64,000 nucleotides of DNA, from positions 1,012,501 through 1,076,500 of the forward strand of contig JABTUV010000001.1 in NCBI GenBank assembly GCA_015075175.1. The letters are read 5' to 3'. This DNA comes from a bacterium. Lineage in GTDB: Bacteria; Hinthialibacterota; Hinthialibacteria; H5-UNCL2. Position numbers and translations under genes: made by a program. Under the pieces are notes generated by a model that saw only the letters and a list, made by a program, of their open reading frames with translations, had not been told where the DNA came from and searched no databases. Of this stretch, positions 1-64,000 are shown piece after piece; the first letter of the stretch is position 1, and every line of letters starts with the position of its first letter.

Positions 1-1994
1 GGCTTCGATTTAGAGCTTCGTCTTGCGACTAACCCCACCTCTTAACCTTCCGGCACCGGGCAGGTGTCAGGCCCTATACGTCGTCTTGCGACTTTGCAGA
101 GCCCTGTGTTTTTGCTAAACAGTCGCCTGCGCCTTTTCTGCTGCGGCTCGGGCAGGCTGAGGGAGCGAGTCCCTTCACCCGTCCGGGCGCCCTTCTTCCG
201 GAGTTACGGGGCGAGATTGCCGGAGCCTTCAACGAGTGTTCTCTCGAGCGCCTTAGGATTCTCTCCTCATCTACCTGTGTCGGTTTGCGGTACGGTCACC
301 CGTGCGCTTGCTAGGGCTTTTCTCGGCGGTGTGGATCATCCAGTTCCGGCCTTACGGCCTCTATTCGCCTCTCCGGAGTTGATGACCCCCGGATTTGTCT
401 AAGGGGTCCTCCTACCGGCTTAAACCTGGATACCAATACCAGGCTGGCCTACCCTCCTGCGTCCCCCCATCGCTCGAACGCGCTAAGGTGGTACAGGAAT
501 ATTAACCTGTTTCCCATCACCTACGCCTCTCGGCCTCGGCTTAGGGACCGACTCACCCTGGGAAGAATAACTTTACCCAGGAAACCTGAGATTTTCGGCG
601 TGTACTACATGCTGGTACTTTTCGTTACTAATACCGGCATAATCACTTCCGCGTGGTCCAGCCGTCCTCACGGTCGACCTTCACTCCGCGCGGAACGCTC
701 CCCTACCGATCCACCCGAAGGCGGATCCCGCGGTTTCTGGCGGGACGCTTGGTTTCGTTACATTGTCGGCGCTGGAACAATTGACCAGTGAGCTATTACG
801 CACTCTTTAAATGAATGGCTGCTTCTAAGCCAACATCCTGGCTGTCTAGCTGTCCCAACCACCTTTTCCACTTAGCGTCCACTTGGGGACCTTAGCCGAC
901 GGTCTGGGCTGTTTCCCTTTTGACAATGAAAGTTATCCCCCACTGTCTCACTCCCTGATACATCTGCGAGGCATTCGAGTTTAATTGGGTTCGGTAGGCT
1001 TTGTGCCCCTAGTCCATTCAGTGCTCTACCTCCTCCAGACATTGACCAGAGGCTCGCCCTAAAGCAATTTCGGGAGAACCAGCTTATCTCTGAGCTTGTT
1101 TAGTCTTTCGCTCCTATCCACGGGAAGCATCCGAGCCGTTTTCAACCGACACCGGTTCGGGCCGCCAGCGAGTGTTACCTCGCCTTTACCCTGGCCATGG
1201 ATAGATCGCTACAGTTTCGGGTCTACGTCACAGGACTAAACGCCCCGTTCAGACTCGCTTTCGCTGCGGCTTCGGAACTCCTGTTCCTTAACCTCGCCCT
1301 GCAACGTAACTCGCCGGTTCATTATGCAAAAGGCATGCGATCAGGCGTTCCGTCCCGAAAGACGGAAACCTCCCTTTCTGCGAAGCTGTAGGCGTACGAT
1401 TTCAGGAGACTATTTCACCGCCCTTTGGGGTGCTTTTCACCTTTCCCTCACGGTACTGGTTCACTATCGGTCACAGACGAGTATTTAGCCTTGGGAAGTG
1501 GACTTCCCGGATTCCCACCAGGTTCCCACGTGTCTGGCGGTACTTGGGGACTCCCACGGGAGGCCGGTTGGTTTTCGGATACGGACTGTCACCCCTGGTG
1601 GGAACTTTCTCCAGAACGCTTCTCCTAACCACCGACTTGTTAACTCCCCGGACGGTGAATCGCCCGTCCTGCGGGGCCCCACAACCCCACCCTTACAACG
1701 CCGATCCGCTTGCATAAGGCTGGTTTAGGCTTCCTTTTCGCTCACCGCTACTGGGGAATAAGATGCCTTTTCTTTTCCTCGAGGTACTTAGATGTTTCAG
1801 TTCCCCCGGTTTCGCTTCTCCGCGCCTATGTGTTCAGCGCGGGATTCCCAGTCATGACCCTGGGAGGGTTGCCCCATTCGGAAATCTCCGGATCAAAGCC
1901 CGTTTGCGGCTCCCCGGAGCTTTTCGCAGCTTGCCACGTCCTTCTTCGCCTGTCTGTGCCAAGGCATCCGTCGTACGCCCTTACTAGCTTGAAG
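1..1994 (-). rRNA. rrl: 23S ribosomal RNA, 5' two thirds (truncated by window start)
   Basis: The complement of the plus strand reads as a 23S rRNA. The 5' end near 1994 shows the conserved start (AAGCTAGTAAGGGCGTACG, then GATGCCTTGGCA and AAGGACGTG), and the far end at position 1 carries CGAAGCTCTAAATCGAAGCC, equivalent to about position 1900-1925 of the E. coli molecule. The last third and any 5S gene lie outside the window. No 16S gene or spacer tRNA lies upstream. Instead there is a promoter, and then a bactofilin gene on the other strand, so this 23S gene is unlinked from 16S. All protein-like frames inside 1-2000 are accidental. Confidence 0.97.
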
Positions 1995-2096
1995 TTCTCT
2001 TCGAGAGCATTATCCCACGACATTCATACGCGCGAGCCCGAAGGCCCGCTTTGCCTGTCGCGTTCCAATCTTCTCGATTCGGATTCTTGCACCGGA

Positions 2097-2109
2097 TTGT
2101 CAAAGAGCC
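2097..2109 (-). promoter_or_regulatory. boxA-like antitermination element in 23S leader
   Basis: On the minus strand this reads GGCTCTTTGACAA, very close to the boxA consensus TGCTCTTTAACA that recruits NusB/NusE in rRNA leaders. It lies about 100 nt upstream of the mature 23S 5' end and about 60 nt downstream of the promoter, the expected place for an rRNA leader element. Confidence 0.7.
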
Positions 2110-2170
2110 GGGAGGCCGCGGACCGTTCCGCCCCTCCTCCCCCTCGCCGCCCTTGGCGAGGCGAACAACA

Positions 2171-2198
2171 AGCATACGCTTTCTCGTCCTTCTGTCAA
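2171..2198 (-). promoter_or_regulatory. sigma-70 promoter driving 23S rRNA
   Basis: On the minus strand a perfect -35 box TTGACA (2193-2198) is followed after 16 nt by TATGCT (2171-2176). The start of transcription would be near 2163, giving a leader of about 170 nt before the mature 23S 5' end. It supports independent transcription of the 23S gene. Confidence 0.75.
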
Positions 2199-2377
2199 CC
2201 CCTTTTTTGTCGGAAATCGTCCGCCCGGTCGCGACCGGGCGTGCCCAACTCAAGGCGCTGCCGCAGGTTGCATCCTGTCCCAGAAGGCCCGCAACCTAAG
2301 CACACTTCATCCCTTTGCGCAAGCGAATTCTTCGCCCCATCAGGTTTTTTTTCGACCTCCCGCCGTCCGCCCGCGTG

Positions 2378-2836
2378 ATGCCGGTTGACAAGCCCGTCCG
2401 CCGCCCCCAGCATGGCCCCATGCACCGAGAGGTTTTCCCGTCCCCGGGCGACGAACTCACGCCGGAAGAGCGCGCGCTCCTGGAGCAATTGGAGCATGGC
2501 GACGACGAGCTGGAGGCGAGCCGCCGCGGCGCCCCCTCCACTCGCGTCGCCGACGATGTGCGCATGGAGGGCACGCTCGTCTCCCGCGGCCCCATTCACA
2601 TCGCCGGCGTGCTGGTCGGTGACGCGACTTCCGCCGATGCCATCGTGGTGGAACCCCCCGCCCGCATCACCGGCCACCTGTCCGCCGTGGACGTGGTCGT
2701 AAATGGCCGGGTCTCGGGCGACATCCGCGCGCGACGGCGCTTGGAGCTGGCCGCCGGCGCCGACTTGTCGGGCAACCTCTTGGAGCAGCCCGAAGTCCTC
2801 GTCATCCACGAACGCGCCCGCTTCGGTCGCTCCTGA
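2378..2836 (+). CDS. Bactofilin-family cytoskeletal protein
   Basis: The 152-residue product has a charged, proline-rich N-terminal tail of about 55 residues and then the repetitive bactofilin (DUF583) fold. Short beta-strand repeats are visible, such as the segments beginning MEGTLVS, ITGHLSA, VNGRVSGD and ADLSGNL, each with the Gly turn typical of the beta-helix. Bactofilins polymerise without nucleotide and scaffold cell-shape or envelope machinery at the membrane. The ATG at 2378 was chosen over the in-frame start at 2315 because the upstream residues look non-coding. It is a monocistronic gene divergent from the 23S promoter. The C-terminus is short after the repeat core. Confidence 0.85.
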   Translation: MPVDKPVRRPQHGPMHREVFPSPGDELTPEERALLEQLEHGDDELEASRRGAPSTRVADDVRMEGTLVSRGPIHIAGVLVGDATSADAIVVEPPARITGHLSAVDVVVNGRVSGDIRARRRLELAAGADLSGNLLEQPEVLVIHERARFGRS

Positions 2837-2904
2837 AGCTGACGCAGCGGCGCCACCCGGTCGCCGGTCCCGGCGGCTTCCCGCCGCCGGTGCGACTTCC
2901 CGCC

Positions 2905-5551
2905 TTACTCCGGATACGCCATCACTTCCACCAAGTGCCGCCCCGTGTTGGCCGAATTGCGCGGCAGGGTGACGCGCAGGTAGCGCGCCTTGCGCGGGGC
3001 AAAGCGGCAGTCGGCGCCCGCGATCGTCGCCCGCTCCTCGTTGTCGCGCCCATCGTACGCCAGCTCAAACGACTGCCCGTCGCGCGAGGTCTCGACCGTA
3101 TAGCCGTATGTCCGCCGGTCTCCGAAATAGAACACCAGTACCACGCGCCCCACGGTCGTCGGCTTCTCCAGATCCACCTGCCACCACGCCTCGGGATCGG
3201 CGGTCACATCGGTCGACCAGAAACGCTGGGTATCTCCGAACCAGCCGTCGTTGGCCAGCTCCGGGGGATGTCCGGGCAGGGCGTGCGAACAGGTCGCCGG
3301 TTTGCCGGTCGTCAGGCTGGACGCCTCGGGCCGACGGACGCGGGAGCCATAGGCTCGCAGCAGCCGCCGGCAGACCGCAACGCTGTCGCCGCGGGGTGCG
3401 GTGGGAAAGCTCCGGTCCTGCCGCACCCAGGCCTCTTCCAGAGCGACGATGTCGCGCCGATAAGCACTCGTGTCGAACGCGACGCCCGTGTCCAGCGCGC
3501 GGGAAAGAGCCGACAGGAACATTTCCCAGCGCGGCCGGTAGAAGTCCGTCAGGAGCCCCGACCACTGCTTGCGCGCGTAATCGTTGAGGTCCCAGGGATT
3601 CTCTTCCACGCCCCAGATCGTGATCAGCCGGCGCGCGTTGTAGTGATACAACCGCCGCTCGGGTTCACTACCGGCCCAGCGTTCGGCGTCCGCCAGCCAC
3701 GGCCCCAGGAGAAACTCGCGGCGCGTGGCCAGGAGTTCGTCCAGGTCGGCGAAGAGTTGCAGGTATTCATCCCGCAAGCGCAGGAACTCCGGGCGGTCCT
3801 TGCGCTCGTATGCCGCCATCATCCGCGAGTACACCTGGCCGGCGTAGTTGGCCAGGACCTGGCGGCTGACGTTCACCAGGTCGAATCGGTAGGTGTCTCG
3901 GTCTCCCAGGCGAGGGGCGGCGGCCAGGAGTTCCGGCCACGCCCCGGCCAGGGCGGCGGGATCGTAGGGCAAACCGCGAAAGCGCCAGCCGAGCGCGAAG
4001 TCGGGGCGCATCTCCAGCGTTGTACCGGTGCGCGCGGGAGCGCGATAGGCGGTCGCAAGTAGAGTGCGCCAGGCCGCCTGCGCGTGCGCGTCCTTCCGCC
4101 CGTAACGTCGCAGCGTGTAGTCGTCCAACCATGCCGACAGGTCCAGGCGGCGCGGCTGCCAGCTCAGATCGCTCATCAGATCATAAACCACGGGATTGTA
4201 TCCCAACCCCTCCATCAGGAGACCCGTGCCCCGCAGCCGGCTCCCCTCGGGACTGGCGACGGCCGCCGGCAGGCGGTCCGCAATCTGCGGCAGTCCCCCT
4301 TGCAGGGTCACGGTGTCGCCGAAGCAACCCACGATGCTCCACAACCACGGTTTGCCGAAGAAACCTTCCGTCCGCCTCCAGACCTCCACGTTTTCGCAAT
4401 AGAGATCGAGAAACAAGAGATGCTCGTCGGGAACCGCGCTCACGAAGGCCCGGCCCTGCTCCGGCTTCCAGAAACCGGGGTCGAAGCTGAAAAACCAGCC
4501 CTGCTGCACCCACACGGCCTCCGGGTCCGCCGCCGTCATGCCCTGATAGACCGCCCTGGCGAAGTCGGCCAGGTAGGCGGGATCGGTACTGGCGGGAGTC
4601 ATCTCGATAAACGGGTCGGCGGCGTAGAGATGGTCGGTACCGAACAGGCGCGTCTGTTCCTCGATAAAGAGCCTGCTGATCTCCCGGAAACGCGGGTCGG
4701 CCGGATGGATGAAAGTCGTCGGGAAAGCCGCTCCAGCCTTTGTCGGCGTGGCCGACGCCCTTGACTTTCTGAAACTGGATGTCGGGGAACTTCTTCTGGA
4801 TTGCGACCGGCGCATGGCCGAAAAAACCGGCCAGGACCGGCGTCATGCCCAGTTCGCGCTCGCGGGCCAGAATCTTTTGGCCCAGTTCGAGATGCGAGTC
4901 GATCCAGCTTTGCGGCAGGGGGCCGCACACGCCGTCGATGCAACCCATCCATCCCCAGGGCAGGTAGGCGGGGCCGCAGAGGAACTGCTGCAGGTCCTCG
5001 TCGGAGAGACCCAACCGCCGTCCCACCGCCTGCCAGGTCGCCTCCTGGCCGGTCGCCGCCAAGGGCATATTGATGCCGTGGAGCGCCATCCAGTCGATCA
5101 CGCGCTCCCATTGCGGCCAATCCCACCACGCCAGGCTGTAGCCGAAGGCGCAGTAGTTGAAGCAATAGCGATACTGGAAAGGCGTCGCCACGCGCAGCTT
5201 CTCTTTGGGCCGGGGCAATCGGGCGGGGAGGTCCAATTGATCGCCGCAGTGCGAGAAGGAGGCGTGGCATTCCTCCGCCAGGTAGCGGCGCAGGGCGGAG
5301 GCGATGGCTACGCCGGACGAGCCGCGCAGGACGATCCGATCGCCGGCGCGGTCGATTTCATACACGTCTTTGCCCTCGTGGGCGGGGATGGCCTCCAAGA
5401 CAAACTGGTCGGCCACGTCGGGCAAGAGGCGCAGGAGGAGTCCACGCGCGGCCGCGTCCGGAGCGGCCAAGCCATGGCCGCAACAGAAGATGAGCGCCAG
5501 TCCAACCGCTACCGGGCGCAGGGTGGGCGCGCTTGCCAGGCAAGTCTTCAT
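2905..5551 (-). CDS. GH89 alpha-N-acetylglucosaminidase with C-terminal F5/8-type carbohydrate-binding domain, frameshifted
   Basis: The product hydrolyses terminal alpha-linked GlcNAc and is predicted to be exported (signal peptide over about the first 29 residues, ending GHGLA). The N-terminal part carries the NAGLU signature RYCFNYCAFGYSLAWWDW and WMALHGINMPLA. The second part carries the motif with the catalytic acid (ADPFIEM) and the second conserved Glu (MEGLGYNPVVY). The last roughly 140 residues form a discoidin/CBM32-like module with FWSTDVTADPEAWWQVDL and a C-terminal RYLRVTL strand. Family similarity runs through both parts, but the frame changes at the run TTTCCC near 4722: one extra base, from ...SGFP into ...TTFIHPAD. 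Either the gene is disrupted or the consensus has an indel there. It is divergent to the FHA operon. Confidence 0.85.
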
Positions 5552-5871
5552 GAGTGCATTCCTCTCCGCAGGACTTGTTTATTGAACAATGTCAAATATC
5601 AGGCAAGACGGTGGTCTTTTCAAGCTCGCAGTCCTGCTCCCCCTCAACAAGGGTGGGTTGGGAGGGATTCTGCAAGGCGAGATGGGACCTATGGGACGAA
5701 TATGACCTATGGGACGAACACGATCCTGAGATCCGAGTAGCACGGCGGCCGGCGTTGTCGAGGCGCAAAAGCCCTTGCTTCGGCGCGCGGCGTGTGTGTA
5801 TCCTGACAGCGAGTTCAACGCGCGAGACGCCGCCGCCAAACAAACAATACAAGGAGCGAGGATCGCAGATC
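5552..5871. other. Intergenic region between GH89 and FHA operon
   Basis: This 320-bp divergent intergenic stretch holds an imperfect direct repeat (ATGGGACCTATGGGACGAA followed by TATGACCTATGGGACGAAC, about 5682-5722) and a CCCTCAACAAGGG hairpin near 5641. No convincing gene is visible. Promoters for both flanking genes should be here, but no strong -35/-10 pair stands out. Confidence 0.5.
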
Positions 5872-6411
5872 GTGGCCAAGGTGTCGCTGCTTCCCCTTTT
5901 TTTTCTGGGATTTGTGGTCGTGGTCGGATTGGTCGTGCTGGGGATCGTGGTCGGCGTGCTGGTCGCGCGCAAGGGCGGCCGGCGCGAGCCGGAGGGAACG
6001 CTGCCGCCGCTGCGCCCCGAGGCGCTGGGCGCACCGCCCGCTCCGGCGACGGCGCCCGCGCCCACCGTCAAGACTGCCGGCGACACCGCCTCCGGTCGCA
6101 CCGCCATCTTCTCATTTCCCAGCCTGCTCGTAAAGGACCACTACGGCCTTGAGAACACCTACCGGCTGGAGTTCGGGGATTTCCACCTGGGAAGCGGCGC
6201 GGACAACGATCTGGTCGTGGGCGACGAGGAGGGCGTCCTCCCCCGCCAGGCGCGCATCCGGCTGGAGGGCGCGGCCTACGTGCTGGAAAACCTGGGCGCG
6301 CCCGAGGGGCTGCGCTTGAACGGCGCGGCGGTCCAGCGGCAGTCGCTCAAGAACGACGACGTCATCACCCTCGGCAAGACGACCATTCGTGTCACGGGAC
6401 TCTCCGTTTGA
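5872..6411 (+). CDS. Membrane-anchored protein with degenerate FHA domain
   Basis: The 179-residue product starts at a GTG preceded by AAGGAG (5851-5856). One hydrophobic helix (about residues 5-30, rich in V, L and G) anchors it, a Pro/Ala-rich linker follows, and the C-terminal 95 residues fit an FHA beta-sandwich (FGDFHLGSGADNDLVV, then LRLNGAAV and GKTTIRV). The phosphothreonine-binding SxxH motif is not present: the equivalent stretch reads LPRQARI. Binding to phosphopeptides is therefore doubtful, and the domain may only be structural. It is the first gene of a tight cluster with a second, canonical FHA protein. Confidence 0.75.
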   Translation: MAKVSLLPLFFLGFVVVVGLVVLGIVVGVLVARKGGRREPEGTLPPLRPEALGAPPAPATAPAPTVKTAGDTASGRTAIFSFPSLLVKDHYGLENTYRLEFGDFHLGSGADNDLVVGDEEGVLPRQARIRLEGAAYVLENLGAPEGLRLNGAAVQRQSLKNDDVITLGKTTIRVTGLSV

Positions 6412-6428
6412 CCGGAAAAGGTGCGGCC

Positions 6429-6719
6429 ATGATTCGGTTCACCATCAAACAGGGCGATATGGTGGAGCGGGAAATCCAGCTGGACCAGGACAAGATCACC
6501 CTGGGGCGGCGGGAGGACAACGACATCGTGCTGCCCGGCCCCAGCGTGTCGCGCAACCACGCCATCGTCGAGTGCAGCCACGGGCGCTACATCATCGCCG
6601 ACTCGTACTCGGCCAACGGCACGCTGGTCAACAAGAAGGCGATCACCTCCACCGAGTTGGCGGACAACGACGAGATCGTGATCGCGCCCTACACCATCAT
6701 CGTGAACATTCTGGAGTGA
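6429..6719 (+). CDS. Stand-alone FHA-domain protein
   Basis: This 96-residue protein is essentially one FHA domain. It has the canonical phosphothreonine-binding signature: LGRREDNDIVL, then SVSRNHAIVE, then YSANGTLVN. It should bind phosphothreonine peptides as an adaptor in Ser/Thr kinase signalling, although no kinase is in the window. The ATG at 6429 lies 17 bp after the previous stop with AAAAGG upstream. It is likely co-transcribed with the genes on both sides. Confidence 0.85.
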   Translation: MIRFTIKQGDMVEREIQLDQDKITLGRREDNDIVLPGPSVSRNHAIVECSHGRYIIADSYSANGTLVNKKAITSTELADNDEIVIAPYTIIVNILE

Positions 6720-6732
6720 AAGCGAGGCGGCC

Positions 6733-7254
6733 GTGACGGGGGACGGCGGTGAGAAGGGCGCGCGGCCGTATCTGGAGTCGTTGGGAACGGCGGGCATCCT
6801 GCTCGGCGGCGAAGGCGCGCCCAGCGTGCTTGGCGGCGCGGTCATGCTGGAAGCGCTGCCCGCCGTGGCGGGCGGCCCCGCCGGCCAACTGCTCCTCTTG
6901 GACGACGCTCCGAACGCCGTCGAACCGCTGGCGGCGTTTCTCGCCCGCAACCGCTGGGTGGCCTACCTGCCCGCCCGTCTGGCGGAAGCCTTGCGCGACC
7001 GACCGCCGTTGCGGGGGCGCATCTCGACCATCGCTCCCGGCCTGTCGTTCCTGGTCGCCGGCGCCGAGATGGATGTACTTCCCCGCGGCCCGGAGACCGC
7101 CGGTTTCACGGTCCTCCTGGACTGGCACGGCGTCCTGCTTCTCTATCCCGCCGCGCCGCCGACGACGCGCACCGCCGCCGAGTGGTGGAAGACGTTTCAC
7201 CTGTGTCGATTCCTCTTACCTTTTCCGGCCAGGCGGCTATCATGGAGTGGATGA
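6733..7254 (+). CDS. Hypothetical protein downstream of FHA genes, possible frameshift
   Basis: I do not recognise this 173-residue product. It starts at GTG 13 bp after the FHA stop, and its first 155 residues look like a soluble alpha/beta protein with hydrophobic strands (QLLLLDD, GFTVLLDWHGVLLLYP). The last roughly 20 residues are Arg-rich and unlike a natural C-terminus. A second frame with natural-looking composition (SPVSIPLTFSGQAAIMEW, RLWVVDGG) overlaps from about 7190 and runs to about 7420, so a one-base indel near 7195 may have split a protein of about 225 residues. Operon position suggests a role with the FHA proteins. Confidence 0.5.
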   Translation: MTGDGGEKGARPYLESLGTAGILLGGEGAPSVLGGAVMLEALPAVAGGPAGQLLLLDDAPNAVEPLAAFLARNRWVAYLPARLAEALRDRPPLRGRISTIAPGLSFLVAGAEMDVLPRGPETAGFTVLLDWHGVLLLYPAAPPTTRTAAEWWKTFHLCRFLLPFPARRLSWSG

Positions 7255-7426
7255 ACCGGGCGCCGCTGGATGAAACGGACGCGCAGCGTCGCGTCCGCGG
7301 GGCCGCCGCCGCCCAGCCTGTATGTCGAGACGGCGAGGCGCGCTGCGCTGCCTGGCCGCTGGCGCCCGGCCAACGGCTCTGGGTCGTGGATGGCGGACTC
7401 TCGCCCAAGAGGAGAAGTGAATCATC

Positions 7427-7645
7427 ATGCCCATTTACGAATACCGCTGCGGTCGTTGCTCGCGCGTGTTCGAGGCGCTGATCCGCAAGCCCTCCGACGA
7501 AAGCGAGGAGGTCTGTCCGCACTGCGGCGGCCATGAGAAAGAGAGGCTCTTCTCGGTGTTCGGCATGGCCGGCGTCGAGAAGGCCGGCGGCGGCTCCTGC
7601 GGCAGTTGCTCCAGCCACAATTGCGGCAGCTGCTCCTGCGGCTGA
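7427..7645 (+). CDS. FmdB-family zinc-ribbon protein
   Basis: The 72-residue product begins MPIYEYRCGRC, the hallmark of the FmdB/CxxC_CxxC_SSSS family, with the second zinc-binding pair CPHCGG about 25 residues later. The tail is Gly/Ser/Cys-rich (GSCGSCSSHNCGSCSCG), as is common in this family. It starts at ATG with GGAG at 7411-7414. The family is annotated as putative regulatory proteins and its function is poorly defined. It is the last gene of the FHA cluster. Confidence 0.9.
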   Translation: MPIYEYRCGRCSRVFEALIRKPSDESEEVCPHCGGHEKERLFSVFGMAGVEKAGGGSCGSCSSHNCGSCSCG

Positions 7646-7712
7646 CGGCCCGCCGGCGCGCCGGCGCCCGTCCCAGGTGCAGATGCGGTTTCTTACTTAT
7701 GCCGGCGTAGTT

Positions 7713-7849
7713 GTCATTTCGACCGCAGCACGCTGTCATTCCGACCGATGCATGTTGTCATTCCGACCGAAGCACGCTGTCATTTCGACCGAAGCACGCT
7801 GTCATTTCGACCGAAGCACGCTGTCATTTCGACCGAAGGGAGAAATCTT
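7713..7849 (+). repeat. 22-bp tandem repeat array with inverted partner
   Basis: Six units of a 22-bp repeat, consensus GTCATTTCGACCGAAGCACG plus CT, lie head to tail at 7713, 7735, 7757, 7779, 7801 and 7823. The last unit changes into GACCGAAGGGAGAAATCTT. The inverse of that end occurs at 7883-7901, giving a large potential stem-loop. The same unit family appears in opposite orientation at 14988-15064. The 540-bp gap 7646-8184 holds nothing else recognisable apart from the start region of the next gene. Confidence 0.85.
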
Positions 7850-8184
7850 CTACCTCGCACTCGCCCCACGGTGACGGCGGGAGAGATTTCTCCCTTCGGT
7901 CAGAAATCGCAGCTCAATCCACGGAACCGTGACGACTTGCTGGCGCAGGTCCGCGCGGTTTGCAGCCGAGAATTCTAGCGACTGCACCCGCCGATCCCCA
8001 ATTCCTTGACTTTCGCTGGGGTGGTTCATAACATGGAAGGAAAGTTCGTTGTTCGTGATCGCGCTCGATCACGATTAAGATGACGAACGGCAGCGGCTGT
8101 CGCTGCGGATGAGCAGGGGTGCGTCGGTTTGTCTCGACCGGTCTTCCCGCGTCCACGAATCACCGGCTTGGGGAAAGAGGATCG

Positions 8185-11100
8185 ATGGTCGCCCAGTCAG
8201 TACACTTGCCCGAGCTGGCAGGCTGGCGGCAGACTACGCCTGTTATCCGCTGGGCTTTGCGGTGTCGGCGCGGGCGCGGCGACAATTGAGTTCGACGCCA
8301 TCGTGGCCGGCGCGGAGTCGGAGGCGGCCGCGGGCCGGCTTCTGGCCGAACGGCTGCGCGCGCGGGCGGCGGCGCGCGACAGGCTCCCCATCTACGCCTC
8401 TGAGATAACTACCCTGGGCGTCCTCTCGGGACATTCTGCGCTTTCTCATCGATCACTACGTCCTGGACGAGCAGCCAGGGCGCTGACGCGCGGGTGTACT
8501 GGGCCGGCGTGCGGCAGGGTTGGAGACGCCGGAGCGCTCGGTCGCCGCCCTGGTCCGGCTTCTTCCTCCCGAGGAAGTGGCGCGGGAGAACGCAGCGCGC
8601 CAGCTGTTGGACGGCACGCCGGCCGGCATCCGGGCCGCGACCTGGCGGCGCGCGAGATGCTCCTGCTCGCTCTTGGCAATCAGAATCCCGCCATGGCGCC
8701 CTATCGCGGCTCTTTGATGACGCGGAGTTGAAGGAGACGGCGCCTTACGGACGCTTTGTCCTTGCGCTGGAGGACTACCTGGAGTGCCAGCCGCCGATCG
8801 CGGCGTTGGGGGCGACGCTGGTTGCGGCGCTGCGCGCGCCCATGCTCGCCAGCCCCCACAGCCTGGACGGCCAGTTGCACTACATTCTCATGCACTGGTC
8901 CGCGCTGCTGCCCGAGTGGTTGCGGCGGCGGCTGCTTCTGGCGCGGGGAATGCTGGCCGAGGAACACGCCGCCCGCGGCCACGTAGTCGCCGCGTCGCCC
9001 GAACCGCTCACGTTCGGCGCCAAGGCCGCTGTGTACGGCTATCCCGAGTACGAGCGCTTCAGCTCTGACGCCGACTGGATGTCCAACGTGGTGCTCCTGG
9101 CCAAGAGTACCTTCGTCTGGCTGGACCAGCTTTCGCGCAAGTACCAGCGCCCGATCACCCGTCTGGACCAGATTCCCGACGAAGAGCTGGACCGGCTGGC
9201 GCGCTGGGGTTTTACCGGCCTCTGGTTGATCGGCGTCTGGGAGCGCTCGCCCGCCAGCCAGACCATCAAACGGCTGACCGGCAATCCCGAGGCGATGGCC
9301 TCGGCGTATTCGCTCTATGACTACACCGTGGCCCGCGAGCTGGGGGGCGAGGAGGCCTGCGCCGAGCTGCGCGACCGCGCCGCCCGCCGCGGCATCCGCC
9401 TGGCCAGCGACATGGTTCCCAACCACGTCGGACTCTACTCCAGATGGGTTATCGAGCATCCCGACTGGTTCATCCAGACGCCCCATCCGCCGTTTCCCAA
9501 CTATCGCTTCACCGGCCCCGACCTGTCATCGCACCCCGACGTTTCGCTCTTTATTGAGGACGGCTACTGGGACCGGCGCGACGCGGCGGTCGTGTTCGCC
9601 CGCGTGGATCGCCGCAGCGGCGAGACACGCTACATTTATCACGGCAATGACGGCACACACATGCCCTGGAACGACACGGCGCAGCTCAACTTCCTTCTGC
9701 CGGAAGTGCGCGAGGCGGTCGTCCAGACCATTCTCCAAGTAGCGCGGATGTTCCCCATCATCCGTTTCGATGCCGCCATGACGCTGGCCAAACGGCACTA
9801 TCAGCGCCTGTGGTTTCCGCTGCCGGGCGAGGGCGGCGCCATTCCCACCCGCGCCGAGCACAGCCTGACGCGGTCCGAGTTCGACGCCGCCATGCCCGAG
9901 GAGTTCTGGCGCCAGGTCGTGGACCGTGTCGCCGCCGAGGCGCCCGACACTCTGCTTCTGGCCGAGGCCTTCTGGCTCATGGAGGGTTACTTCGTGCGCA
10001 CCCTCGGCATGCACCGCGTTTACAACAGCGCCTTCATGAACATGCTCAAGATGGAGGACAATGCCAAGTACCGCACGACCGTCAAGAACGTGCTCGAATT
10101 CAGCCCGGAGGTGCTGAAACGGTTCGTCAATTTCATGAACAATCCCGACGAACGCACCGCGGTGGAGCAGTTCGGCAAGGGCGACAAGTACTTCGGGGTC
10201 GCCATGATGATGGCGACCATGCCCGGGCTGCCCATGTTCGGCCACGGGCAGATCGAGGGCTTCGGCGAGAAGTACGGCATGGAGTATCGCCGCGCCTACT
10301 GGGACGAGGCGGTCGATGAGGACCTGGTGCGGCGGCACGAGCGCGAAATCTTCCCCTTGCTCCGGCGGCGACGGCTCTTCTCCCACGCGGAGCACTTCGC
10401 CCTTTATGATTTCCACACGCCCGAGGGCTACGTGGATGAGAACGTGTTCGCGTACTCCAACCGGCACGGGCCGGAGCGCGCCCTGATCGTGTACAATAAC
10501 GCTTTTGCGCGTACCTCGGGCTGGATCCGCCGTTCGGTCGCCGTCAACGTGGGCCGGCAGGACGACACGGTGCTCGTGCACCGCGAGCTGTTCGAGGCGC
10601 TGGAGCTATCGGCGGAGTCGGGCGTCTATCATGTTTTCAGGGACGCGCGCGAGGAGTTGGAGTATCTGCGTGAGGGTCGGGAACTGGCCGAGCGCGGACT
10701 CTACGTCGAGCTGGCGGGCTACCAGTACTATGCGTTTCTGGACTGGCGGGCGGTTCGGGATACCGACGGCACATGGAGTGAGTTGTGCGAGCGACTGGGC
10801 GGGCGCGGCGTGCCGGACATGCAGCGCGCGCACAAGGAAGTCGTGCTGGACCCGGTGCTGTCGGCGTTCCGGCGGCTCTTCGCTCCCGAGCGCATCAACG
10901 CCCTGGCGGAGGCGTTGGACGGCAGGTCCTGGGATGAAGAGTCCGTGGCGGGATGGTTGCGCCAGCCGCTGATCGAACTGTTCTTCATGGCGCGGCAGAG
11001 CGGATTGGCCATCGTGGACGTGGAGGCCGTGCTGCCGGCGGTTCTCCAGCACCTTGCCCTGCTTGCGCAGTGGGGACAAGCGGTCGGCAGGCTGCGCCTG

Positions 11101-11718
11101 AAGAAGCCCGAGCGGGAGTTGCTCATCTCGCGTCGGAACGATGGGCAAGCGGGCGCGCAGGCGCGCCGTTTCGCCGTCGTTTGGGCCGTCGTCCACCACC
11201 TGGGGCGGGTGTTCGGACCTTCCAGTCCGGGCGGGCGGCCGTCCCAATGGATGCACGACTGGCTGCTGTCGCCGCTACTCTCACAGAGCTTCGCCGAGCT
11301 GGGCTGCGACCATGCGGGCGCGCACGGTTGTGTCGCCATGCTGGAGGCGATGCTGGACCATCCGGTCTGGACGCCTGGGACGCCCGCGCGGCTGCTATCG
11401 GCGACGCATCTCGCCGATGCGTTGGGAGTCAACGAGTATCAGCACGTGCGATGGTTCAATCGCGAACGTTACGAGGAGATGCTTCATTGGCTGGCGTTCG
11501 GGCAGGCGGTTGAGGCGCTGTCGGATGAGAAGGTCGAGGCGAGGCAGCGCCGCGCGCGGGTGCAAGCTGCGGCGGCCGGCGCAGTGTGGGCGATGGCCGC
11601 GGCGCAAGAGGCCGGCTACGACTTGGAGAAGACGCTGACTCTGCTGGATAAGCCGCCTGCTCCAAAAGGTGGCTCCTGGCAGCCTCGCGAAAGAAAGAAG
11701 AACCGAGTCCTCGAGTAG
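8185..11718 (+). CDS. Large GH13-family alpha-amylase-like enzyme, 5' end frameshifted
   Basis: The intact frame from about 8710 to 11718 encodes about 1,000 residues with a GH13 catalytic barrel: SDMVPNHVGLYS (first conserved Asn/His region), IRFDAAMTLA (nucleophile Asp), LLLAEAFW (acid/base Glu) and FMNNPDERT (third Asp). A long C-terminal helical region follows. The enzyme should act on alpha-glucans; its exact substrate is unknown. The N-terminal 175 residues are spread over several frames between 8185 and 8710 (for example EFDAIVAGAESEAA, ILRFLIDHYVLDEQ, ERSVAALVRLLPPEEVA, MLLLALGNQNPAMAPY), needing about six indels. The ATG at 8185 has AAGAGG upstream. The last 7-8 codons and the TAG stop lie within a dispersed hairpin repeat. 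Confidence 0.8.
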
Positions 11719-11782
11719 CGGCGCGCCGGGTGGCCTGCTTGACGTGCGCGATATAACTTCGCGCCGCGTATCGAGAGGACGA
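11686..11782 (+). repeat. Dispersed hairpin element, copy 1
   Basis: A unit of about 95 bp bounded by ACCGAGTCCTCGAGT on the left and GCGTATCGAGAGGAC on the right; the ends are imperfect inverted repeats of each other. It shares both ends with copies at 11929-11985, 12107-12199 and 31857-31951. The stop codon of the GH13 gene is supplied by this copy. Confidence 0.75.
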
Positions 11783-11928
11783 TCTCGATGCGCCCAGGCC
11801 GCTTTGGGAACTGTCTTGAGGGGCCGTCGCTGGCCGGGGGAGCAAGGGACAGTCGCTCACCAGTCTTCGATTTACCCGTACACGATGAAAACGCGCGGCC
11901 TATCAGGCGCCACGACCGCCTCCATGTC

Positions 11929-11985
11929 GTCCTCTCGATACGCCGGAGTACCGGCCACTCGAGGACTCGGTTCTTTTTTCTGTCG
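11929..11985 (-). repeat. Dispersed hairpin element, short copy 2
   Basis: The reverse complement has the same two ends as copy 1 (ACCGAGTCCTCGAGTGGC and GCGTATCGAGAGGACG), but most of the middle is missing, leaving about 57 bp. It lies in opposite orientation between two full copies. Confidence 0.7.
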
Positions 11986-12007
11986 CACCCCCGGAAGCCC
12001 TTTTTCA

Positions 12008-12080
12008 GAGCAGTCACCCCATGCCCGCGCCCATGCCCGCACAGGAGCAGGCGTCGCGCACGGGCAATGGGTGACTGCTC
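12008..12080. repeat. Inverted repeat with 20-bp arms
   Basis: Left arm 12008-12027 (GAGCAGTCACCCCATGCCCG) and right arm 12061-12080 (CGGGCAATGGGTGACTGCTC) pair almost completely around a loop of about 33 nt. It sits between hairpin copies 2 and 3. It may be a small mobile hairpin or a transcription terminator without a U tract. No coding sequence was found in 11719-12289. Confidence 0.7.
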
Positions 12081-12106
12081 CCAAAAATGGGCCTTGCCAG
12101 GGTTGC

Positions 12107-12199
12107 GAGAAAAAGAAAAACCGAGTCCTCGAGTAGCGGCCCGACGAGCGCGTTGCCAAGATGCGAGATGTAACTTCGGGCCGCGTATCGAGAGGACGG
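12107..12199 (+). repeat. Dispersed hairpin element, copy 3
   Basis: A full-length copy with the same ends as copy 1 and a diverged middle. It ends about 90 bp from the tdh stop codon. Confidence 0.75.
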
Positions 12200-12289
12200 C
12201 ATGGACGCGGCCAACCCGCCTTCGGAGCGGCCTCGGTTATTATCTTCTATGGGAGAGGCGAAGGCTCGTGAGCGCCTGTCCCTTGTCGG

Positions 12290-13408
12290 CTACTTGAACG
12301 GGGCGTAGGCGCGCTTGAGGACCTTGGGATCGCGCTTGATCGTGTCCGGACCCAGGTTGTCCAACGCGCCCAGGTGCGTGGCGGGCGACATGACCTGCCG
12401 CCGGAAGGCCGCATCCCGCGCCAGCGCCTCGATCAGGTAGGTCCAGATGGCGTGTGTGCGCCCGGTGATGCCGGTTACGCGCAGCTTCTTGCCGTTCTCG
12501 CTGTGCGTGAACTCCTGGCGCGAGAAGATGATGTCGTCCGGCTTCCTGCCCGCCAGCGTGATGGCCGGATCGCCGTAAAGTCCGAAGAGAACCAGATGGC
12601 CGCCGTCGCGCGTGTACTTCTTGCACATCTCCAGGACCGACTTGTACTTGCCGGCGATGTCCACTACCGCGTCGAAGCCGGCCCCGTGCGTGAACTCCAT
12701 CACCTTGGCGTCCAGCTCGGCGTCGCGTGAGTTCCAGACGGCGTCGGCGATTCCCAATTTCTGGGCGAACTCGATGCGGACGGGATCCACCTCGAAGGCG
12801 GCGATCTTCTCCACGCCGAAGTGGCGGGCGAAAATCTGCGCGTACAGGCCGTGCGGGCCGCAGCCCACGATGGCGACGCTTTTCGCCCCTTTGTCTTTCA
12901 GATACCGGCCGATCAACGCATCATTGCCGGCGGCCTCCAGAAGCGAGGGATAGAATCCGTCCACGAGGACTTCCGGCAGGGGATAGAGGCACTCGGCGGG
13001 GACGGCGGTGTATTCGGCGTAGGCCCCCGACAGCGGCAGAAGGCGCCTGCCGCTGGCGTCACGGGGGCCCCAGATGCCGATGATGCCCTCATCGTCGCCG
13101 CAGCCGGGTACGTGATAGTGCGACTCCGCCGCCACCAGCGCGCCCTTCTTCACCTCCCACAGCCCGCGTTGCGAGAGGATGGCATTGACCTCGCGTCCCA
13201 TCTCCACGACTTCGCCGAAGAGTTCATGGCCGGGCACGATGCCCGGCTCGACCCCCGCGACTTGGCCGCGGAACATCTGCTCGTCCGTGCCGCACACCGA
13301 CGCGCCGCGGATTCTGACCAATACCTGGTCGGCGGTAATGGCAGGAACGGGAATGTCGTCCAGTCGGAGCGAGCCGGGCTCGCCGGGAGCGTAAATCCAG
13401 GCTTTCAT
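12290..13408 (-). CDS. tdh: Zinc-dependent threonine 3-dehydrogenase-like MDR oxidoreductase
   Basis: This 372-residue medium-chain dehydrogenase probably oxidises L-threonine to 2-amino-3-ketobutyrate with NAD. It shows the catalytic zinc Cys in GASVCGTDEQMF, the GHE motif in PGHELFGEVVEMG, and a Rossmann fold with VAIVGCGPHGLYAQ followed by an acidic residue (AFEVDP). The clustered structural-zinc cysteines common in the family are not evident: only one Cys is seen in the HYHVPGCGD stretch. Its ATG overlaps the stop of the 2-amino-3-ketobutyrate CoA ligase gene by 4 bp (ATGA), so the two are translationally coupled and the pairing supports the substrate. Another sugar or polyol dehydrogenase activity is possible. 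Confidence 0.82.
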   Translation of the reverse strand: MKAWIYAPGEPGSLRLDDIPVPAITADQVLVRIRGASVCGTDEQMFRGQVAGVEPGIVPGHELFGEVVEMGREVNAILSQRGLWEVKKGALVAAESHYHVPGCGDDEGIIGIWGPRDASGRRLLPLSGAYAEYTAVPAECLYPLPEVLVDGFYPSLLEAAGNDALIGRYLKDKGAKSVAIVGCGPHGLYAQIFARHFGVEKIAAFEVDPVRIEFAQKLGIADAVWNSRDAELDAKVMEFTHGAGFDAVVDIAGKYKSVLEMCKKYTRDGGHLVLFGLYGDPAITLAGRKPDDIIFSRQEFTHSENGKKLRVTGITGRTHAIWTYLIEALARDAAFRRQVMSPATHLGALDNLGPDTIKRDPKVLKRAYAPFK

Positions 13409-14634
13409 TTGATTCTTCCAAACGTCTCCAGGACATAGTCGAGATCGGCGCGCGTGTGCGCCGCGGAAAGTTGAATGCGAATCGTCTCGTCCCCGACGGG
13501 AACGACCGGAAAGGTCAGGCCGGTCGCCAGGATGCCGTGCTCGAAGAGGGCTTTGACCATCGCGCGCACGCGGGCCGTGTCGCGGATGAGCACGGGCACG
13601 ATGGGATGTACGCCCGGGATGGTCTCGAACCCGAGCGTCTCGATTCCCGACCGGAAATATTCGGCGTTGGCCTTGACGGCGGCGATCTTCCCGCGCCCCT
13701 CGTCGCTGTCGACGATGGCCAGCGAGGCAAGACCTGCGTTGGCCGCGCCGGGCGAGACGGGGTTGGTATAAATGTAGGTGTCGGCGCGCTGGCGCACGAT
13801 CTCGATAATCTCCGCGGTACCGGCGACGTAGCCGCCCTCCGCGCCGAAGGCCTTGCCCAGCGTGCTGGTAATCACGTCCACGTCGGACTCGCCGGCGACT
13901 TCGGGAGTGCCGCGGCCGGTGGGACCGTAAGCGGCCGTGCCGTGCGAATCGTCCACGATGGTGAGGACTCCGTCGCGAAAGCGGCGGTGCCGCATCTTGC
14001 ACGCGGCGACGATTTCTCTCAGCGGCGCGTAATCCCCGCGCATGGAAAAGACGCCGTCAAAGATCACGATCACGCGCTGGATGCCCGCCGGAACCGCGTC
14101 CAGGCAGCGCTCCAGGTCCGCCACGTCGTTGTGTTTGAAGATGCCCTTGTTCTCGCCCGGTACGCCCGCGATGCGCAGCGCGCGCACGATGCTGTTGTGG
14201 TTCAATTCGTCGCTGATGACGTAGGTGCTCTTGTTGCAGAGCGCGATGGCCACGCCCAGGTTGGCCATGTAGGCGCAGGAAAAAATCTTGGCCGCCTCAC
14301 AACCGTGAAAGGCGGCCAGCCGCTCCTCCAACCGCTGGTGATATTTCGTCGTGCCGTCAATGAATCGCACCGCGCCGGGGTTGACGCCCAGCTCGCGTGA
14401 GGCCGTGTCCTCGGCCTCGATCAAGCGCGGATCCTGGGCCAGGCCCAGGTAGCCGTTGGAGTTCATCTTCAGGAAAGGCTTGTCGCCCTGACCGGCCAGG
14501 AGAAAGCGCGGCCCGCGTCCCTCGCGCGCCGGCAGGTAGCCGACCACGACGCGCTCGGGGGCCTTTCTTACGCCGCGTTGTTCCAACTCCTCAAGTTCTG
14601 AAAGCAGAGCAGCTTTGATGCGGTCCGTAGGCAT
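13405..14634 (-). CDS. kbl: Glycine C-acetyltransferase (2-amino-3-ketobutyrate CoA ligase)
   Basis: The 409-residue PLP enzyme of the alpha-oxoamine synthase family cleaves 2-amino-3-ketobutyrate with CoA to glycine and acetyl-CoA. Visible motifs are the PLP lysine in TSTLGKAFGAEGGY, the DDSHGTAAYGPTGRG segment that stacks on the cofactor, and MNSNGYLGLAQDPR at the N-terminus. The ATG at 14634 was chosen because AAGGAT lies just upstream; residues further upstream in the frame derive from a repeat. With the downstream tdh it forms a two-gene threonine-to-glycine operon. Confidence 0.92.
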   Translation of the reverse strand: MPTDRIKAALLSELEELEQRGVRKAPERVVVGYLPAREGRGPRFLLAGQGDKPFLKMNSNGYLGLAQDPRLIEAEDTASRELGVNPGAVRFIDGTTKYHQRLEERLAAFHGCEAAKIFSCAYMANLGVAIALCNKSTYVISDELNHNSIVRALRIAGVPGENKGIFKHNDVADLERCLDAVPAGIQRVIVIFDGVFSMRGDYAPLREIVAACKMRHRRFRDGVLTIVDDSHGTAAYGPTGRGTPEVAGESDVDVITSTLGKAFGAEGGYVAGTAEIIEIVRQRADTYIYTNPVSPGAANAGLASLAIVDSDEGRGKIAAVKANAEYFRSGIETLGFETIPGVHPIVPVLIRDTARVRAMVKALFEHGILATGLTFPVVPVGDETIRIQLSAAHTRADLDYVLETFGRIK

Positions 14635-14668
14635 GGTATCCTTGCGTGGGGCGCGGTGTGGGGGCCCT

Positions 14669-14687
14669 CCCCCCTTAACAAGGGGGG
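14669..14687. repeat. CCCCCCTTAACAAGGGGGG dispersed palindrome
   Basis: A perfect-stem palindrome upstream of kbl. Related sequences lie at about 28045-28062 (CTCCCTTAATAAGGGGAG) and 35477-35491 (CCCCTTGATAAGGGG), so it is a dispersed intergenic motif and not a gene-specific operator. Confidence 0.6.
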
Positions 14688-14738
14688 ACAGGGGATTGCG
14701 CCCCAATCAATGCCACCCTAAAGGACCGGACCATTGGG

Positions 14739-14844
14739 GTCAAGCCAAATGCCGGACACCCGCCAGGATCCTCCTGCATGGGCTGCGAGAATCGCGGCCA
14801 GGTCGAGGTCGTCAAGCCAAATGCCCGACACCCGCCAGGATCCT
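14739..14844 (+). repeat. 34-bp direct repeat, two copies
   Basis: GTCAAGCCAAATGCCGGACA and its continuation CCCGCCAGGATCCT occur at 14739-14772 and again at 14811-14844, differing at about one position and separated by 38 bp. Confidence 0.75.
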
Positions 14845-14987
14845 CTCCTCCGGCCCGAACCCAACGCCTCCACGCTCCCTCGCTGGTCGATCATTGTGGC
14901 GATGAGCTCTGTCATTTCGACCGAAGGAGAAACCTGCCTCCAGCGCCGGATGCCTGAGATACGTCGGTCAAGATTTCTCCCTTCGGT

Positions 14988-15064
14988 CGAAATGACAGCG
15001 TGCCGTGGTCGAAATGACAGCGTGCCGTGGTCGAAATGACAGCGTGCCGTGATCGAAATGACAC
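14988..15064 (-). repeat. 22-bp tandem repeat array, opposite orientation
   Basis: Three full units of CGAAATGACAGCGTGCCGTG plus GT/AT and a partial fourth lie head to tail. This is the reverse complement of the unit at 7713-7849. An inverted GTCATTTCGACCGAAGGAG lies at about 14909 and AGATTTCTCCCTTCGGTCGAAATG at about 14971, so this locus also has the capacity to form a large stem. Confidence 0.8.
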
Positions 15065-15173
15065 TTGTTGCAGCAGAAGGAGACCGGGTGGCACAGGTCG
15101 CCGGACCTGTGCGCACATCTGAGGAACCCAGGTCTGTAGACTTGGGTTACTCCGTGAATTTCCGGGTTGACTG

Positions 15174-15235
15174 GTTAAATTGATTTAACTAATATATCTT
15201 TGATTATGTATCAATAATCAGCCTGTTTATTGATA
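15174..15235 (+). promoter_or_regulatory. AT-rich operator/promoter region of acyl-CoA dehydrogenase locus
   Basis: Two strong dyads lie in an AT-rich patch within GC-rich DNA. GTTAAAT-TG-ATTTAAC occupies 15174-15189. TATCAATAA and TTATTGATA occupy 15209-15217 and 15227-15235, perfect 9-bp arms with a 9-bp spacer. A third overlapping dyad GATTAT/ATAATC is at 15202-15219. Such symmetry fits a dimeric regulator (TetR- or FadR-like) controlling the downstream fatty-acid gene. The regulator itself is not in the window. Confidence 0.55.
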
Positions 15236-15304
15236 TGTTTTTTACGTTTTTGACGTTACAAGTTCGCGGTGCAGCTCGTGCGCCGAGAGAGAAGGAAACC
15301 GTTG

Positions 15305-17539
15305 ATGCACATCGCCGAATCTGCCGTTCGAGAGACTCTTCGCACCCTTCCCGGGGACGACGCGCGCCAGATCATGTGGCGTTTCGCCGAGCGCTGGGAC
15401 CTGCAGATGCTGGCGCAGTCCACGCGCAGTGTGGCGCGGGGAACCATCGCCCGCATGGTCGCGGACGGACTGCGCAACAGTCACGAATGGACGCCGGAGA
15501 AGGCTCGGATGCTGGCGGCTTTCGACGAGTCGGGCATTACGGCGGCGTTTCTGGATCCTGCGAACGGCGGATACATCGAGGGGCCCAAGAACCTGGCGTT
15601 GGCGCTGGTCGCCTTCGAGTTGGCCTGGGTGGACGCGGGCGCGGCGACGTGCAGTCTGGCCGGCAACCTGGCGCTCTCGCCCATCCATGAGCGGGGAACC
15701 GAGGAGCAGCGCAACTATTACGAGGGGCGCTGCGCGCCCGCTGGCCCGGGCGAGGAGCGGCCGACCTGGCGCGGCGCCTTCGCCCTCACTGAGCCGCTGC
15801 CCTTCGTCGGCGTGGATACCGGCGTCGTGTCCGGCAGGGTCCGCGTGGCCGAGTGGAAGGAGGGCGAGGAGCCGATTCTGGAGGTCAGCAAGCGCGGCCG
15901 CTTTATCACCAACATGGGTTTCGCCAATTTCGTCACGGCGGCGGTGGATTCGGGCGATCCGCGCATCAAGGGCAGTTGCATGGTGATCCTGGAGGAGGGC
16001 GATCCGGGCACGTTCGACCGCGGCGCCCCCACGCTCAAGCTGGTGCATCAACTGTCGTCCACCAGCGATCCCATTTTCAACCTGAGGGTACCGGCCCATC
16101 GCATCATCGGCGGTTACACCGTTAAGGACGGCGTGATCATCCCCAGGTACAACCACAGCGAGGTGATCGAGGCGGTGTTCCGGCGCACGCGGGTGACGGT
16201 CGCCATCATGACGGCAGCCAAGCTTCTGTCGGCAGTGGAACCGGTAATCCGCTATCAGCGGGGGCGTTTTCGCGGCGGCGAGGGCCAGCCGGGCACGCCG
16301 CGCTACGAGCTGGGACTGCAACAGAAAGAGGACGCGCTGCATCGGCTGGTGGATGTCTGGGCGACGGGCGAGGCGGCGGCCTCGCTGGGTTTTGAAGCCG
16401 CCCGCCTCTTCGACCGGCTGGATCCCCTGGAGAAAGAGAAGGACGCCGTGATGGCGGCGCAAGGCGTCTCCGGCGGCCGCGCGCAGCTCAAAGTCCTGCG
16501 CAAGGCGGAGAACGACGCCCACCAGTTCCTCCGCCTTTCCGCGCAACCTGAAGGCGAGCGCGACGCAGCTCGTTATGCGGCGCTGGCGGCCGATCCCATC
16601 GTGCAGTATTCCATTCTGGACAGCGTCGCCAATGTGCTCTGCCCCGCCTGCAAGCTCTGGAACACCGGCTTCGGTGCGACCATGATGCGCGAGGCCGTCA
16701 GCCTTATGGGCGGCTACGGCATCACCCAGGACTGCCCGGGCTTTCTCGCCCAGAAGTGGATGGACGCGCAACTGGAGGCGACCTACGAGGGTCCGGAAGC
16801 GGTGCAACGGCGGCAGATGTCCATCACCATGACCAACCCGCTGTTCCTGGGGCAGTTCCGGCAATGGGCGGGGGAAATGCGGACGATCGCCAGCGCTCGG
16901 CCCGGTACCGGCGCTTGCACGCTGGCGACGGCGATGAGCCTCTGGCTCTGGTCGGTGGAATACCTGCAGAAGGCCAAAGACGCGCAGGGAAACCCGCTTT
17001 TTCACAGTTCGCGGCAGGGCGTCACGTTTCCCCTGGCGGACGCGCTGGCGTGGCTTCTTTCCGCGCGCAGCCTGATCCTGGACGTGATGGAGCTGGAGGA
17101 AAAGGGACCGCAGAATCCCGTGGTCGCGGAGGGACTGGCGGGACTGGTCGGGTTTTACACCGACCTGTGCCACGTGCACGCGGCGCGGGCGAGCGGCGAG
17201 GTGGGACGCATCTGCGCGGAGCTGGTTTTCGGCTACCATGCGCATCCGGCGTGGGCGGAGGCCGGGTGCCGCTGCTTTCTGGCTGAGGAGTTGGAGGAGC
17301 TGGAGAGCGTGGCGCCGGGCTTTGCCAGCGTGGCCTGGCCCGGTGGCGACGTGGTCGAAGGGGGCGGCCGCCACGTCCCCAAGGCGGGCCCGTGCGTGCG
17401 CTTCTCCGGCATGGAGGCCTTTGCCCGCCTGCGCACGAAACTGGACGGCTGCCTGACCGGCGCGCGCCTGGCCAAGGACCGCGCGGCCATGGCGCTCACG
17501 ACCGTGATGATCCCCGAGGCGCTGGATTATCCTCAGTAG
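15305..17539 (+). CDS. Acyl-CoA dehydrogenase family protein, long form
   Basis: The 744-residue product belongs to the acyl-CoA dehydrogenase family: FAD-dependent alpha,beta-oxidation of an acyl-CoA with transfer of electrons to ETF. The segment MREAVSLMGGYGITQD and the downstream TYEGPEAVQRRQMS match the family's C-terminal helical domain; the Glu of YEG is at the position of the usual catalytic base. It is about 350 residues longer than classical short/medium-chain enzymes, with a C-terminal helical extension as in very-long-chain-like forms. The ATG at 15305 follows GAAGGA. It is followed after 18 bp by an ETF-quinone oxidoreductase and later by etfBA, which together form a path from acyl-CoA to quinone. 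Confidence 0.88.
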   Translation: MHIAESAVRETLRTLPGDDARQIMWRFAERWDLQMLAQSTRSVARGTIARMVADGLRNSHEWTPEKARMLAAFDESGITAAFLDPANGGYIEGPKNLALALVAFELAWVDAGAATCSLAGNLALSPIHERGTEEQRNYYEGRCAPAGPGEERPTWRGAFALTEPLPFVGVDTGVVSGRVRVAEWKEGEEPILEVSKRGRFITNMGFANFVTAAVDSGDPRIKGSCMVILEEGDPGTFDRGAPTLKLVHQLSSTSDPIFNLRVPAHRIIGGYTVKDGVIIPRYNHSEVIEAVFRRTRVTVAIMTAAKLLSAVEPVIRYQRGRFRGGEGQPGTPRYELGLQQKEDALHRLVDVWATGEAAASLGFEAARLFDRLDPLEKEKDAVMAAQGVSGGRAQLKVLRKAENDAHQFLRLSAQPEGERDAARYAALAADPIVQYSILDSVANVLCPACKLWNTGFGATMMREAVSLMGGYGITQDCPGFLAQKWMDAQLEATYEGPEAVQRRQMSITMTNPLFLGQFRQWAGEMRTIASARPGTGACTLATAMSLWLWSVEYLQKAKDAQGNPLFHSSRQGVTFPLADALAWLLSARSLILDVMELEEKGPQNPVVAEGLAGLVGFYTDLCHVHAARASGEVGRICAELVFGYHAHPAWAEAGCRCFLAEELEELESVAPGFASVAWPGGDVVEGGGRHVPKAGPCVRFSGMEAFARLRTKLDGCLTGARLAKDRAAMALTTVMIPEALDYPQ

Positions 17540-17557
17540 TAAGGAAACAAAGCGTAA

Positions 17558-18930
17558 TTGTCCATTAACCCTGTAGCGGTCTCCGACCGCGTGAGCCTGG
17601 AGGTGGATATCGCCTGCGTGGGCTTCGGCCCGGCGATGGGCGGCTTTCTCACTACGTTGGCGCGCGGACTGCTAAGCCCCGACGGCACGCCGGCGGTCGA
17701 GAGCGCCGCCATGCCCGGCCTGCCGCCGCAGGTCGTCTGCTACGAGCGCGCCGACGACCTCGGCTTCGGCGTCTCCGGCGTGGTTACCCGCGCGCGCGGC
17801 ATCCGCGAGAGTTTTCCCGACCTTGACGCAAACCAGATTCCCTTGGCGACCGGTGTCACGGTCGAGCAGGTCGTCTACCTCTTGGATCCCATCGGCGCCA
17901 GCCGGCGATCGCCGACCTTGCGCGCCGCCGACGCGGTGCTGCGCGGGCTGGGTAGGCTCTTGGGCGTGCGCCATCATGCGCTGCCGCTGCCTTGGATTCC
18001 GCCTTTTCTTTCCAAGCACGGCGGCCTCGTCATGTCCCTGGGGCAGTTCAACCAATGGGTCGCCTCCCAACTCATGACTACGGGCGCGGTGCAACTCTGG
18101 CCGGCCACGCCCGTATCCGCGCCGCTGATCGAAGACGGCAGGGTCGTGGGCGTGCGTCTCGCCGACCAGGGCGTGGATAAGAAGGGCCATCCGGACGCGG
18201 GCTACATGCCCGGCATGGACATCCGCGCCGCGCTTACCGTGGTGGGCGACGGCCCCGTCGGCGCGGTAGGTCAACAACTCGACGCGCATTTTGGTATGCC
18301 TGATGAACACCACCAGCGCGACTGGGCCGTGGGCATGAAGATGGTGGTCGATCTCCCGCCCGACTGCGCGCTGCAGGCGGGGACCGTCCTGCACACGCTG
18401 GGCTATCCCGAGCCGGAAATCTTCGGCTTCCTCTACGTCTATCCCGACAACGTGGCCTCGCTGGGCATCTTCGTGCCCAGCTGGTTCGACAGTCCCGTCC
18501 GCACCGCGTATCGCTACATGCAGCATTGGATGCAGCATCCGTACTTATGGAAACACCTCTCGGCGGCAAGCCTGCGTTCGTGGGGCGCCAAGAGCCTGCA
18601 AGAGTCGGGCTGGCGGGGCGAGCCGTACCTGGCAGGCGATGGCTACGCGCGCATCGGCGAAGGCTCCGCAGTACCAACGTGCTCACGGGTTCGGGCGTGG
18701 ACGAGGCCTGGACCACGGGCGCGCAGTTGGGTGAAGCGGTGCTTGAGCTGTTGAAAGACGGCCAACCGTTTACGCGCGAGAACTTGGAGGCGACTTACGT
18801 CAAACGCCGCCGCGCCAGCTGGGTCGAGGTCGAGTCGAAGATGGCCATGCGCGCACGCGACGGGTTTCAGCACGGCTTCATTCGCGGCCTTCTGGGCATG
18901 GCGCTGGCGGGGATGAGCAAGGGATGCTGA
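17558..18930 (+). CDS. ETF:quinone oxidoreductase-like flavoprotein, FAD domain, frameshifted
   Basis: The N-terminal part reads as an FAD-binding Rossmann fold (VDIACVGFGPAMGGF) and continues through ETF-QO-like sequence. Near 18670 the frame changes after AGDGYARIGEGS; the downstream segment STNVLTGSGVDEAWTTGAQLGEAV, the expected FAD-binding helix, is in another frame, consistent with one lost base. It ends ...GMALAGMSKGC at 18930. The start is a TTG with AAGGA upstream (17541-17545). It would pass electrons from ETF into the quinone pool at the membrane. The C-terminal Fe-S part follows in an overlapping frame. Confidence 0.75.
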
Positions 18931-19533
18931 GCGATGCCGGCGCGCTCGAAGCGCCCGCAGGACCGTATTCCACGCTGGAGGAGTACTATCGCGGGCGCAT
19001 ACCCGAAGCCGAGCTGGAGCGCATCCGGCAGGAGGCGAACCGCGAGGGCAGGTCGCTTTCCGACGCCTTGATGACGCGGGCCGGCTGGCCGGAGATCGCC
19101 TACGACGGGCGGCTGCTCGTCTCGCACCAGGACGCGCTGCTGCTGGGCGGCAAGGCAGGCGGCCCCTGTTACGCCGACCACGTGGTGTTTCTATCCCCAC
19201 TTGTGCGAGCGTTGCGGAGCTCGGATTTGCGTCGAGATGTGTTCAGGACAGGCGATCACGGCCACGCCGGGCGGCGGCGTTCCCCAGTTCGACCGCGAGA
19301 AGTGCGTGCACTGCGGCGCCTGCCTCTGGAACTGCGGAACCGGCCGCCCCGACGATCCCGAGCGGCGCGCCATCGCCTTCGGGCGGCGCGGCGGATTGCA
19401 CTCGGCGGAGGAATTGAGGGAAGAAAGGGCTGGAAACGGTTGCGGTGGGAGGCTCAATATAGGTCAAGCGACACGCAGGAGGGGCATGAGCGCCTGCGCG
19501 TGGATGTGGATACGTCGGTCGTGGTGGCTGTGA
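18924..19533 (+). CDS. Fe-S C-terminal part of ETF-QO (separate gene or same gene, frameshifted)
   Basis: An ATG at 18924 overlaps the previous stop (ATGCTGA) and opens a frame with a helical region (STLEEYYRGRIPEAEL). Near 19191 one extra base shifts the frame, after which YPHLCERCGARICVEMC and REKCVHCGACLWNC supply two Cys clusters suited to 4Fe-4S binding, as at the C-terminus of ETF-QO. Either this was a single polypeptide with the FAD domain, or a translationally coupled ferredoxin subunit. The C-terminal end is uncertain and overlaps the start of the PIN gene. Confidence 0.65.
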
Positions 19534-19936
19534 GGATGAAGAGTTTTCTGAATCGAGCCGCGCCTTGCTTACGATGGCGAAAGAAGGGCATGTTTACCTG
19601 CTGGTGTCTTCCTTGCTTCTTGACGAACTGGTGGATGCGCCCAAGTCCGTCGCCGCGCACCTTCACGACTTGCCCGGCGAAGCACTTGAAGTGATTCGCG
19701 CCTCGGACGAAAGCAGGCGATTGCGCGACCTCTACCTCGCTGCCGGCGTAGTGAGTCCGGCGTCCATCGACGACGCCCACCACGTTGCACTGGCCACAGT
19801 TGCAGGAGCTGAATTGCTCGTCAGCTGGAATTTTCGCCACATCGTCCACATGGCGAAGATACGAGGTTTCAATGCCGTGAATCTGCGTGAGGGATATGGT
19901 ATTCTCGAAATACGTTCGCCCAAGGAGGTGGTCTGA
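19486..19936 (+). CDS. PIN-domain toxin-like ribonuclease (VapC-like), frameshifted at the N-terminus
   Basis: About 145 residues form a PIN domain, the Mg-dependent RNase fold of VapC toxins. Candidate acidic residues are the Asp in VDVDTSVVV at the start, the Glu in LLLDELVDAP, the Asp pair in SPASIDDAHHVALA, and the later SWNFRHIVHM motif. The first strand (19498-19530) is in a different frame from the rest, which runs GCEDEEFSESSRALLTM onward, so one or two indels lie at 19488-19530. The frame is intact from there to the stop at 19936. A small partner gene follows after 1 bp. The pair splits the ETF locus. Confidence 0.72.
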
Positions 19937-19937
19937 C

Positions 19938-20144
19938 GTGATTAAGGCGAAAGACTTCGATTGCGTAGAGTTGAAGAATTCCATTCAACAGAGGCTTCGC
20001 GCGGAGCGGGCAGGACTGAGTGACGTCGAGATCGAGGAGGTCAGGCGGCAGAGGCTGGAAACGTCCGACCATCCAGCCGCCGCGTTGTGGCGTAAGCTCG
20101 TTGCGCGTGAGAGAGATTCGACCGTCGCTTCTCGACGCTCTTGA
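19938..20144 (+). CDS. Small partner of PIN toxin (putative antitoxin)
   Basis: A 68-residue charged protein starts at GTG, with AAGGAGGTGG (19922-19930) as a strong ribosome-binding site, 1 bp after the PIN stop. It begins MIKAKDFDCVELKNSIQQ and contains a Glu/Arg-rich helix (AGLSDVEIEEVRRQRLE). Small acidic helical proteins of this sort sit directly next to PIN toxins. No DNA-binding motif is obvious. Antitoxin function is inferred from context. Confidence 0.55.
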   Translation: MIKAKDFDCVELKNSIQQRLRAERAGLSDVEIEEVRRQRLETSDHPAAALWRKLVARERDSTVASRRS

Positions 20145-20185
20145 TCGCGCGGTTGACGCTGGTATATCTTGGGAGATCAGGTGAG

Positions 20186-20389
20186 CGGAGAGAGCTCGCG
20201 CAGAGATACTACCGGGGTCATGATTTACGTAGACGCCCGGGGGCGCAGTTGCGCAGCGTGCTGCGCCGTGAGCGCGGCAGGCGTCTAAAAGATTCGTGGC
20301 CGAGGTAGTAATAGGCCTATAGGACCCAGTGGGCGCACACAGTCTATGAACTCTCCGCGTCCTCCGCGTCTCTGCGCGAGCTCTCTCCG
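20186..20389. repeat. 21-bp perfect inverted repeat spanning about 200 bp
   Basis: CGGAGAGAGCTCGCGCAGAG plus A (20186-20206) is exactly complementary to TCTCTGCGCGAGCTCTCTCC plus G (20369-20389). The right arm belongs to a tract CTCCGCGTCCTCCGCGTCTCTGCG of a low-complexity kind. The enclosed 162 bp hold the 16-bp palindrome at 20251 and no gene. Nothing else is seen in the gap 20145-20498. Confidence 0.75.
20251..20266. repeat. 16-bp dispersed palindrome, copy 1
   Basis: GCGCAGCGTGCTGCGC, preceded by AGTT. Exact or inverted copies occur at 27519-27534, 30506-30521 and 35292-35307, all intergenic. It is REP-like. Confidence 0.75.
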
Positions 20390-20498
20390 CGCCGCCATCG
20401 AACCGTGGCGTAACATCGCCCGATTGTCGTGGTTCACGGATCGGCTGCGCCGGCCGGTCTTATCTCCGTCTTAGATTTTCACAACCTGGAGTATAACG

Positions 20499-21308
20499 AT
20501 GCCCCATGTTTTCCACGTCGTGGTCTGCGGCGGGATCGTGCCCGATCCCCTGCAGTCGCTGGAACCCGTGGCGGGAGCCGCGGGGCCGTCCCTCAAGAAC
20601 GAAATGATGCTGCCCGCGGTGCTTGATCCGTGGGCGGCCCATGCGCTGTATGAGGCGGCGCATCTCGTCAAGGCGCATCCCGGCAGCAGGCTGTGGCTGG
20701 TCTCGCTCGGTCCCAAGGCCAAGCTGCAGCAGGTGATGATGACCGTCGCGCAGAAGGTTCCCTTTGAGCTCATCGCCCTGGACGGTCCGGCGGGCGGCTT
20801 CACCGAAGCGTGCGAAGTCGCCGAGGCGCTGGCGAACGCGATTTTGGGCATCGCAGGGCTGGATCGCGGCAAGTTGCTGCTTTTCGGCGGTTGGGAGTCG
20901 GCGTCTCGCGGCGCGGGCGCCACGCTGGCCATGGTCGGCGAACGTCTGGGCATTCTCGATCAATTCCAGGGTGTGGATCAACTCACCGTCAACGCCGACG
21001 GCTCGCTGACGGTTCTGGAGCGCATCGAGGGCGGCCAGCACCAGGTCTCGACCGCTGCGGGCGCGCCCGCCGTGCTGGGATGGGCGACCGGACACCTGCC
21101 CGAGCCGCCCAATAGTCCCGCCGTCGGGATGCAGAACATGCGCGCCATCATGCCCGCGCTGGGCAAGGCGCAACCCTTCAGGCCCGCGGGCGAGGGGCTG
21201 CGGTTCCTCTCGGTTGAATTGCCCAGGCAACGTCGCGAGACGCGCATCGTGCGCGACCTGAGCGCGGAACAGATCGCCGACGAGCTCGTCGCATGGATCA
21301 AGGGGTGA
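20499..21308 (+). CDS. etfB: Electron transfer flavoprotein beta subunit
   Basis: The 269-residue product matches the ETF beta (FixA) fold, with an early segment VVCGGIVPDP, a central helix-strand region (SRLWLVSLGPKAKLQQVMM) and a late NMRAIMPALGKAQPF segment in the place of the AMP-binding region. With EtfA it forms the soluble heterodimer that accepts electrons from acyl-CoA dehydrogenase and delivers them to ETF-QO, both encoded just upstream. It begins at ATG with GGAG just upstream and is followed after 5 bp by etfA. The sequence is diverged from classical mitochondrial-type EtfB. Confidence 0.87.
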   Translation: MPHVFHVVVCGGIVPDPLQSLEPVAGAAGPSLKNEMMLPAVLDPWAAHALYEAAHLVKAHPGSRLWLVSLGPKAKLQQVMMTVAQKVPFELIALDGPAGGFTEACEVAEALANAILGIAGLDRGKLLLFGGWESASRGAGATLAMVGERLGILDQFQGVDQLTVNADGSLTVLERIEGGQHQVSTAAGAPAVLGWATGHLPEPPNSPAVGMQNMRAIMPALGKAQPFRPAGEGLRFLSVELPRQRRETRIVRDLSAEQIADELVAWIKG

Positions 21309-21313
21309 ACCTG

Positions 21314-22324
21314 ATGGAAAGAATTCTCCTGCTCATTCATCCCGAGGCGGACGGTTCGCTACCCAAGTCGGCGCTTGAGGCGTTGGGCGCGGCGGCGGCT
21401 CTCTCGAAGGAGGCCTCACGCTCGGTCTGGTTGAGCGAACGTGCAACCGGCGGCGGATTTGTGGCGACCTGCGGCGCCCAGCGATTCCTCGGCGTGGTCG
21501 GCGAGCAGTTTGCGCAGGCGCGTTACGCCAGCGACGCCGCCGCGGCGGAGGCGCTCATCAAGACGTCACAGGCGACGGTCGTCCTGGCGCCGGCGACCTC
21601 CCGCTGGAGTCGCGTGCTGGCGGGTGTGGCGCAACGGGTGGGTGGACGCATCGATACGCACGTGACGGCGCTGGAGGCGGAGGAAGGAAGATTGTGCGCC
21701 ACGCGCTGGTACTATCGCCAGCGCATGTTCGCCCGAATCACGCGCGGCCATCGCCCGTGGATGCTCACGCTGGAGCCGGGCATCGCCCCGCCCTGGCAGG
21801 GCGCGGCCGGCAGCGCGCAAGTGGAGAACGTCGCGGTTGCGCTGCCCGATGCCATGCGACGCACGACGGTTTCGGGCGTCCAGGCGCCCGCCGCCGACCA
21901 GCAGACCATCCGCCCGGACGCGGACCTGCTGTTCGTCGCCGGCGCGGGCTGGACCAAGAACCAGAAGGACGGCAAGTCGCACGTCGACGAAGCGGCGAAG
22001 CTGATTCTGGGATTCCTGCGTGCCTCCAAAGCTTCGCTGGGCAGCAGCAAGTCGCTGGTCGATCTTGCCGGCGAAGGACAGGCGGTCTTGCCGTTCATGT
22101 CGCATCTGAATCAAGTGGGGCAGACGGGCGCGACGCCGCGCCATCCCAAGGGCCTGTCAACCTGCTGCCACGGCGAGGAACCGCACGTGGTGGGATGGCG
22201 TTTCATTTCCGAGCGCCGCGCCGTCAACCTCGATCCCAACTGCGGCTGGGCGCAGGGCAAGGCGGACGTGCTCTACGTGGCCGACGCCTTCGAAGTGATG
22301 GCCAAGGTGAACGAACGGCTGTGA
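21314..22324 (+). CDS. etfA: Electron transfer flavoprotein alpha subunit
   Basis: The 336-residue product is an EtfA/FixB homologue. Its C-terminal FAD-binding domain is recognisable from LLFVAGAGWTKN, GQTGATPRHPKG and ADVLYVADAFEVMAKV. The usual GISGAIQH stretch is replaced by STCCHGEEPHVVGWR, an unusual version of the flavin-binding loop. The ATG at 21314 was preferred over an upstream in-frame start because it leaves a 5-bp gap from etfB. It is last in the cluster and is followed by two hairpins. Confidence 0.85.
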   Translation: MERILLLIHPEADGSLPKSALEALGAAAALSKEASRSVWLSERATGGGFVATCGAQRFLGVVGEQFAQARYASDAAAAEALIKTSQATVVLAPATSRWSRVLAGVAQRVGGRIDTHVTALEAEEGRLCATRWYYRQRMFARITRGHRPWMLTLEPGIAPPWQGAAGSAQVENVAVALPDAMRRTTVSGVQAPAADQQTIRPDADLLFVAGAGWTKNQKDGKSHVDEAAKLILGFLRASKASLGSSKSLVDLAGEGQAVLPFMSHLNQVGQTGATPRHPKGLSTCCHGEEPHVVGWRFISERRAVNLDPNCGWAQGKADVLYVADAFEVMAKVNERL

Positions 22325-22337
22325 TATCCACGGGTAC

Positions 22338-22361
22338 CACCCTTTAGTACTCTAAAGGGTG
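22338..22361 (+). terminator. Hairpin after etfA
   Basis: CACCCTTTAG-TACT-CTAAAGGGTG, a perfect 10-bp stem with a 4-nt loop, lies 13 bp after the etfA stop. There is no long T tract, so terminator function is probable, not certain. Confidence 0.6.
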
Positions 22362-22405
22362 CTTCCCGCGAGCGACCAGCCGAACGGCGATACTCGCCTT
22401 CACGT

Positions 22406-22431
22406 CCACCCTTTTGAGTACAAAAGAGTGG
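22406..22431 (-). terminator. Hairpin between convergent etfA and glycosidase genes
   Basis: CCACCCTTTTG-AGTA-CAAAAGAGTGG forms an 11-bp stem with one mismatch, 12 bp from the stop of the minus-strand glycosidase-like gene. It resembles the neighbouring hairpin at 22338. Confidence 0.55.
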
Positions 22432-22442
22432 CAACCGCGTTT

Positions 22443-24692
22443 TCACTGCGGCGTCAGCGGTAGGCTTCCCCGTCCGTTCGTTAAAGTCACGACTTGGCGC
22501 GTTCCGTTGCTGTAGACGATCGACAGGCTCTTGCGGGCGTAGCGATCCGTGATCTCGACTTGGTCGCCGGCCACGCTCACGTTGCAGCCGTCGATGCCGA
22601 ACGCCACTTTGCGCTCGACATCGACAAACACGTCGCCATACACGTCCTGAATCTTGCCCGCGCTGGCCAGCGCCGCGCCGTTGCCCCAGGTGAAGATGGT
22701 GAAGACGCCGATGGGCTGGCCGCCCGGCCCGCCGTGATAGATGTTCTCCATCATGAATCCGTAGCTCTCCGGCCCGAAGAAAGTATGCCGTCTCTCATAG
22801 TTCTTCTTCACCACTTCGTTCTCCGGGCAGTAGAGCATGGCGAACGAGCTGCGCAGCGCGGCGACGCCGCGCTCGAAGTACTCGGACAGTCCCGTCTCCC
22901 GGTAATACTCGAGAAAGAGCGGCGCGAACAGGCTCTGGCGCGCGTCGTTCCACTCGCCGTCCAGGTTCATCACGCCGAAGCCGCCGTGCGTCTTGGCGGG
23001 AATGTAGGCCGGCTCCCAGACCTGTTGATAGAGCGACAGCTCATCCAGGCAGCGCCGTCCCAGCTCGAGATAGCGTTTCTCGCCGAGCGCGCGATAGCCG
23101 GCCAGCATCGCCTCCGCGCACCAGAAGGGCGAGAACGTATTCTGCTTGTACAGCCCATTGCGTTCCACCTTCTGCCCCGGCGTGCCCCAGCGGCTGCACG
23201 AGAAGTAGGTCTCGAAGTCCTCCCAGCGCGCCTGGGCGATGGGACCGTGTTCAAGATACTCCAATGCCTTCTTGGCGGAGTCCGTCCATTGTGCGGCGCG
23301 GGCATCGTTGGTCAGCCGCTGCGCCAGCTCGAGAAGAAAGGCCGCGCTCATGGCGCTCTCAGGGCCTTCCGCCAACGTCGCCGGCACGCTTCCGTCCGGT
23401 TCCACCCAGCCGGGATACGCGCCCGACGGGCGCTGCAGGCGCAGCAGCCGGTCCGCGAACGTGGTCACGTAAGGGATGATTTCGTCGTTCTTCTTCAGAT
23501 CGTTCCACTCCAGCAAGAGCCGCGCCGTAAAGGCGGCGTCCACGATATGGCAGGCCTGTTCGGAGACGCCGCGGGGACGCCGGTTGGAATTCGTCCACCA
23601 GCCGCGATCCCAGTCGGCGGTGTCCTTGTACAACTGGTAGGACCCTCGTCCCGTGGTGAACACGGCGGGGAAGAGGCCGTCCGTTTGGGGCGCGGACAGG
23701 GCGAACTCGGTCATCAGGCGGGCGCGTTCCTCCAGCTCCTTATTGTCAGTCAGACGGGCGTAACGCAGGATGCCGTTGGCGCAGCGTTGCGTCGAAAACC
23801 AGGTCTGGTTCCAGACGGCGCGCGGCTCGCGCCACTTGCGCTGATCCATGGGGACGGAGGGATGCTGCGCCACGTCCACGATGAAAACGGGCGCGCCGCA
23901 CTTGCGCCCATTGACCTCGAAGCTTTGCCACACCGTGTCGCCCCAGCCGTCCGGCTCGGGGGTGAAGGTCCAGCGCGTGATGTACTCGCAGTACTTCTTC
24001 AGCGGAGCCAACTGCGCGCCGCCCTGCTCGTGAAGGGCATGGCCCCAGCGCCGCCACAGTTCGCGCGCCGCCAGTCCGAAGGGATTCTCGACGTCTTCTT
24101 TCGCCTGGCTTGTGACCACGTGCACGCGCAGGCGCACGGCCTGGCCTGCATAGTCGAGTTGTCGCGGCCGGTAGGTGACGTGAATATCGCCGGTGCGATA
24201 GTCACCCGCCGCCAGGGTGATGGCGCAGCGGGCGTGGTCGTAATCCAGCCAGGCACGCAGGCCCGCCTTCTGCAGGGCGTCCAGATCGTCGATGTCGAGT
24301 ACGAGAACCAGCACCTGTCGGTCGTCGGCGAACAGCAGCGCCGGCGAGCGAAAAGCGTGATCGCCCGCCACGTAGCCCGGCTCGGGGCAGAGGTGCGGAA
24401 TCCAGAGGCGGCGGGCGTCGCGGATATTGTGAGTGAGAACCGTCTGCGCGCCCAGGCCACGCCCCTCCGGCGGCAACTGCGCCGCCAGCGTGAGCGCGTC
24501 GGCGTCAAAACCGGCGCTGAAGGGGACGGCGTCGGCCGCCTCCGGCGATACCGACAAGAGCGGCGCCTCCCCCAGCCGGAGCACGCCCACGGTCGAAGAT
24601 GAGGGCTTCCAGTCGAGCATGGCGGACCTCCCAGGTTGCGGCCAGAGTAGCGCGGCGATGGAGATGAGGGCGAGGGGCAGGATGCGCGGCAT
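22443..24692 (-). CDS. Secreted six-hairpin glycosidase-like protein, family not identified
   Basis: The 749-residue product has a signal peptide (hydrophobic residues 4-18, then Pro-Gly and an Ala cleavage region near 24) and a large soluble body. The middle region contains regularly spaced aromatic helices, such as GLFPAVFTTGRGSYQ, HIVDAAFTARLLLEW, YPGWVEPDGSVPATL and TFSPFWCAEAMLAGYRAL. This fits an (alpha/alpha)6 barrel as in many polysaccharide-degrading enzymes. The C-terminus is a beta-rich module. I cannot assign a catalytic family or substrate. The start ATG has GGGAGG upstream and lies 15 bp after gmhA, so the two are co-transcribed. Confidence 0.65.
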   Translation of the reverse strand: MPRILPLALISIAALLWPQPGRSAMLDWKPSSSTVGVLRLGEAPLLSVSPEAADAVPFSAGFDADALTLAAQLPPEGRGLGAQTVLTHNIRDARRLWIPHLCPEPGYVAGDHAFRSPALLFADDRQVLVLVLDIDDLDALQKAGLRAWLDYDHARCAITLAAGDYRTGDIHVTYRPRQLDYAGQAVRLRVHVVTSQAKEDVENPFGLAARELWRRWGHALHEQGGAQLAPLKKYCEYITRWTFTPEPDGWGDTVWQSFEVNGRKCGAPVFIVDVAQHPSVPMDQRKWREPRAVWNQTWFSTQRCANGILRYARLTDNKELEERARLMTEFALSAPQTDGLFPAVFTTGRGSYQLYKDTADWDRGWWTNSNRRPRGVSEQACHIVDAAFTARLLLEWNDLKKNDEIIPYVTTFADRLLRLQRPSGAYPGWVEPDGSVPATLAEGPESAMSAAFLLELAQRLTNDARAAQWTDSAKKALEYLEHGPIAQARWEDFETYFSCSRWGTPGQKVERNGLYKQNTFSPFWCAEAMLAGYRALGEKRYLELGRRCLDELSLYQQVWEPAYIPAKTHGGFGVMNLDGEWNDARQSLFAPLFLEYYRETGLSEYFERGVAALRSSFAMLYCPENEVVKKNYERRHTFFGPESYGFMMENIYHGGPGGQPIGVFTIFTWGNGAALASAGKIQDVYGDVFVDVERKVAFGIDGCNVSVAGDQVEITDRYARKSLSIVYSNGTRQVVTLTNGRGSLPLTPQ

Positions 24693-24707
24693 GGGTACCT
24701 CCCAGGT

Positions 24708-25311
24708 TTATTCTGTCGTCCGGTTCTGCGCCTCGCAAACGAAGTGCGCCTCGATGCGTTCGCAGAGTGAATGCAAAATAGCCATGTGAACTTCCTGGAC
24801 GCGCTGCGTATGGCGCGACGGGACGGCGATGACGATGTCGGCGGCCGGCTGCGACGGATCGGCGCCGGTGAGGAGAATGGTCGGCAGGCCGGCCTGGCGC
24901 GCCGTCTCCAACGCCGCCAGCACGTTGCGGGAGCGGCCGCTGGTTGTAATCGCGAGGAGCACGTCGCCGGGCGCTCCCAGGGCCTCGACCTGGCGGGCGA
25001 AGACGCGCTCGAAGCCGTAGTCGTTGGAAAGCGCGGTCAGGTTGGAGGGGTCGGAGGCGAGCGAGAGGGCGGGCAGGGCGCGGCGATCGCGGCTCATCCG
25101 TCCCACCAGCTCGGCGACGAAGTGCTGGGCGTCGGCGGCGCTGCCGCCGTTGCCGCAGGCCAATACTTGCCGCCCGCCGACAGGCGCGAAATGAGCAGGT
25201 CTGCCGCGCGCCCCGCCGGTTCCTCCAGCACGGCCGACGCCGTCGCCAACTGCGCCAGCTCGGAGCGCCTGCGCCAGCGCCCGCCGGCGCGTGGTGCGGT
25301 CTCTCCGTCAT
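24708..25311 (-). CDS. gmhA: Phosphoheptose isomerase-like SIS-domain protein, frameshifted N-terminus
   Basis: About 200 residues. The C-terminal 150 are intact: ACGNGGSAADAQHFVAELVGR, then LTALSNDYGFERVFARQ and LLAITTSGRSRNVLAALETA, the sugar-isomerase fold and motifs of GmhA (sedoheptulose 7-phosphate isomerase). This is the first step of ADP-heptose synthesis for lipopolysaccharide. The N-terminal helix segments (AELAQLATASAVLEEP, LLISRLSAGGK) lie in other frames between 25160 and 25311, needing two or three indels. The start is placed at the ATG giving MTERPHH. It implies a Gram-negative envelope. Another SIS sugar-phosphate isomerase is possible. Confidence 0.75.
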
Positions 25312-25408
25312 CGACTTCCTCGGCATGGTTCGGGGATGCTATCGTATCCCCGCCGGGAAAAAAACCGAAACGGACGGTCGGCGTGCATCAACGCCCCTCG
25401 ATTCTCAA

Positions 25409-25505
25409 CCCTCTCCCCGAGGGAGAGGGGACCGGATCTCCCGAGGGAGAGGGGACCTACCTCTCCCGCAAGGGAGAGGAGACTTCGCCTCCCTGAGGGA
25501 GAGGT
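25409..25505. repeat. Four tandem CTCTCCC-GGGAGAG hairpins
   Basis: Four short palindromic units of the type CTCTCCCxxxGGGAGAGG lie at about 25409-25430, 25436-25454, 25460-25479 and 25488-25505. The stretch 25312-25599 holds no other recognisable feature. Confidence 0.75.
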
Positions 25506-25599
25506 CGCCTCCAGGGGGCGAGGGGAACGCGCGCGGGCGCCTTTACACGCCAACGGCGGCGCGCTACAGGTAGATCACGTTGTCTCTCTCGAGGCCGCC

Positions 25600-27516
25600 A
25601 TGCTATGCCCTCTGGCTGACTACCACTCTCGTGTCGATTCTCGCCGTCGAGGACCCGCCTTCATCGACCGCGACACTACCGTGTTCCAGACTTCCAGCCA
25701 CAACAAGCGCGGCGTCAACGCCGACGGCGGCTGGTACCTGTACGGCATCCCCGAGGCAGGCGCCACGCGCGCGGTCGCCTTCGACGAGGTCGGTCCGGGA
25801 CGCATCGTCAACCTCTGGGGACTGGGGAGTCACGACCTGCGCGTGGAACTGGACGGGCAAGTCGTCCTCCAAGCGCCGCAGGATGACCTCTTCGCCGGCT
25901 GGGTCCCCGGATTCCCGTAGCCGCTGGTCTTTTCCGGCCTCGTGGCGACCGGTCCCTGGGACTGTCGCACCCATTGGTCGTTCGTCCCCATGGGGTTCCG
26001 GCAGCGGTGCACTATTTCCACCTCGCATCCCAGACCGTTCGACCACGTGATCGCCGAACGGTTTCGCGACTCCTCGCGCGCGCAGCCGTGGCGGGCGGAC
26101 CAACCGCTGGAGCGGTTGATCGGCTATTTCAACCAGCGCGGACAGGATCCGAAAGGGTGGAAGGACATGCGCGAGGCGGAAGGACGGATCACTTTGGCGG
26201 CAGGGCAGGGGAGCGAGTTCTTCGCGCGGCGCGGGCGCGGCGCTCTCGGCGTCCTGTGCCTGCGACTCTCGCCGCGCGACCCCCAGACCCTGCGGCAACT
26301 GCGACTACAAGCCTACTGGGACGGCGAGCGCCACCCCGGCATCGACGCGCCCATCGGCCACTTCTTCGCCGCCGGCGCGCGCTGGCAGGACATCCCCGCA
26401 CTGCTCGTCGGCGTGGAGGGCGAGTGGGGCTACTGCTATTTCCCCATGCCCTATTGGCGCGAGGCGAGCTTGTGGCTGGTCAACAGTTCCACCGGCCCGG
26501 TGCAATGCGACTGGCAGATTGCTTGGCGTTCGCGGCCTTACCCGCGCGAACATGCGGGCCATTTTCGGGCGTGGTTCCATCGGGAAGAGCCGACCACACT
26601 GGGCCGCGACTATCTCTTTCTCCACACGGTGGGTCGCGGACAGATGGTCGGCGTGGTGCAAACCATGCTGGGCGGCCATTGGTGCGAGGGGGACGAGCGC
26701 TTCTACATCGACGGCGGCCGCTCGCCCGCCTTTTACGGTACGGGGACGGAGGATTACTACCTGGCCGCGTGCTGGCCCAACCGCGACTTTCATTCGCCCT
26801 TTCACGGCACGGTGGGCGACATTGTGGCGGAGGCGTCGGCGGCGGGCGCGGGGCCGCGCGGCTTCTACAACTTCCGCGCGTGCTACTATCGCTTCCACCT
26901 GGATGCGCCGATCCGTTATGAATCCGAGCTCCACGCCGCCATTGAGCACGGTGGGACCAACGACACGCGCTCCAGCTACACCAGCCTCGTTTATTACTAT
27001 CAGCAGGACCGACGGGGGCTGATCCAGAGCGACGCCTTGTCCATGGGCTCGGCGACCAAGGAATCGGCGCACGAGTTGTCGGCGCCGGCGGCTACGCACT
27101 ATCCGCTGACGCAGTACTTCGAGGGCGACGATGACGACGTGCCGGTCGCTTTCACGGTACTTTCGACCTTGGCGCCGGTGCGATGCCGGCTCGATATCGA
27201 CCCGCGCAACCTGGGCGTGCGGCTGCGGCGTGTTTTCGACCAGAAAGAGGCGCGCCAGTGGGCGGAAGTATGGATCGACGGCGAGAAGGCGGGAGACTGG
27301 TATGACGCGGACGGCAATCCGTACAAGCGCTGGGCGGAGAGCGACTTTGAGCTTCCGCCGCGGCTGACCAAGGGCCGACGGCGACTGCACGTGGAGTTCC
27401 GGCCCCGGACCGGCCATCCGGCGTGGACGCTGGCCGAACTGGCGGCTTACAGCCACGTGGAGGACGGTCCATCGACCGCGGCGCTGCGCCCGACATTGAC
27501 GCCCCACGAGCCGTAG
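25600..27516 (+). CDS. GH172 (DUF2961) glycoside hydrolase with in-frame amber codon
   Basis: About 638 codons. The family core is clear: DEVGPGRIVNLWGLG near the N-terminus, then DGGRSPAFYGTGTEDYYLAACWPN and SPFHGTVGD, typical of DUF2961, now GH172, which acts on arabinofuranosyl or fructofuranosyl linkages. A C-terminal beta module follows. At 25918-25920 a TAG interrupts the frame between WVPGFP and PLVFSGLVATG. The reading frame is the same before and after, and a Tyr would be expected there, so this is a single-base nonsense change or a base-call error. No signal peptide is seen; the true start may be further upstream in disturbed sequence. Confidence 0.8.
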
Positions 27517-27518
27517 TT

Positions 27519-27534
27519 GCGCAGCGTGCTGCGC
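27519..27534. repeat. 16-bp dispersed palindrome, copy 2
   Basis: GCGCAGCGTGCTGCGC preceded by GTAGTT, immediately after the GH172 stop codon and pointing towards the convergent ferredoxin gene. It may act as a bidirectional terminator. Confidence 0.7.
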
Positions 27535-27547
27535 GACGCGGCAGGAC

Positions 27548-27976
27548 CTATGGAACTTCTCCGTCGGGCAGCAGGCGGTTCTTGGCGAAGCAGTGCTCTT
27601 CGACGATCCTGCCGCCGATCACGTGCTCGGTCAGGATGCGCTCGCACACTTCGGGCGTCACGCCCCAGTACCACGCGCCCTCGGGATAGACCACGCAGAT
27701 GGGACCGTCCGTGCAGATGCGAAAGCAATTGACCTTGGTGCGATAGATGGTCGCCTCGGCCAGGTTGGGGCAGAGCTCCTTGACGCGCTTTTTCAGATAC
27801 TCCCAAGTCTCCAGCCCCTGTTCGGAAGTGCAGCAGTTGGGGCCGGTACAAAGAAAGACGTGGCGCCGGGCGTGGGTGATGCCGAAAGCGTCCACGATGC
27901 GGGCGAGCCGCAGCGGGCGGGGGACGTCCCTGCCGGCGCCGATGGCCGCGCGTTGGTGTTCCTTTTTTTCGTTCAT
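27548..27976 (-). CDS. Thioredoxin-like 2Fe-2S ferredoxin
   Basis: The 142-residue product has the thioredoxin-like [2Fe-2S] pattern: HVFLCTGPNCCTSEQG, then KVNCFRICTDGPICVVYPEGAWYWGV, then the family ending with a late Glu/His-rich helix. These four-Cys ferredoxins act as soluble electron carriers, related to the NuoE fold. The ATG at 27976 was chosen since sequence upstream in the frame is repeat-derived. The C-terminal extension contains one further Cys (EEHCFAKNR). Confidence 0.85.
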   Translation of the reverse strand: MNEKKEHQRAAIGAGRDVPRPLRLARIVDAFGITHARRHVFLCTGPNCCTSEQGLETWEYLKKRVKELCPNLAEATIYRTKVNCFRICTDGPICVVYPEGAWYWGVTPEVCERILTEHVIGGRIVEEHCFAKNRLLPDGEVP

Positions 27977-28049
27977 GCGAGCAGCATAGCACGAAATGAG
28001 TACCCATGTGGAGTGCGCCAGCTTGCTGGCGCGTCCCACAACTCCTCCC

Positions 28050-30377
28050 TTAATAAGGGGAGACTGGGGATCGCGCGGCGCAACTACGGTTGCGGGGCTG
28101 ATGAGGACCGTCCGCCGTCCAGCCCAACAGGATGTCGCCGGACAGCCGCAGGAGGGCCGCGCCCTCGGGCCAACTGCCCGCCAACTGCATGTACTCATCC
28201 GACGCGAACTCGATGGTCTTCTTGGGTTTCATCTTCTCGGGTTGATCGAGAATCCGGCTGTCGATCCACTTGCCATCGCGCAAATGGAAGGTGCGGTCGG
28301 CGGCGTACTGAACCGGCGAGGCGGGCCGCTCGGAGACTTGCGCCGGCGCTTCTCCTACGGCCATCATGTCCATCAACATGGGCACAGCCCACGTGGTCAC
28401 GTGCTGGGAGGCCTTCTGGCGCTGCAGCTCCTCTTCGGCAGCGACCGCGGCCGGACCGCTGCGGTCCCGTGCCAGACTCTCGGCCATGCTTCCGCGCGCG
28501 TCCGGAACTGCGAGCGTAGCGCCCGCCGATTCCCGGGCCGGACCCTGGCCGAGCTTGCCAGGCCGCAGCGGAAGCGGCTGCCCCACCTCCGCGACGCGCG
28601 CCTCCTCCCGAATCAGGAACGCCGTGTACTCGGTCAGTATCCCGTACTCTTTCGACAGGCGGATGACCTCGTCGACCAGCTCCTTGGTCTTGGGATCATC
28701 GGCCGCGCGGCGGCCGTCCGCGCCCGACTGGCGGATTTCATCCATCAGATAGCCGACTTTGCGGTTGGCCCACAGGCGCGGCACAAAGCTGTTGCGCGTC
28801 GTCGCCTCGGAGGGGTTCAGTTCAAACTTGTAGGTCGCGTCCTTGCCCAGGAACTTGCCCGAGAGCCGGAAAGCGACGGGCTTCTCCTCGGTGTACTGGC
28901 CCAGGAGAACCACTTGGTCGCCCTCGAAGAGGTCGGGAATCTGCGGGGGTAGGAGGTCCCGCACCCGGCCGCCGTCCGTCTCCAAGCGGGCGTCAGTCAG
29001 GACGGGTCCGACCAGCTGGCGGAAGACGTCGCCGACCTTGACCTCGACGTCCTCGCGCGGATGCACGAAGGTCGCCTTGGCGCGGGTTTCGCGGGAGATG
29101 CGCTCCAAGAGGGGCGTGTTGACATCATGGCCTACCCCGAAGGCGAAGATGCGCTTGTGATGCGCGTTGCCTTTGAGAACGGCGTCGCGGATGGCGCCCT
29201 CCCGCGTCTCGCCGACGGTCGGCAGGCCATCGGTCAGAAAGAGCACGATGGGCAGGCGCCCCGGGCCGGGCGTCTGGCGCAGGGCTTCGACCAGGGCGTC
29301 GTGGATGTTGGTCCCGCTGCGGGCGGACAGATCGTCGAGAAACTTCCCGGCCTTTTCGACGTTCTCCTTGTCTTTCATAAGCGCCTTCTCGGACAGCATT
29401 TCGACCGTGTCGTTATAGGCCAGGACGTTAAAGGCCTCGCCCGCGTCCAGCCCGGAGATGATCTGGAAAGCGGCCTTCTTGACTTGCTCGATCTTCTCGC
29501 CGGCCATGCTGCCGGAGCGGTCCAGGACCAGCGTAATCTCCCGTGGGACCGGCTTCTCGTCCTTTTTCTCCACTACCGGAAGGCCGGCCAGGAGGAGGAA
29601 ATACCCGCCGCCGACCTTGGGATCGGGATAGGCCATGACGGTCGCGGCGACGCCTTCGCGCTGCACCAGATAGGAGAGCCGGAAAGGGCCAGGCTCCATC
29701 GCCTTCTCCTTGTCCAGCACGACCTTGAGCTCGCCCTGCCCGCGGCGGTCGGTTTCGATGGCGTGACTGGGGGAATAGACCGTCGAGATGGGCACGTCGG
29801 ACTTGAGGTGGACGGTGATGTTCCAGGGGACGCGCGAGCTCAGCGACTCGCTGCGGGGGAGAACGAAATCCACGCGGGCGCCCTCCTGGGGGAGGATATT
29901 CTCATAGGTGAGCGTCACCTTCTGGTCGGAGTTGGCCTCGACGGGAAAGACGTTGGACTGGATCAGGTTGTAGCCGATGAACTCGGCCAAGCCCGGGTCG
30001 CGCACACGGGAGACGAGAGACATGTAGATGCGCCGGGCCTCGTCCTTGGGCAGGAGTTCAGCCTTGGGTTCGCCGCCGGGGATCTGATAGGCGAAGCCGC
30101 GGACGGCTGAACCTTCCGGAACTGGCGCGATTAACTGGGCTTCCTGGCGTATACCTGATGAATTATGTAGATATATATCCATCTGAGTTGTTGACACGCC
30201 GGTACGGATGGTTGCCTCGACCTCTACCTTGATCATGTTTACGCCGCCCGTCGGCGGGCCTATGACCCGGAACTGCGGAATCACGACATGATGCCGCATG
30301 TCCTGAGCCGGTGCAGATAGAGTAGTCGAGAGAAAGCCTGCCAAACCCAGTCCCACGATCCAAAACATCCGCTGCAT
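28050..30377 (-). CDS. Secreted VIT/VWA domain protein
   Basis: The 775-residue product has a signal peptide (about residues 1-24). A VIT domain is at about 35-170 (DIYLHNSSGIRQEAQLIAPV, VRGFAYQI). A von Willebrand A domain is at about 275-460 with an intact metal-ion-dependent adhesion site: the DRSGS motif, Thr in SGTNIHDAL and Asp in LTDGLP. The family motif KEYGILTEYTAF follows. It resembles inter-alpha-trypsin-inhibitor-type surface proteins of Gram-negative bacteria; the binding partner is unknown. The last roughly 20 residues are encoded by a dispersed repeat (CTCCCTTAATAAGGGGAG), so the natural C-terminus may be altered. A strong GGAGG precedes the ATG. Confidence 0.88.
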   Translation of the reverse strand: MQRMFWIVGLGLAGFLSTTLSAPAQDMRHHVVIPQFRVIGPPTGGVNMIKVEVEATIRTGVSTTQMDIYLHNSSGIRQEAQLIAPVPEGSAVRGFAYQIPGGEPKAELLPKDEARRIYMSLVSRVRDPGLAEFIGYNLIQSNVFPVEANSDQKVTLTYENILPQEGARVDFVLPRSESLSSRVPWNITVHLKSDVPISTVYSPSHAIETDRRGQGELKVVLDKEKAMEPGPFRLSYLVQREGVAATVMAYPDPKVGGGYFLLLAGLPVVEKKDEKPVPREITLVLDRSGSMAGEKIEQVKKAAFQIISGLDAGEAFNVLAYNDTVEMLSEKALMKDKENVEKAGKFLDDLSARSGTNIHDALVEALRQTPGPGRLPIVLFLTDGLPTVGETREGAIRDAVLKGNAHHKRIFAFGVGHDVNTPLLERISRETRAKATFVHPREDVEVKVGDVFRQLVGPVLTDARLETDGGRVRDLLPPQIPDLFEGDQVVLLGQYTEEKPVAFRLSGKFLGKDATYKFELNPSEATTRNSFVPRLWANRKVGYLMDEIRQSGADGRRAADDPKTKELVDEVIRLSKEYGILTEYTAFLIREEARVAEVGQPLPLRPGKLGQGPARESAGATLAVPDARGSMAESLARDRSGPAAVAAEEELQRQKASQHVTTWAVPMLMDMMAVGEAPAQVSERPASPVQYAADRTFHLRDGKWIDSRILDQPEKMKPKKTIEFASDEYMQLAGSWPEGAALLRLSGDILLGWTADGPHQPRNRSCAARSPVSPY

Positions 30378-30505
30378 GGTTTCATCCTCCCCCGTTGATG
30401 TACAGCCGGAGTGCAGGCTTCAGCCTGCTCCTTGCCGGCACGCGCAGCACCCCCCGATACAGCCTCTGGCTTACTCGGGGCCAGGCGCTGCGCGACTACG
30501 GCTAC

Positions 30506-30521
30506 GCGCAGCACGCTGCGC
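30506..30521. repeat. 16-bp dispersed palindrome, copy 3
   Basis: GCGCAGCACGCTGCGC followed by AACTAC, the reverse orientation of copies 1, 2 and 4. It lies between the divergent VIT/VWA and Rrf2 genes. Confidence 0.7.
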
Positions 30522-30613
30522 AACTACGGCGCGTTGGTGGGTGGAACCCACCCTACGAGCTATAGACGTTTCGAGCGCGAGAAAGGTTTCACCTCGATCT
30601 TGCAGATTGGAGG

Positions 30614-30640
30614 TTGACACGGTGATATAAGTGGTATTAT
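30614..30640 (+). promoter_or_regulatory. Promoter of Rrf2-ferredoxin operon
   Basis: TTGACA (30614-30619) and TATTAT (30635-30640) are separated by 15 bp, and the AT-rich stretch GATATAAGTGGTATTATCGTA between and after them could hold an autoregulatory Rrf2-type site. Translation of the regulator starts 31 bp further on. Confidence 0.5.
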
Positions 30641-30670
30641 CGTACTGAAATACCTAAAAGGGTTGCGGGC

Positions 30671-31078
30671 ATGGTCCAGACGCTACTCAAGATCTCCGAA
30701 GCCGCCTCACTGGCGCTGCATACTGTCGAGCAACTGGCACGGGAAAAGGACCGCTTCGTCCCGACCCAGGAGATCGCCGAGGCGCTGCACGTCTCCGAGC
30801 ACCACCTGGCCAAGGTCCACCAGCGGTTGGCGCGGGCCGGGCTGGTGCGCTCGACGCGCGGGCCGGGCGGCGGATTTCAGCTGGATCGCGCTCCCGCCAA
30901 GATTACGCTGCGCGAAGTCTACGAAGCCGTGGAGGGTCCGGTCGAGCCGCATCGCTGCCTCTTGGGGCGTGCCGAGTGCCGGCGCATCGACTGCCTCCTG
31001 GGCGGACTGGCGGACCGTGTCAACCGCGAAGTTCTCGACTTCTTCGAGCATACGACCGTGGCCGACCTGGCCCGATAA
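30671..31078 (+). CDS. Rrf2-family Fe-S transcriptional regulator
   Basis: The 135-residue winged-helix protein has a helix-turn-helix (VPTQEIAEALHVSEHHLAKVHQRL) and the wing TRGPGGGFQLDRAP characteristic of Rrf2. Three cysteines in HRCLLGRAECRRIDCLLGG fit the usual [Fe-S] ligand spacing, so it may sense cluster status, oxygen or NO. It is followed after 16 bp by a ferredoxin gene that it probably controls. Confidence 0.9.
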   Translation: MVQTLLKISEAASLALHTVEQLAREKDRFVPTQEIAEALHVSEHHLAKVHQRLARAGLVRSTRGPGGGFQLDRAPAKITLREVYEAVEGPVEPHRCLLGRAECRRIDCLLGGLADRVNREVLDFFEHTTVADLAR

Positions 31079-31094
31079 ACAAGGAGTGGACCCG

Positions 31095-31826
31095 GTGATA
31101 CGCAAGATCATTCATATCGACGAAGCCAAGTGCGACGGCTGCGGGGAGTGCGTGCCGGCCTGCGAGGAGGGCGCCCTGGCCATCATCGACGGCAAGGCGC
31201 GGCTGGTGAGCGAGGTCTACTGCGACGGGTTGGGCGCCTGCCTGTCGGAGTGTCCGCAGGGCGCGATTACCATCCAGGAGCGGGAGGCGGCGGAGTACGA
31301 CGAGCGGGCGACCCACGCGCACCTGGTGCGCCGCCGGACGGCGGCGCTGTTGGAGCATGGAGGCGGTTGCCCGGGCGCACAGATGCGCAGCTTGGCGTCT
31401 CCCGCTCCGTTGCGCGTCTCAGACGCGCCGCCCGCCGCATCGCAGTTGCGCACCTGGCCCATCCAGCTGGCCTTGGTACCGCCGCACGCGCCCTACTTGG
31501 CGGGAGCCGATCTCCTGCTGGTCGCCGATTGCGTGCCCTTCGCCTACGCCGACTTCCACCGGGACTTCCTGTGCGGTCGGCCGGTGCTCATCGCCTGCCC
31601 CAAGCTGGACAACGTGGCCCCCTACGCGGCCAAGCTGGCGGCGATCTTCGCCGCCGCGCGGCCGCGCAGCCTGTCGGTCCTGCACATGCAGGTTCCCTGC
31701 TGCACGGGGATCGTGCGTCTCGCCGAGGCGGCGCGGGCCGCCTCCGGCCTCCACCTGCCCCTGCGCGACGTGACCATCTCGATTGAAGGGGAAGTGTTGA
31801 GCGAAAGGGAGTGCGCCACCAAGTAA
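31095..31826 (+). CDS. Ferredoxin with two 4Fe-4S clusters and C-terminal Cys domain
   Basis: The 243-residue protein starts at GTG with AAGGAG 8 nt upstream. It has two consecutive CxxCxxCxxxC-type motifs (CDGCGECVPACEEGA, CDGLGACLSECPQGA). The long C-terminal domain has isolated cysteines, including DCVPF, FLCGRP and PCCTGI, plus the strand DLLLVADCVPFAYADF. Proteins of this shape are common next to Rrf2 regulators and serve as low-potential redox carriers; the exact partner is unknown. The end overlaps nothing; a hairpin repeat follows. Confidence 0.85.
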   Translation: MIRKIIHIDEAKCDGCGECVPACEEGALAIIDGKARLVSEVYCDGLGACLSECPQGAITIQEREAAEYDERATHAHLVRRRTAALLEHGGGCPGAQMRSLASPAPLRVSDAPPAASQLRTWPIQLALVPPHAPYLAGADLLLVADCVPFAYADFHRDFLCGRPVLIACPKLDNVAPYAAKLAAIFAAARPRSLSVLHMQVPCCTGIVRLAEAARAASGLHLPLRDVTISIEGEVLSERECATK

Positions 31827-31856
31827 CGTTTCAAGACAATCGGCAACCCGAAGCCG

Positions 31857-31951
31857 TCCTCTCGATGCGCGGCCCGTATTTTCATCTCGGTGCACTGGAA
31901 GTCATGCGTCGGGCCGCCACTCGCGGACTCGGATTTTCTTTCCCGCCGATT
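31857..31951 (-). repeat. Dispersed hairpin element, copy 4
   Basis: The reverse complement begins GGCGGGAAAGAAAATCCGAG and ends CGCATCGAGAGGACG, matching the two ends of the element at 11686 and 12107. It is 20 kb away, so the element is dispersed in the genome. It fills most of the 167-bp gap between convergent genes. Confidence 0.75.
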
Positions 31952-31993
31952 ACTCTTCCATTTTATTGCCAAATGCACCAATCGTACGCCGGG

Positions 31994-34003
31994 TTACGAA
32001 GCGGCGGCGGCGGTCGTCTCGGCAACCGCCGGCGCCAGGCGCTGCTGGGCGCGCTTGGCCGCTTCCACCCGCTCCTGTGCCGCCTCCAGGATCATGCGCA
32101 ACAGGTCCGCGTAGCGCAGTCCCGCAAAACCCGCCATGTAGTTTAGTTTCCCGTCCCAGCACCAGCCCGGGTTGGGGTTGACTTCCAGAAGCTTCACGAC
32201 CCCGTTGGCGTCGGCGCGGAAGTCGAAGCGCGCGTAATCCCGGCATCCCAACCGCTCGAAGAGGATGGTCGAGTAATCCACCAGTTTTTGACGCGTCTCG
32301 TCGTCCAGCCTGGCCTCGTGATAGCGAATCTGGGTCCAGTAGGGCGAGTCGGGAATCCACTTGGACTCGTACCCCAGAATGCGCGGCAGGTTGGGGTCCA
32401 GACCGCTGTAATCCACCTCCAGGAGGGGCAGCACGCGATAAGACAGGCCGGGATTGCCGATGATGCCGACACCGAACTCGGCGCCGGAGAGGAATTCCTG
32501 AATGAGAACCGAACGGCCGGGCAGTTCCTCGCGCAACACGGCCAGATAACTGATCAGCTCGTCGGGGGTGACGACCACCGCGTTCTGGGTGATGCCCAGG
32601 CTGCTGTCGCCGAAGTTGGGCTTGACCAGGGCGGGGAAGACCGACGGCAAAGTGGCGGACTGGTCGTCGGGATTGTAGTAGGTCTCCAGTGGGACGGGGA
32701 TGTCCAGCGAAGCGGCGATGGAATTGACCAGCGCCTTGTTGTAGCACAGCCCCAGCGCGCTGGGACCGGCGCCGGTATACGGGATGCCCAGCATCTCCAG
32801 CATCGCGGGCACGTGCAGCTCCATGAAGGCGTCGTTGTTGTAGCCCTCGTCGCAAAGGTTGAAGACGAACTGCGGCGGGCTGTTGCGGAACGTGGACAAC
32901 ATGGAAGCGTGATTGTCGAAGTAGCTGAAGCGATATTCGGACAGTTCCGCCAGGGCGTCCTGCAGGCGCTGGATGGTCTCAAAATCCTCGGGATTGAACT
33001 GGCCTTCGCGCTTGACGATGTCGGGAAGGGAGGGATCGCCCAGCACGACCGTCACGTCGGGATAGGCGGGGCCGACGCGCGGGGCCTTGGCGACCTTGCG
33101 CGGCGCCATGGCCGTCAAAAACATGCGGTGCGCCATCATGCCCAGGTCCTGGTTGCGCTCCGAATCGGCCAAAAGCGAACCGTGGAAGCGAATATTCAGG
33201 AATCCCACCGCCTCCAGAAGCTGGATGATCTGCTCGCGGGAGTAAAGGCGCTCGGCGTAGAACTGGTCGGCGATCACGCCCTTCTCGGCGTGGACCACGA
33301 CCTCACGGGAGACCAGCCGGCGTCCGTCGGAGGCCAGCGAACGTTCCCGGCAGACCAGGTGGTCCTGGTCGATCCATTCCCAGCTGCGCGGCTCGAAGTG
33401 GGCGCGCATCCATTCGCCGTCCACCAAGTCCAAGGCGGCGGCGCCACCCGAAGAGAGCACCCGCAGGACCGCCTCCAGCACGTCCACGTCGTCCTCCTCG
33501 CGGTCGAAGTAACCGAAGGAGTTGCCGAACAGGGTGACGCAGTGGAAGGAGCTTTCCGGCAGGCGGAACTTGCGCGCATCGCCCTCGTGGAACGAGACCG
33601 GCAGGCCCAACTGGCGGGCGCGCTTGCGCGCCAGCCGGATCAGGTAGTGCGACCGGTCCACGCCGGTTACGTGCCGGTAACCGCGCCGCGCCAGCTCCAA
33701 GCAGTGCCGCCCCTGCCCGCAGCACAGGTCGAGAATCCGGTCGTTGGTCTCCAGGCCCGTGCAGCGGATCAGGATCTCCACTTCGCGCACGGTGTTGACG
33801 TCGTTCTCCACCACGTCGCCGTCGGTCTTCAGATAGACCGAGTTGAAGAGCGTCCGCCACCAGTCGGAGGGCAGATGCCGCTCCAGGTCCGAGATGGGGC
33901 CGAGCGTGCGCACTCCCGGCGGGGGAACGGTCTTTCTGGGGTTCCGACCGGAACCGTTATGGAGCGATACGGGATTTCTTGCGGTCGTTTTCTGGCGAGC
34001 CAA
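31994..34003 (-). CDS. Fusion of SAM-dependent methyltransferase and D-Ala-D-Ala ligase-like ATP-grasp domain
   Basis: In the 669-residue protein, residues about 50-290 form a class I methyltransferase (ILDLCCGQGRHCLELA, motif I; FHCVTLFGNSFGYF, motif IV). Residues about 320-640 form an ATP-grasp ligase of the D-Ala-D-Ala ligase type: ALVKPNFGDSSLGI (ATP lysine), LIQEFLSGAEFGVGI and LLEVNPNPGWCWDG (metal ligands). Such a protein could ligate an amino-acid-like substrate and methylate it; the product is unknown. The TTG start has GGGAGG at the right spacing. No peptidoglycan or biosynthetic genes are adjacent. Confidence 0.85.
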   Translation of the reverse strand: MARQKTTARNPVSLHNGSGRNPRKTVPPPGVRTLGPISDLERHLPSDWWRTLFNSVYLKTDGDVVENDVNTVREVEILIRCTGLETNDRILDLCCGQGRHCLELARRGYRHVTGVDRSHYLIRLARKRARQLGLPVSFHEGDARKFRLPESSFHCVTLFGNSFGYFDREEDDVDVLEAVLRVLSSGGAAALDLVDGEWMRAHFEPRSWEWIDQDHLVCRERSLASDGRRLVSREVVVHAEKGVIADQFYAERLYSREQIIQLLEAVGFLNIRFHGSLLADSERNQDLGMMAHRMFLTAMAPRKVAKAPRVGPAYPDVTVVLGDPSLPDIVKREGQFNPEDFETIQRLQDALAELSEYRFSYFDNHASMLSTFRNSPPQFVFNLCDEGYNNDAFMELHVPAMLEMLGIPYTGAGPSALGLCYNKALVNSIAASLDIPVPLETYYNPDDQSATLPSVFPALVKPNFGDSSLGITQNAVVVTPDELISYLAVLREELPGRSVLIQEFLSGAEFGVGIIGNPGLSYRVLPLLEVDYSGLDPNLPRILGYESKWIPDSPYWTQIRYHEARLDDETRQKLVDYSTILFERLGCRDYARFDFRADANGVVKLLEVNPNPGWCWDGKLNYMAGFAGLRYADLLRMILEAAQERVEAAKRAQQRLAPAVAETTAAAAS

Positions 34004-34158
34004 TCCTGGCCTCCCGTCCGGGCGTTACCGGACATCTCGCTCTGGGACGCCGTACCTGATCCGGCGCGCGAGGCGGCGCGTCGGGTACTTGAAACTGGCG
34101 TAGCTTATAAGCACGCTTCGGCGGCGATGCAACACCTAATTGAGGCGTCACGAAAATT

Positions 34159-35076
34159 TCAGCTGGCGCGCCGTTGGCCCCGCCGGAAGAGCGCGATTCC
34201 AGCTACCAAGAGGGCTGTCCCCACTCCCACCCACAGGCTGATTCCCTCGTCCAGAACCAGCCAGCCGAACACCACCGCCAAGCCGGGCGTGAAAAACACC
34301 GTGGTGCTCGTGCGCGTCGAGCCCCAGTGCTGGTTGAGATAGAGATAAATCCACCAGGCCAGGCTGGAGCCGGGCACGGCCAAGTAGAGGGTCGCCAGCG
34401 TGGTGCGCCAGGTGAGGGGAAGGCCGGAGGTTCGCTCGCCCATCGCCCATCCCGCCACGAGGAGCAACAGCCCGCCGATGGCCAGCTCGAGCACGAGCAG
34501 GGGCATGAGACGCGGGCCGACGGCGCGGCTGCGGGCCAGTACCGTCCCTGCCGCCGAGCAGAACGTCGCGCACAGGATGAGTCCCACCGCCGCCAGTTGC
34601 ATCCACTGGAAACGCACCGACAGCCGGTCCCAGAGCGTGACCACCACGCCCAGAAAGGACAGGACGAGGCCGGACAGCGAGGCCAGGTTGACGCCTTCCT
34701 CGCGGTTGCGGGCGCGTCCCGCCAGCAGGGCCACGTGGAGGGGCATCATGGCCATGACCACGGCCGGCAGGTAGGACTCGGTGTGCTGCTCGCCCAAGTA
34801 GACAAAGCCGTAGGGCAAGCCGATCAGGACCGCGCCCAAGAGCAGTCCGTCCCAGGCGAGGCGCCGATCCCATCGGACGGGGTAGAGTCGCAGGAGCGGC
34901 AGCAGGGCCAGGGAGGCGATGAGAAACCGCGCCGAAGCAAAAAGCAGCGGCGCGTCGGTCGCGTTTAGGCCGATCTTGATCGTCGTCCAGGTCGAGGCCC
35001 AGATCACGCACAGGAGGGCGAACAGCGCCAGGCACAGCATGGGGGGAGCGCTTCCGGGCATAATGGCGGCTGTCAT
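34159..35076 (-). CDS. DMT-superfamily (EamA) permease
   Basis: The 305-residue membrane protein has about ten hydrophobic helices in two EamA repeats (CLALFALLCVIWASTWTTIKIGL begins the first, and ATFCSAAGTVLARS lies in the second). It probably exports amino acids or other small metabolites. The ATG at 35076 begins MTAAIMPGSAP; an in-frame alternative is 35061. It lies 155 bp upstream of the fused ligase gene, on the same strand. Confidence 0.85.
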   Translation of the reverse strand: MTAAIMPGSAPPMLCLALFALLCVIWASTWTTIKIGLNATDAPLLFASARFLIASLALLPLLRLYPVRWDRRLAWDGLLLGAVLIGLPYGFVYLGEQHTESYLPAVVMAMMPLHVALLAGRARNREEGVNLASLSGLVLSFLGVVVTLWDRLSVRFQWMQLAAVGLILCATFCSAAGTVLARSRAVGPRLMPLLVLELAIGGLLLLVAGWAMGERTSGLPLTWRTTLATLYLAVPGSSLAWWIYLYLNQHWGSTRTSTTVFFTPGLAVVFGWLVLDEGISLWVGVGTALLVAGIALFRRGQRRAS

Positions 35077-35727
35077 ACACCCAAATAGAAGCCAAGGCAA
35101 GCGCCGACCGGCAATCTCTCCGTCCAACCCGCCGCAACTCCCCCGATAGGGCCGCCCGGCCGCAGTAACCCGAACCGCGACAACATCCCAAACCGACAGG
35201 GCCGAGCAACGGCGCAAACGGGAACCGACAGAGCTGAGTGAAGCCTTTACTAATTTGGCCATAATTTGGCAGCATCGAAGCGCCGCATTTTGCGCAGCGT
35301 GCTGCGCCTGCGCCCGCCGTCCCAAGCCAGGTGTTTCCCGGCCGCCGTAGTATTACCACCCCGACAGCCCTGAGCAGCGGCCCCCTGGGATCGATCTTGG
35401 AACAGGCTCATCTGACATCGGGCCGCTTGTCGAAGGGCGGCTTGGATGTTGAGGACCCGCTCAATCGCGGTTTTGGCCCCTTGATAAGGGGCTGGGGACG
35501 GAGAGGAGAAGGTGGAAACCTGCGCTTGAGGCCGCCTTCGATTTCCGGCCTCAGGTCAGGGCTGTCGGGGTGGTGATAAGGGACTCGCTCAGGGATGTCG
35601 AGACCAGTTTTCCACGGGAGTCGTCGCTTGATCCGCCTGAACCCGCTGGAGCATGGGCGACTCCCCCGTTTCCTCCTGTTTCTATTGGCGGAACTGCGAA
35701 GGGCTATCCTGCTCACGCGTGAACCGG
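35077..35727. other. Intergenic region between permease and tRNA
   Basis: 650 bp with no convincing gene. It contains the fourth copy of the 16-bp palindrome (35292-35307), a CCCCTTGATAAGGGG hairpin (35477-35491) and an imperfect dyad CTTGAGGCCG/CGGCCTCAGG near 35530. The minus-strand frame at 35408-35716 is rich in Arg/Pro/Ser and looks accidental. Confidence 0.5.
35292..35307. repeat. 16-bp dispersed palindrome, copy 4
   Basis: GCGCAGCGTGCTGCGC, identical to copies 1 and 2. Confidence 0.75.
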
Positions 35728-35803
35728 GCCGGCGGGTAAACAGTGGGTAGAGCAGTGGTTTTGTAAACCACGGGTCGAGGTTCGAAGCCCTCCGCCGGCT
35801 CCA
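35728..35803 (+). tRNA. tRNA-Thr (anticodon TGT), non-canonical D arm; phage integration site
   Basis: The acceptor stem GCCGGCG/CGCCGGC is perfect and an encoded CCA follows. The anticodon arm GTGGT-TTTGTAA-ACCAC gives TGT, threonine. The T loop TTCGAAG is present, but the T stem pairs only as GAGG/CCTC. In the D arm the right strand AGAGC is normal while the left strand reads GGTAAACAG instead of an expected TAGCTCAG, so the D stem cannot form. It may be a degenerate or partly replaced tRNA, or hold sequence errors. Phage genes begin 43 bp downstream, making this the probable attachment site. Confidence 0.72.
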
Positions 35804-35845
35804 ACTGATTCTATTGCACTTACGAATTACTGCTACCCAAAAGTG

Positions 35846-37030
35846 CTAGCCGTAATGATGCCAGGAAATGCCGAGAAATGGGTCTATGCGGGCTACACCT
35901 ACGCCGCCTGGCTTGATTTTGCGTCGGAGCATTTCTTTCCGCGCAAGGTCGCGCGCCTCGATCACGCCGCGCACAAACTTCACCTGTTCCGGAGCGGGTG
36001 GTCGAAGTCCAGGCGGGCAGCGTGCTCGTTCAGTGCCCGAATGGTCCGCTTGCCGGCCAAGATGCTCAACTCGTGGTACTCCTCGGGAGTCCAGTACTGC
36101 TCATGCCCCTGCTTCCCATAGCGCCACGAAGGGCCTTCCGCCGCCCACACGTCGTTGGGATTCTGGTTGTTCCAGTTAACGATCATGCGGTCGAGGTTCT
36201 GCTCCAGTACAGGCCGGTCGTCCGGCCAGTGTTCTTCTGCCTTGACCGGGGAGAACAGCCGGAAGAGGAAGTCCGTCGCCGGGTGGACAGCAGGCCGTTT
36301 GATGACCTCCTGCCCCCACAAGTCCACACGCGGCATCATGCCGGCGGCGCCGGGATAGGGCGCAAGTTCATACTGCACCCGCCGCGCATACTGCCGCCAC
36401 CATGCGCTACGCCTCGCCGCGGACCGCCGTTTCCCTGATATACGGATCGGTGTTCGCGCCGTACCCCGTATGATGTTGGGGACCCACGAGGCCGCGAAGT
36501 TGGCCGCGAACTGGCTGGCGTACCGTTCATCCTCAATGGCGTTGACTAGTCGGATAGCCCCTGCATAAACGTTTTATCCTGACTCTGGGCGACGAAGTAC
36601 TTCCAGAACGCTCCGGCCGCCGCGGTCATCTCCTTGCCGTCGCGGGCCGCCCTGATGTTGTGCAAAAGGTCCACAAGGGTCGTCAGCCCCGTCGCCATCG
36701 GTTCAACATGGCCGTAGCCGATGTACGTACCGGTGCCGGGCACGCGAATATGCTGCGGCGGGATGGTCCGATAGGCGACATCTCGCTGCCCACGCCTGGT
36801 TCCGCGGTAGGGCATGGACCCAGTGATCCACGGCTCCTCATCGTTGTCTCCACCGAAGAAGCCGAGCAGCCCCATCAGCCCGATGGTGACGGCCATGCTG
36901 TTGAACGCTTCCGCCAAGTCGCGCACCGCCGTTCGACGGCTGTACGTCGGGTCGCCAGACGCAACCCTGTAACCGGCGTAGATTGCGCCGAGCGGTTGAA
37001 CGGCGCAATCCCGCCTTGTAGATATTCACG
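35846..37030 (-). pseudogene. Frameshifted C-terminal end of the giant phage protein
   Basis: The main frame of the giant gene loses natural composition after NVNIYKAGL near 37015. Coding sequence continues in other frames: LGAIYAGYRVASGDPTYS then AVRDLAEAFNSMAVTIGLMGLLGFFGGDND (to 36546), RLVNAIEDERYASQFAANF (36545-36450), ANTDPYIRETAVRGE (about 36430), YELAPYPGAAGMMPRVDLWG (to about 35990) and VKFVRGVIEARDLARKEML, ending ISWHHYG at 35846. At least five indels are needed. The sequence looks like one continuing membrane-associated C-terminus of about 390 residues, either decayed at the prophage edge or affected by sequence errors. Confidence 0.7.
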
Positions 37031-40000
37031 TTGGTCTTGAGGAATGGGACAAGGAAGTGGAGCGGCCAGGCGACACGGCGCAACTCCATAACTTTCTGCC
37101 CCACCTTGCCGAGGTCCCGCTGAAAAGTGAGGTCGATGGCCGTCTCCACTCCCCGCGTCCAGGCTACCGAGGAGGTATCCGCGAGCAGCGCACTCATGCG
37201 GCTTTGCAGTGCGGCGCCCGCCAGGCCCTCGGCCTTGGCGATGCGGTAGGCGACGGCTGCCGCCTCCATCTCCCCGACGATGCTCTTCTGGAACTCATCC
37301 ATCGCCAGCAACGCCCGGAACGGGACGCGGATCGTCCGCCCCAACTTGCCGCCGATAGCCGCGCGATGGGAGTCGATGGCGCGGTTGCCGCCGGCCGTAC
37401 TCCCCATGATTTCATCCTCGAACATGGGCCGCTCAGTACGCCAGGAGGCCAGCAAATTGCGCACCCCACGGGCGAACCCAGGCTTCATCGCGTGAAGCAA
37501 GTACTTGAATTCTCCGAATTGCGCCTGGTCGGGAGAGCCTACGGCCAGCGCGTTCCATGCGGCCTCGGCAAACCTCTGGATGGTGAACTCCCAGAATGCG
37601 TTGGCCGTGTTGCCCACCAGGTTGCGCACATGAGTCGCGGTTCCCGAGAGCAGGCCCGCCTTCCAGAATTCCACCAGTTTCAAGGGAAGGTGAGAGCGCG
37701 CCGCGCTGATTTCGTCTTCCATGCGGTACGCCTCGTCAGGGTTGGCGAGAATCTCCCGGAGTCGCTCCATGTCGAATCCGCGCGTGACAAGCAGCTGGCG
37801 CAGCCTGACGATCTCCGACGCCATGCGCTTGATGATCCGGTCCTTCTGCTTGCGCAGTCGCTCGATCTCCTCGGGCGAGGCCGCCTTGCGCATCTCCTCG
37901 TCGATCTGCTTGATCACCTTCTCGTCTTTGGGGTCAGGCTCCGAGATCATTTCGGAGATTGCATCGGCGGCCCGCTGCGCCGGAGTCTTGAATCGGTCGC
38001 GCCGCTGGCGGAAGGCGCGAGCCTGCTCGGACCCCGACTGCCGCCACGCCCAAACAAGCCGTTGCACATCCGCAACGCGCTCGACCGTTGCGCCCGGAGT
38101 CAACACCTCCAGCGTCTCTTGCGCTACGACGCGCTGGGCGGCGACCGTCTCCACATCGGAGAGCATCCCGGTCTCCATCCGATTGAGCAGATACGCTCGG
38201 GCGTCGGGTCGGGCCAGGAGTTGCTCGGCCGCCGCCCCAACCTCGTCGTCGGCCCGGCGCTCCGGCCGCCCCACCTGGGTCCGCCGCTCGTCCACGTCGT
38301 CCACAAAGGCGCGGCTCTCCTCGGTCATCGCCGGATTCGCCAAGTCGGGGCGCCCGCGCGTCCGCTTCTTTACCTGGTAACTGCCGCCTTTTGGCTTGAA
38401 ATCGTGGAGCCAATTGTATAGTCTATCCCCAGAAGGCTCGGAGGGCCCGTCTCCTGCATTGCCTAGCGGAGTAGACCGGCTCGAAGGGCCTTCTTCTATG
38501 ATCCTCGCGTGCGTTACGTGATTATCATAGTAGAACGTCCCGTCGTGCCTTTCTCTCAGCGTCAGCCTGATATATACTCGTTCGCCTTCGAGCGTAGCCT
38601 TTACTCCGTAGTGATGCCAAGCCTTAATGGACGACCTATCCCCTGGGCCCGGAGCTTCTGACCACGCGCGCACCGCCCCGGACAACAGGGCGGGGAGTGA
38701 CGGTATAATCTTGACGATCCGCAAGTCTGCGCTTTGCGACTGGGTCTTTTTCAAACCCGCGGGCTCGAATATTACGGAATGCCCGTCGCGTGTTTTCGGA
38801 CGTTGCCGGGAGATTCGACGATACTCGACCCGTGCGACCCGGCGAATCTCGCCGGCGTCCTCGATGCCGGCGAACGCCGAAGTATCCACCTCTACCGGGT
38901 CCATCTCCAGGAGCATCCGGCGCCGCGCGTCCTCGTCGGGCGGGCCGATTGAGTAGTGCTCCTGAACTTTTCCAACGCCCCGCACCGGCCGGCTCCAGAA
39001 GCCCGGAGCATCCAGCTGGGCCAGAATCTCAGCCGCCCGTGGTGTGGCAATTCCAAAGAGGCGCAGGATAAAATCCCGAACTCTCTGCCAAATGCTACGG
39101 CCGCGGCTGTCCGTCGCGGTTTCCGCGACGCGCGCGATCATCTCTTCCTGCCGTCCTGGGTCGGTCTCCCCAGGAGCATACTCGTCTACCAGCGCCTGCC
39201 ATTCACCCTCGGAGAATAACCCCAGGCTGCGCGCCACGTGCACGCGCTCATGGCGCAACGTTGCATCGTCCGCCTCCCCCAAGAGCAAACGGAGCAGGCC
39301 CAGCGCGCCGGTGGTATTCCCGTCGACGCCGGTAAATTGCCAATGTCCGGCGACCACGATCTCCGGATCGTCGGCGACGGCGTCGCCGTATTCACGTCTA
39401 ATCCGCTCTCGGTCGGCCGCAATGTCGGAGACCCATTGTGCGCCGAACTCGGCTCCGTTGGGCAATAGCACTCGGTACCCGGAGCGGCCCTTGCGCTCGA
39501 CCAGACTGCCAGGAAACGCCGAGGCGATCTCCTCTGGCATGAGCATGGCCACGCCGCGCTCGGTATCGGCGCCTCCGACCTGGGCGTGCCCGTCGGTCAG
39601 CGCATGGTTTAGGTCCTCCAGCTCCGCCTGGGCCCGCCTCAATTCCGCAGCCTTGGGGAAAGGTTGTCCTACGCTCGCCCGAAGCCTTTCGGCTTCCTCC
39701 TGCGTTCGCTCCAAGTGCCGCTGAAAAGTAGTGACCTGATTGAGAATCTCCTCACCGGCGCGTCTAATCGCCAGCAAGACACCGCGCCCCGTCTGCGCCT
39801 GACTCCACACCACAGTTACATCGCCGAACCGTACTTCCACGCCTACAGTAGGGTTCCACGTGGTAACTTGAAATCCCGACGCATTGAGCGTGCCCGTGGC
39901 GTGCGCCCCAACATGCACCCGCACCTGATACCCGGCGATCTCCGCCTCTAGGGCGACTTTGGCACGAGCCGCCGCATCGTGCTGCTGCCCGCCCCAATGC

Positions 40001-43000
40001 ACCCCAAGGGCCTTCTGCCCATCAAAGACAGCCTTAATCCGTTCAACCAGCGCAGCGTCGAGGGCTTTCTCGGCCTCCTTGCGGTCGGCGTACTCCACGC
40101 CCTCGATCTCCGCCACAAACGGAGCCGCCCCCACGTGCTCTGCCTTCCGGTTGATCTCCTGCCAGGTCTCCAGGTTTCGCTCCAGGGTTGGGATGCGGTC
40201 TTCGGCCGCCTTGAGGCCAGCCGCCTGCCGCGCCTGGGAGTCGGTCCACGCCTCCTGCTCCAGCGACAGCGCCCGTACTTCAGCTTCCAGGTCCAGCTTG
40301 CGAAAAATGCGAGGATCATCGGCGTAGGCCGCCATCTGCTCCCGCGCCGAAAGGATCACCCCGCCGAAGGGATCGTCGAACTCGCGGCCCTGAAGATTGC
40401 CCGACCACAGCTGTTGGATGAACGACGCCTTGCGCAGGTTCGCGCCCCAGATGGCGGCGTCCAGCGTGCTTTTCATCCCGTAGGAGTACACCTCCACCAC
40501 GGCGTTGGTATTGCCGTAGCGTATGATCCGCCCTTCGCGCTGCTCCACGTCCGACGGCAGCCAGGGCGCGTCCAGGTGGTGCAGGGCCTTGAGCCGCTCC
40601 TGGACGTTGACGCCGACCCCCATCTTCTGGGTTCCTCCCAGAAGCACCCGGATGGTCCCCGCGTTCATCGCCTCGAAGAGCTTGGCGCGCTGGGCGTCGG
40701 TCTTATAGTCGTTTATCACGGCGATTTCTTCCTTCGGCACGCCAGCCTTCACCAGTTTCCGCGTGATGTCGCGGAATAGCCACAGGTCCGCTTCGCCCTC
40801 GACGGCTTCGCCCTCAGCGTCGTCCGGCTCGATCTCCAGGCTGATGTTCTTGCGCTCGGCGAAACTGCGCAGGAGCGACACATCCATCGGGTTGTAGGAA
40901 TCGCAGAACACCATCTGCGTAGTCTTGTCCTTTGCGCCCGCCCGGTAGATTTCCAGTACTTTCTGGATCGCGATGTTGACCTTGGAGTTAGGCTCATCGG
41001 CGGCGTTGGGCTCCACCAGGCGGATGTCCAGGGCAGCCTTCTTGCCGGCGTTGTAGAGCAAAATAGGGATGTAGCTATGCTGCTTCTTTTCGTCGCCGGA
41101 CAGTCCGGAGAACGCCTGCATGACCTCCCCCAGGAAGGCCACGAACTTCGAGACTCCGGCGGTCCGCTCCACGGCCACGCTCTGCGTTCCGCCCCCCGCG
41201 ACCTCCGGCATTCCGTTGCCCATGTCGCTGAGCATGGCCCGCAGGTTTTGCGTTGACAGAATGTCCCACCGGCTGCGAATAAACGCCATCAGCTCCGGCC
41301 CGTTGGTGTATTTGGCCAGGGCGTTTTTGAACACCCACTTCATAGCCGCGTTCATCGTATGGACCGAGCTGACCCGGGCGAAGGCTGAAACGAAGCGGTC
41401 GAAGGTCGTTATCCCCCACTCCTTAATGACGTCCGGAGCCATGATATTAGTTAGGTGCCAGGCCTCTCCCAGCGTGTTGGTCACCGGAGTCCCTGTCGCC
41501 AGGTAGACTCCCCTTCCACGGTTGTGGTCCTGTATGTACCGCGCCTTCATGAGTACGTCGAATGCGCGCTGGCTTTCCTGGGTTTCCAGCCCCACAAGTT
41601 TCGGCAACTTGGTTACGAACGGCGGTTTCTTGTAAGCATGAGCCTCGTCCAGGAACAAGGCGTCCACTCCCAGGTCGTCGAAGTAAACGTCGCCATCGGC
41701 GCGGGCCCGCACCTTGGCCATAAGGCGATCAAGCCGGTCCTCAAGCCGCTTCTTCTGCTTGACCAGCTGCTTGACCGTGGGCGCCTTCTTGCCTTCCCGC
41801 TCGGACGCCTCCTCGATGACCTGCTCCAGGTCGCGAATCATCTCCTGCACCCAGGCCGCCATGCGCCGGGGATCGTTCTCGATCAGTCCGAACGAAGACT
41901 GGGCCATGATGACCGCGTCCCAGTCGCCCGAGGCGATCCGCCCAACAAACTGCCGCCGCCTGGAGGACTCCAGGTCCTCCTTGGTCGCCACGAGCACGTT
42001 CGCTCCGGGGTACATCTGCCGGAACGACGCCGCGAATTGCGGCAGCGTGGCGTTCTGGACCACGAGCAGGGGCTTGCGTGCCAGTCCCAGCCGTCGCAGC
42101 TCCATCGCGGTGGCGATCATTGAGTAGGTTTTGCCTGCGCCCACGGCGTGGGCGATCAGCCCCGCTCCCTGCTGAATCAGCCGCCACACCAGGTTCTTCT
42201 GATAGGGGCGCAGAGCCACGTCCACACTGCTTCCGGGCAGCGTCAGATGGGAACCATCGAATTGCGGAACAACGTAAAAATTGAACTTCTCGTTGTAAGC
42301 GTCCTCGATTTGGCGGCTGGCGTCGGCGTTGGCCAGGACCCAGGATCGGAACGCCTCCTGCAGGCGCTCGGCGGCGGCCCGCGCTGCAACCGTCTTGGAG
42401 GGGTTGAAGACCCGCGTGGTCCCGCCCTTGCCGTCGGGCACGGAGTCAAACACCTGAATATCTTTCAGGTTCAGAAGATGGGCCAGGACTTTGTCCGCGG
42501 GCATGTCTGGCGTGCCATAGGTTTCCGTGAAATCGACGCCCAGGCCGCGCCCCGATACGTGCCAGGCATCCGCCGCCTCGGAATAGCTGATCCCCAGGCG
42601 ACCGCCGTGGAGCACCTGGCTGGAAAACTCCTGGACGATGTTCTCCGGGATCCAGGCGGACCCCAGTCGAAACCCGACGTGCGCTATACCGATTCGCTGC
42701 GGCTGAACAGCCTCCAGCGCCGCCACATTGCGCCGATAGGCGCTGTCCTGCTCCGCCGCCGCCTGCGCCTCGCGCAGCTTCTTGCGCACGTTCCCCGACA
42801 GGTACAAGTCTCGGGGTTCGTACAGCCCGCTGACCGGGTCGCGGTAGACCGCGCCCTGGGCCTCCAGCTCCGCAATGATCTCGCCCTCGCCCTTTCCGGT
42901 AATGCGCGCCATGTACTCCGGGTCGATCTTGCCGTAATAGGCCATCGAGATGAGCATCGCATCTTTGGCGCTATCGGCACGTATGGGAATCGACCACGGC

Positions 43001-46000
43001 CAAATGGTACGCTTGGCAAAAACCGCGGCCTTGCGCCACACCTTGATGAGTTTCGCCGGGTTTTTGGGGTCAACTGCCTGCTCGACATTCTCCAGCGACA
43101 GGATGAGATAGTAACTGGGGTCGGGGGAGAACTTCTTGGTGGAGTGCCCCCCCAGGGCCCCAAAGCGGCGACGATAATCGTCGTACAGTCGGCTGAGCTT
43201 CTTCCGTGACGCCTCGACCTGCTCTTCACTGGCGGTCGGGTCCTGCATCAATCGAATGTGTTCGCGGTAATGGTCGCGCAGCCCAATGTAGGCCCGAGCC
43301 TGAATCAAGTGCGACCCGCCCTTGATCTGCGGAAAGACCTCGGAGGCGGGGACGAACTTGCCGCCTGAAACGGCGACCAGATCTCCCTTGGGCGAGAGCA
43401 TCAACTCATTCTCACGGCGTCCCTCCGCCTCTCCCAGCGTCGTGAAGTCCACGGCCGCAGGCGCCGCCGCGGAGCCTGCGATATTCTCGGGCAGGCGCGC
43501 CGTCGCCTTGGCCAACTCTTCGGCCAGGTTCGCGCCCGGCCGTGGCTTGAGCGTGAACTCATCGGCGCCGCCGTACATGGTCCCTTCCATCGATGGCGTG
43601 CCCAGCATGTTCTCGGGGTGGGCGTGGAAGTACTCGTTGACCTGGCCGGTCTTGCCCTCCATCTCCATCGGCAACACGGCGGCCCACGCCTGCCGCCAGG
43701 CAAAGCCCCCTCCGTCCGGCTTGCGGAAGATCAGAAGATCGGTCGTCACCTCGGTCCCGGCGTTCTCCGAAAAAGCGTTGTTCGGCAGGCGGATCGCGGC
43801 GACCAGGTCGCCCTTGCCGGCGATCAGCTCGCGCTGCTGCCTATTGGCGTCCATGGTGAAATGAGTGGAGATCGCCAGGAGAATCCCACCCGGCCGGAGG
43901 GCGTCCAGCATCCTCACGATGAAATAGTTGTGGAGGCTGAGGTCCTGTCCGTACTGTTCTTTGGCCTGCCACGGCCCGCCCGCAGCGAATGGCACGTTGG
44001 TGATGGCCAGGTCGATACTGGACGGCGGAAGCCCGACCGTCTCAAAGCCGCGGTTGAAGACCGTCGCCCGAGGATAGAGCTTGGCGAGGATACGCCCGGA
44101 TAGAGAATCCAACTCGATGCCGACGAGATTGCTGTTCGCCGCCAGGTCCTGGGGCATCAGCCCGAAGAAATGCCCGACGCCCGCAGCGGGCTCCAGCACC
44201 GTCCCGCCCGTGAACCCCAGCCTCCGAGCCATACCCCACATGGCCGAGATCACGCTCCGCGACGTATAGTGGGCATTGATGGTGCTAGCCTGGGCCCGCT
44301 CCCATTCCTCCTCGGTCAGGAGCTCGTGCACTTCCCGGGCCAGGGCACCCCACTTTTTCTCCCAGGCTTCGTCGCGTCTCCCATGCCGGAAGTGGAGGTC
44401 TCCGCGCTGGGCAGCCTCCATCGCCTCCCGTTTGCCGCGGTCAAACACTTGCGACAATCCGCCCCATCCCGTGTACCTGGCTAGAACACGTTTTTCATCG
44501 GCAGTCGCCTCGCGGTTTTCGGATTCAAGCACACGCAATAGGCGGATAGCTGCAAGGTTGGCGCGCGCCTTGGCCACGTCTCCCTTGGGAGCGATTTCGT
44601 CCTCTGGCGCGATGGAATGGTTTACTCGTCCATCATCTTCGCCTTGAATCGCTCCAGCATCTTGCGGCCCCGGGCGCTCAGCTTCGGCGGGTTCTCCGGC
44701 GGATCCGGGTTCGACGGTGCCACGATCTCCGCGTATGCGATTTCGGTCGCCTGAGCCTGGTCCATCCTCTGGTTGAGTACGAGACGGCCGGCGACCTGAA
44801 TCGCCCGGTCGGCCACGCCCTCCAGGTGCTGTTTCAGGCGCCCGTTCCGCAGGAGGCTCTCCAGAAACTGCGGCTGATTCTCCTCTAGCCACGCCAGATG
44901 GTCCCAGAACTCTTCGGCGTCCCGAAGGTCCGTCACCGCGCCCTCCATGCTCGGCTCCGACATTGCGCCCACCCCCTTTCTCGTCAGACTGGGCTTCACC
45001 GCTCTCAATCGTACTCTCGCCTTCCGCCTGGGTCAACTGCTGGGCGTTCTCCGGGAGAACGTCATAATCTTTCAGCGGGTTTGCGTCATCCTGCACGACG
45101 TACCGCCTGATTCCCCCGTGGCCGTCAGGGACAGCATCGACGATCATTCCTGTCCGCGTTACCCCATCGCGGGTACGGAACTGAATGCGATCCCCCTCCC
45201 TGAAGCCAGGGGCCTGCGTAACGACTGCCTTCTCCTGCGTGGCCGGCTGCTCTACCGGCTTCCTACCCTTCCACCACGAGACCCAGACCGGAATCTTATC
45301 GACTCCCAACCGCTCAGCAGCGAGTGCGCGGTGGCGTCCTTCTTGCTCGATTACCTCTCCTGTGTCGGCATTGCGACGCAACGAGACCGGTTCAAAATCC
45401 TTGCCCTCACGCATCGCCTTTTCCAGCTCGGCGACGCGCTGCTCATCTATGAACTTGCGCCCAGCCGCATCGAGATACTCAGCCGGCGACATCTCCACTA
45501 CCGTTTCGGGCCATGCTTCCCGACGCTGCCCCCAGGCAATCCCGACAGTTTCCCTCTTGCCCTCCGGCGCCCCTTTCGGCTCAGGTGGAGGAGCCGCCTC
45601 GCCCGCCACATCCGCCCCGCCCGCAACCGCATCCTCGGACTCTGCGGGCGCCAGGAGATCCTCGTCCACTACCACGTCCCGCCCGCCCTCGGTGACGCGC
45701 ACCCGGCCCTTGCGCCCGGAGCGTCCCGCCACGGTCCCCCGCCGTTTGACATCGGGTCCGCTGGGGTCCGTCCCCACAACTTCATCGCCGACCTTGATCT
45801 CGGTTCGCGCGGGAGGCTCGGTCGGGGCCGCCTCGCCAGGCTCATCCGCTCCAGCCTTCCGAGTCGGTTCTCCCGGCTTCGCCTCCTGAATAGGGAGAGA
45901 CGGTGGAGCCTCTTCTGCGCCGCCCTCAGGCGCAGCCGGACCCGGCTGGGGGCGGGGGGCCTCTTCTGTCTCCTGGACCACGGAGTCCAGCAGCTCTCCA

Positions 46001-47443
46001 ATCTCCTCTGCCTCCTCAGCCGAGAGGTCTGGAGCTGCCGCGATCTCCGCTATCTGCGGCGGAACCGCCTGGTTCTCTTGGGGTGTTACCGGCGGAGTGC
46101 TCTCCGGGGGCGTCTTTCCCCCTACGTTGGGGGATTCGGGCGCCGGGGCCCCTCCCCCGACCACCAGTGTTACCGGCGGAGTGGCCCCAGGCGGCATCCG
46201 CAAGCGGGCCGCCAGCCGTGCGCGTTCTGCGGCGTTCGCGCGGCGGAGCCCGGGCATAGCCACAAAGAGAAACTCCAAGTCCCTGCGCGACGGCTTCTCC
46301 TTGTCGCGCAGCGCCGCCATCTCGGCGGGGAACGCCTGCACCAGTTCAGCCAGGTCCTCGTCGGTCAGATCGTCCAGGCCCGGTCTCGCTTCGGCCTCGG
46401 TCGCCGGCGCCGGTGGTTCTCCCGGCCCCGGCGGGATCTCGGCATCCTTCTGTTTGCCAGCCTTACGCTGCTCTGCAGCGGAGCGGCGGGAGATGCCCCA
46501 TGCCTCCTCGACCGCGGTCTGCCCCAGCCCGCCGACGACTTCAGCGGCGATGCCTCCCGGCGACAGCTCCTCGCCAGCGGCCAGCTCGCCGGCCGCCTCT
46601 CCGCCGGCGTCAAGCGCCGCTTGCAACAGCGCGTCCAGCGCCTTGCCCGTGATCCCGGGGATCGCCTTGGCGAACTTGCCCGCCGCCCCCATCGACGTAG
46701 CGTCGGCCAGGGCGATGGGCCCCGCTTTCAGGGCGGCCGAACGCCTGACCCGCGCCATCTTCTTTGGGTCGGCGAACGCCATGCGCAGCGCGTCGGCGTC
46801 TCCAACGTCCACGCCCTCCTCGGCCAGTGCCTCCATCAGCTTACCCGCGTATTCCATGGCAAACGATCCAAGGCCGGTCCCCGCAACCAAGCCCGTAATA
46901 TTTCCGGCCGGCCCAGCGACCGAACCCAAGGCACCACCCGCCACGGTCAGCGGCAGCTGCCCCATCAGATACTGGGTGAACATCTGGGCGCCAAGCTGCG
47001 TGGTAATGTCGATGGGGTCGAGTGCCAGGTTCTCCAGCATCTCCACCCAGGTCTTCGACTCGACAAAACGCTTGGCCTCTTTGGGGGTAGGGATACGCGC
47101 AGCCCGTTGGTTGGCCTGGGCCAGCTGCTCGAAGACGTCGGCACCGCCCGATGCGGCCAGGGTCAGGAGGCTCTGCTCCGCCTGGTTGGCGCCTTGCATG
47201 GCCATATTCGCCAGGCCCCGGAAATAGCCCGGCTCCTTGGGCTGCGGCTTGGCGGGGGACTCTTTGGCCAATCGTCCGTCCCTGACCTTCGCCCACCACT
47301 CGGCGAAGTCGTCGTCGGCGCGCGGATGGCCCGGCGACCGGGGGCCATCATCAGCTCTCGAGCAGCAAGTTCGATCAGGATTCAGCCATCAGGGTTCCGC
47401 TGGGGACCAGGGGCTGTTCCACTGCGGCCACGCGCTGTTTCAT
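36838..47443 (-). CDS. Giant polyvalent virion protein: ParB-like, methyltransferase, helicase, zincin and BECR nuclease domains
   Basis: The uninterrupted frame 47271-36838 has 3,477 codons. In order: Ala/Gly-rich amphipathic region (1-280); SH3-like barrel (about 490-550, EIKVGDEVVG); ParB-like nuclease fold (about 590-670, QEGRHRALAAERLGVDKIPVWV); second barrel (about 690-740); low-complexity segment (about 760-885); N6-adenine methyltransferase (motif I VLEPAAGVGHF near 1024, AITNVPF near 1090); SNF2-like helicase (HAVGAGKTYS near 1712, LDEAHAYK near 1875, TGTPVTN, QREGRIIRYGN near 2247); zincin (RHERVHVARSLG, an HExxH, near 2675); BECR-type RNase region (WHHYGVKA, FYYDNHVTHARI near 2884); and a hydrophobic helical C-terminus. 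The first residues (ATG 47443, MKQRVAAVEQPLVPSG) are linked by about two indels. Such polyvalent proteins are thought to be injected with phage DNA. Confidence 0.85.
44622..44963 (-). CDS. Nested alternative-frame gene inside the giant gene
   Basis: A 113-residue frame starts at ATG 44963 with GAAAGGGGGT seven nt upstream, a strong ribosome-binding site, and stops at 44622, just where recognisable methyltransferase N-terminal sequence of the giant protein begins. The product looks like a real helical protein: FWDHLAWLEENQPQFLES, then LKQHLEGVADRAIQVAGRL, then MDQAQATEIAYAEIV, and a basic tail RKMLERFKAKMMDE. In the giant frame the same DNA gives a Gly/Arg/Pro-rich low-complexity stretch. Either it is a true overprinted gene, or a segment of the giant protein displaced by two compensating indels. 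It is loosely reminiscent of small TnpV-like proteins; function unknown. Confidence 0.65.
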   Translation of the reverse strand: MSEPSMEGAVTDLRDAEEFWDHLAWLEENQPQFLESLLRNGRLKQHLEGVADRAIQVAGRLVLNQRMDQAQATEIAYAEIVAPSNPDPPENPPKLSARGRKMLERFKAKMMDE

Positions 47444-47462
47444 TCGCCGGCCACTGCGCGGA

Positions 47463-48413
47463 TCAGGGGCCATACGTGCGCACGACCCACTTGAGGAAGC
47501 CCTGCGCGCGCGAGCGGGGAATCCTCCTATCTCCCTCCGCCGTAGTAATGACGATAACGTCCTCGTCTCCGTCCCTTTGCACCTGCCCGCCCGCGCCCGG
47601 CGGGCTGGGAGCCAGAAACTGATTGAGCGCCCGGAACGCCTGGATGGCAGCCGCGAGCATCTTGGCCAGGTCTCCGGGCTTGGGGGGAGTCACCGTCTCG
47701 CCCACCAGATCCTTGGTCGTGGCGCTTTCCCACATCTTGAGGAACATAGGCACAAACTTATCGAACGATATAGCGGCGCCACCCTCGCCATCGCCACCAT
47801 CCTGGCCCTTGAAGAACTTCCATCCGCGCTCGTCCAGCACGGCGTAGCCTCCGGGGATTTTGACGCTGGACTGGTTCCACGCCTCTGACGCCGTAGGCCT
47901 CTGTTGCAGGAACTCCGGTGGTAGCTGCCTCTCCAGCAGGTCCAGCTCCTGGTGGGCTCGCCGGGCCACTTCGGGCGTGATCCACCCCTGCCGCAGCTGG
48001 TCATCCACGTAGGCCCGGCCCTCCGAGACCTGACGCGCCAGCTTGTCCGCGCGCACTCGCTCAGCTTCCGCGAGCTGCTTCTGCCGCCCCCTCTCCCGGG
48101 CCTCGGCCAGGTCCTCTTCGCGGAAGAGGTCGATGTAGAATCTGTCGTCCTTGCGCTGCTGGAGCTCAGCCTCCTCCCGCAGACGCTCATCCGTCCGCGC
48201 CGTCTCGAGCTTTTTCTGGCGCTCCAGCCGCACGTCGGCCAGCTGGTTCTCCAGCTCGACCTTCTCCTCCATCTCCTTCTTGCGGTCCTTGTCGCGGGCA
48301 ATGCCCTCGGACAACCCCGAGAGGAGAGCAGATACATCGGACCATACCGAAGCACGCTGCGCTTCCCGCTGGGAGCCAGAGTAATCCGGTTCATGTCGTA
48401 TCGTGATCGGCAT
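47463..48413 (-). CDS. Coiled-coil internal virion protein
   Basis: The 316-residue product has a long charged coiled coil (about residues 40-150; for example EEKVELENQLADVRLERQKKLETA kept as a continuous helix), a Pro/Gln-rich region and a beta-rich C-terminal part ending FLKWVVRTYGP. Position just upstream of the giant protein and its composition suggest an internal core or ejected protein of a podovirus. No database-type motif is recognised. Confidence 0.65.
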   Translation of the reverse strand: MPITIRHEPDYSGSQREAQRASVWSDVSALLSGLSEGIARDKDRKKEMEEKVELENQLADVRLERQKKLETARTDERLREEAELQQRKDDRFYIDLFREEDLAEARERGRQKQLAEAERVRADKLARQVSEGRAYVDDQLRQGWITPEVARRAHQELDLLERQLPPEFLQQRPTASEAWNQSSVKIPGGYAVLDERGWKFFKGQDGGDGEGGAAISFDKFVPMFLKMWESATTKDLVGETVTPPKPGDLAKMLAAAIQAFRALNQFLAPSPPGAGGQVQRDGDEDVIVITTAEGDRRIPRSRAQGFLKWVVRTYGP

Positions 48414-48422
48414 CGCTTGCGC

Positions 48423-48980
48423 CTACGATCCCTGCCGCTCGAACAGCTGGCGTACTGCCGACCAGAGATTGCCTCCGATGCTGGCCCAATCCGTCCCCTG
48501 GGACGAGAGCTGCGGTCGCTCGGGGTAGGTGTCGGTTCGGTTTTCGATCACGCGCGCCAGATCTCCGGTCGTCGCTTGGTCGATGCCCACGCGCCGCGCC
48601 AGCGCTAGGTCTCGCAGCCGGGCCAGCGCTGAACTGTATTTGCCGGCCATGCCAGAGCGCAGATTCGGCATCAGCGTAGTCCCCGAGAGCCCACGCGAGA
48701 CCAGGTCCTGCGCGCCGGCGCTCGTCAGGTTGCGGAATTCAGTGCTCAGGTCGGCCTCATTCTGCCGACTCTGGGCGTCCAGGGCGCCCAGCGACCGAGT
48801 CCGCAGGTCGGTCAACAAATTCGTCACCCATTTAAACCGGCGCTCATTTGCCTCCAGCGCCGCCTGGTAGGCTCTCTTCCACTCCTTCTCCGCATTGCGT
48901 TCCGCGCGCCGGCGGCTGCGGCCACCGAAGAACGAGCTGACCGCGGTGAGTACCGGTGGAACTGCCGCCCAAAGAGACAT
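48423..48980 (-). CDS. Internal virion protein, small, helical
   Basis: The 185-residue product starts at MSLWAAVPPVLTAVSSFFGG, an amphipathic or membrane-active N-terminal helix, followed by a long Arg/Ala-rich helical region (ERNAEKEWKRAYQAALEANERR). Small proteins of this sort form the inner core of short-tailed phages (T7 gp14-like role). It precedes the coiled-coil protein by 10 bp. Confidence 0.6.
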   Translation of the reverse strand: MSLWAAVPPVLTAVSSFFGGRSRRRAERNAEKEWKRAYQAALEANERRFKWVTNLLTDLRTRSLGALDAQSRQNEADLSTEFRNLTSAGAQDLVSRGLSGTTLMPNLRSGMAGKYSSALARLRDLALARRVGIDQATTGDLARVIENRTDTYPERPQLSSQGTDWASIGGNLWSAVRQLFERQGS

Positions 48981-48991
48981 AGCTGTTGCTC

Positions 48992-49999
48992 CTATTCTAA
49001 GACGAACACCAGCTCGGCCGAGAGATACTGCGCCGTGCTGCCGCCGCCTGATCCGCCCTGCTGCAGCTGCAGGCCGATGGCGTCGCCGAAATCCACCCGG
49101 TACTTGTCCGCCAGCATCGAACCTACACCACCGGCGGACCAGCGCGTGTTTTCTGGCGGCGCCGCCACTCCCTCGCCGTCCCACCAGTTGGAGACCGCCT
49201 GCCCAGCGATCAGCGGGTTGATCCGAGGCTGCTTAGTCGTGGCGCTGCTTTGGATCACATTGTGCCTGAACCGGCAATCCACCAGATAGCCCCTGCCACA
49301 CCCCCAACGAGAGAAGGGCGTCCCGAGGGACGTGTTGCCCAGTAGGTCGGTGCCGTTCGAGAGCCCGCCGTAGGCCGCAAGAAATGCATAGTAGTCCAGG
49401 CGCACGACCATCTCGGGCCGACCGTAGTAGAGCGCGTCCAGGCTGGCCGGAAGCTGGGCTCCAGCAATACCCAGGTAGTCGTCGTTGATCCCGATGCAAA
49501 GCCCGTAGTAGGTGTCATCGCCGCTGGTGTACTTGAGCGGGGCTCCCGGAGCAATCACGGCGGCCAGCCCATTTTCGGAGGAAAGCTCAAGGACGTGGTT
49601 GGCCATTGCGCACCACGTAACGGGCGTAGGTGAACCGTCGTCCACGGTCGTCCCCGGCGTCTCCGGGAAGGTCGGGGCCGAGGTCCCTGTCGTGCCTCCC
49701 TTCACCGCCATGTACAGAATCCCAGCTTCCTTGATCACAGTCCCCTCGCTCACGCCCGTACTGTTGCCGGGCCGCCCCGACGGATCCGAGAAGTTGGTCG
49801 GACCGGAGCAATAGAGGTTCTTTGGGACCGCGTCGTACTTGGCGGAATCGACGGCGATCCACCGATCCATCCACTGGCCGCGCAACGACTCCACCAGCGA
49901 GCCATGAGTGATCTTCTTCGTCTTGCCGGCCTGATACAGGGCCAAAAGGTCGGCGGCGTTCGCCGAAGTCGTCTCTGGCAGGTTGTAAATTTTCGCCAT
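48992..49999 (-). CDS. Phage structural protein, beta-rich, function unknown
   Basis: The 335-residue product begins MAKIYNLPETTSANAADLLALYQAG, then is rich in Gly, Thr, Trp and aromatic residues (FSRWGCGRGYLVDCRF, ENTRWSAGGVGSMLADKYRVDFGD). The N-terminal motif is common in phage tail-fibre or spike-associated proteins. It is likely a tail or receptor-binding component, between the exported PKD-like protein and the internal proteins. Confidence 0.6.
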   Translation of the reverse strand: MAKIYNLPETTSANAADLLALYQAGKTKKITHGSLVESLRGQWMDRWIAVDSAKYDAVPKNLYCSGPTNFSDPSGRPGNSTGVSEGTVIKEAGILYMAVKGGTTGTSAPTFPETPGTTVDDGSPTPVTWCAMANHVLELSSENGLAAVIAPGAPLKYTSGDDTYYGLCIGINDDYLGIAGAQLPASLDALYYGRPEMVVRLDYYAFLAAYGGLSNGTDLLGNTSLGTPFSRWGCGRGYLVDCRFRHNVIQSSATTKQPRINPLIAGQAVSNWWDGEGVAAPPENTRWSAGGVGSMLADKYRVDFGDAIGLQLQQGGSGGGSTAQYLSAELVFVLE

Positions 50000-50001
50000 G
50001 A

Positions 50002-51159
50002 TTACCTCAGAACTTGATCCGGGTGGACCAGCCGATTGCTATAGATGGTTTTTCGCCGCATGATCCCGTCTAATACGCCGCTCATCGTGACCTCAATGAT
50101 CGCCCCCGGTCCGTAGCGCGGGTATCCCGCGATCTGGCTGGGAATCTTGGCCAGAGTAACCAGGTACATACCCAGCTCGACTGGAGAAACGTCACAAACC
50201 CGGGTGTCGGCGATGGCGGCGCCCACCAGGATCGTCATTACTGCTTCCGGCGTCTCGGGCAGATAGGCCGCCGCTCCTGTCCCGTTATGGACCAGCACGC
50301 CGTAGGCGAATGGGCCTCCGGGACAGAACCGTAGGTCCTGGTCCCAAGGGTCTATGGACCATCGCCCGCCCGAGGTCTCCCAGAACGACCGTTCCACATC
50401 CGCCTGAATCGTCACTTCGATCTCGGCCTCTTCCGTCGCCGTAGTCCAGGTGTCGTAGGCGGAGAATCGCACCGCGTAGGCTCCGATGGCCGCGTATGTG
50501 TGCGCGGTTGTCCCGGAAGCCCCGAAGACGTTGCCGCCGAGCGCCGTCCAGGTGAAGGCGTCGTAAGCCTCATTGACAGGCAGCTCCCATTGAATGCGCA
50601 GCCATCCGCCGGTAGCGCCAGGCGCCGTACTGGTGGCCTGCCAGACCATCGTGGCCGACAACGGGTACTCCCCGCTCGTGGGCGTGAGTGAAATGGAAAT
50701 CTCCACCGCCCCGGGCGTCGGCGTCGGCGTCGGCGTGGCCGTGGGGGTGGGCGTATGCGTAGGCGTAGGCGTGGGCGTGGGAGTCGGACTAACGGCGATA
50801 AAAGTCGTCTGCGCGTGCTGCTGCTCGACTTCATTCCAAAATACCGCCGTCACCGTCCACGTGCCGCCGGACAGATAGGTATGCGTGGCGCTGATGGTCG
50901 CGGTAGCCCCAGAGAGCGGACCGAAAACGTGCACATCGCCGAAGTTCGACCCCTCTCCGCCCTCAAAGTACAGGGCATAGCCGACGAGAGAGCCGACCGT
51001 GGTCGTCGCCGACACCGTAAGCGTGGCGTCTACCGGCGTGGTCCCGCTGGCCGGCGTCAGCGAGTCGATGGAGACCACGAGGTTTTCGCCTCCGGCGCCC
51101 CAGCCGGGCAACGGAACAAAGATCAGGCACAAGATGAATGGCATCAAGCACTTACGCAT
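50002..51159 (-). CDS. Exported protein with two PKD-like domains and Thr-Pro repeat linker
   Basis: The 385-residue product has a signal peptide (residues 1-21, ending GWGAG). Two immunoglobulin-like PKD domains (LTPASGTTPVDATLTVSA and LTPTSGEYPLSATMVWQA) are joined by a run of about 14 Pro-Thr/Pro-Ala dipeptides. A C-terminal beta domain follows. AGAAGG lies upstream of the ATG. An exported, Thr-Pro-linked protein in a late phage operon is unusual; it may be displayed on the lysogen surface or be a virion adhesin. Confidence 0.75.
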   Translation of the reverse strand: MRKCLMPFILCLIFVPLPGWGAGGENLVVSIDSLTPASGTTPVDATLTVSATTTVGSLVGYALYFEGGEGSNFGDVHVFGPLSGATATISATHTYLSGGTWTVTAVFWNEVEQQHAQTTFIAVSPTPTPTPTPTHTPTPTATPTPTPTPGAVEISISLTPTSGEYPLSATMVWQATSTAPGATGGWLRIQWELPVNEAYDAFTWTALGGNVFGASGTTAHTYAAIGAYAVRFSAYDTWTTATEEAEIEVTIQADVERSFWETSGGRWSIDPWDQDLRFCPGGPFAYGVLVHNGTGAAAYLPETPEAVMTILVGAAIADTRVCDVSPVELGMYLVTLAKIPSQIAGYPRYGPGAIIEVTMSGVLDGIMRRKTIYSNRLVHPDQVLR

Positions 51160-51214
51160 GTTAGCACCTTCTTTCAATATTTTCGCACACATACTACTAT
51201 ACCGAAGCCGGGTG

Positions 51215-52413
51215 TCAACTCGGCGCCATCTGCCCGCCGACTTCCGGCGAGACCATCGCCAGTCTCCCGATCACGGCGTTTCCCCGCATCACCACACCGT
51301 CCACGCTGATTGGGTCTGCCACGGGCGCCTCGGAAAGGTCCGCGTTGTCTTTTTCCACCACGGCCCGACTGCCGTCTCCGATCTGCCTGATCCAGGTCCG
51401 CGCGGCCAGGTAGCGGTTACGTGCGATGGTCAGCCCCTCTACGTTCATGTGGGCGATCTCGGCGTCGTACCCCGGCCCGCGGTCGGCCCCGTTCCAATTG
51501 TACAGAAAGATGTTCTCGCGGATTACGGTGTTGAGGCAGGATTCGGCTCCGCCCTCCGAGGACACTACCAGCCCGCTGTCGTTGCCCACGAACACGTTCC
51601 TGATCCACTGCGTACTGTTCGCGTTCAAGGCATATCCACCCTTGCCCCAGTTGCCGACGATTACGTTCTCGATGATCGAGGCGCCGTGGGCGTTGAAGTC
51701 CACGGCGATACCCCCCGAGTCCTCGTTTTTGGGCGAAAGCGCCGCCGCACATCCGGTGATCCGGTTGCCCTTGAACGTCCACAGAATGAACGGATGGGCA
51801 GGATCGGTCTCGGTACGGCGTCCGTCATTCAGGTGCAGCCCGCAGGCCGCGTTCCCGAGCGCGCCGGGCGTTCCCGCCAGTCGGTTGCATTCGGAAATGA
51901 GACAATTTTCTACCAAGCCGTATCCACCCCAACCGGAGGCTGCCCGCGTCTTGTAGGCGGATACTCCCGCCTGCCCGCAACCGCGGATGGTGCAGCCTGA
52001 GACCACCAGGCGGTCGCCTGGAACGGTCGCTGCCGTGAACAGCACGCCCATGCCGCCCACGTCGAGAATGGTGCACCCCTGGATTAGCACCAGACGCAGC
52101 CTGGGACAGCGAGCACCGTCAGATGGGCTCTGGTCGAATCAGGGTCATTCGCCGCACTGCCCCGGATGGTGCAGCCCTCGATGGTGATGTCCCGACCCCT
52201 CGACGTGATGGCGCGAAACGCCGATCCGTCAAATTCGCATCTCGAAAGCGTGACGTTTTTCGCCTGGGTTCCGAGGATCAGGTGGGAACCGCGGTCGTCT
52301 GGTATGGTCGGCCCTGCTGCGAAGCGGCATCGCTCCAGCCGCACGTCCGGCGAGTTGACGATGACCTGGCCGGCATAAGTTTGGTCCGAATACACTCCCG
52401 AAGCTAGGATCAT
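51215..52413 (-). CDS. Right-handed beta-helix tail-spike-like protein, frameshifted
   Basis: About 398 codons of parallel beta-helix repeats: VRLERCRFAAG, VTLSRCEFDGSAF, ITIEGCTIRGS, then in the second frame MLIQGCTILDVGG, LVVSGCTIRGCGQ, LVENCLISECNR and IIENVIVGNWGKGG. The break at about 52090 (LAVPG into LRLVLIQGCT) needs one indel. Such proteins bind or cleave cell-surface polysaccharide. No catalytic residues are identifiable. Confidence 0.75.
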
Positions 52414-52787
52414 CGCGCCTTCTCCCCCATCTCGGTCGTCGCGTCTCCCCGCACCGCCCGTAGCCTCTCCAAACGCGCATTAACCTCACTTGCCTCCTTA
52501 CTTGCGCTCTCAATAGCGGCCTCGCCATAACGCGCCTTCAAGGCTACAAGGAACGCCCGCGCCGTGGGCGTCGCTCGCGCGATGCAAAGGGCCGCCAGCA
52601 CGTTGTCGATCACCAACGTCGCAGGTTCGCGGTCGATATAGACCGCAAGCTCCTCCGGTACACTTACATACGAGGAGGCTTCCACTATGGCGACGTCGCC
52701 ATTGGCCAGGCATAGCGACCCGACGCAAAGGATTGCCGCCAAAACAGACGCCGCCAGTATGGAGGCTGGATAGATTAAACCTTTCAT
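52410..52787 (-). CDS. Small exported phage protein, unknown function
   Basis: The 125-residue protein has an N-terminal hydrophobic segment (YPASILAASVLAAILCVGSLCLA) that is a signal peptide or anchor, and a helical C-terminal half rich in Ala, Glu and Arg. The ATG overlaps the fibre stop (TGATG) and its own stop overlaps the beta-helix start by 4 bp. Confidence 0.6.
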   Translation of the reverse strand: MKGLIYPASILAASVLAAILCVGSLCLANGDVAIVEASSYVSVPEELAVYIDREPATLVIDNVLAALCIARATPTARAFLVALKARYGEAAIESASKEASEVNARLERLRAVRGDATTEMGEKAR

Positions 52788-54538
52788 CAATCCCCACTCC
52801 CGAAAGCGGTCAAACTGTCTAGTACATACCAGACAGTCGCCGTGGTCGTTCCCGTCCCAGGCGTTCCATTCATGTAGACCGAAATGATGTCGCCATTACC
52901 GAAGGTGTCCACGCCGCGGTCCTGAAAGCTCCCCGCTGGGTGAGAGCTAGGATTAACTTCGTAAACCGTCACACCATTCTTGCGGATTTGGTAGGTGTTC
53001 GTCGATCCAAGGTCCGCCGTACTGTTGACCAGCGTGATACCGACGATCGACCCTGCCCCGGGGCACACAAATCCATAGGTGGAGCTGGTTTCAACTCCGT
53101 TATAGTCCGCGTAAGCGTTCTCCCGCGTGATCACGAACTCCACGTTCAGCGGGGCCGCCCAGGTCTTACCCGTGCCGGTTGGCGTCACGTCCCCAGCTAC
53201 GTCCAAATCATCACTCAGAACGAACTTGCCCGGGTTATCGTCCCACTCCAGGTATTCCGCGCCTTGATCGAAGTAAAGATAATCGTCATCGCTGATCGCG
53301 GCGTTGCCGACGTACACGGGGCCGGAGAAGCGCGCTATATCTCCAGCGGCATCGCCGAACCACGAATCTCCCGTGGTTCCGAGCGTGCCATTGATCTCGA
53401 ATAGGTAGGTCGTCGGGTTCGTGTTGTTGATACCGACCTTTCCACCCTTGATCGTAAATTCGTTACGGTATGTACCCCATGTACTCAGCGTCGAGAGTAT
53501 CGCCCCGTTGGTAGACCATCCAGTCGATCCTCCAGGCGTACGAATGCTGAAGAGTACGTGATCGGGGCTATTATCACGCCAATAGATTTCGTTGCTGTCG
53601 CCGGAGAGCCGGTGATACCCCGAGAAGTTGCTGCTGCCGCCATATAGCGTACCGTCTGACATCGAGGCATTACCCGACCCGTCGAAGAGGAAGGTCTTCC
53701 ACACAGACCCAGCATTGTTCCACAGACGAAACGCCGCCTGATTGTAGCCGGCGGATCCGCCCACGCTCATGCTCATCTTGGCGAAGGGATACGAAGCCGT
53801 GTCGGGTCTTGTGCCGATGAGCACGTCATTGAGCGCGGTCCAACCGCCTGTCACATACTGGGTGGTGTTGACATGAAAGTTTCCCTGGAAACTACTGACC
53901 GTGCCTACCTGCAACGAAGCGGTGGTGACCTTTCCGCTAACTGTCAGGTTCCCGCTGATAGTCCCGCCGGTCAGAGGCAGATAGGTGGTCGCCAATTCCA
54001 ACGTGGATTTGGCCGCTGCCAGGTCGTCAAGGTGGGTGGCATACCCAGACCACCTGTACGCCTTGAACAGCACGGTCTCTGGAATGTCGGCCTCTACCAG
54101 CGACCTGAAGGAGGGGTAACCATTCCCAATTCCACTGGCTGGACCGGCAAACACATAATTCGCGGCCTGCATGACCAGCGCCAGCTGTTGATCGCTGATG
54201 GACAGAATCTCAGTCGCGCTCGCCAGACTGACGGGCGGGTGAAGCGCCGCCGTCACATCTTCCAGCGTGGCGAGTTCCGCACCGCCCTTCCATCCCTCCA
54301 TCATGCGCAGTGCCGGTACGGTCGCGCCCATTACCAGTGCCGCATAAATCTGCTCGAAAGCGCCTTGCGCCGTGCGCCAGTCATGGGTGTCGCCCGAAAA
54401 ATCCGTCGCCGCCTCCAGCGCCGGAGTCGCCGGGCGCACCTGCCAGCCGGCCACCTCGGCGTGGCACATCTGCGGGCTGCAGCCGCGCAGAACCAGGGCG
54501 GCAAGCCCCAGCAACCACAGCCTGACTCTGCGCCTCAT
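52787..54538 (-). CDS. Tail fibre / receptor-binding protein
   Basis: The 583-residue product has a short hydrophobic N-terminal stretch with a Cys (LVLRGCSPQ), a helical region, and then a long fibre-type body with repeated beta motifs typical of phage tail fibres: YLPLTGGTISGNLTVSGKVT, VGINNTNPTTYLFEINGTLG and ISDDDYLYFDQGAEYLEWDD. The C-terminal roughly 130 residues form a beta-sandwich-like receptor-binding head. Its start overlaps the previous stop by 4 bp (ATGA). Confidence 0.8.
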   Translation of the reverse strand: MRRRVRLWLLGLAALVLRGCSPQMCHAEVAGWQVRPATPALEAATDFSGDTHDWRTAQGAFEQIYAALVMGATVPALRMMEGWKGGAELATLEDVTAALHPPVSLASATEILSISDQQLALVMQAANYVFAGPASGIGNGYPSFRSLVEADIPETVLFKAYRWSGYATHLDDLAAAKSTLELATTYLPLTGGTISGNLTVSGKVTTASLQVGTVSSFQGNFHVNTTQYVTGGWTALNDVLIGTRPDTASYPFAKMSMSVGGSAGYNQAAFRLWNNAGSVWKTFLFDGSGNASMSDGTLYGGSSNFSGYHRLSGDSNEIYWRDNSPDHVLFSIRTPGGSTGWSTNGAILSTLSTWGTYRNEFTIKGGKVGINNTNPTTYLFEINGTLGTTGDSWFGDAAGDIARFSGPVYVGNAAISDDDYLYFDQGAEYLEWDDNPGKFVLSDDLDVAGDVTPTGTGKTWAAPLNVEFVITRENAYADYNGVETSSTYGFVCPGAGSIVGITLVNSTADLGSTNTYQIRKNGVTVYEVNPSSHPAGSFQDRGVDTFGNGDIISVYMNGTPGTGTTTATVWYVLDSLTAFGSGD

Positions 54539-54900
54539 GCCGCCAGTCTCCTTACGATGGCCTCGACCCGCGAGTCGGTGCGAATCCCCTGCCCGTCCTG
54601 GTCGTAAACCAGGAACGTGCCTTCCGCGCTATCCACCACATCGACCTGCTCGCACGGCCACAGCACGCCGTGAACCAGAACCCAAATCTCGTCGAAGCCC
54701 CCGCCCTCCACCAGCTCCCATGCTGTCCCGTTCCAGGTCGCCGCGATCCGATATTGATTCCACCACTCAAAGCCCCCACCGCCTCCTGCCTCACTCTCTC
54801 CCAGAGGCAGAGCGTTGATCCGCGCCTCCAGCGCCGCCAGCCGCTGTAAGATTCGCCGGACCTCCAGCGGACTGCGCGGCTCGCGCACACCCGACACCAT
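54535..54900 (-). CDS. Phage hypothetical protein upstream of the tail fibre
   Basis: The 121-residue product has an N-terminal helix (VRRILQRLAALEARINAL), a Gly-rich spacer and a beta domain with Trp/Tyr (FEWWNQYRIAATWNGTAWELVEGG). It is possibly a fibre-attachment or chaperone-like protein. ATGA overlap with the fibre gene. Confidence 0.6.
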   Translation of the reverse strand: MVSGVREPRSPLEVRRILQRLAALEARINALPLGESEAGGGGGFEWWNQYRIAATWNGTAWELVEGGGFDEIWVLVHGVLWPCEQVDVVDSAEGTFLVYDQDGQGIRTDSRVEAIVRRLAA

Positions 54901-57371
54901 TTGCGAAATTCCCCCAGCGAGAGGAACGTACCCCGCAGCCGCTCCTCCTGCCAGCCGTCCCCAGGCTCAACCGCCCGCAGGATGATGGCGAAAACTGGCC
55001 CCGCACGCGCGGTCGCACCAGGTAGTTCAGCCCGCCCACCCACATCCGGACGCCCGCCCGCCGCCGACACTACCGCCTCTCCTGTCTCCGCGAGACCACC
55101 GACCACCGAACGCGATTCACTTCGTCGGCGAGAGTGCCGGCCAACTCGACCAGCAGGCCGTCGCGCAGACCGGCTCGATCCGCAGTCAGCGGTCCGTAGA
55201 CTACCCAGCTGTCGAAGGACAGCCCGTCGTCCCAGGCCGCCATGCCCGCTTGGTATCGGCGCAGATACCCGTCCCGGCATCCGAGCAGCACTCGCCGCTG
55301 CCTCTTCCACCGCCTCCAGCCGAGGACAAAGGCTCGTGGCGTAGTCGTGGCGCACAGGCCAGTAACTCCGGTGCTCCAGGTCGAACCAGTAGTGAGTCTC
55401 GGCTACCCCGCCCTCTATCGGAGTCAGGTAGAGATGGATACCGCGCCACGCTACGTCGTAGGCCAGGGACACGGTATGAGTACTGGATCAACGCGCCCGA
55501 ACTCGCCTGGCAGTCTCTGGTCGGAGATTCTCCGAGCGCCGGCCCTGACCCACCCACGTACAGGCCGCTCCTGGCCAGGAAATAGGTCCCCGCCGGGCGC
55601 TGCACCATGCCTGCCCGGAATCACGCCTACCTTGCGGGAAACAGCATCGAGCCCCGCCGGCCGCCGGGTCCCCGCGCATCACCCACAGGCTGTTCTCGCA
55701 CCCCACGAGCATGTAGTCGTCGGAGTGCGGCATGAGCGCAGTGATCTCCTGGCCCAATGTTCCGGCGTCGCTGGCCGGCCCGGCGACGGGCCGCTGGGCG
55801 TCGCCTGCGTCGGCCCCTGCGTAGTCTAGGTCGTAGGGATCGCCCTGGCGCGTCATGTACCAGGCGTGGTCTCGCGCCAACACCAGGCGGTCGCGGTAGA
55901 CCGCCAGGAGTCCGCAGCCCCCGGGCACCTGCCCTGTACGCGCAATCCACGGCTCCAGGCTGCCTGTGGCCGAGTCGTATACCTTGGGCACGCGCTCTAC
56001 GCGCAGCGTGCAGTCGCCTTCCCCAATCTCGGCTCCAGCCAGCAGGACCAGCTCGCCTGGGCGCACATTGATGATCCGGTAGGTTCCCGGGGCGACCGCA
56101 TCCGCCTGCCCGTCGGTTCGAGGCAGAATGATAGCCCCGTGGTTCTCCTGGTCGATGCCCAGCGCGGTCCAATCGGAGATCGACGCCGCCGTAACCTTGG
56201 CGCCTTCCGAATCCACGGCCACGCTGCACGCCACATCGTTTACCCGGCGGTCGCCGTAGTCGGCGATAAACACCTGCTGCAGGCGTTCGGCGGACGCCAG
56301 CGAAGCCTCGGCGAGGAGTGACGCTCCGGAAATCTCGATGGGATCGTCGTTCTCGTCGGTGATCGCATCGCCGTCTTCAGTCTCCAGGTAGTCGCCGGTC
56401 ACTTCGTCCAGCTCGCCCAGGACGTTCTCAGCGTAGAGTCGCCCGTCCGCGCTGGCCACAACCGCCGTCCGGTGCACTTCCTCGCCCTCCACGTCGTGAT
56501 AACGGATCGACCAGGTCGTGATCGCCGCAGCCACAGCCTCCTGAAAGGAGGTGACCATCCAGCCTACCGCGGATCCGGTGAACGCGGGTGAGGCTACCGC
56601 TTCTCCCACGCGCACTCCATTGACGTAAGCGACGAAGTTGGACCCCCTGATCTCCAGTCGCAGCGTCAGGTACTGATCCAGGTCCCCGCCGTCCGCCGGC
56701 ACAACTGTAAAGTCGGCGAACCCATCGTCCCGCAGGCGGTTGAACCCGAACTCGGATGTCCAGGTCCCGGCATCGGTATTGGCGTAAACGCTGAACGTCG
56801 CCGACTGCCGAATAGCGTCGGAGTTCGGGCTGTCCATGCACGCCAGGAGCGTAAGCGCTCCATTCTGCGTCCACTCCTGGGGCACCACCGTAGCCTCCAG
56901 GACGTAGGGCCGCGCGCGATCTATCCGGTGGCTGTCGCTCCAGGCATACGCCGCCCAGTCGCCCCCGCCAATACCGCCGGACCCCCAAACCCCAAGACCA
57001 ACGCCTTCAATCGGCTCGATCTCGGTCGGCGCGCCATAAGGCGACTCCGGGTCATAGGCGGGCCGCCAGCCGTCGCCTGGTGCGGTTCTCCCGTCCTTGA
57101 GGTTCTCCACATGCGTCGTGAGCGTCTCCCGCCTAACCATCGAGACGCACTGGAGCATTCGCACGGGGCCGCCCACCCCCACGCGCTGGGCAAAGGCTTT
57201 CGCCAACCCCGGCCGCGAGCCGCCCCGCAGCCGGCCCGGGACCGCGCCATAGGGCCACACATTCATGCAGTCCGGCGTAGTGAAGGGAGGCTGAAGCCAG
57301 AAGGGTCGCTTCCGATCCAGTCCCCCATCGGGGAACTGCGCCTCCAGAATGGAGAACTTGGGCTCAGGCAT
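54900..57371 (-). CDS. Large phage tail/stopper-type structural protein, C-terminus frameshifted
   Basis: The intact part (57371 to about 55640) encodes about 575 residues: an N-terminal segment (PDGGLDRKRPFWLQPPFTTPDCMNVWPYG) that lists the vertex-binding region, a LamG-like insert (GTWTSEFGFNR, LEIRGSNFVAYVNGVRVG) and a propeller-like region (GLLAVYRDRLVLARDHAWYM, LMPHSDDYMLVGCENSLWVM). Downstream, FLARSGLYVGGSG, IHLYLTPIEGGVAETHYWF, RDGYLRRYQAGMAAWDDGL and VFAIILRAVEPGDGW continue the protein in other frames, needing about four indels (near 55640, 55520, 55290, 55060). It resembles the long tail-hub proteins of environmental podoviruses. The exact 3' end is uncertain. Confidence 0.7.
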
Positions 57372-57631
57372 CAGGCCGTAGGCCCGCCTCCGTTGGCGTC
57401 GAAGTCGCATTCATCGTGGTCTCCGATGTTGATGTAGAGAGCCGCGTTGATGTCGGTTGCCCCGCGCTTGATGAAGAGGCATCCCGCCGCGTAGCCCGCC
57501 GTGCCGTCTTCGGGCACAGTGTCTCCCCACGCAAGGAGAAACCCTTCTCCATCGTGGAGGATGCCGCCGCTGGTCCCCGCAGCGCCGTGCCGCGCCAGCC
57601 CACGCTGTCCGAATAAGTTGATTGGATTCAC
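57371..57631 (-). CDS. Small phage structural protein
   Basis: The 86-residue beta-rich product begins at a GTG (GTGA overlap with the upstream stop) preceded by GGGAG, and ends where the tail protein ATG begins (TGATG). Segments LLAWGDTVPEDGTAGYA and ALYINIGDHDECDF suggest a small decoration or tail-accessory protein. No family recognised. Confidence 0.55.
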   Translation of the reverse strand: MNPINLFGQRGLARHGAAGTSGGILHDGEGFLLAWGDTVPEDGTAGYAAGCLFIKRGATDINAALYINIGDHDECDFDANGGGPTA

Positions 57632-57906
57632 TCGCAGTCTCCCTTCTTTTCGATGGCCCTCATAAGGGCGTCCCAGTGCTCCTCGGGCATGACTACCCAC
57701 CCGCCGATGTCCTGGCGCGCCGGGTCTCCCGCCACCCGCAGCGGCGCTACCAACGCCTTGGTGTTTTCCACCACCCGGCCCGGATAGCCGGGGTGCACGA
57801 TCACATAGCGCGTTTCAACGCGCGGCCCCATCGTCCCCAGGCTGATGCACCCCAAGCTCAGCCAGGAGATCAGCATCAGGAGGGCGCAGACGCTCATCCG
57901 GCCCAT
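57628..57906 (-). CDS. Small lipoprotein, possible outer-membrane spanin
   Basis: The 92-residue product has a hydrophobic N-terminus ending in a Cys (ISWLSLGC), a near-lipobox for lipidation, then a short periplasmic domain. Its first codons overlap the end of a tiny membrane-protein gene in another frame, the same arrangement as Rz/Rz1 spanins. Function is inferred from this arrangement. Confidence 0.6.
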   Translation of the reverse strand: MGRMSVCALLMLISWLSLGCISLGTMGPRVETRYVIVHPGYPGRVVENTKALVAPLRVAGDPARQDIGGWVVMPEEHWDALMRAIEKKGDCE

Positions 57907-58003
57907 GCTTCTCGACCCTGTACCTTTCCGGAGCCGTCCTAACGAACAGCTCCTTGTAAACCGCCGCCAGGAGTTGTACGACCCATACGATCCATGCCCT
58001 CAT
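57815..58003 (-). CDS. Tiny membrane protein overlapping holin and lipoprotein genes
   Basis: A 62-residue product: one N-terminal membrane segment (AWIVWVVQLLAAVYKELF) and a charged tail. Its ATG overlaps the holin-like stop (ATGA), and its 3' third overlaps the lipoprotein gene in a different frame. It may be the inner-membrane partner of a compact spanin pair, though it is much shorter than classical Rz. Confidence 0.5.
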   Translation of the reverse strand: MRAWIVWVVQLLAAVYKELFVRTAPERYRVEKHGPDERLRPPDADLLAELGVHQPGDDGAAR

Positions 58004-58272
58004 TGTCCCGTGCCGTCCTCTTGCGAGTCCGCCAGGTCGATGATCGCCTTGATCCGGGCCGCCCAGCTGGTGAGCCCGCCCGAACCACCGTCTGCGATCC
58101 CCTGCCCCAGCACGAACGCACAGACCACGCCCGCGATGGCCAGAATCTGGTCGTTGGACAGCGACAGCGTGCTCTGCCCGACGATCACGAGTACCGCAGA
58201 GACACACAGCACGAACTTCCTCCCGCCCAGTCCCCCGATGAACGCCTGAATCCTTTCGGCTACCGATTGCAT
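58000..58272 (-). CDS. Holin-like two-helix membrane protein
   Basis: A 90-residue protein with two predicted membrane helices (KFVLCVSAVLVIVGQSTLSL and ILAIAGVVCAFVLGQGIADGG) and charged ends, the size and topology of a class II holin. It lies directly before the tiny membrane protein and lipoprotein genes. No endolysin gene is visible in the window. Confidence 0.65.
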   Translation of the reverse strand: MQSVAERIQAFIGGLGGRKFVLCVSAVLVIVGQSTLSLSNDQILAIAGVVCAFVLGQGIADGGSGGLTSWAARIKAIIDLADSQEDGTGQ

Positions 58273-58288
58273 ATTGCTCTCCCTTCCA

Positions 58289-59289
58289 TCACGGAAATTG
58301 CCCGTTGTAGGTCACAATAAAACTCCCGCGCGCGCGCACGCCCCGCAGGAGCGACTCTGTGTCCCCATCGCCGTTATAGCCCAGATAGCGCGGCGCGTGA
58401 TGTCGCAGGTCGTGCTCGATACTGGCGGCCAACCGCTCCCTAAAGAGCGCGGAATGCGCCCCCGGACGGTCCGTGATCTGGATTTCCGCCGCCGCCAAGC
58501 AGCTCTCCATGACGGTCTCGCCGTGGAAGGGGTCTCCCAGGGGATAGGGCGCCTCCTCCGTCAACTCCGGCGGCACGATGCTGTAAGGGAACGACAGCAC
58601 ATACGTCAGGTCCGGCACGGGGCACACCAGGAGCTCGAATCGCTGTACGGTGGTTCCTGCCGATGCCCCCAGAGAACAGGGGCGCACGGCGCAGTAGCGC
58701 GGTCGCCCTGGCGAGTCGTCGATGCGGCGCAGATTCCTTATCTGCGGCTCCCCTACTACCCACACCTCCGGCCACCCCATCTCCGACTCGATGGTGACCT
58801 CTCCGACCATGCCCCCGAATCCAGTCGGCAGGCGGTAGACGCCGTCCGCCGAAAGCGAGAACTCCGCATGGTCCAGCATCGAGGCATCTCCACGCACGTA
58901 GACCACCGAGTCGGCCAGGGCGAGCTGACTGGACCGCCGCAGAATCTCCCATTGCCCAGCACCATCGACCTCGATGCTGTAGCCCACCATCTCCTCGACC
59001 ATCGGCCCCGTCTCAAAGGCACTCAGCGTGAGATACACGCGCGTCTCGTCGTTCTCCTCGTCGTAGGCCTCGCCCGTCACCACGTAGTCTCCAGGCGCCA
59101 GGTCCTTCCACGCATTGAAGCGGCCGTCGGTCGCAAGAAACTCCACTCATGCCCTCGAAGTAGAACTGGCGCATACCGCTGCGCAGCGCCTGGAGATCTC
59201 CGCCAGCTGCGTAGCATCCCAGCCGTCGGGTCTACTCCGTAGCTAGGAAGTGCCCGATGGCCGTGGTCAGATCCGCAGGTGATCTGCAC
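58289..59289 (-). CDS. Phage head-tail adaptor-type protein, frameshifted N-terminus
   Basis: The intact C-terminal 285 residues contain APGDYVVTGEAYDEENDETRVYL and DLTYVLSFPYSIVPPELTEEAPYPLGD, ending RGSFIVTYNGQFP. Upstream, fragments DLTTAIGHFLAT, DATQLAEISRRC and MRQFYFEGMSG lie in different frames, and HEWSFLRPT in a third, so the first roughly 50 residues need three indels. The order relative to capsid and tail genes and the helical N-terminus fit an adaptor or stopper. The true start is approximate (GTG near 59289). Confidence 0.6.
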
Positions 59290-59531
59290 GGATCGCCCCA
59301 CCTATGGCGCCGCGGGCGGCGCAGGAGCCTTGCGCGCGGCGGCGAGGCGCTTGGCGCCAGCGCCGCGATCAGTACCAGCGTCTGCCGGAAGCGCTCCGCT
59401 CCGATCCGGTCCGCCATCTTGCGCACCCGCTCGTAGAGCTCCTCGGTCGCCGCCGGGACCTCGAGACAGCCAGCGCCGCCGCGATCTTTTCAAGGTTGTG
59501 ATCGTCGATCAGGTTCGCTCTTTCACCGTGC
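59290..59531 (-). CDS. Small helical phage protein, frameshifted
   Basis: Two frames together give LIDDHNLEKIAAALAVS and VPAATEELYERVRKMADRIGAERFRQTLVLIAALAP, a helical protein of about 75 residues preceded by AAGGAGG. At least two indels separate the pieces. Function unknown; it lies between the adaptor and decoration genes. Confidence 0.45.
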
Positions 59532-59580
59532 CTCCTTGAGAAAAGCGTGGGGGCGGGCACTGAAACTCCGCCCCATTCGA

Positions 59581-60069
59581 TTACGCCTTCAGACCGCTGT
59601 CGGGACCGTCTTCCAGCGACCAGCACCAGGTGCAGGTTCTGGCATCCCCTGTGGTCGTCTGCAGGGCGAGGGCCGCGCCCCGCCCCTTCTCGCGCGTCTC
59701 GCTCGGCGCGACCAGGACGCCATACGTGTAGGAGAACACGAGCCAGGTAACGCCTACCGTCGTGCTCACCGAGGCCCCCGCCAGCGCATAGCACGTCGAT
59801 CCCGGCTCGGCGATGAAAATCCACTGCCCGCCGGTGCGCCCCGGGTAGGACTCCAGCGCCACCCCCGCGAAGTTGCCGGCCAGCGACTCACTGGCCGGCG
59901 CCACGGTCTTGTCGCGCCGCGCCCAGTCGTCCGTAGCCGTCTCCCCCGGATTAGTGGTCACATAGGCATGGTTGTAGCAGAGGGCGATCCCCTTCAGGAT
60001 CGACTCGCTGCCCGGATACCACACCTTGCGGATTTTAACCCGCGGCTGATTCTCGTGATTGACCTGCAT
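59581..60069 (-). CDS. Capsid decoration-like protein
   Basis: The 162-residue beta-rich product, with AAGGAG upstream of its ATG, lies directly after the major capsid gene. Segments ALCYNHAYVTTNPG, AGNFAGVALESYPG and TCWCWSLEDGPD are like those of small head-decoration proteins that follow capsid genes. Assigned from position and composition. Confidence 0.6.
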   Translation of the reverse strand: MQVNHENQPRVKIRKVWYPGSESILKGIALCYNHAYVTTNPGETATDDWARRDKTVAPASESLAGNFAGVALESYPGRTGGQWIFIAEPGSTCYALAGASVSTTVGVTWLVFSYTYGVLVAPSETREKGRGAALALQTTTGDARTCTWCWSLEDGPDSGLKA

Positions 60070-60131
60070 GTTACACTCCTTGTTCTTCGGGGAGTCAACC
60101 CCACTCTCCAGTCACCCGTCCATTGCCCTAC

Positions 60132-61160
60132 CTACGAAGGCTTGTGGAGAACCGCCTGCGCCCGCCGATCCGTGCACAGCATGTTCCACGTCAGGTCGAT
60201 GTAGACCACGAGCGTAGTGTGCTGACTCGGAGCCTTCTCCGGGCCTTGCTCGCGCAAATACTCGCCCCGAAGGAACACAGGGTGAAAATAGGCGTAGTTG
60301 ATGAAGTACACCGGGTTGGTGGTGTCCGCATCCAGGTACGGAACCCAGACGATGGGGTTGCGACGGAAGGCGATGCTCCCGTCATACGGCGCCAGGTCGC
60401 GGCCAAGGTTCTCGTTCTGGGCCTCGCCCACGTCCTCCAGCGCCTCCATAGTCTCCAGGTTCACGTAGATGCGGTACCGGTCCCCACGCCCGCTCCGGTA
60501 GTCGGGGATCGACACCGGGCTCTCGAAGTGGATTTTCCGGTACGCCCGCCGCATCAACTTGATGAGGTCGGCCTTGGACACCTGGGTGTAGGCGCCGGTG
60601 TAGTTCCGGAAGTTTGCGTGCGAGAGGCCGCCGGGACCTGCCGGAAAGCCCGCCGGGTTGCCCCCGTTGAAGCCCTCGCTGGCGTTCTTCTGAATCCAGA
60701 ACGGGATGCCCCACGGCGCCAAAACGTCGCTGACATCGGCCGGCGCCGACCAGCCGTCCCGCTCCATGATCTTGGCCAGCCCCAGGAAGGCTCCCACGCG
60801 CCGCGTCTTGACGATATCCACGATCTTGGCCGCGGACCGCTGCATCGCGATCTCCCTACGCTCGAATGGGTAGTTGGTAGTCGTATGCGTCCAGGGGATG
60901 GTGATCTGCTCCAGCACGTCCCCCGCGTTCACTTCGTCAACGGCGAACAGCCCGGTGTGCCGCGCCCCCTCAATGATTCTCACCATCAGGTTGCGCTGAA
61001 TGGCGATGCCGTCGTCGAATTGCTTTTTCTCTCTCTTCATGATTCGGCCCATGATCTCGTAGGACTGAAGGTCCTGGGCGATCTGGTTGAACTTCAACCG
61101 CCCCAGCTCCTTCAAGGTCCCCTTGACCATGTCCTTGATTTGGTCGACGCTCAAGCTCAT
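60132..61160 (-). CDS. Major capsid protein
   Basis: The 342-residue product has a helical N-terminus (DQIKDMVKGTLKELGRLKF), a central region ITIPWTHTTTNYPFERREIAMQRSAAKIVDI and a C-terminal beta-rich half (RYRIYVNLETMEALEDVG, FRRNPIVWVPYLDADTTNPVYF). Size and gene order (portal, scaffold, capsid, decoration) match major capsid proteins of short-tailed phages. GGGAG precedes the ATG. Confidence 0.78.
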   Translation of the reverse strand: MSLSVDQIKDMVKGTLKELGRLKFNQIAQDLQSYEIMGRIMKREKKQFDDGIAIQRNLMVRIIEGARHTGLFAVDEVNAGDVLEQITIPWTHTTTNYPFERREIAMQRSAAKIVDIVKTRRVGAFLGLAKIMERDGWSAPADVSDVLAPWGIPFWIQKNASEGFNGGNPAGFPAGPGGLSHANFRNYTGAYTQVSKADLIKLMRRAYRKIHFESPVSIPDYRSGRGDRYRIYVNLETMEALEDVGEAQNENLGRDLAPYDGSIAFRRNPIVWVPYLDADTTNPVYFINYAYFHPVFLRGEYLREQGPEKAPSQHTTLVVYIDLTWNMLCTDRRAQAVLHKPS

Positions 61161-61177
61161 AGCTTGTTACTCCCTTC

Positions 61178-62158
61178 TTAAAACTCTTCTTCGTCCTCAA
61201 TCGTGCCCACGTTGAAGGCGCGCATCTGATCGCGAACGAATCGAGCCGCCCGTTTCTCGGGGGGCAGCCGACTTTCGTCAGACGACTCGCGGTGCGTGGG
61301 CCGAGGACTCATCACACCTCGCCGGCGCTGCAGCTTGTTGTGCAGCCCCCGCTCCTTCGCCGCCTCCAGCGTCTTGCAGAGCGCCGCCCGCATAGCCTGC
61401 TCGAAGAGCTCGCCCGCCGGAGGTACGGGCCTGCCCTTCTGCCGCAGCCCCTCCTCGATCACGTCCATCTGTTCTACGACCGCTATGCGGTGTTTCAGCT
61501 GCTCGGAGTCCTTGGCCAGATTCCGGGTGGGCCCCTTGCCGAACACCTCGACATACTCGGGGGAGATCTCGGCGAAACGCTGCTCCAGGAACGCCCCGGC
61601 TTCGGCCACCTCGCGCTCCCGGTCCTTGCTCTTGAGCTCAGCCCGAAGCCCAACGATCTCCTTGGACAGCTTGTCCACAACCGATACAATGGCCTCGTCG
61701 TACAGCTCAGGGTCCAGCTTGGGCAGGTCAAGACCCTCATTGTCCTCGCCCTGGCCTTCTCCCTTCTCGCCACCACCCTGTGCCGCTCCTTCGCCCGCCG
61801 GCCTGCGCCGCGCTAGAAGGCGCACAACCTTGGCCAGCCCCTCCGGGTCGTCCGAGTACTCGCCCAGTTCCTCGTCATTCATGCCCAGAGCGCGGGCCGC
61901 CTCGACCAGATCCTTGGCCTTGGTCTCCGCGTCGGCGCCGCGGGACGCTTCATCCGCACCGCCGCTTCTATCCTTGGGGGACGGATCGTCTTCGCCCCCA
62001 GCATCCACGCCTTCTTCCTCGTCCATGCCGAGGTCGTCGTCCTCCGGATCCTCGAAGTCGTACTCGGAGGCCGTCTCCTCGGGACTGGGTTCCAGGTCTT
62101 TCTCCTCGCTATTGAGCATCTCTTCGCCCTCCGCCAGAGAGCGGTGCTTCTCCGCCAT
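61178..62158 (-). CDS. Scaffolding-like protein
   Basis: The 326-residue, strongly acidic product has a disordered Glu/Asp-rich N-terminal half (FEDPEDDDLGMDEEEG), a coiled coil (VVDKLSKEIVGLRAELKSKDRERE), and a basic C-terminal tail with RRRGVMSPRP. This is the normal build of a procapsid scaffold. The ATG lies 1 nt after the upstream stop (TGAGATG). It is directly before the capsid gene. Confidence 0.75.
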   Translation of the reverse strand: MAEKHRSLAEGEEMLNSEEKDLEPSPEETASEYDFEDPEDDDLGMDEEEGVDAGGEDDPSPKDRSGGADEASRGADAETKAKDLVEAARALGMNDEELGEYSDDPEGLAKVVRLLARRRPAGEGAAQGGGEKGEGQGEDNEGLDLPKLDPELYDEAIVSVVDKLSKEIVGLRAELKSKDREREVAEAGAFLEQRFAEISPEYVEVFGKGPTRNLAKDSEQLKHRIAVVEQMDVIEEGLRQKGRPVPPAGELFEQAMRAALCKTLEAAKERGLHNKLQRRRGVMSPRPTHRESSDESRLPPEKRAARFVRDQMRAFNVGTIEDEEEF

Positions 62159-62159
62159 C

Positions 62160-62573
62160 TCAGTCCCTGCTTTCCTGGTCGGCGCTATACGCCCGACCGT
62201 GGTATTTGCTCTCAATGCTGCCGCCATCCCGGTCGTACATGCCGATAGTCGCCAGGTACCGCGCGCGATGCTCTCGATCTCGGAAGATCGCCCGGCCGTC
62301 GGCTGTGAACTCCGTGGGGACTCCGTCGCGCACGCTCTTCTCCCGCGCCTCGGCGATCTGGTGGACGGCGACGCCCGCCGCGTCCGAGTACTGCGGCCAG
62401 GCGCCGGGCGTGTCTTTGAACCGCCCATGCTCCGCGTAGTAGTCGCGGCTCAGCAACTCCCCGTCGATCTCGTACAGACCGTCCGGCCGGCGCGCCGCCT
62501 CCAGCTCAGAGACCGCCATCGCCTTCTCCACCGGCGCTCCGTTGCCGACCCTCAAAAAGCAGTAAATCGGCAC
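62160..62573 (-). CDS. Phage hypothetical protein with FmdB-like start
   Basis: A 137-residue product beginning MPIYCFLRVGNG; the start resembles FmdB-type zinc ribbons but lacks the CxxC pairs. The rest is charged (YYAEHGRFKDTPGAWPQYSD, TADGRAIFRDREHRARYLATIG). Found between the membrane-protein and scaffold genes; function unknown. Confidence 0.6.
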   Translation of the reverse strand: MPIYCFLRVGNGAPVEKAMAVSELEAARRPDGLYEIDGELLSRDYYAEHGRFKDTPGAWPQYSDAAGVAVHQIAEAREKSVRDGVPTEFTADGRAIFRDREHRARYLATIGMYDRDGGSIESKYHGRAYSADQESRD

Positions 62574-62612
62574 GACCGCATCCCACCCTTCTTTCTGTGC
62601 GTCGCCAAACTC

Positions 62613-62867
62613 TTACTCCTCCTTGGGCTGCGCGATGCACGGCCGCGAAAGCATCAGGTCGTAGAGCTTGCGCACCAGCTTCAGCTCATCGACCGTCCGT
62701 TCGTCTACCGCGTGGATGGCCGCCGTATTCCGCTCGATCACCTGGGTGTTCTGCTCGAAGAGCAAGAGCACCCGCCTCATCATCCAGAAGAGCAGCGCCA
62801 GCAGAACCGCGCAGAATCCCGCGAACCCGTATTGCACCATCGGCTGCATCAGCGGTGAAATCTCCAT
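62613..62867 (-). CDS. Small membrane protein with C-terminal coiled coil
   Basis: The 84-residue protein has one membrane helix (YGFAGFCAVLLALLFWMMRRVLLLF) and then a helical charged tail (NTQVIERNTAAIHAVDERTVDELKLVRKL). It resembles BhlA/UviB-like putative holins. Its ATG overlaps the portal stop. Confidence 0.6.
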   Translation of the reverse strand: MEISPLMQPMVQYGFAGFCAVLLALLFWMMRRVLLLFEQNTQVIERNTAAIHAVDERTVDELKLVRKLYDLMLSRPCIAQPKEE

Positions 62868-64000
62868 CAGGCGACCCCCACCGTCTGGCTATTCCTGCCT
62901 GCCGCGGCTACGGCGGCCAGGTTCTGCATGGCCAGGTAGTCGCGCGCGCCGCGCGTCGCCCCCGCACGGCTCACCCGCTCGTAGCGCCGCGTAGTCACCG
63001 CCGGCTTTACCACCGGCTGCGGCCGGATCATCCCCGGCTCAGGCTGGCGCGGAGCCTGGATTTGTACCAGCTCCTCCAATTCCGGCATGTTCGCGTAGCG
63101 CGCAATGATCCGCAAAATCCCCTCGAAGTCGGGCGCGATGCCCTGCTCGGCCATGAACGGAGCAAACGGCGCAATCACCCCGTTGACCACTTCCATCACC
63201 TTGGACAGCCGGCGCCCCGGCGACTCGTGCTGCATCGAGTAGGGCTCGATGTCGATGTTGTAGTCCAGAAAGTCCCCCTCCCGAGCCGTCGCGTCGAAGG
63301 CCATGGGAACCTCTATGCCCAGCCCGGCTACACGGAACGTGAACGGGATCTCGATCAAGGGGTCGTACCAGAGATACCAGCAGAGCGAACGCATCACCTG
63401 TCGGACGAACCTGTAGACGCGGTCCGTCATGTCGGCCAACCGCAGGCTGGCGTTCTCCGCCAGCAGTTGATCCTGTCCCAGCGTCTCCGACTGCGGCGAT
63501 AGCCCGCCCAGGAGGTCCAGGTTGCCGGCGTGATAGACGAACAAATCGCGCAGGTGCATCCCGAATTGAAGCGTGCCCACATCCGCCCCGCCGTAGCTCA
63601 CCGGCTTGATCCGATCTTGGTGCGGGCCACGGCGGCGACGCCGTCCAGCGCCCGATGATGGTCGCGCATCATTCTCGGACCCCGGCGCCGCCGCCGTAAT
63701 GTCCTTCTGCCGCTCCGCCTGCCGCACCAGCTTCCGGTAGATGGCATTGGCTACGTTGTGCAACTCCATCCAGACGGCGACCGGCGGGAGCGGCATGAGG
63801 TTCCCAGGAACGTCGCAAAACGACAAAATGAGATACGGTCCCCACTCCGGACCCTGCCACGGCCCGACCCGCAGCGGGCGCAGGTTCTCCTGGTCCCAGG
63901 CCAGGGTCATGAACAGATTCTCCCGTGGCAGCCAGAGGTCCAGCAGCTCGACGTAGTCGCAGTACTCCTCCGGGTCGCTGTCCGTACCTACCGACAGGCT
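62867..64000 (-). CDS. Portal protein, C-terminal part (runs off window)
   Basis: At least 378 residues, open to the window edge. Portal-type sequence is seen in YVELLDLWLPRENLF, WMELHNVANAIYRKLVRQAERQKDI, VSYGGADVGTLQFGMHLRDLF and LSPQSETLGQDQLLAENASLRLADMTDRVYRF. Between 63660 and 63610 the frame reads an improbable Arg-rich stretch (GAGRRRRRGPHQ), while another frame gives RDHHRALDGVAAVART, so two compensating indels probably lie there. It forms the dodecameric DNA-entry ring. Confidence 0.75.
   Translation of the reverse strand, partial: SLSVGTDSDPEEYCDYVELLDLWLPRENLFMTLAWDQENLRPLRVGPWQGPEWGPYLILSFCDVPGNLMPLPPVAVWMELHNVANAIYRKLVRQAERQKDITAAAPGSENDARPSSGAGRRRRRGPHQDRIKPVSYGGADVGTLQFGMHLRDLFVYHAGNLDLLGGLSPQSETLGQDQLLAENASLRLADMTDRVYRFVRQVMRSLCWYLWYDPLIEIPFTFRVAGLGIEVPMAFDATAREGDFLDYNIDIEPYSMQHESPGRRLSKVMEVVNGVIAPFAPFMAEQGIAPDFEGILRIIARYANMPELEELVQIQAPRQPEPGMIRPQPVVKPAVTTRRYERVSRAGATRGARDYLAMQNLAAVAAAGRNSQTVGVA

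Follow-up and report, generated by a model that had tools for sequence, protein, structure and literature searches.

A single open frame of 10.4 kb, running almost to a tRNA-Thr gene, raises two questions: what kind of protein does it encode, and is this protein the only product of the locus? Both are addressed here within a stretch of 64,000 nucleotides (the window; C1:1012501-1076500) from an assembly that is 84% complete; the 2,500 bases immediately to its left are recorded as N in the genome sequence. The explanation put forward, to which we assign a probability of about 0.83, is that a compact prophage of podovirus type carries a DarB-like polyvalent gene at this locus, within which a nested gene is coding and specifies a candidate partner protein.

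The giant gene and its prophage

The features that define the giant gene and the element that carries it are as follows.

36838..47271, minus strand: giant DarB-like polyvalent gene, main open frame, 3,477 codons (phrog_10089, 1577 bits)
35846..36837, minus strand: 3' remainder of the giant gene, displaced by frameshifts into at least two other frames (tblastn with relative L153)
36997..37710, minus strand: C-terminal helical region common to L153 (E 9e-22, 30% identity)
35728..35803, plus strand: tRNA-Thr (TGT), integration site
35755..35806, plus strand: attL, 48 of 52 bases identical to the copy at 70489-70540 (C1:1082989-1083040, beyond the window)
69645-70487: tyrosine integrase, directly before the att copy at 70489-70540
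60132..61160, minus strand: major-capsid-like gene (phrog_9953, E 9e-4)
62867..64000, on to 64654 beyond the window, minus strand: portal-like gene (SU10_portal, E 0.0023, below the cut-off)

The uninterrupted frame of 3,477 codons described in an earlier, sequence-only reading of this DNA is present; it starts with TTG and is open back to position 47388, and its length is not attributable to chance, since the frames of relatives also extend to 3.6-5.2 kaa. The same reading had proposed frameshifted ends on both sides, of which the 3' end was borne out: in tblastn searches residues 3188-3425 of the main frame were matched by the C-terminus of L153 (E 9e-22, 30% identity), whose alignment then passed into two further frames at 36731-36549 and 36531-36397, and a frame-aware coding model placed frame switches near 37003 and 36547. 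The upstream counterpart (47272-47443) gained no homology support.

The 3' part of tRNA-Thr recurs at 70489, right after the tyrosine integrase, and the element is therefore a prophage, of approximately 34.7 kb, inserted in tRNA-Thr with the integrase and the duplicated tRNA segment at its far end. The giant gene lies on the same strand as, and downstream of, the capsid-like and portal-like genes (both assignments being weak), and its frameshifted remains stop 42 nt from the tRNA/att site; this arrangement is consistent with its proposed position as the last late gene, while no family match was obtained for the neighbors that had been called internal core-type proteins. The structural genes of the prophage (35755-64000, on to 70540) are very divergent, and almost none match PHROGs or Pfam. 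The late gene string also includes a right-handed beta-helix protein (51215-52090; PF13229, E 1e-9), whose gene adjoins that of a PKD-like protein which has proline-threonine repeats and begins with what resembles a signal peptide (50002-51192). A Sak4-like / AAA_24 recombination ATPase of the prophage is found at 65441-66316 (E 1e-21).

The prophage copy is probably decaying, given that the last ~1 kb of the giant gene is frameshifted and that no large terminase was found at the prophage with four terminase models, which could have missed one among such divergent structural genes. The earlier notion of an intact takeover kit is therefore weakened or unsupported for this copy. Whether this genome retains the giant gene as a dead remnant only, with nothing at the locus still working, is a question on which we are evenly divided. 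Besides the frameshifted C-terminus and the terminase result, such a reading would account for the mismatches between the att copies (4 of 52 bases) and for a rate of unexplained frame switches, by the frame-aware coding model, of 3.5 per 10 kb in the prophage vs 1.4-1.5 in its flanks; it has to contend with a main frame of 10.4 kb that is still open with its catalytic motifs intact, with a terminase that could escape detection, and with the fact that the frameshifts may stem either from decay of the element or from errors in assembly. Further likely frame disruptions were noted in the prophage at 54535-57410, 61178-62428, and 62867-64654, in the form of low-complexity, arginine-rich ends or inserts.

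The LPD36-methyltransferase-SNF2 core

Three consecutive regions form the core of the giant protein, with LPD36, which carries a GXGU-type motif, N-terminal to the methyltransferase, and the SWI2/SNF2 ATPase C-terminal to it.

44317..44589, minus strand: LPD36-like domain with GXGG motif (GWGG, residue 935; G-W-G invariant in alignment A1)
43402..44274, minus strand: gamma-class N6-adenine DNA methyltransferase (NVPF at residue 1092; TaqI and EcoKI M profile matches)
40402..42354, minus strand: SWI2/SNF2-type SF2 translocase (GAGKT, DEAH; ResIII and Helicase_C over cut-off; PDB remodeller chains)

By its sequence, the giant protein is a divergent member of the known DarB-like polyvalent proteins, the PHROGs family that it matches being labeled 'DarB-like antirestriction'. 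Pfam recognizes ResIII and Helicase_C, both over cut-off, as well as LPD3. P1 DarB is a BLASTP homolog in both the methyltransferase part (E 5e-20) and the helicase part (E 6e-13); an alignment of nine cores (A1) keeps the LPD36 GxG motif and the methyltransferase and helicase motifs, and among PDB chains the corresponding profile matches TaqI, EcoKI M, and remodellers of the ISWI type. The methyltransferase and helicase assignments made earlier are thereby upheld at the level of sequence. Approximately 100 phage records were matched by tblastn, all at <60% identity and at 31-38.5% among the longest matches listed; they include Bcep22-like phages, PEp14, SopranoGao, VvAW1, and Itty13. When the whole giant protein served as a single query against viral contigs no relatives were recovered, whereas a family alignment recovered hundreds. 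The LPD38 model gave no match in the protein's own genome, where the control was silent too.

The NPP(Y/F)-type motif of the methyltransferase reads NVPF here, as it does in P1 DarB and in 96 of 172 relatives; the idea that NVPF marks a dead methyltransferase was rejected on account of its presence in P1 DarB. The site of the N-terminal TP-motif reads YTS, and with HYTS in 118 of the 172 relatives it does not set this protein apart from the family.

Zincin, LPD3 and ParB-like regions

Outside the core, three further regions can be distinguished.

38992..39609, minus strand: zincin-like metallopeptidase region (HERVH at residue 2674; conserved position and flanking motif)
38500..38883, minus strand: LPD3 domain, possibly of BECR fold (PF18798, 44.8 bits, cut-off 27)
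45280..45450, minus strand: ParB-like region (residues 608-664, GRHRALAA; phrog_1033, E 4e-4; ParB_N, E 0.025, below the cut-off)

The zincin proposed earlier draws its support from conservation. HERVH lies 963 residues after Walker A, within the same band as in relatives, where HExxH motifs cluster between +850 and +1250 after Walker A (38 distinct cases vs ~1.6 expected), and an alignment of the motif (A2) shows G, H, E, H, W, and A to be invariant. The region has no Pfam match, and a single-sequence structure model of residues 2555-2965, computed from no alignment, was unusable (pLDDT 43). A joint alignment of zincin and LPD3 failed, since relatives carry the two domains in opposite order.

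Where a BECR RNase had been suggested, Pfam reports LPD3 only and the PBECR model has no match; in Itty13, PBECR1 is a separate domain. An AlphaFold model of LPD3 from nine sequences reached a pLDDT of 80 and yielded no Foldseek match at E <= 0.001. The first three VIA-align rows for this model were two CDI toxin entries and an MqsA-MqsR complex entry (Z 5.5, 5.1, and 4.5), and these top matches (CDI toxins, MqsR) are BECR-fold RNase toxins. At Z scores of this size, a BECR fold for the LPD3 region is a tentative assignment, a hint from the predicted model. The ParB-like similarity that was also claimed is weak at the sequence level.

Known relatives of the giant protein

P1 DarB, the only member whose function is proven, travels in the virion, and its protection against type I restriction acts in cis on the DNA. 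Its N-terminus targets the protein to the capsid (PMC9024508). P1 DarB (2,255 aa) has the methyltransferase-SNF2 dyad with NVPF in common with the giant protein, but is nearly devoid of an N-terminal extension, with LPD36 near the N-terminus. Closer in layout are the DarB-like proteins of Bcep22-like and related podoviruses, with JC1 gp69, BcepIL02 gp70, PEp14, SopranoGao, VvAW1 gp01, and Itty13 as the comparison set. JC1 gp69 has been detected in purified virions by mass spectrometry, with 51 unique peptides, and its gene is located at the end of the morphogenesis module (PMC9144972). These podovirus proteins share with the giant protein the LPD36-methyltransferase-SNF2 core, a zincin region, the late-module position, and a size of 3.6-5 kaa; LPD3 is also present in BcepIL02 and Itty13, and VvAW1 (38.7 kb) has the same compact layout as this prophage. 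The giant protein differs from these podovirus relatives in that no N-terminal transglycosylase (SLT) domain was found in it, the zincin precedes LPD3 rather than following it, the 3' end of its gene is frameshifted, and identity is only 31-38.5%.

The LPD36-methyltransferase-SNF2 dyad, together with zincin, ParB, LPD, and BECR domains, was defined by Iyer et al. 2017 (PMC5512222), whose polyvalent proteins resemble the giant protein in domain set and late-gene context; no mention of an overlapping gene was found there. The proposal of a polyvalent anti-restriction protein, probably delivered with the virion and encoded at the end of a podovirus late operon, was thus the right reading, and one that had already been described (PMC5512222, PMC9144972); for relatives of this protein, delivery as an anti-restriction agent is established.

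A conserved gene nested in the +1 frame

The sequence-only reading did not see a conserved second gene inside the giant frame.

44622..44963, minus strand: nested (overprinted) TnpV-like gene, 113 aa, +1 frame (ATG after AAGGGGGTG, TAA stop)

The nested product, MSEPSMEGAVTDL...KAKMMDE (113 aa), is encoded across a low-complexity linker of the giant protein, just before LPD36, and the frame-aware coding model detects a changed frame within the giant ORF between 44950 and 44626. Queries with the nested protein in tblastn returned out-of-frame matches within the giant genes of relatives, and an iterated profile collected 147 ORFs at E <= 0.02. All of them read in the sense direction and are shifted by +1 relative to the giant ORF, and the best reversed decoys stood at E 1.4-2.7 across profile rounds. 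The +1 relation was checked by arithmetic in VvAW1, PEp14, SopranoGao, Atu_ph08, and POI1126. Among the 165 DarB-like loci with enough upstream sequence to be eligible, 149 carry a nested homolog at E < 0.03, and they span phages and several bacterial phyla. A hold-out profile built without the window retrieved the window ORF at E 3.8e-10 (next match in the 64 kb, 0.54), and a Firmicutes-only profile ranked it first (E 6.5e-4). A 72-aa consensus composed from the alignment matched 21 of 50,697 phage records, in all 21 cases inside a DarB-like gene, and in none of the 21 is the nested gene annotated separately.

The short darB genes of Verrucomicrobia (~1.7 kaa) have almost no N-terminal domain, and an ATG ~318 nt before the nested stop is often present in them, so that the N-terminus seems to be overprinted even in these minimal DarB proteins. 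No match to the nested gene was found in P1 DarB, which counts against a general role in DarB function. The idea of an injected anti-restriction kit is already known; no description of TnpV nesting or overprinting in DarB genes was found in the open-access literature, and the conserved nested gene is, as far as we found, undescribed.

Evidence that the nested frame is coding

An ordinary DarB-like protein could in principle be the sole product, with the conserved +1 frame arising as an untranslated by-product of conservation of the DNA or of the linker. The absence of a nested annotation from phage records fits such a reading, as does the frequency of long out-of-frame ORFs in GC-rich genes, where the shuffle null is high. 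Stop-to-stop length was discarded as proof of nesting, being too weak in GC-rich genes, and homology, codon-position, and pN/pS tests were used instead. Between divergent loci, mean scores vs shuffled sequences were 46.1 vs 13.2 for the nested frame, 32.9 vs 24.7 for the giant frame, and 32.0 vs 23.2 for the third frame; by this comparison of sequences only the nested frame is conserved, and the linker in the giant frame is not. In 68 close pairs, 49% of substitutions in the overlap fall at giant codon position 1, which corresponds to nested position 3, and in the flanks substitutions occur mainly at giant position 3 (49% and 57%). In the overlap (59 pairs) the nested frame has a pN/pS ratio of 0.33, the giant frame one of 1.77, and the third frame one of 1.11; in the flanks the giant frame has 0.28-0.39. 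Synonymous differences in the giant frame, at 0.48-0.59 in the flanks, are down to 0.14 in the overlap. The codon-position pattern and the pN/pS pattern are both those of the nested frame, and on their evidence it is under purifying selection in the overlap. The giant frame is open across the overlap in 73 of 74 cases vs 41 expected, some expectations being raised by short trimmed matches. What is conserved across the overlap is the TnpV-like product, the giant frame mainly staying open. Nested starts are ATG in 69 of 73 cases, and 58 of 73 are preceded by an SD-like site vs a 9% background, a count favored by the scan, which took the best-scoring start each time. With strong Pfam TnpV matches in Firmicutes copies as a further argument, an untranslated by-product is very improbable, and the sequence data strongly support a translated, selected protein.

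Programmed frameshifting, by which the N-terminus of the giant protein would be fused to the TnpV-like segment with no separate small protein being made, would explain why the +1 relation is constant. An ATG and SD site proper to the nested frame are usual, however (58 of 73), and the short Verrucomicrobia genes offer nearly no N-terminal domain to fuse, so that this mechanism too is given only a very slim chance.

Relationship to TnpV

The sole Pfam match of the nested ORF in the window is TnpV (PF14198; E 7e-4, 20 bits, under the cut-off of 27). Of 20 nested proteins across the family, 17 are recognized by this model at E <= 0.01 (best 2e-43), with strong matches among Firmicutes copies, and by sequence the nested product belongs to, or borders, the TnpV family. 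TnpV is catalogued as transposon-encoded, whereas the nested copy is overprinted within a DarB-like gene and unannotated.

The nested gene could be an independent mobile-element gene of unrelated function, kept in place by history, a reading to which we give somewhat less than even odds. Twelve Firmicutes genomes contain 84 TnpV matches, and of the 30 Firmicutes copies examined a large +1-related frame encloses 14, another 13 lie outside any such frame, and 3 are unclear; TnpV is also annotated on plasmids that have no DarB gene at that spot, and in Firmicutes anything between 0.7 and 3.9 kb separates TnpV from LPD36. In a Virgibacillus plasmid, an SNF2-related gene contains a nested copy that is not annotated. 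Stand-alone Firmicutes copies indicate that the protein does not depend on DarB for its occurrence, and the idea of a partnership is the weaker for it. Against independence stands the tight tie of the phage copies to DarB-like genes, in 149 of 165 loci and in all 21 database matches, at a nearly fixed place, and it is this near-constant linkage that leads us to favor the nested protein as a partner of the DarB module.

Proposed mechanism and significance

By analogy with P1 DarB and JC1 gp69, the giant protein would be packaged and enter the cell with the DNA, where its zincin could cut it into pieces, and the methyltransferase-translocase could act in cis along the incoming DNA and block type I restriction. 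The nested protein, of 65-130 aa and probably helical, would be made from the same mRNA as the giant protein and might serve in loading, assembly, or regulation of the methyltransferase-translocase; that it both originates from this mRNA and acts as partner of the DarB module is, in our estimate, about an even bet. The stronger claim that DarB-like modules of phages and other mobile elements are two-gene systems, with the TnpV-like protein as an obligate partner for loading, packaging, or action, is more doubtful, and we put it a little short of that. The fixed placement may go back to an ancestral tnpV-darB pair in which the downstream gene grew upstream through its neighbor.

DarB-like proteins are widespread and among the largest phage proteins. 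If a second protein is indeed encoded within their genes, knock-outs, proteomic searches, and expression constructs of darB-like genes would have altered or ignored two products at once. Overprinting itself gains a deep, well-sampled example in the nested gene, and the obscure TnpV family gains a context. As regards the annotation of DarB-like genes, the PBC5 record NC_003324 splits one into two genes and leaves the LPD36-methyltransferase part in the gap, a pattern suggestive of a frameshift in the record.
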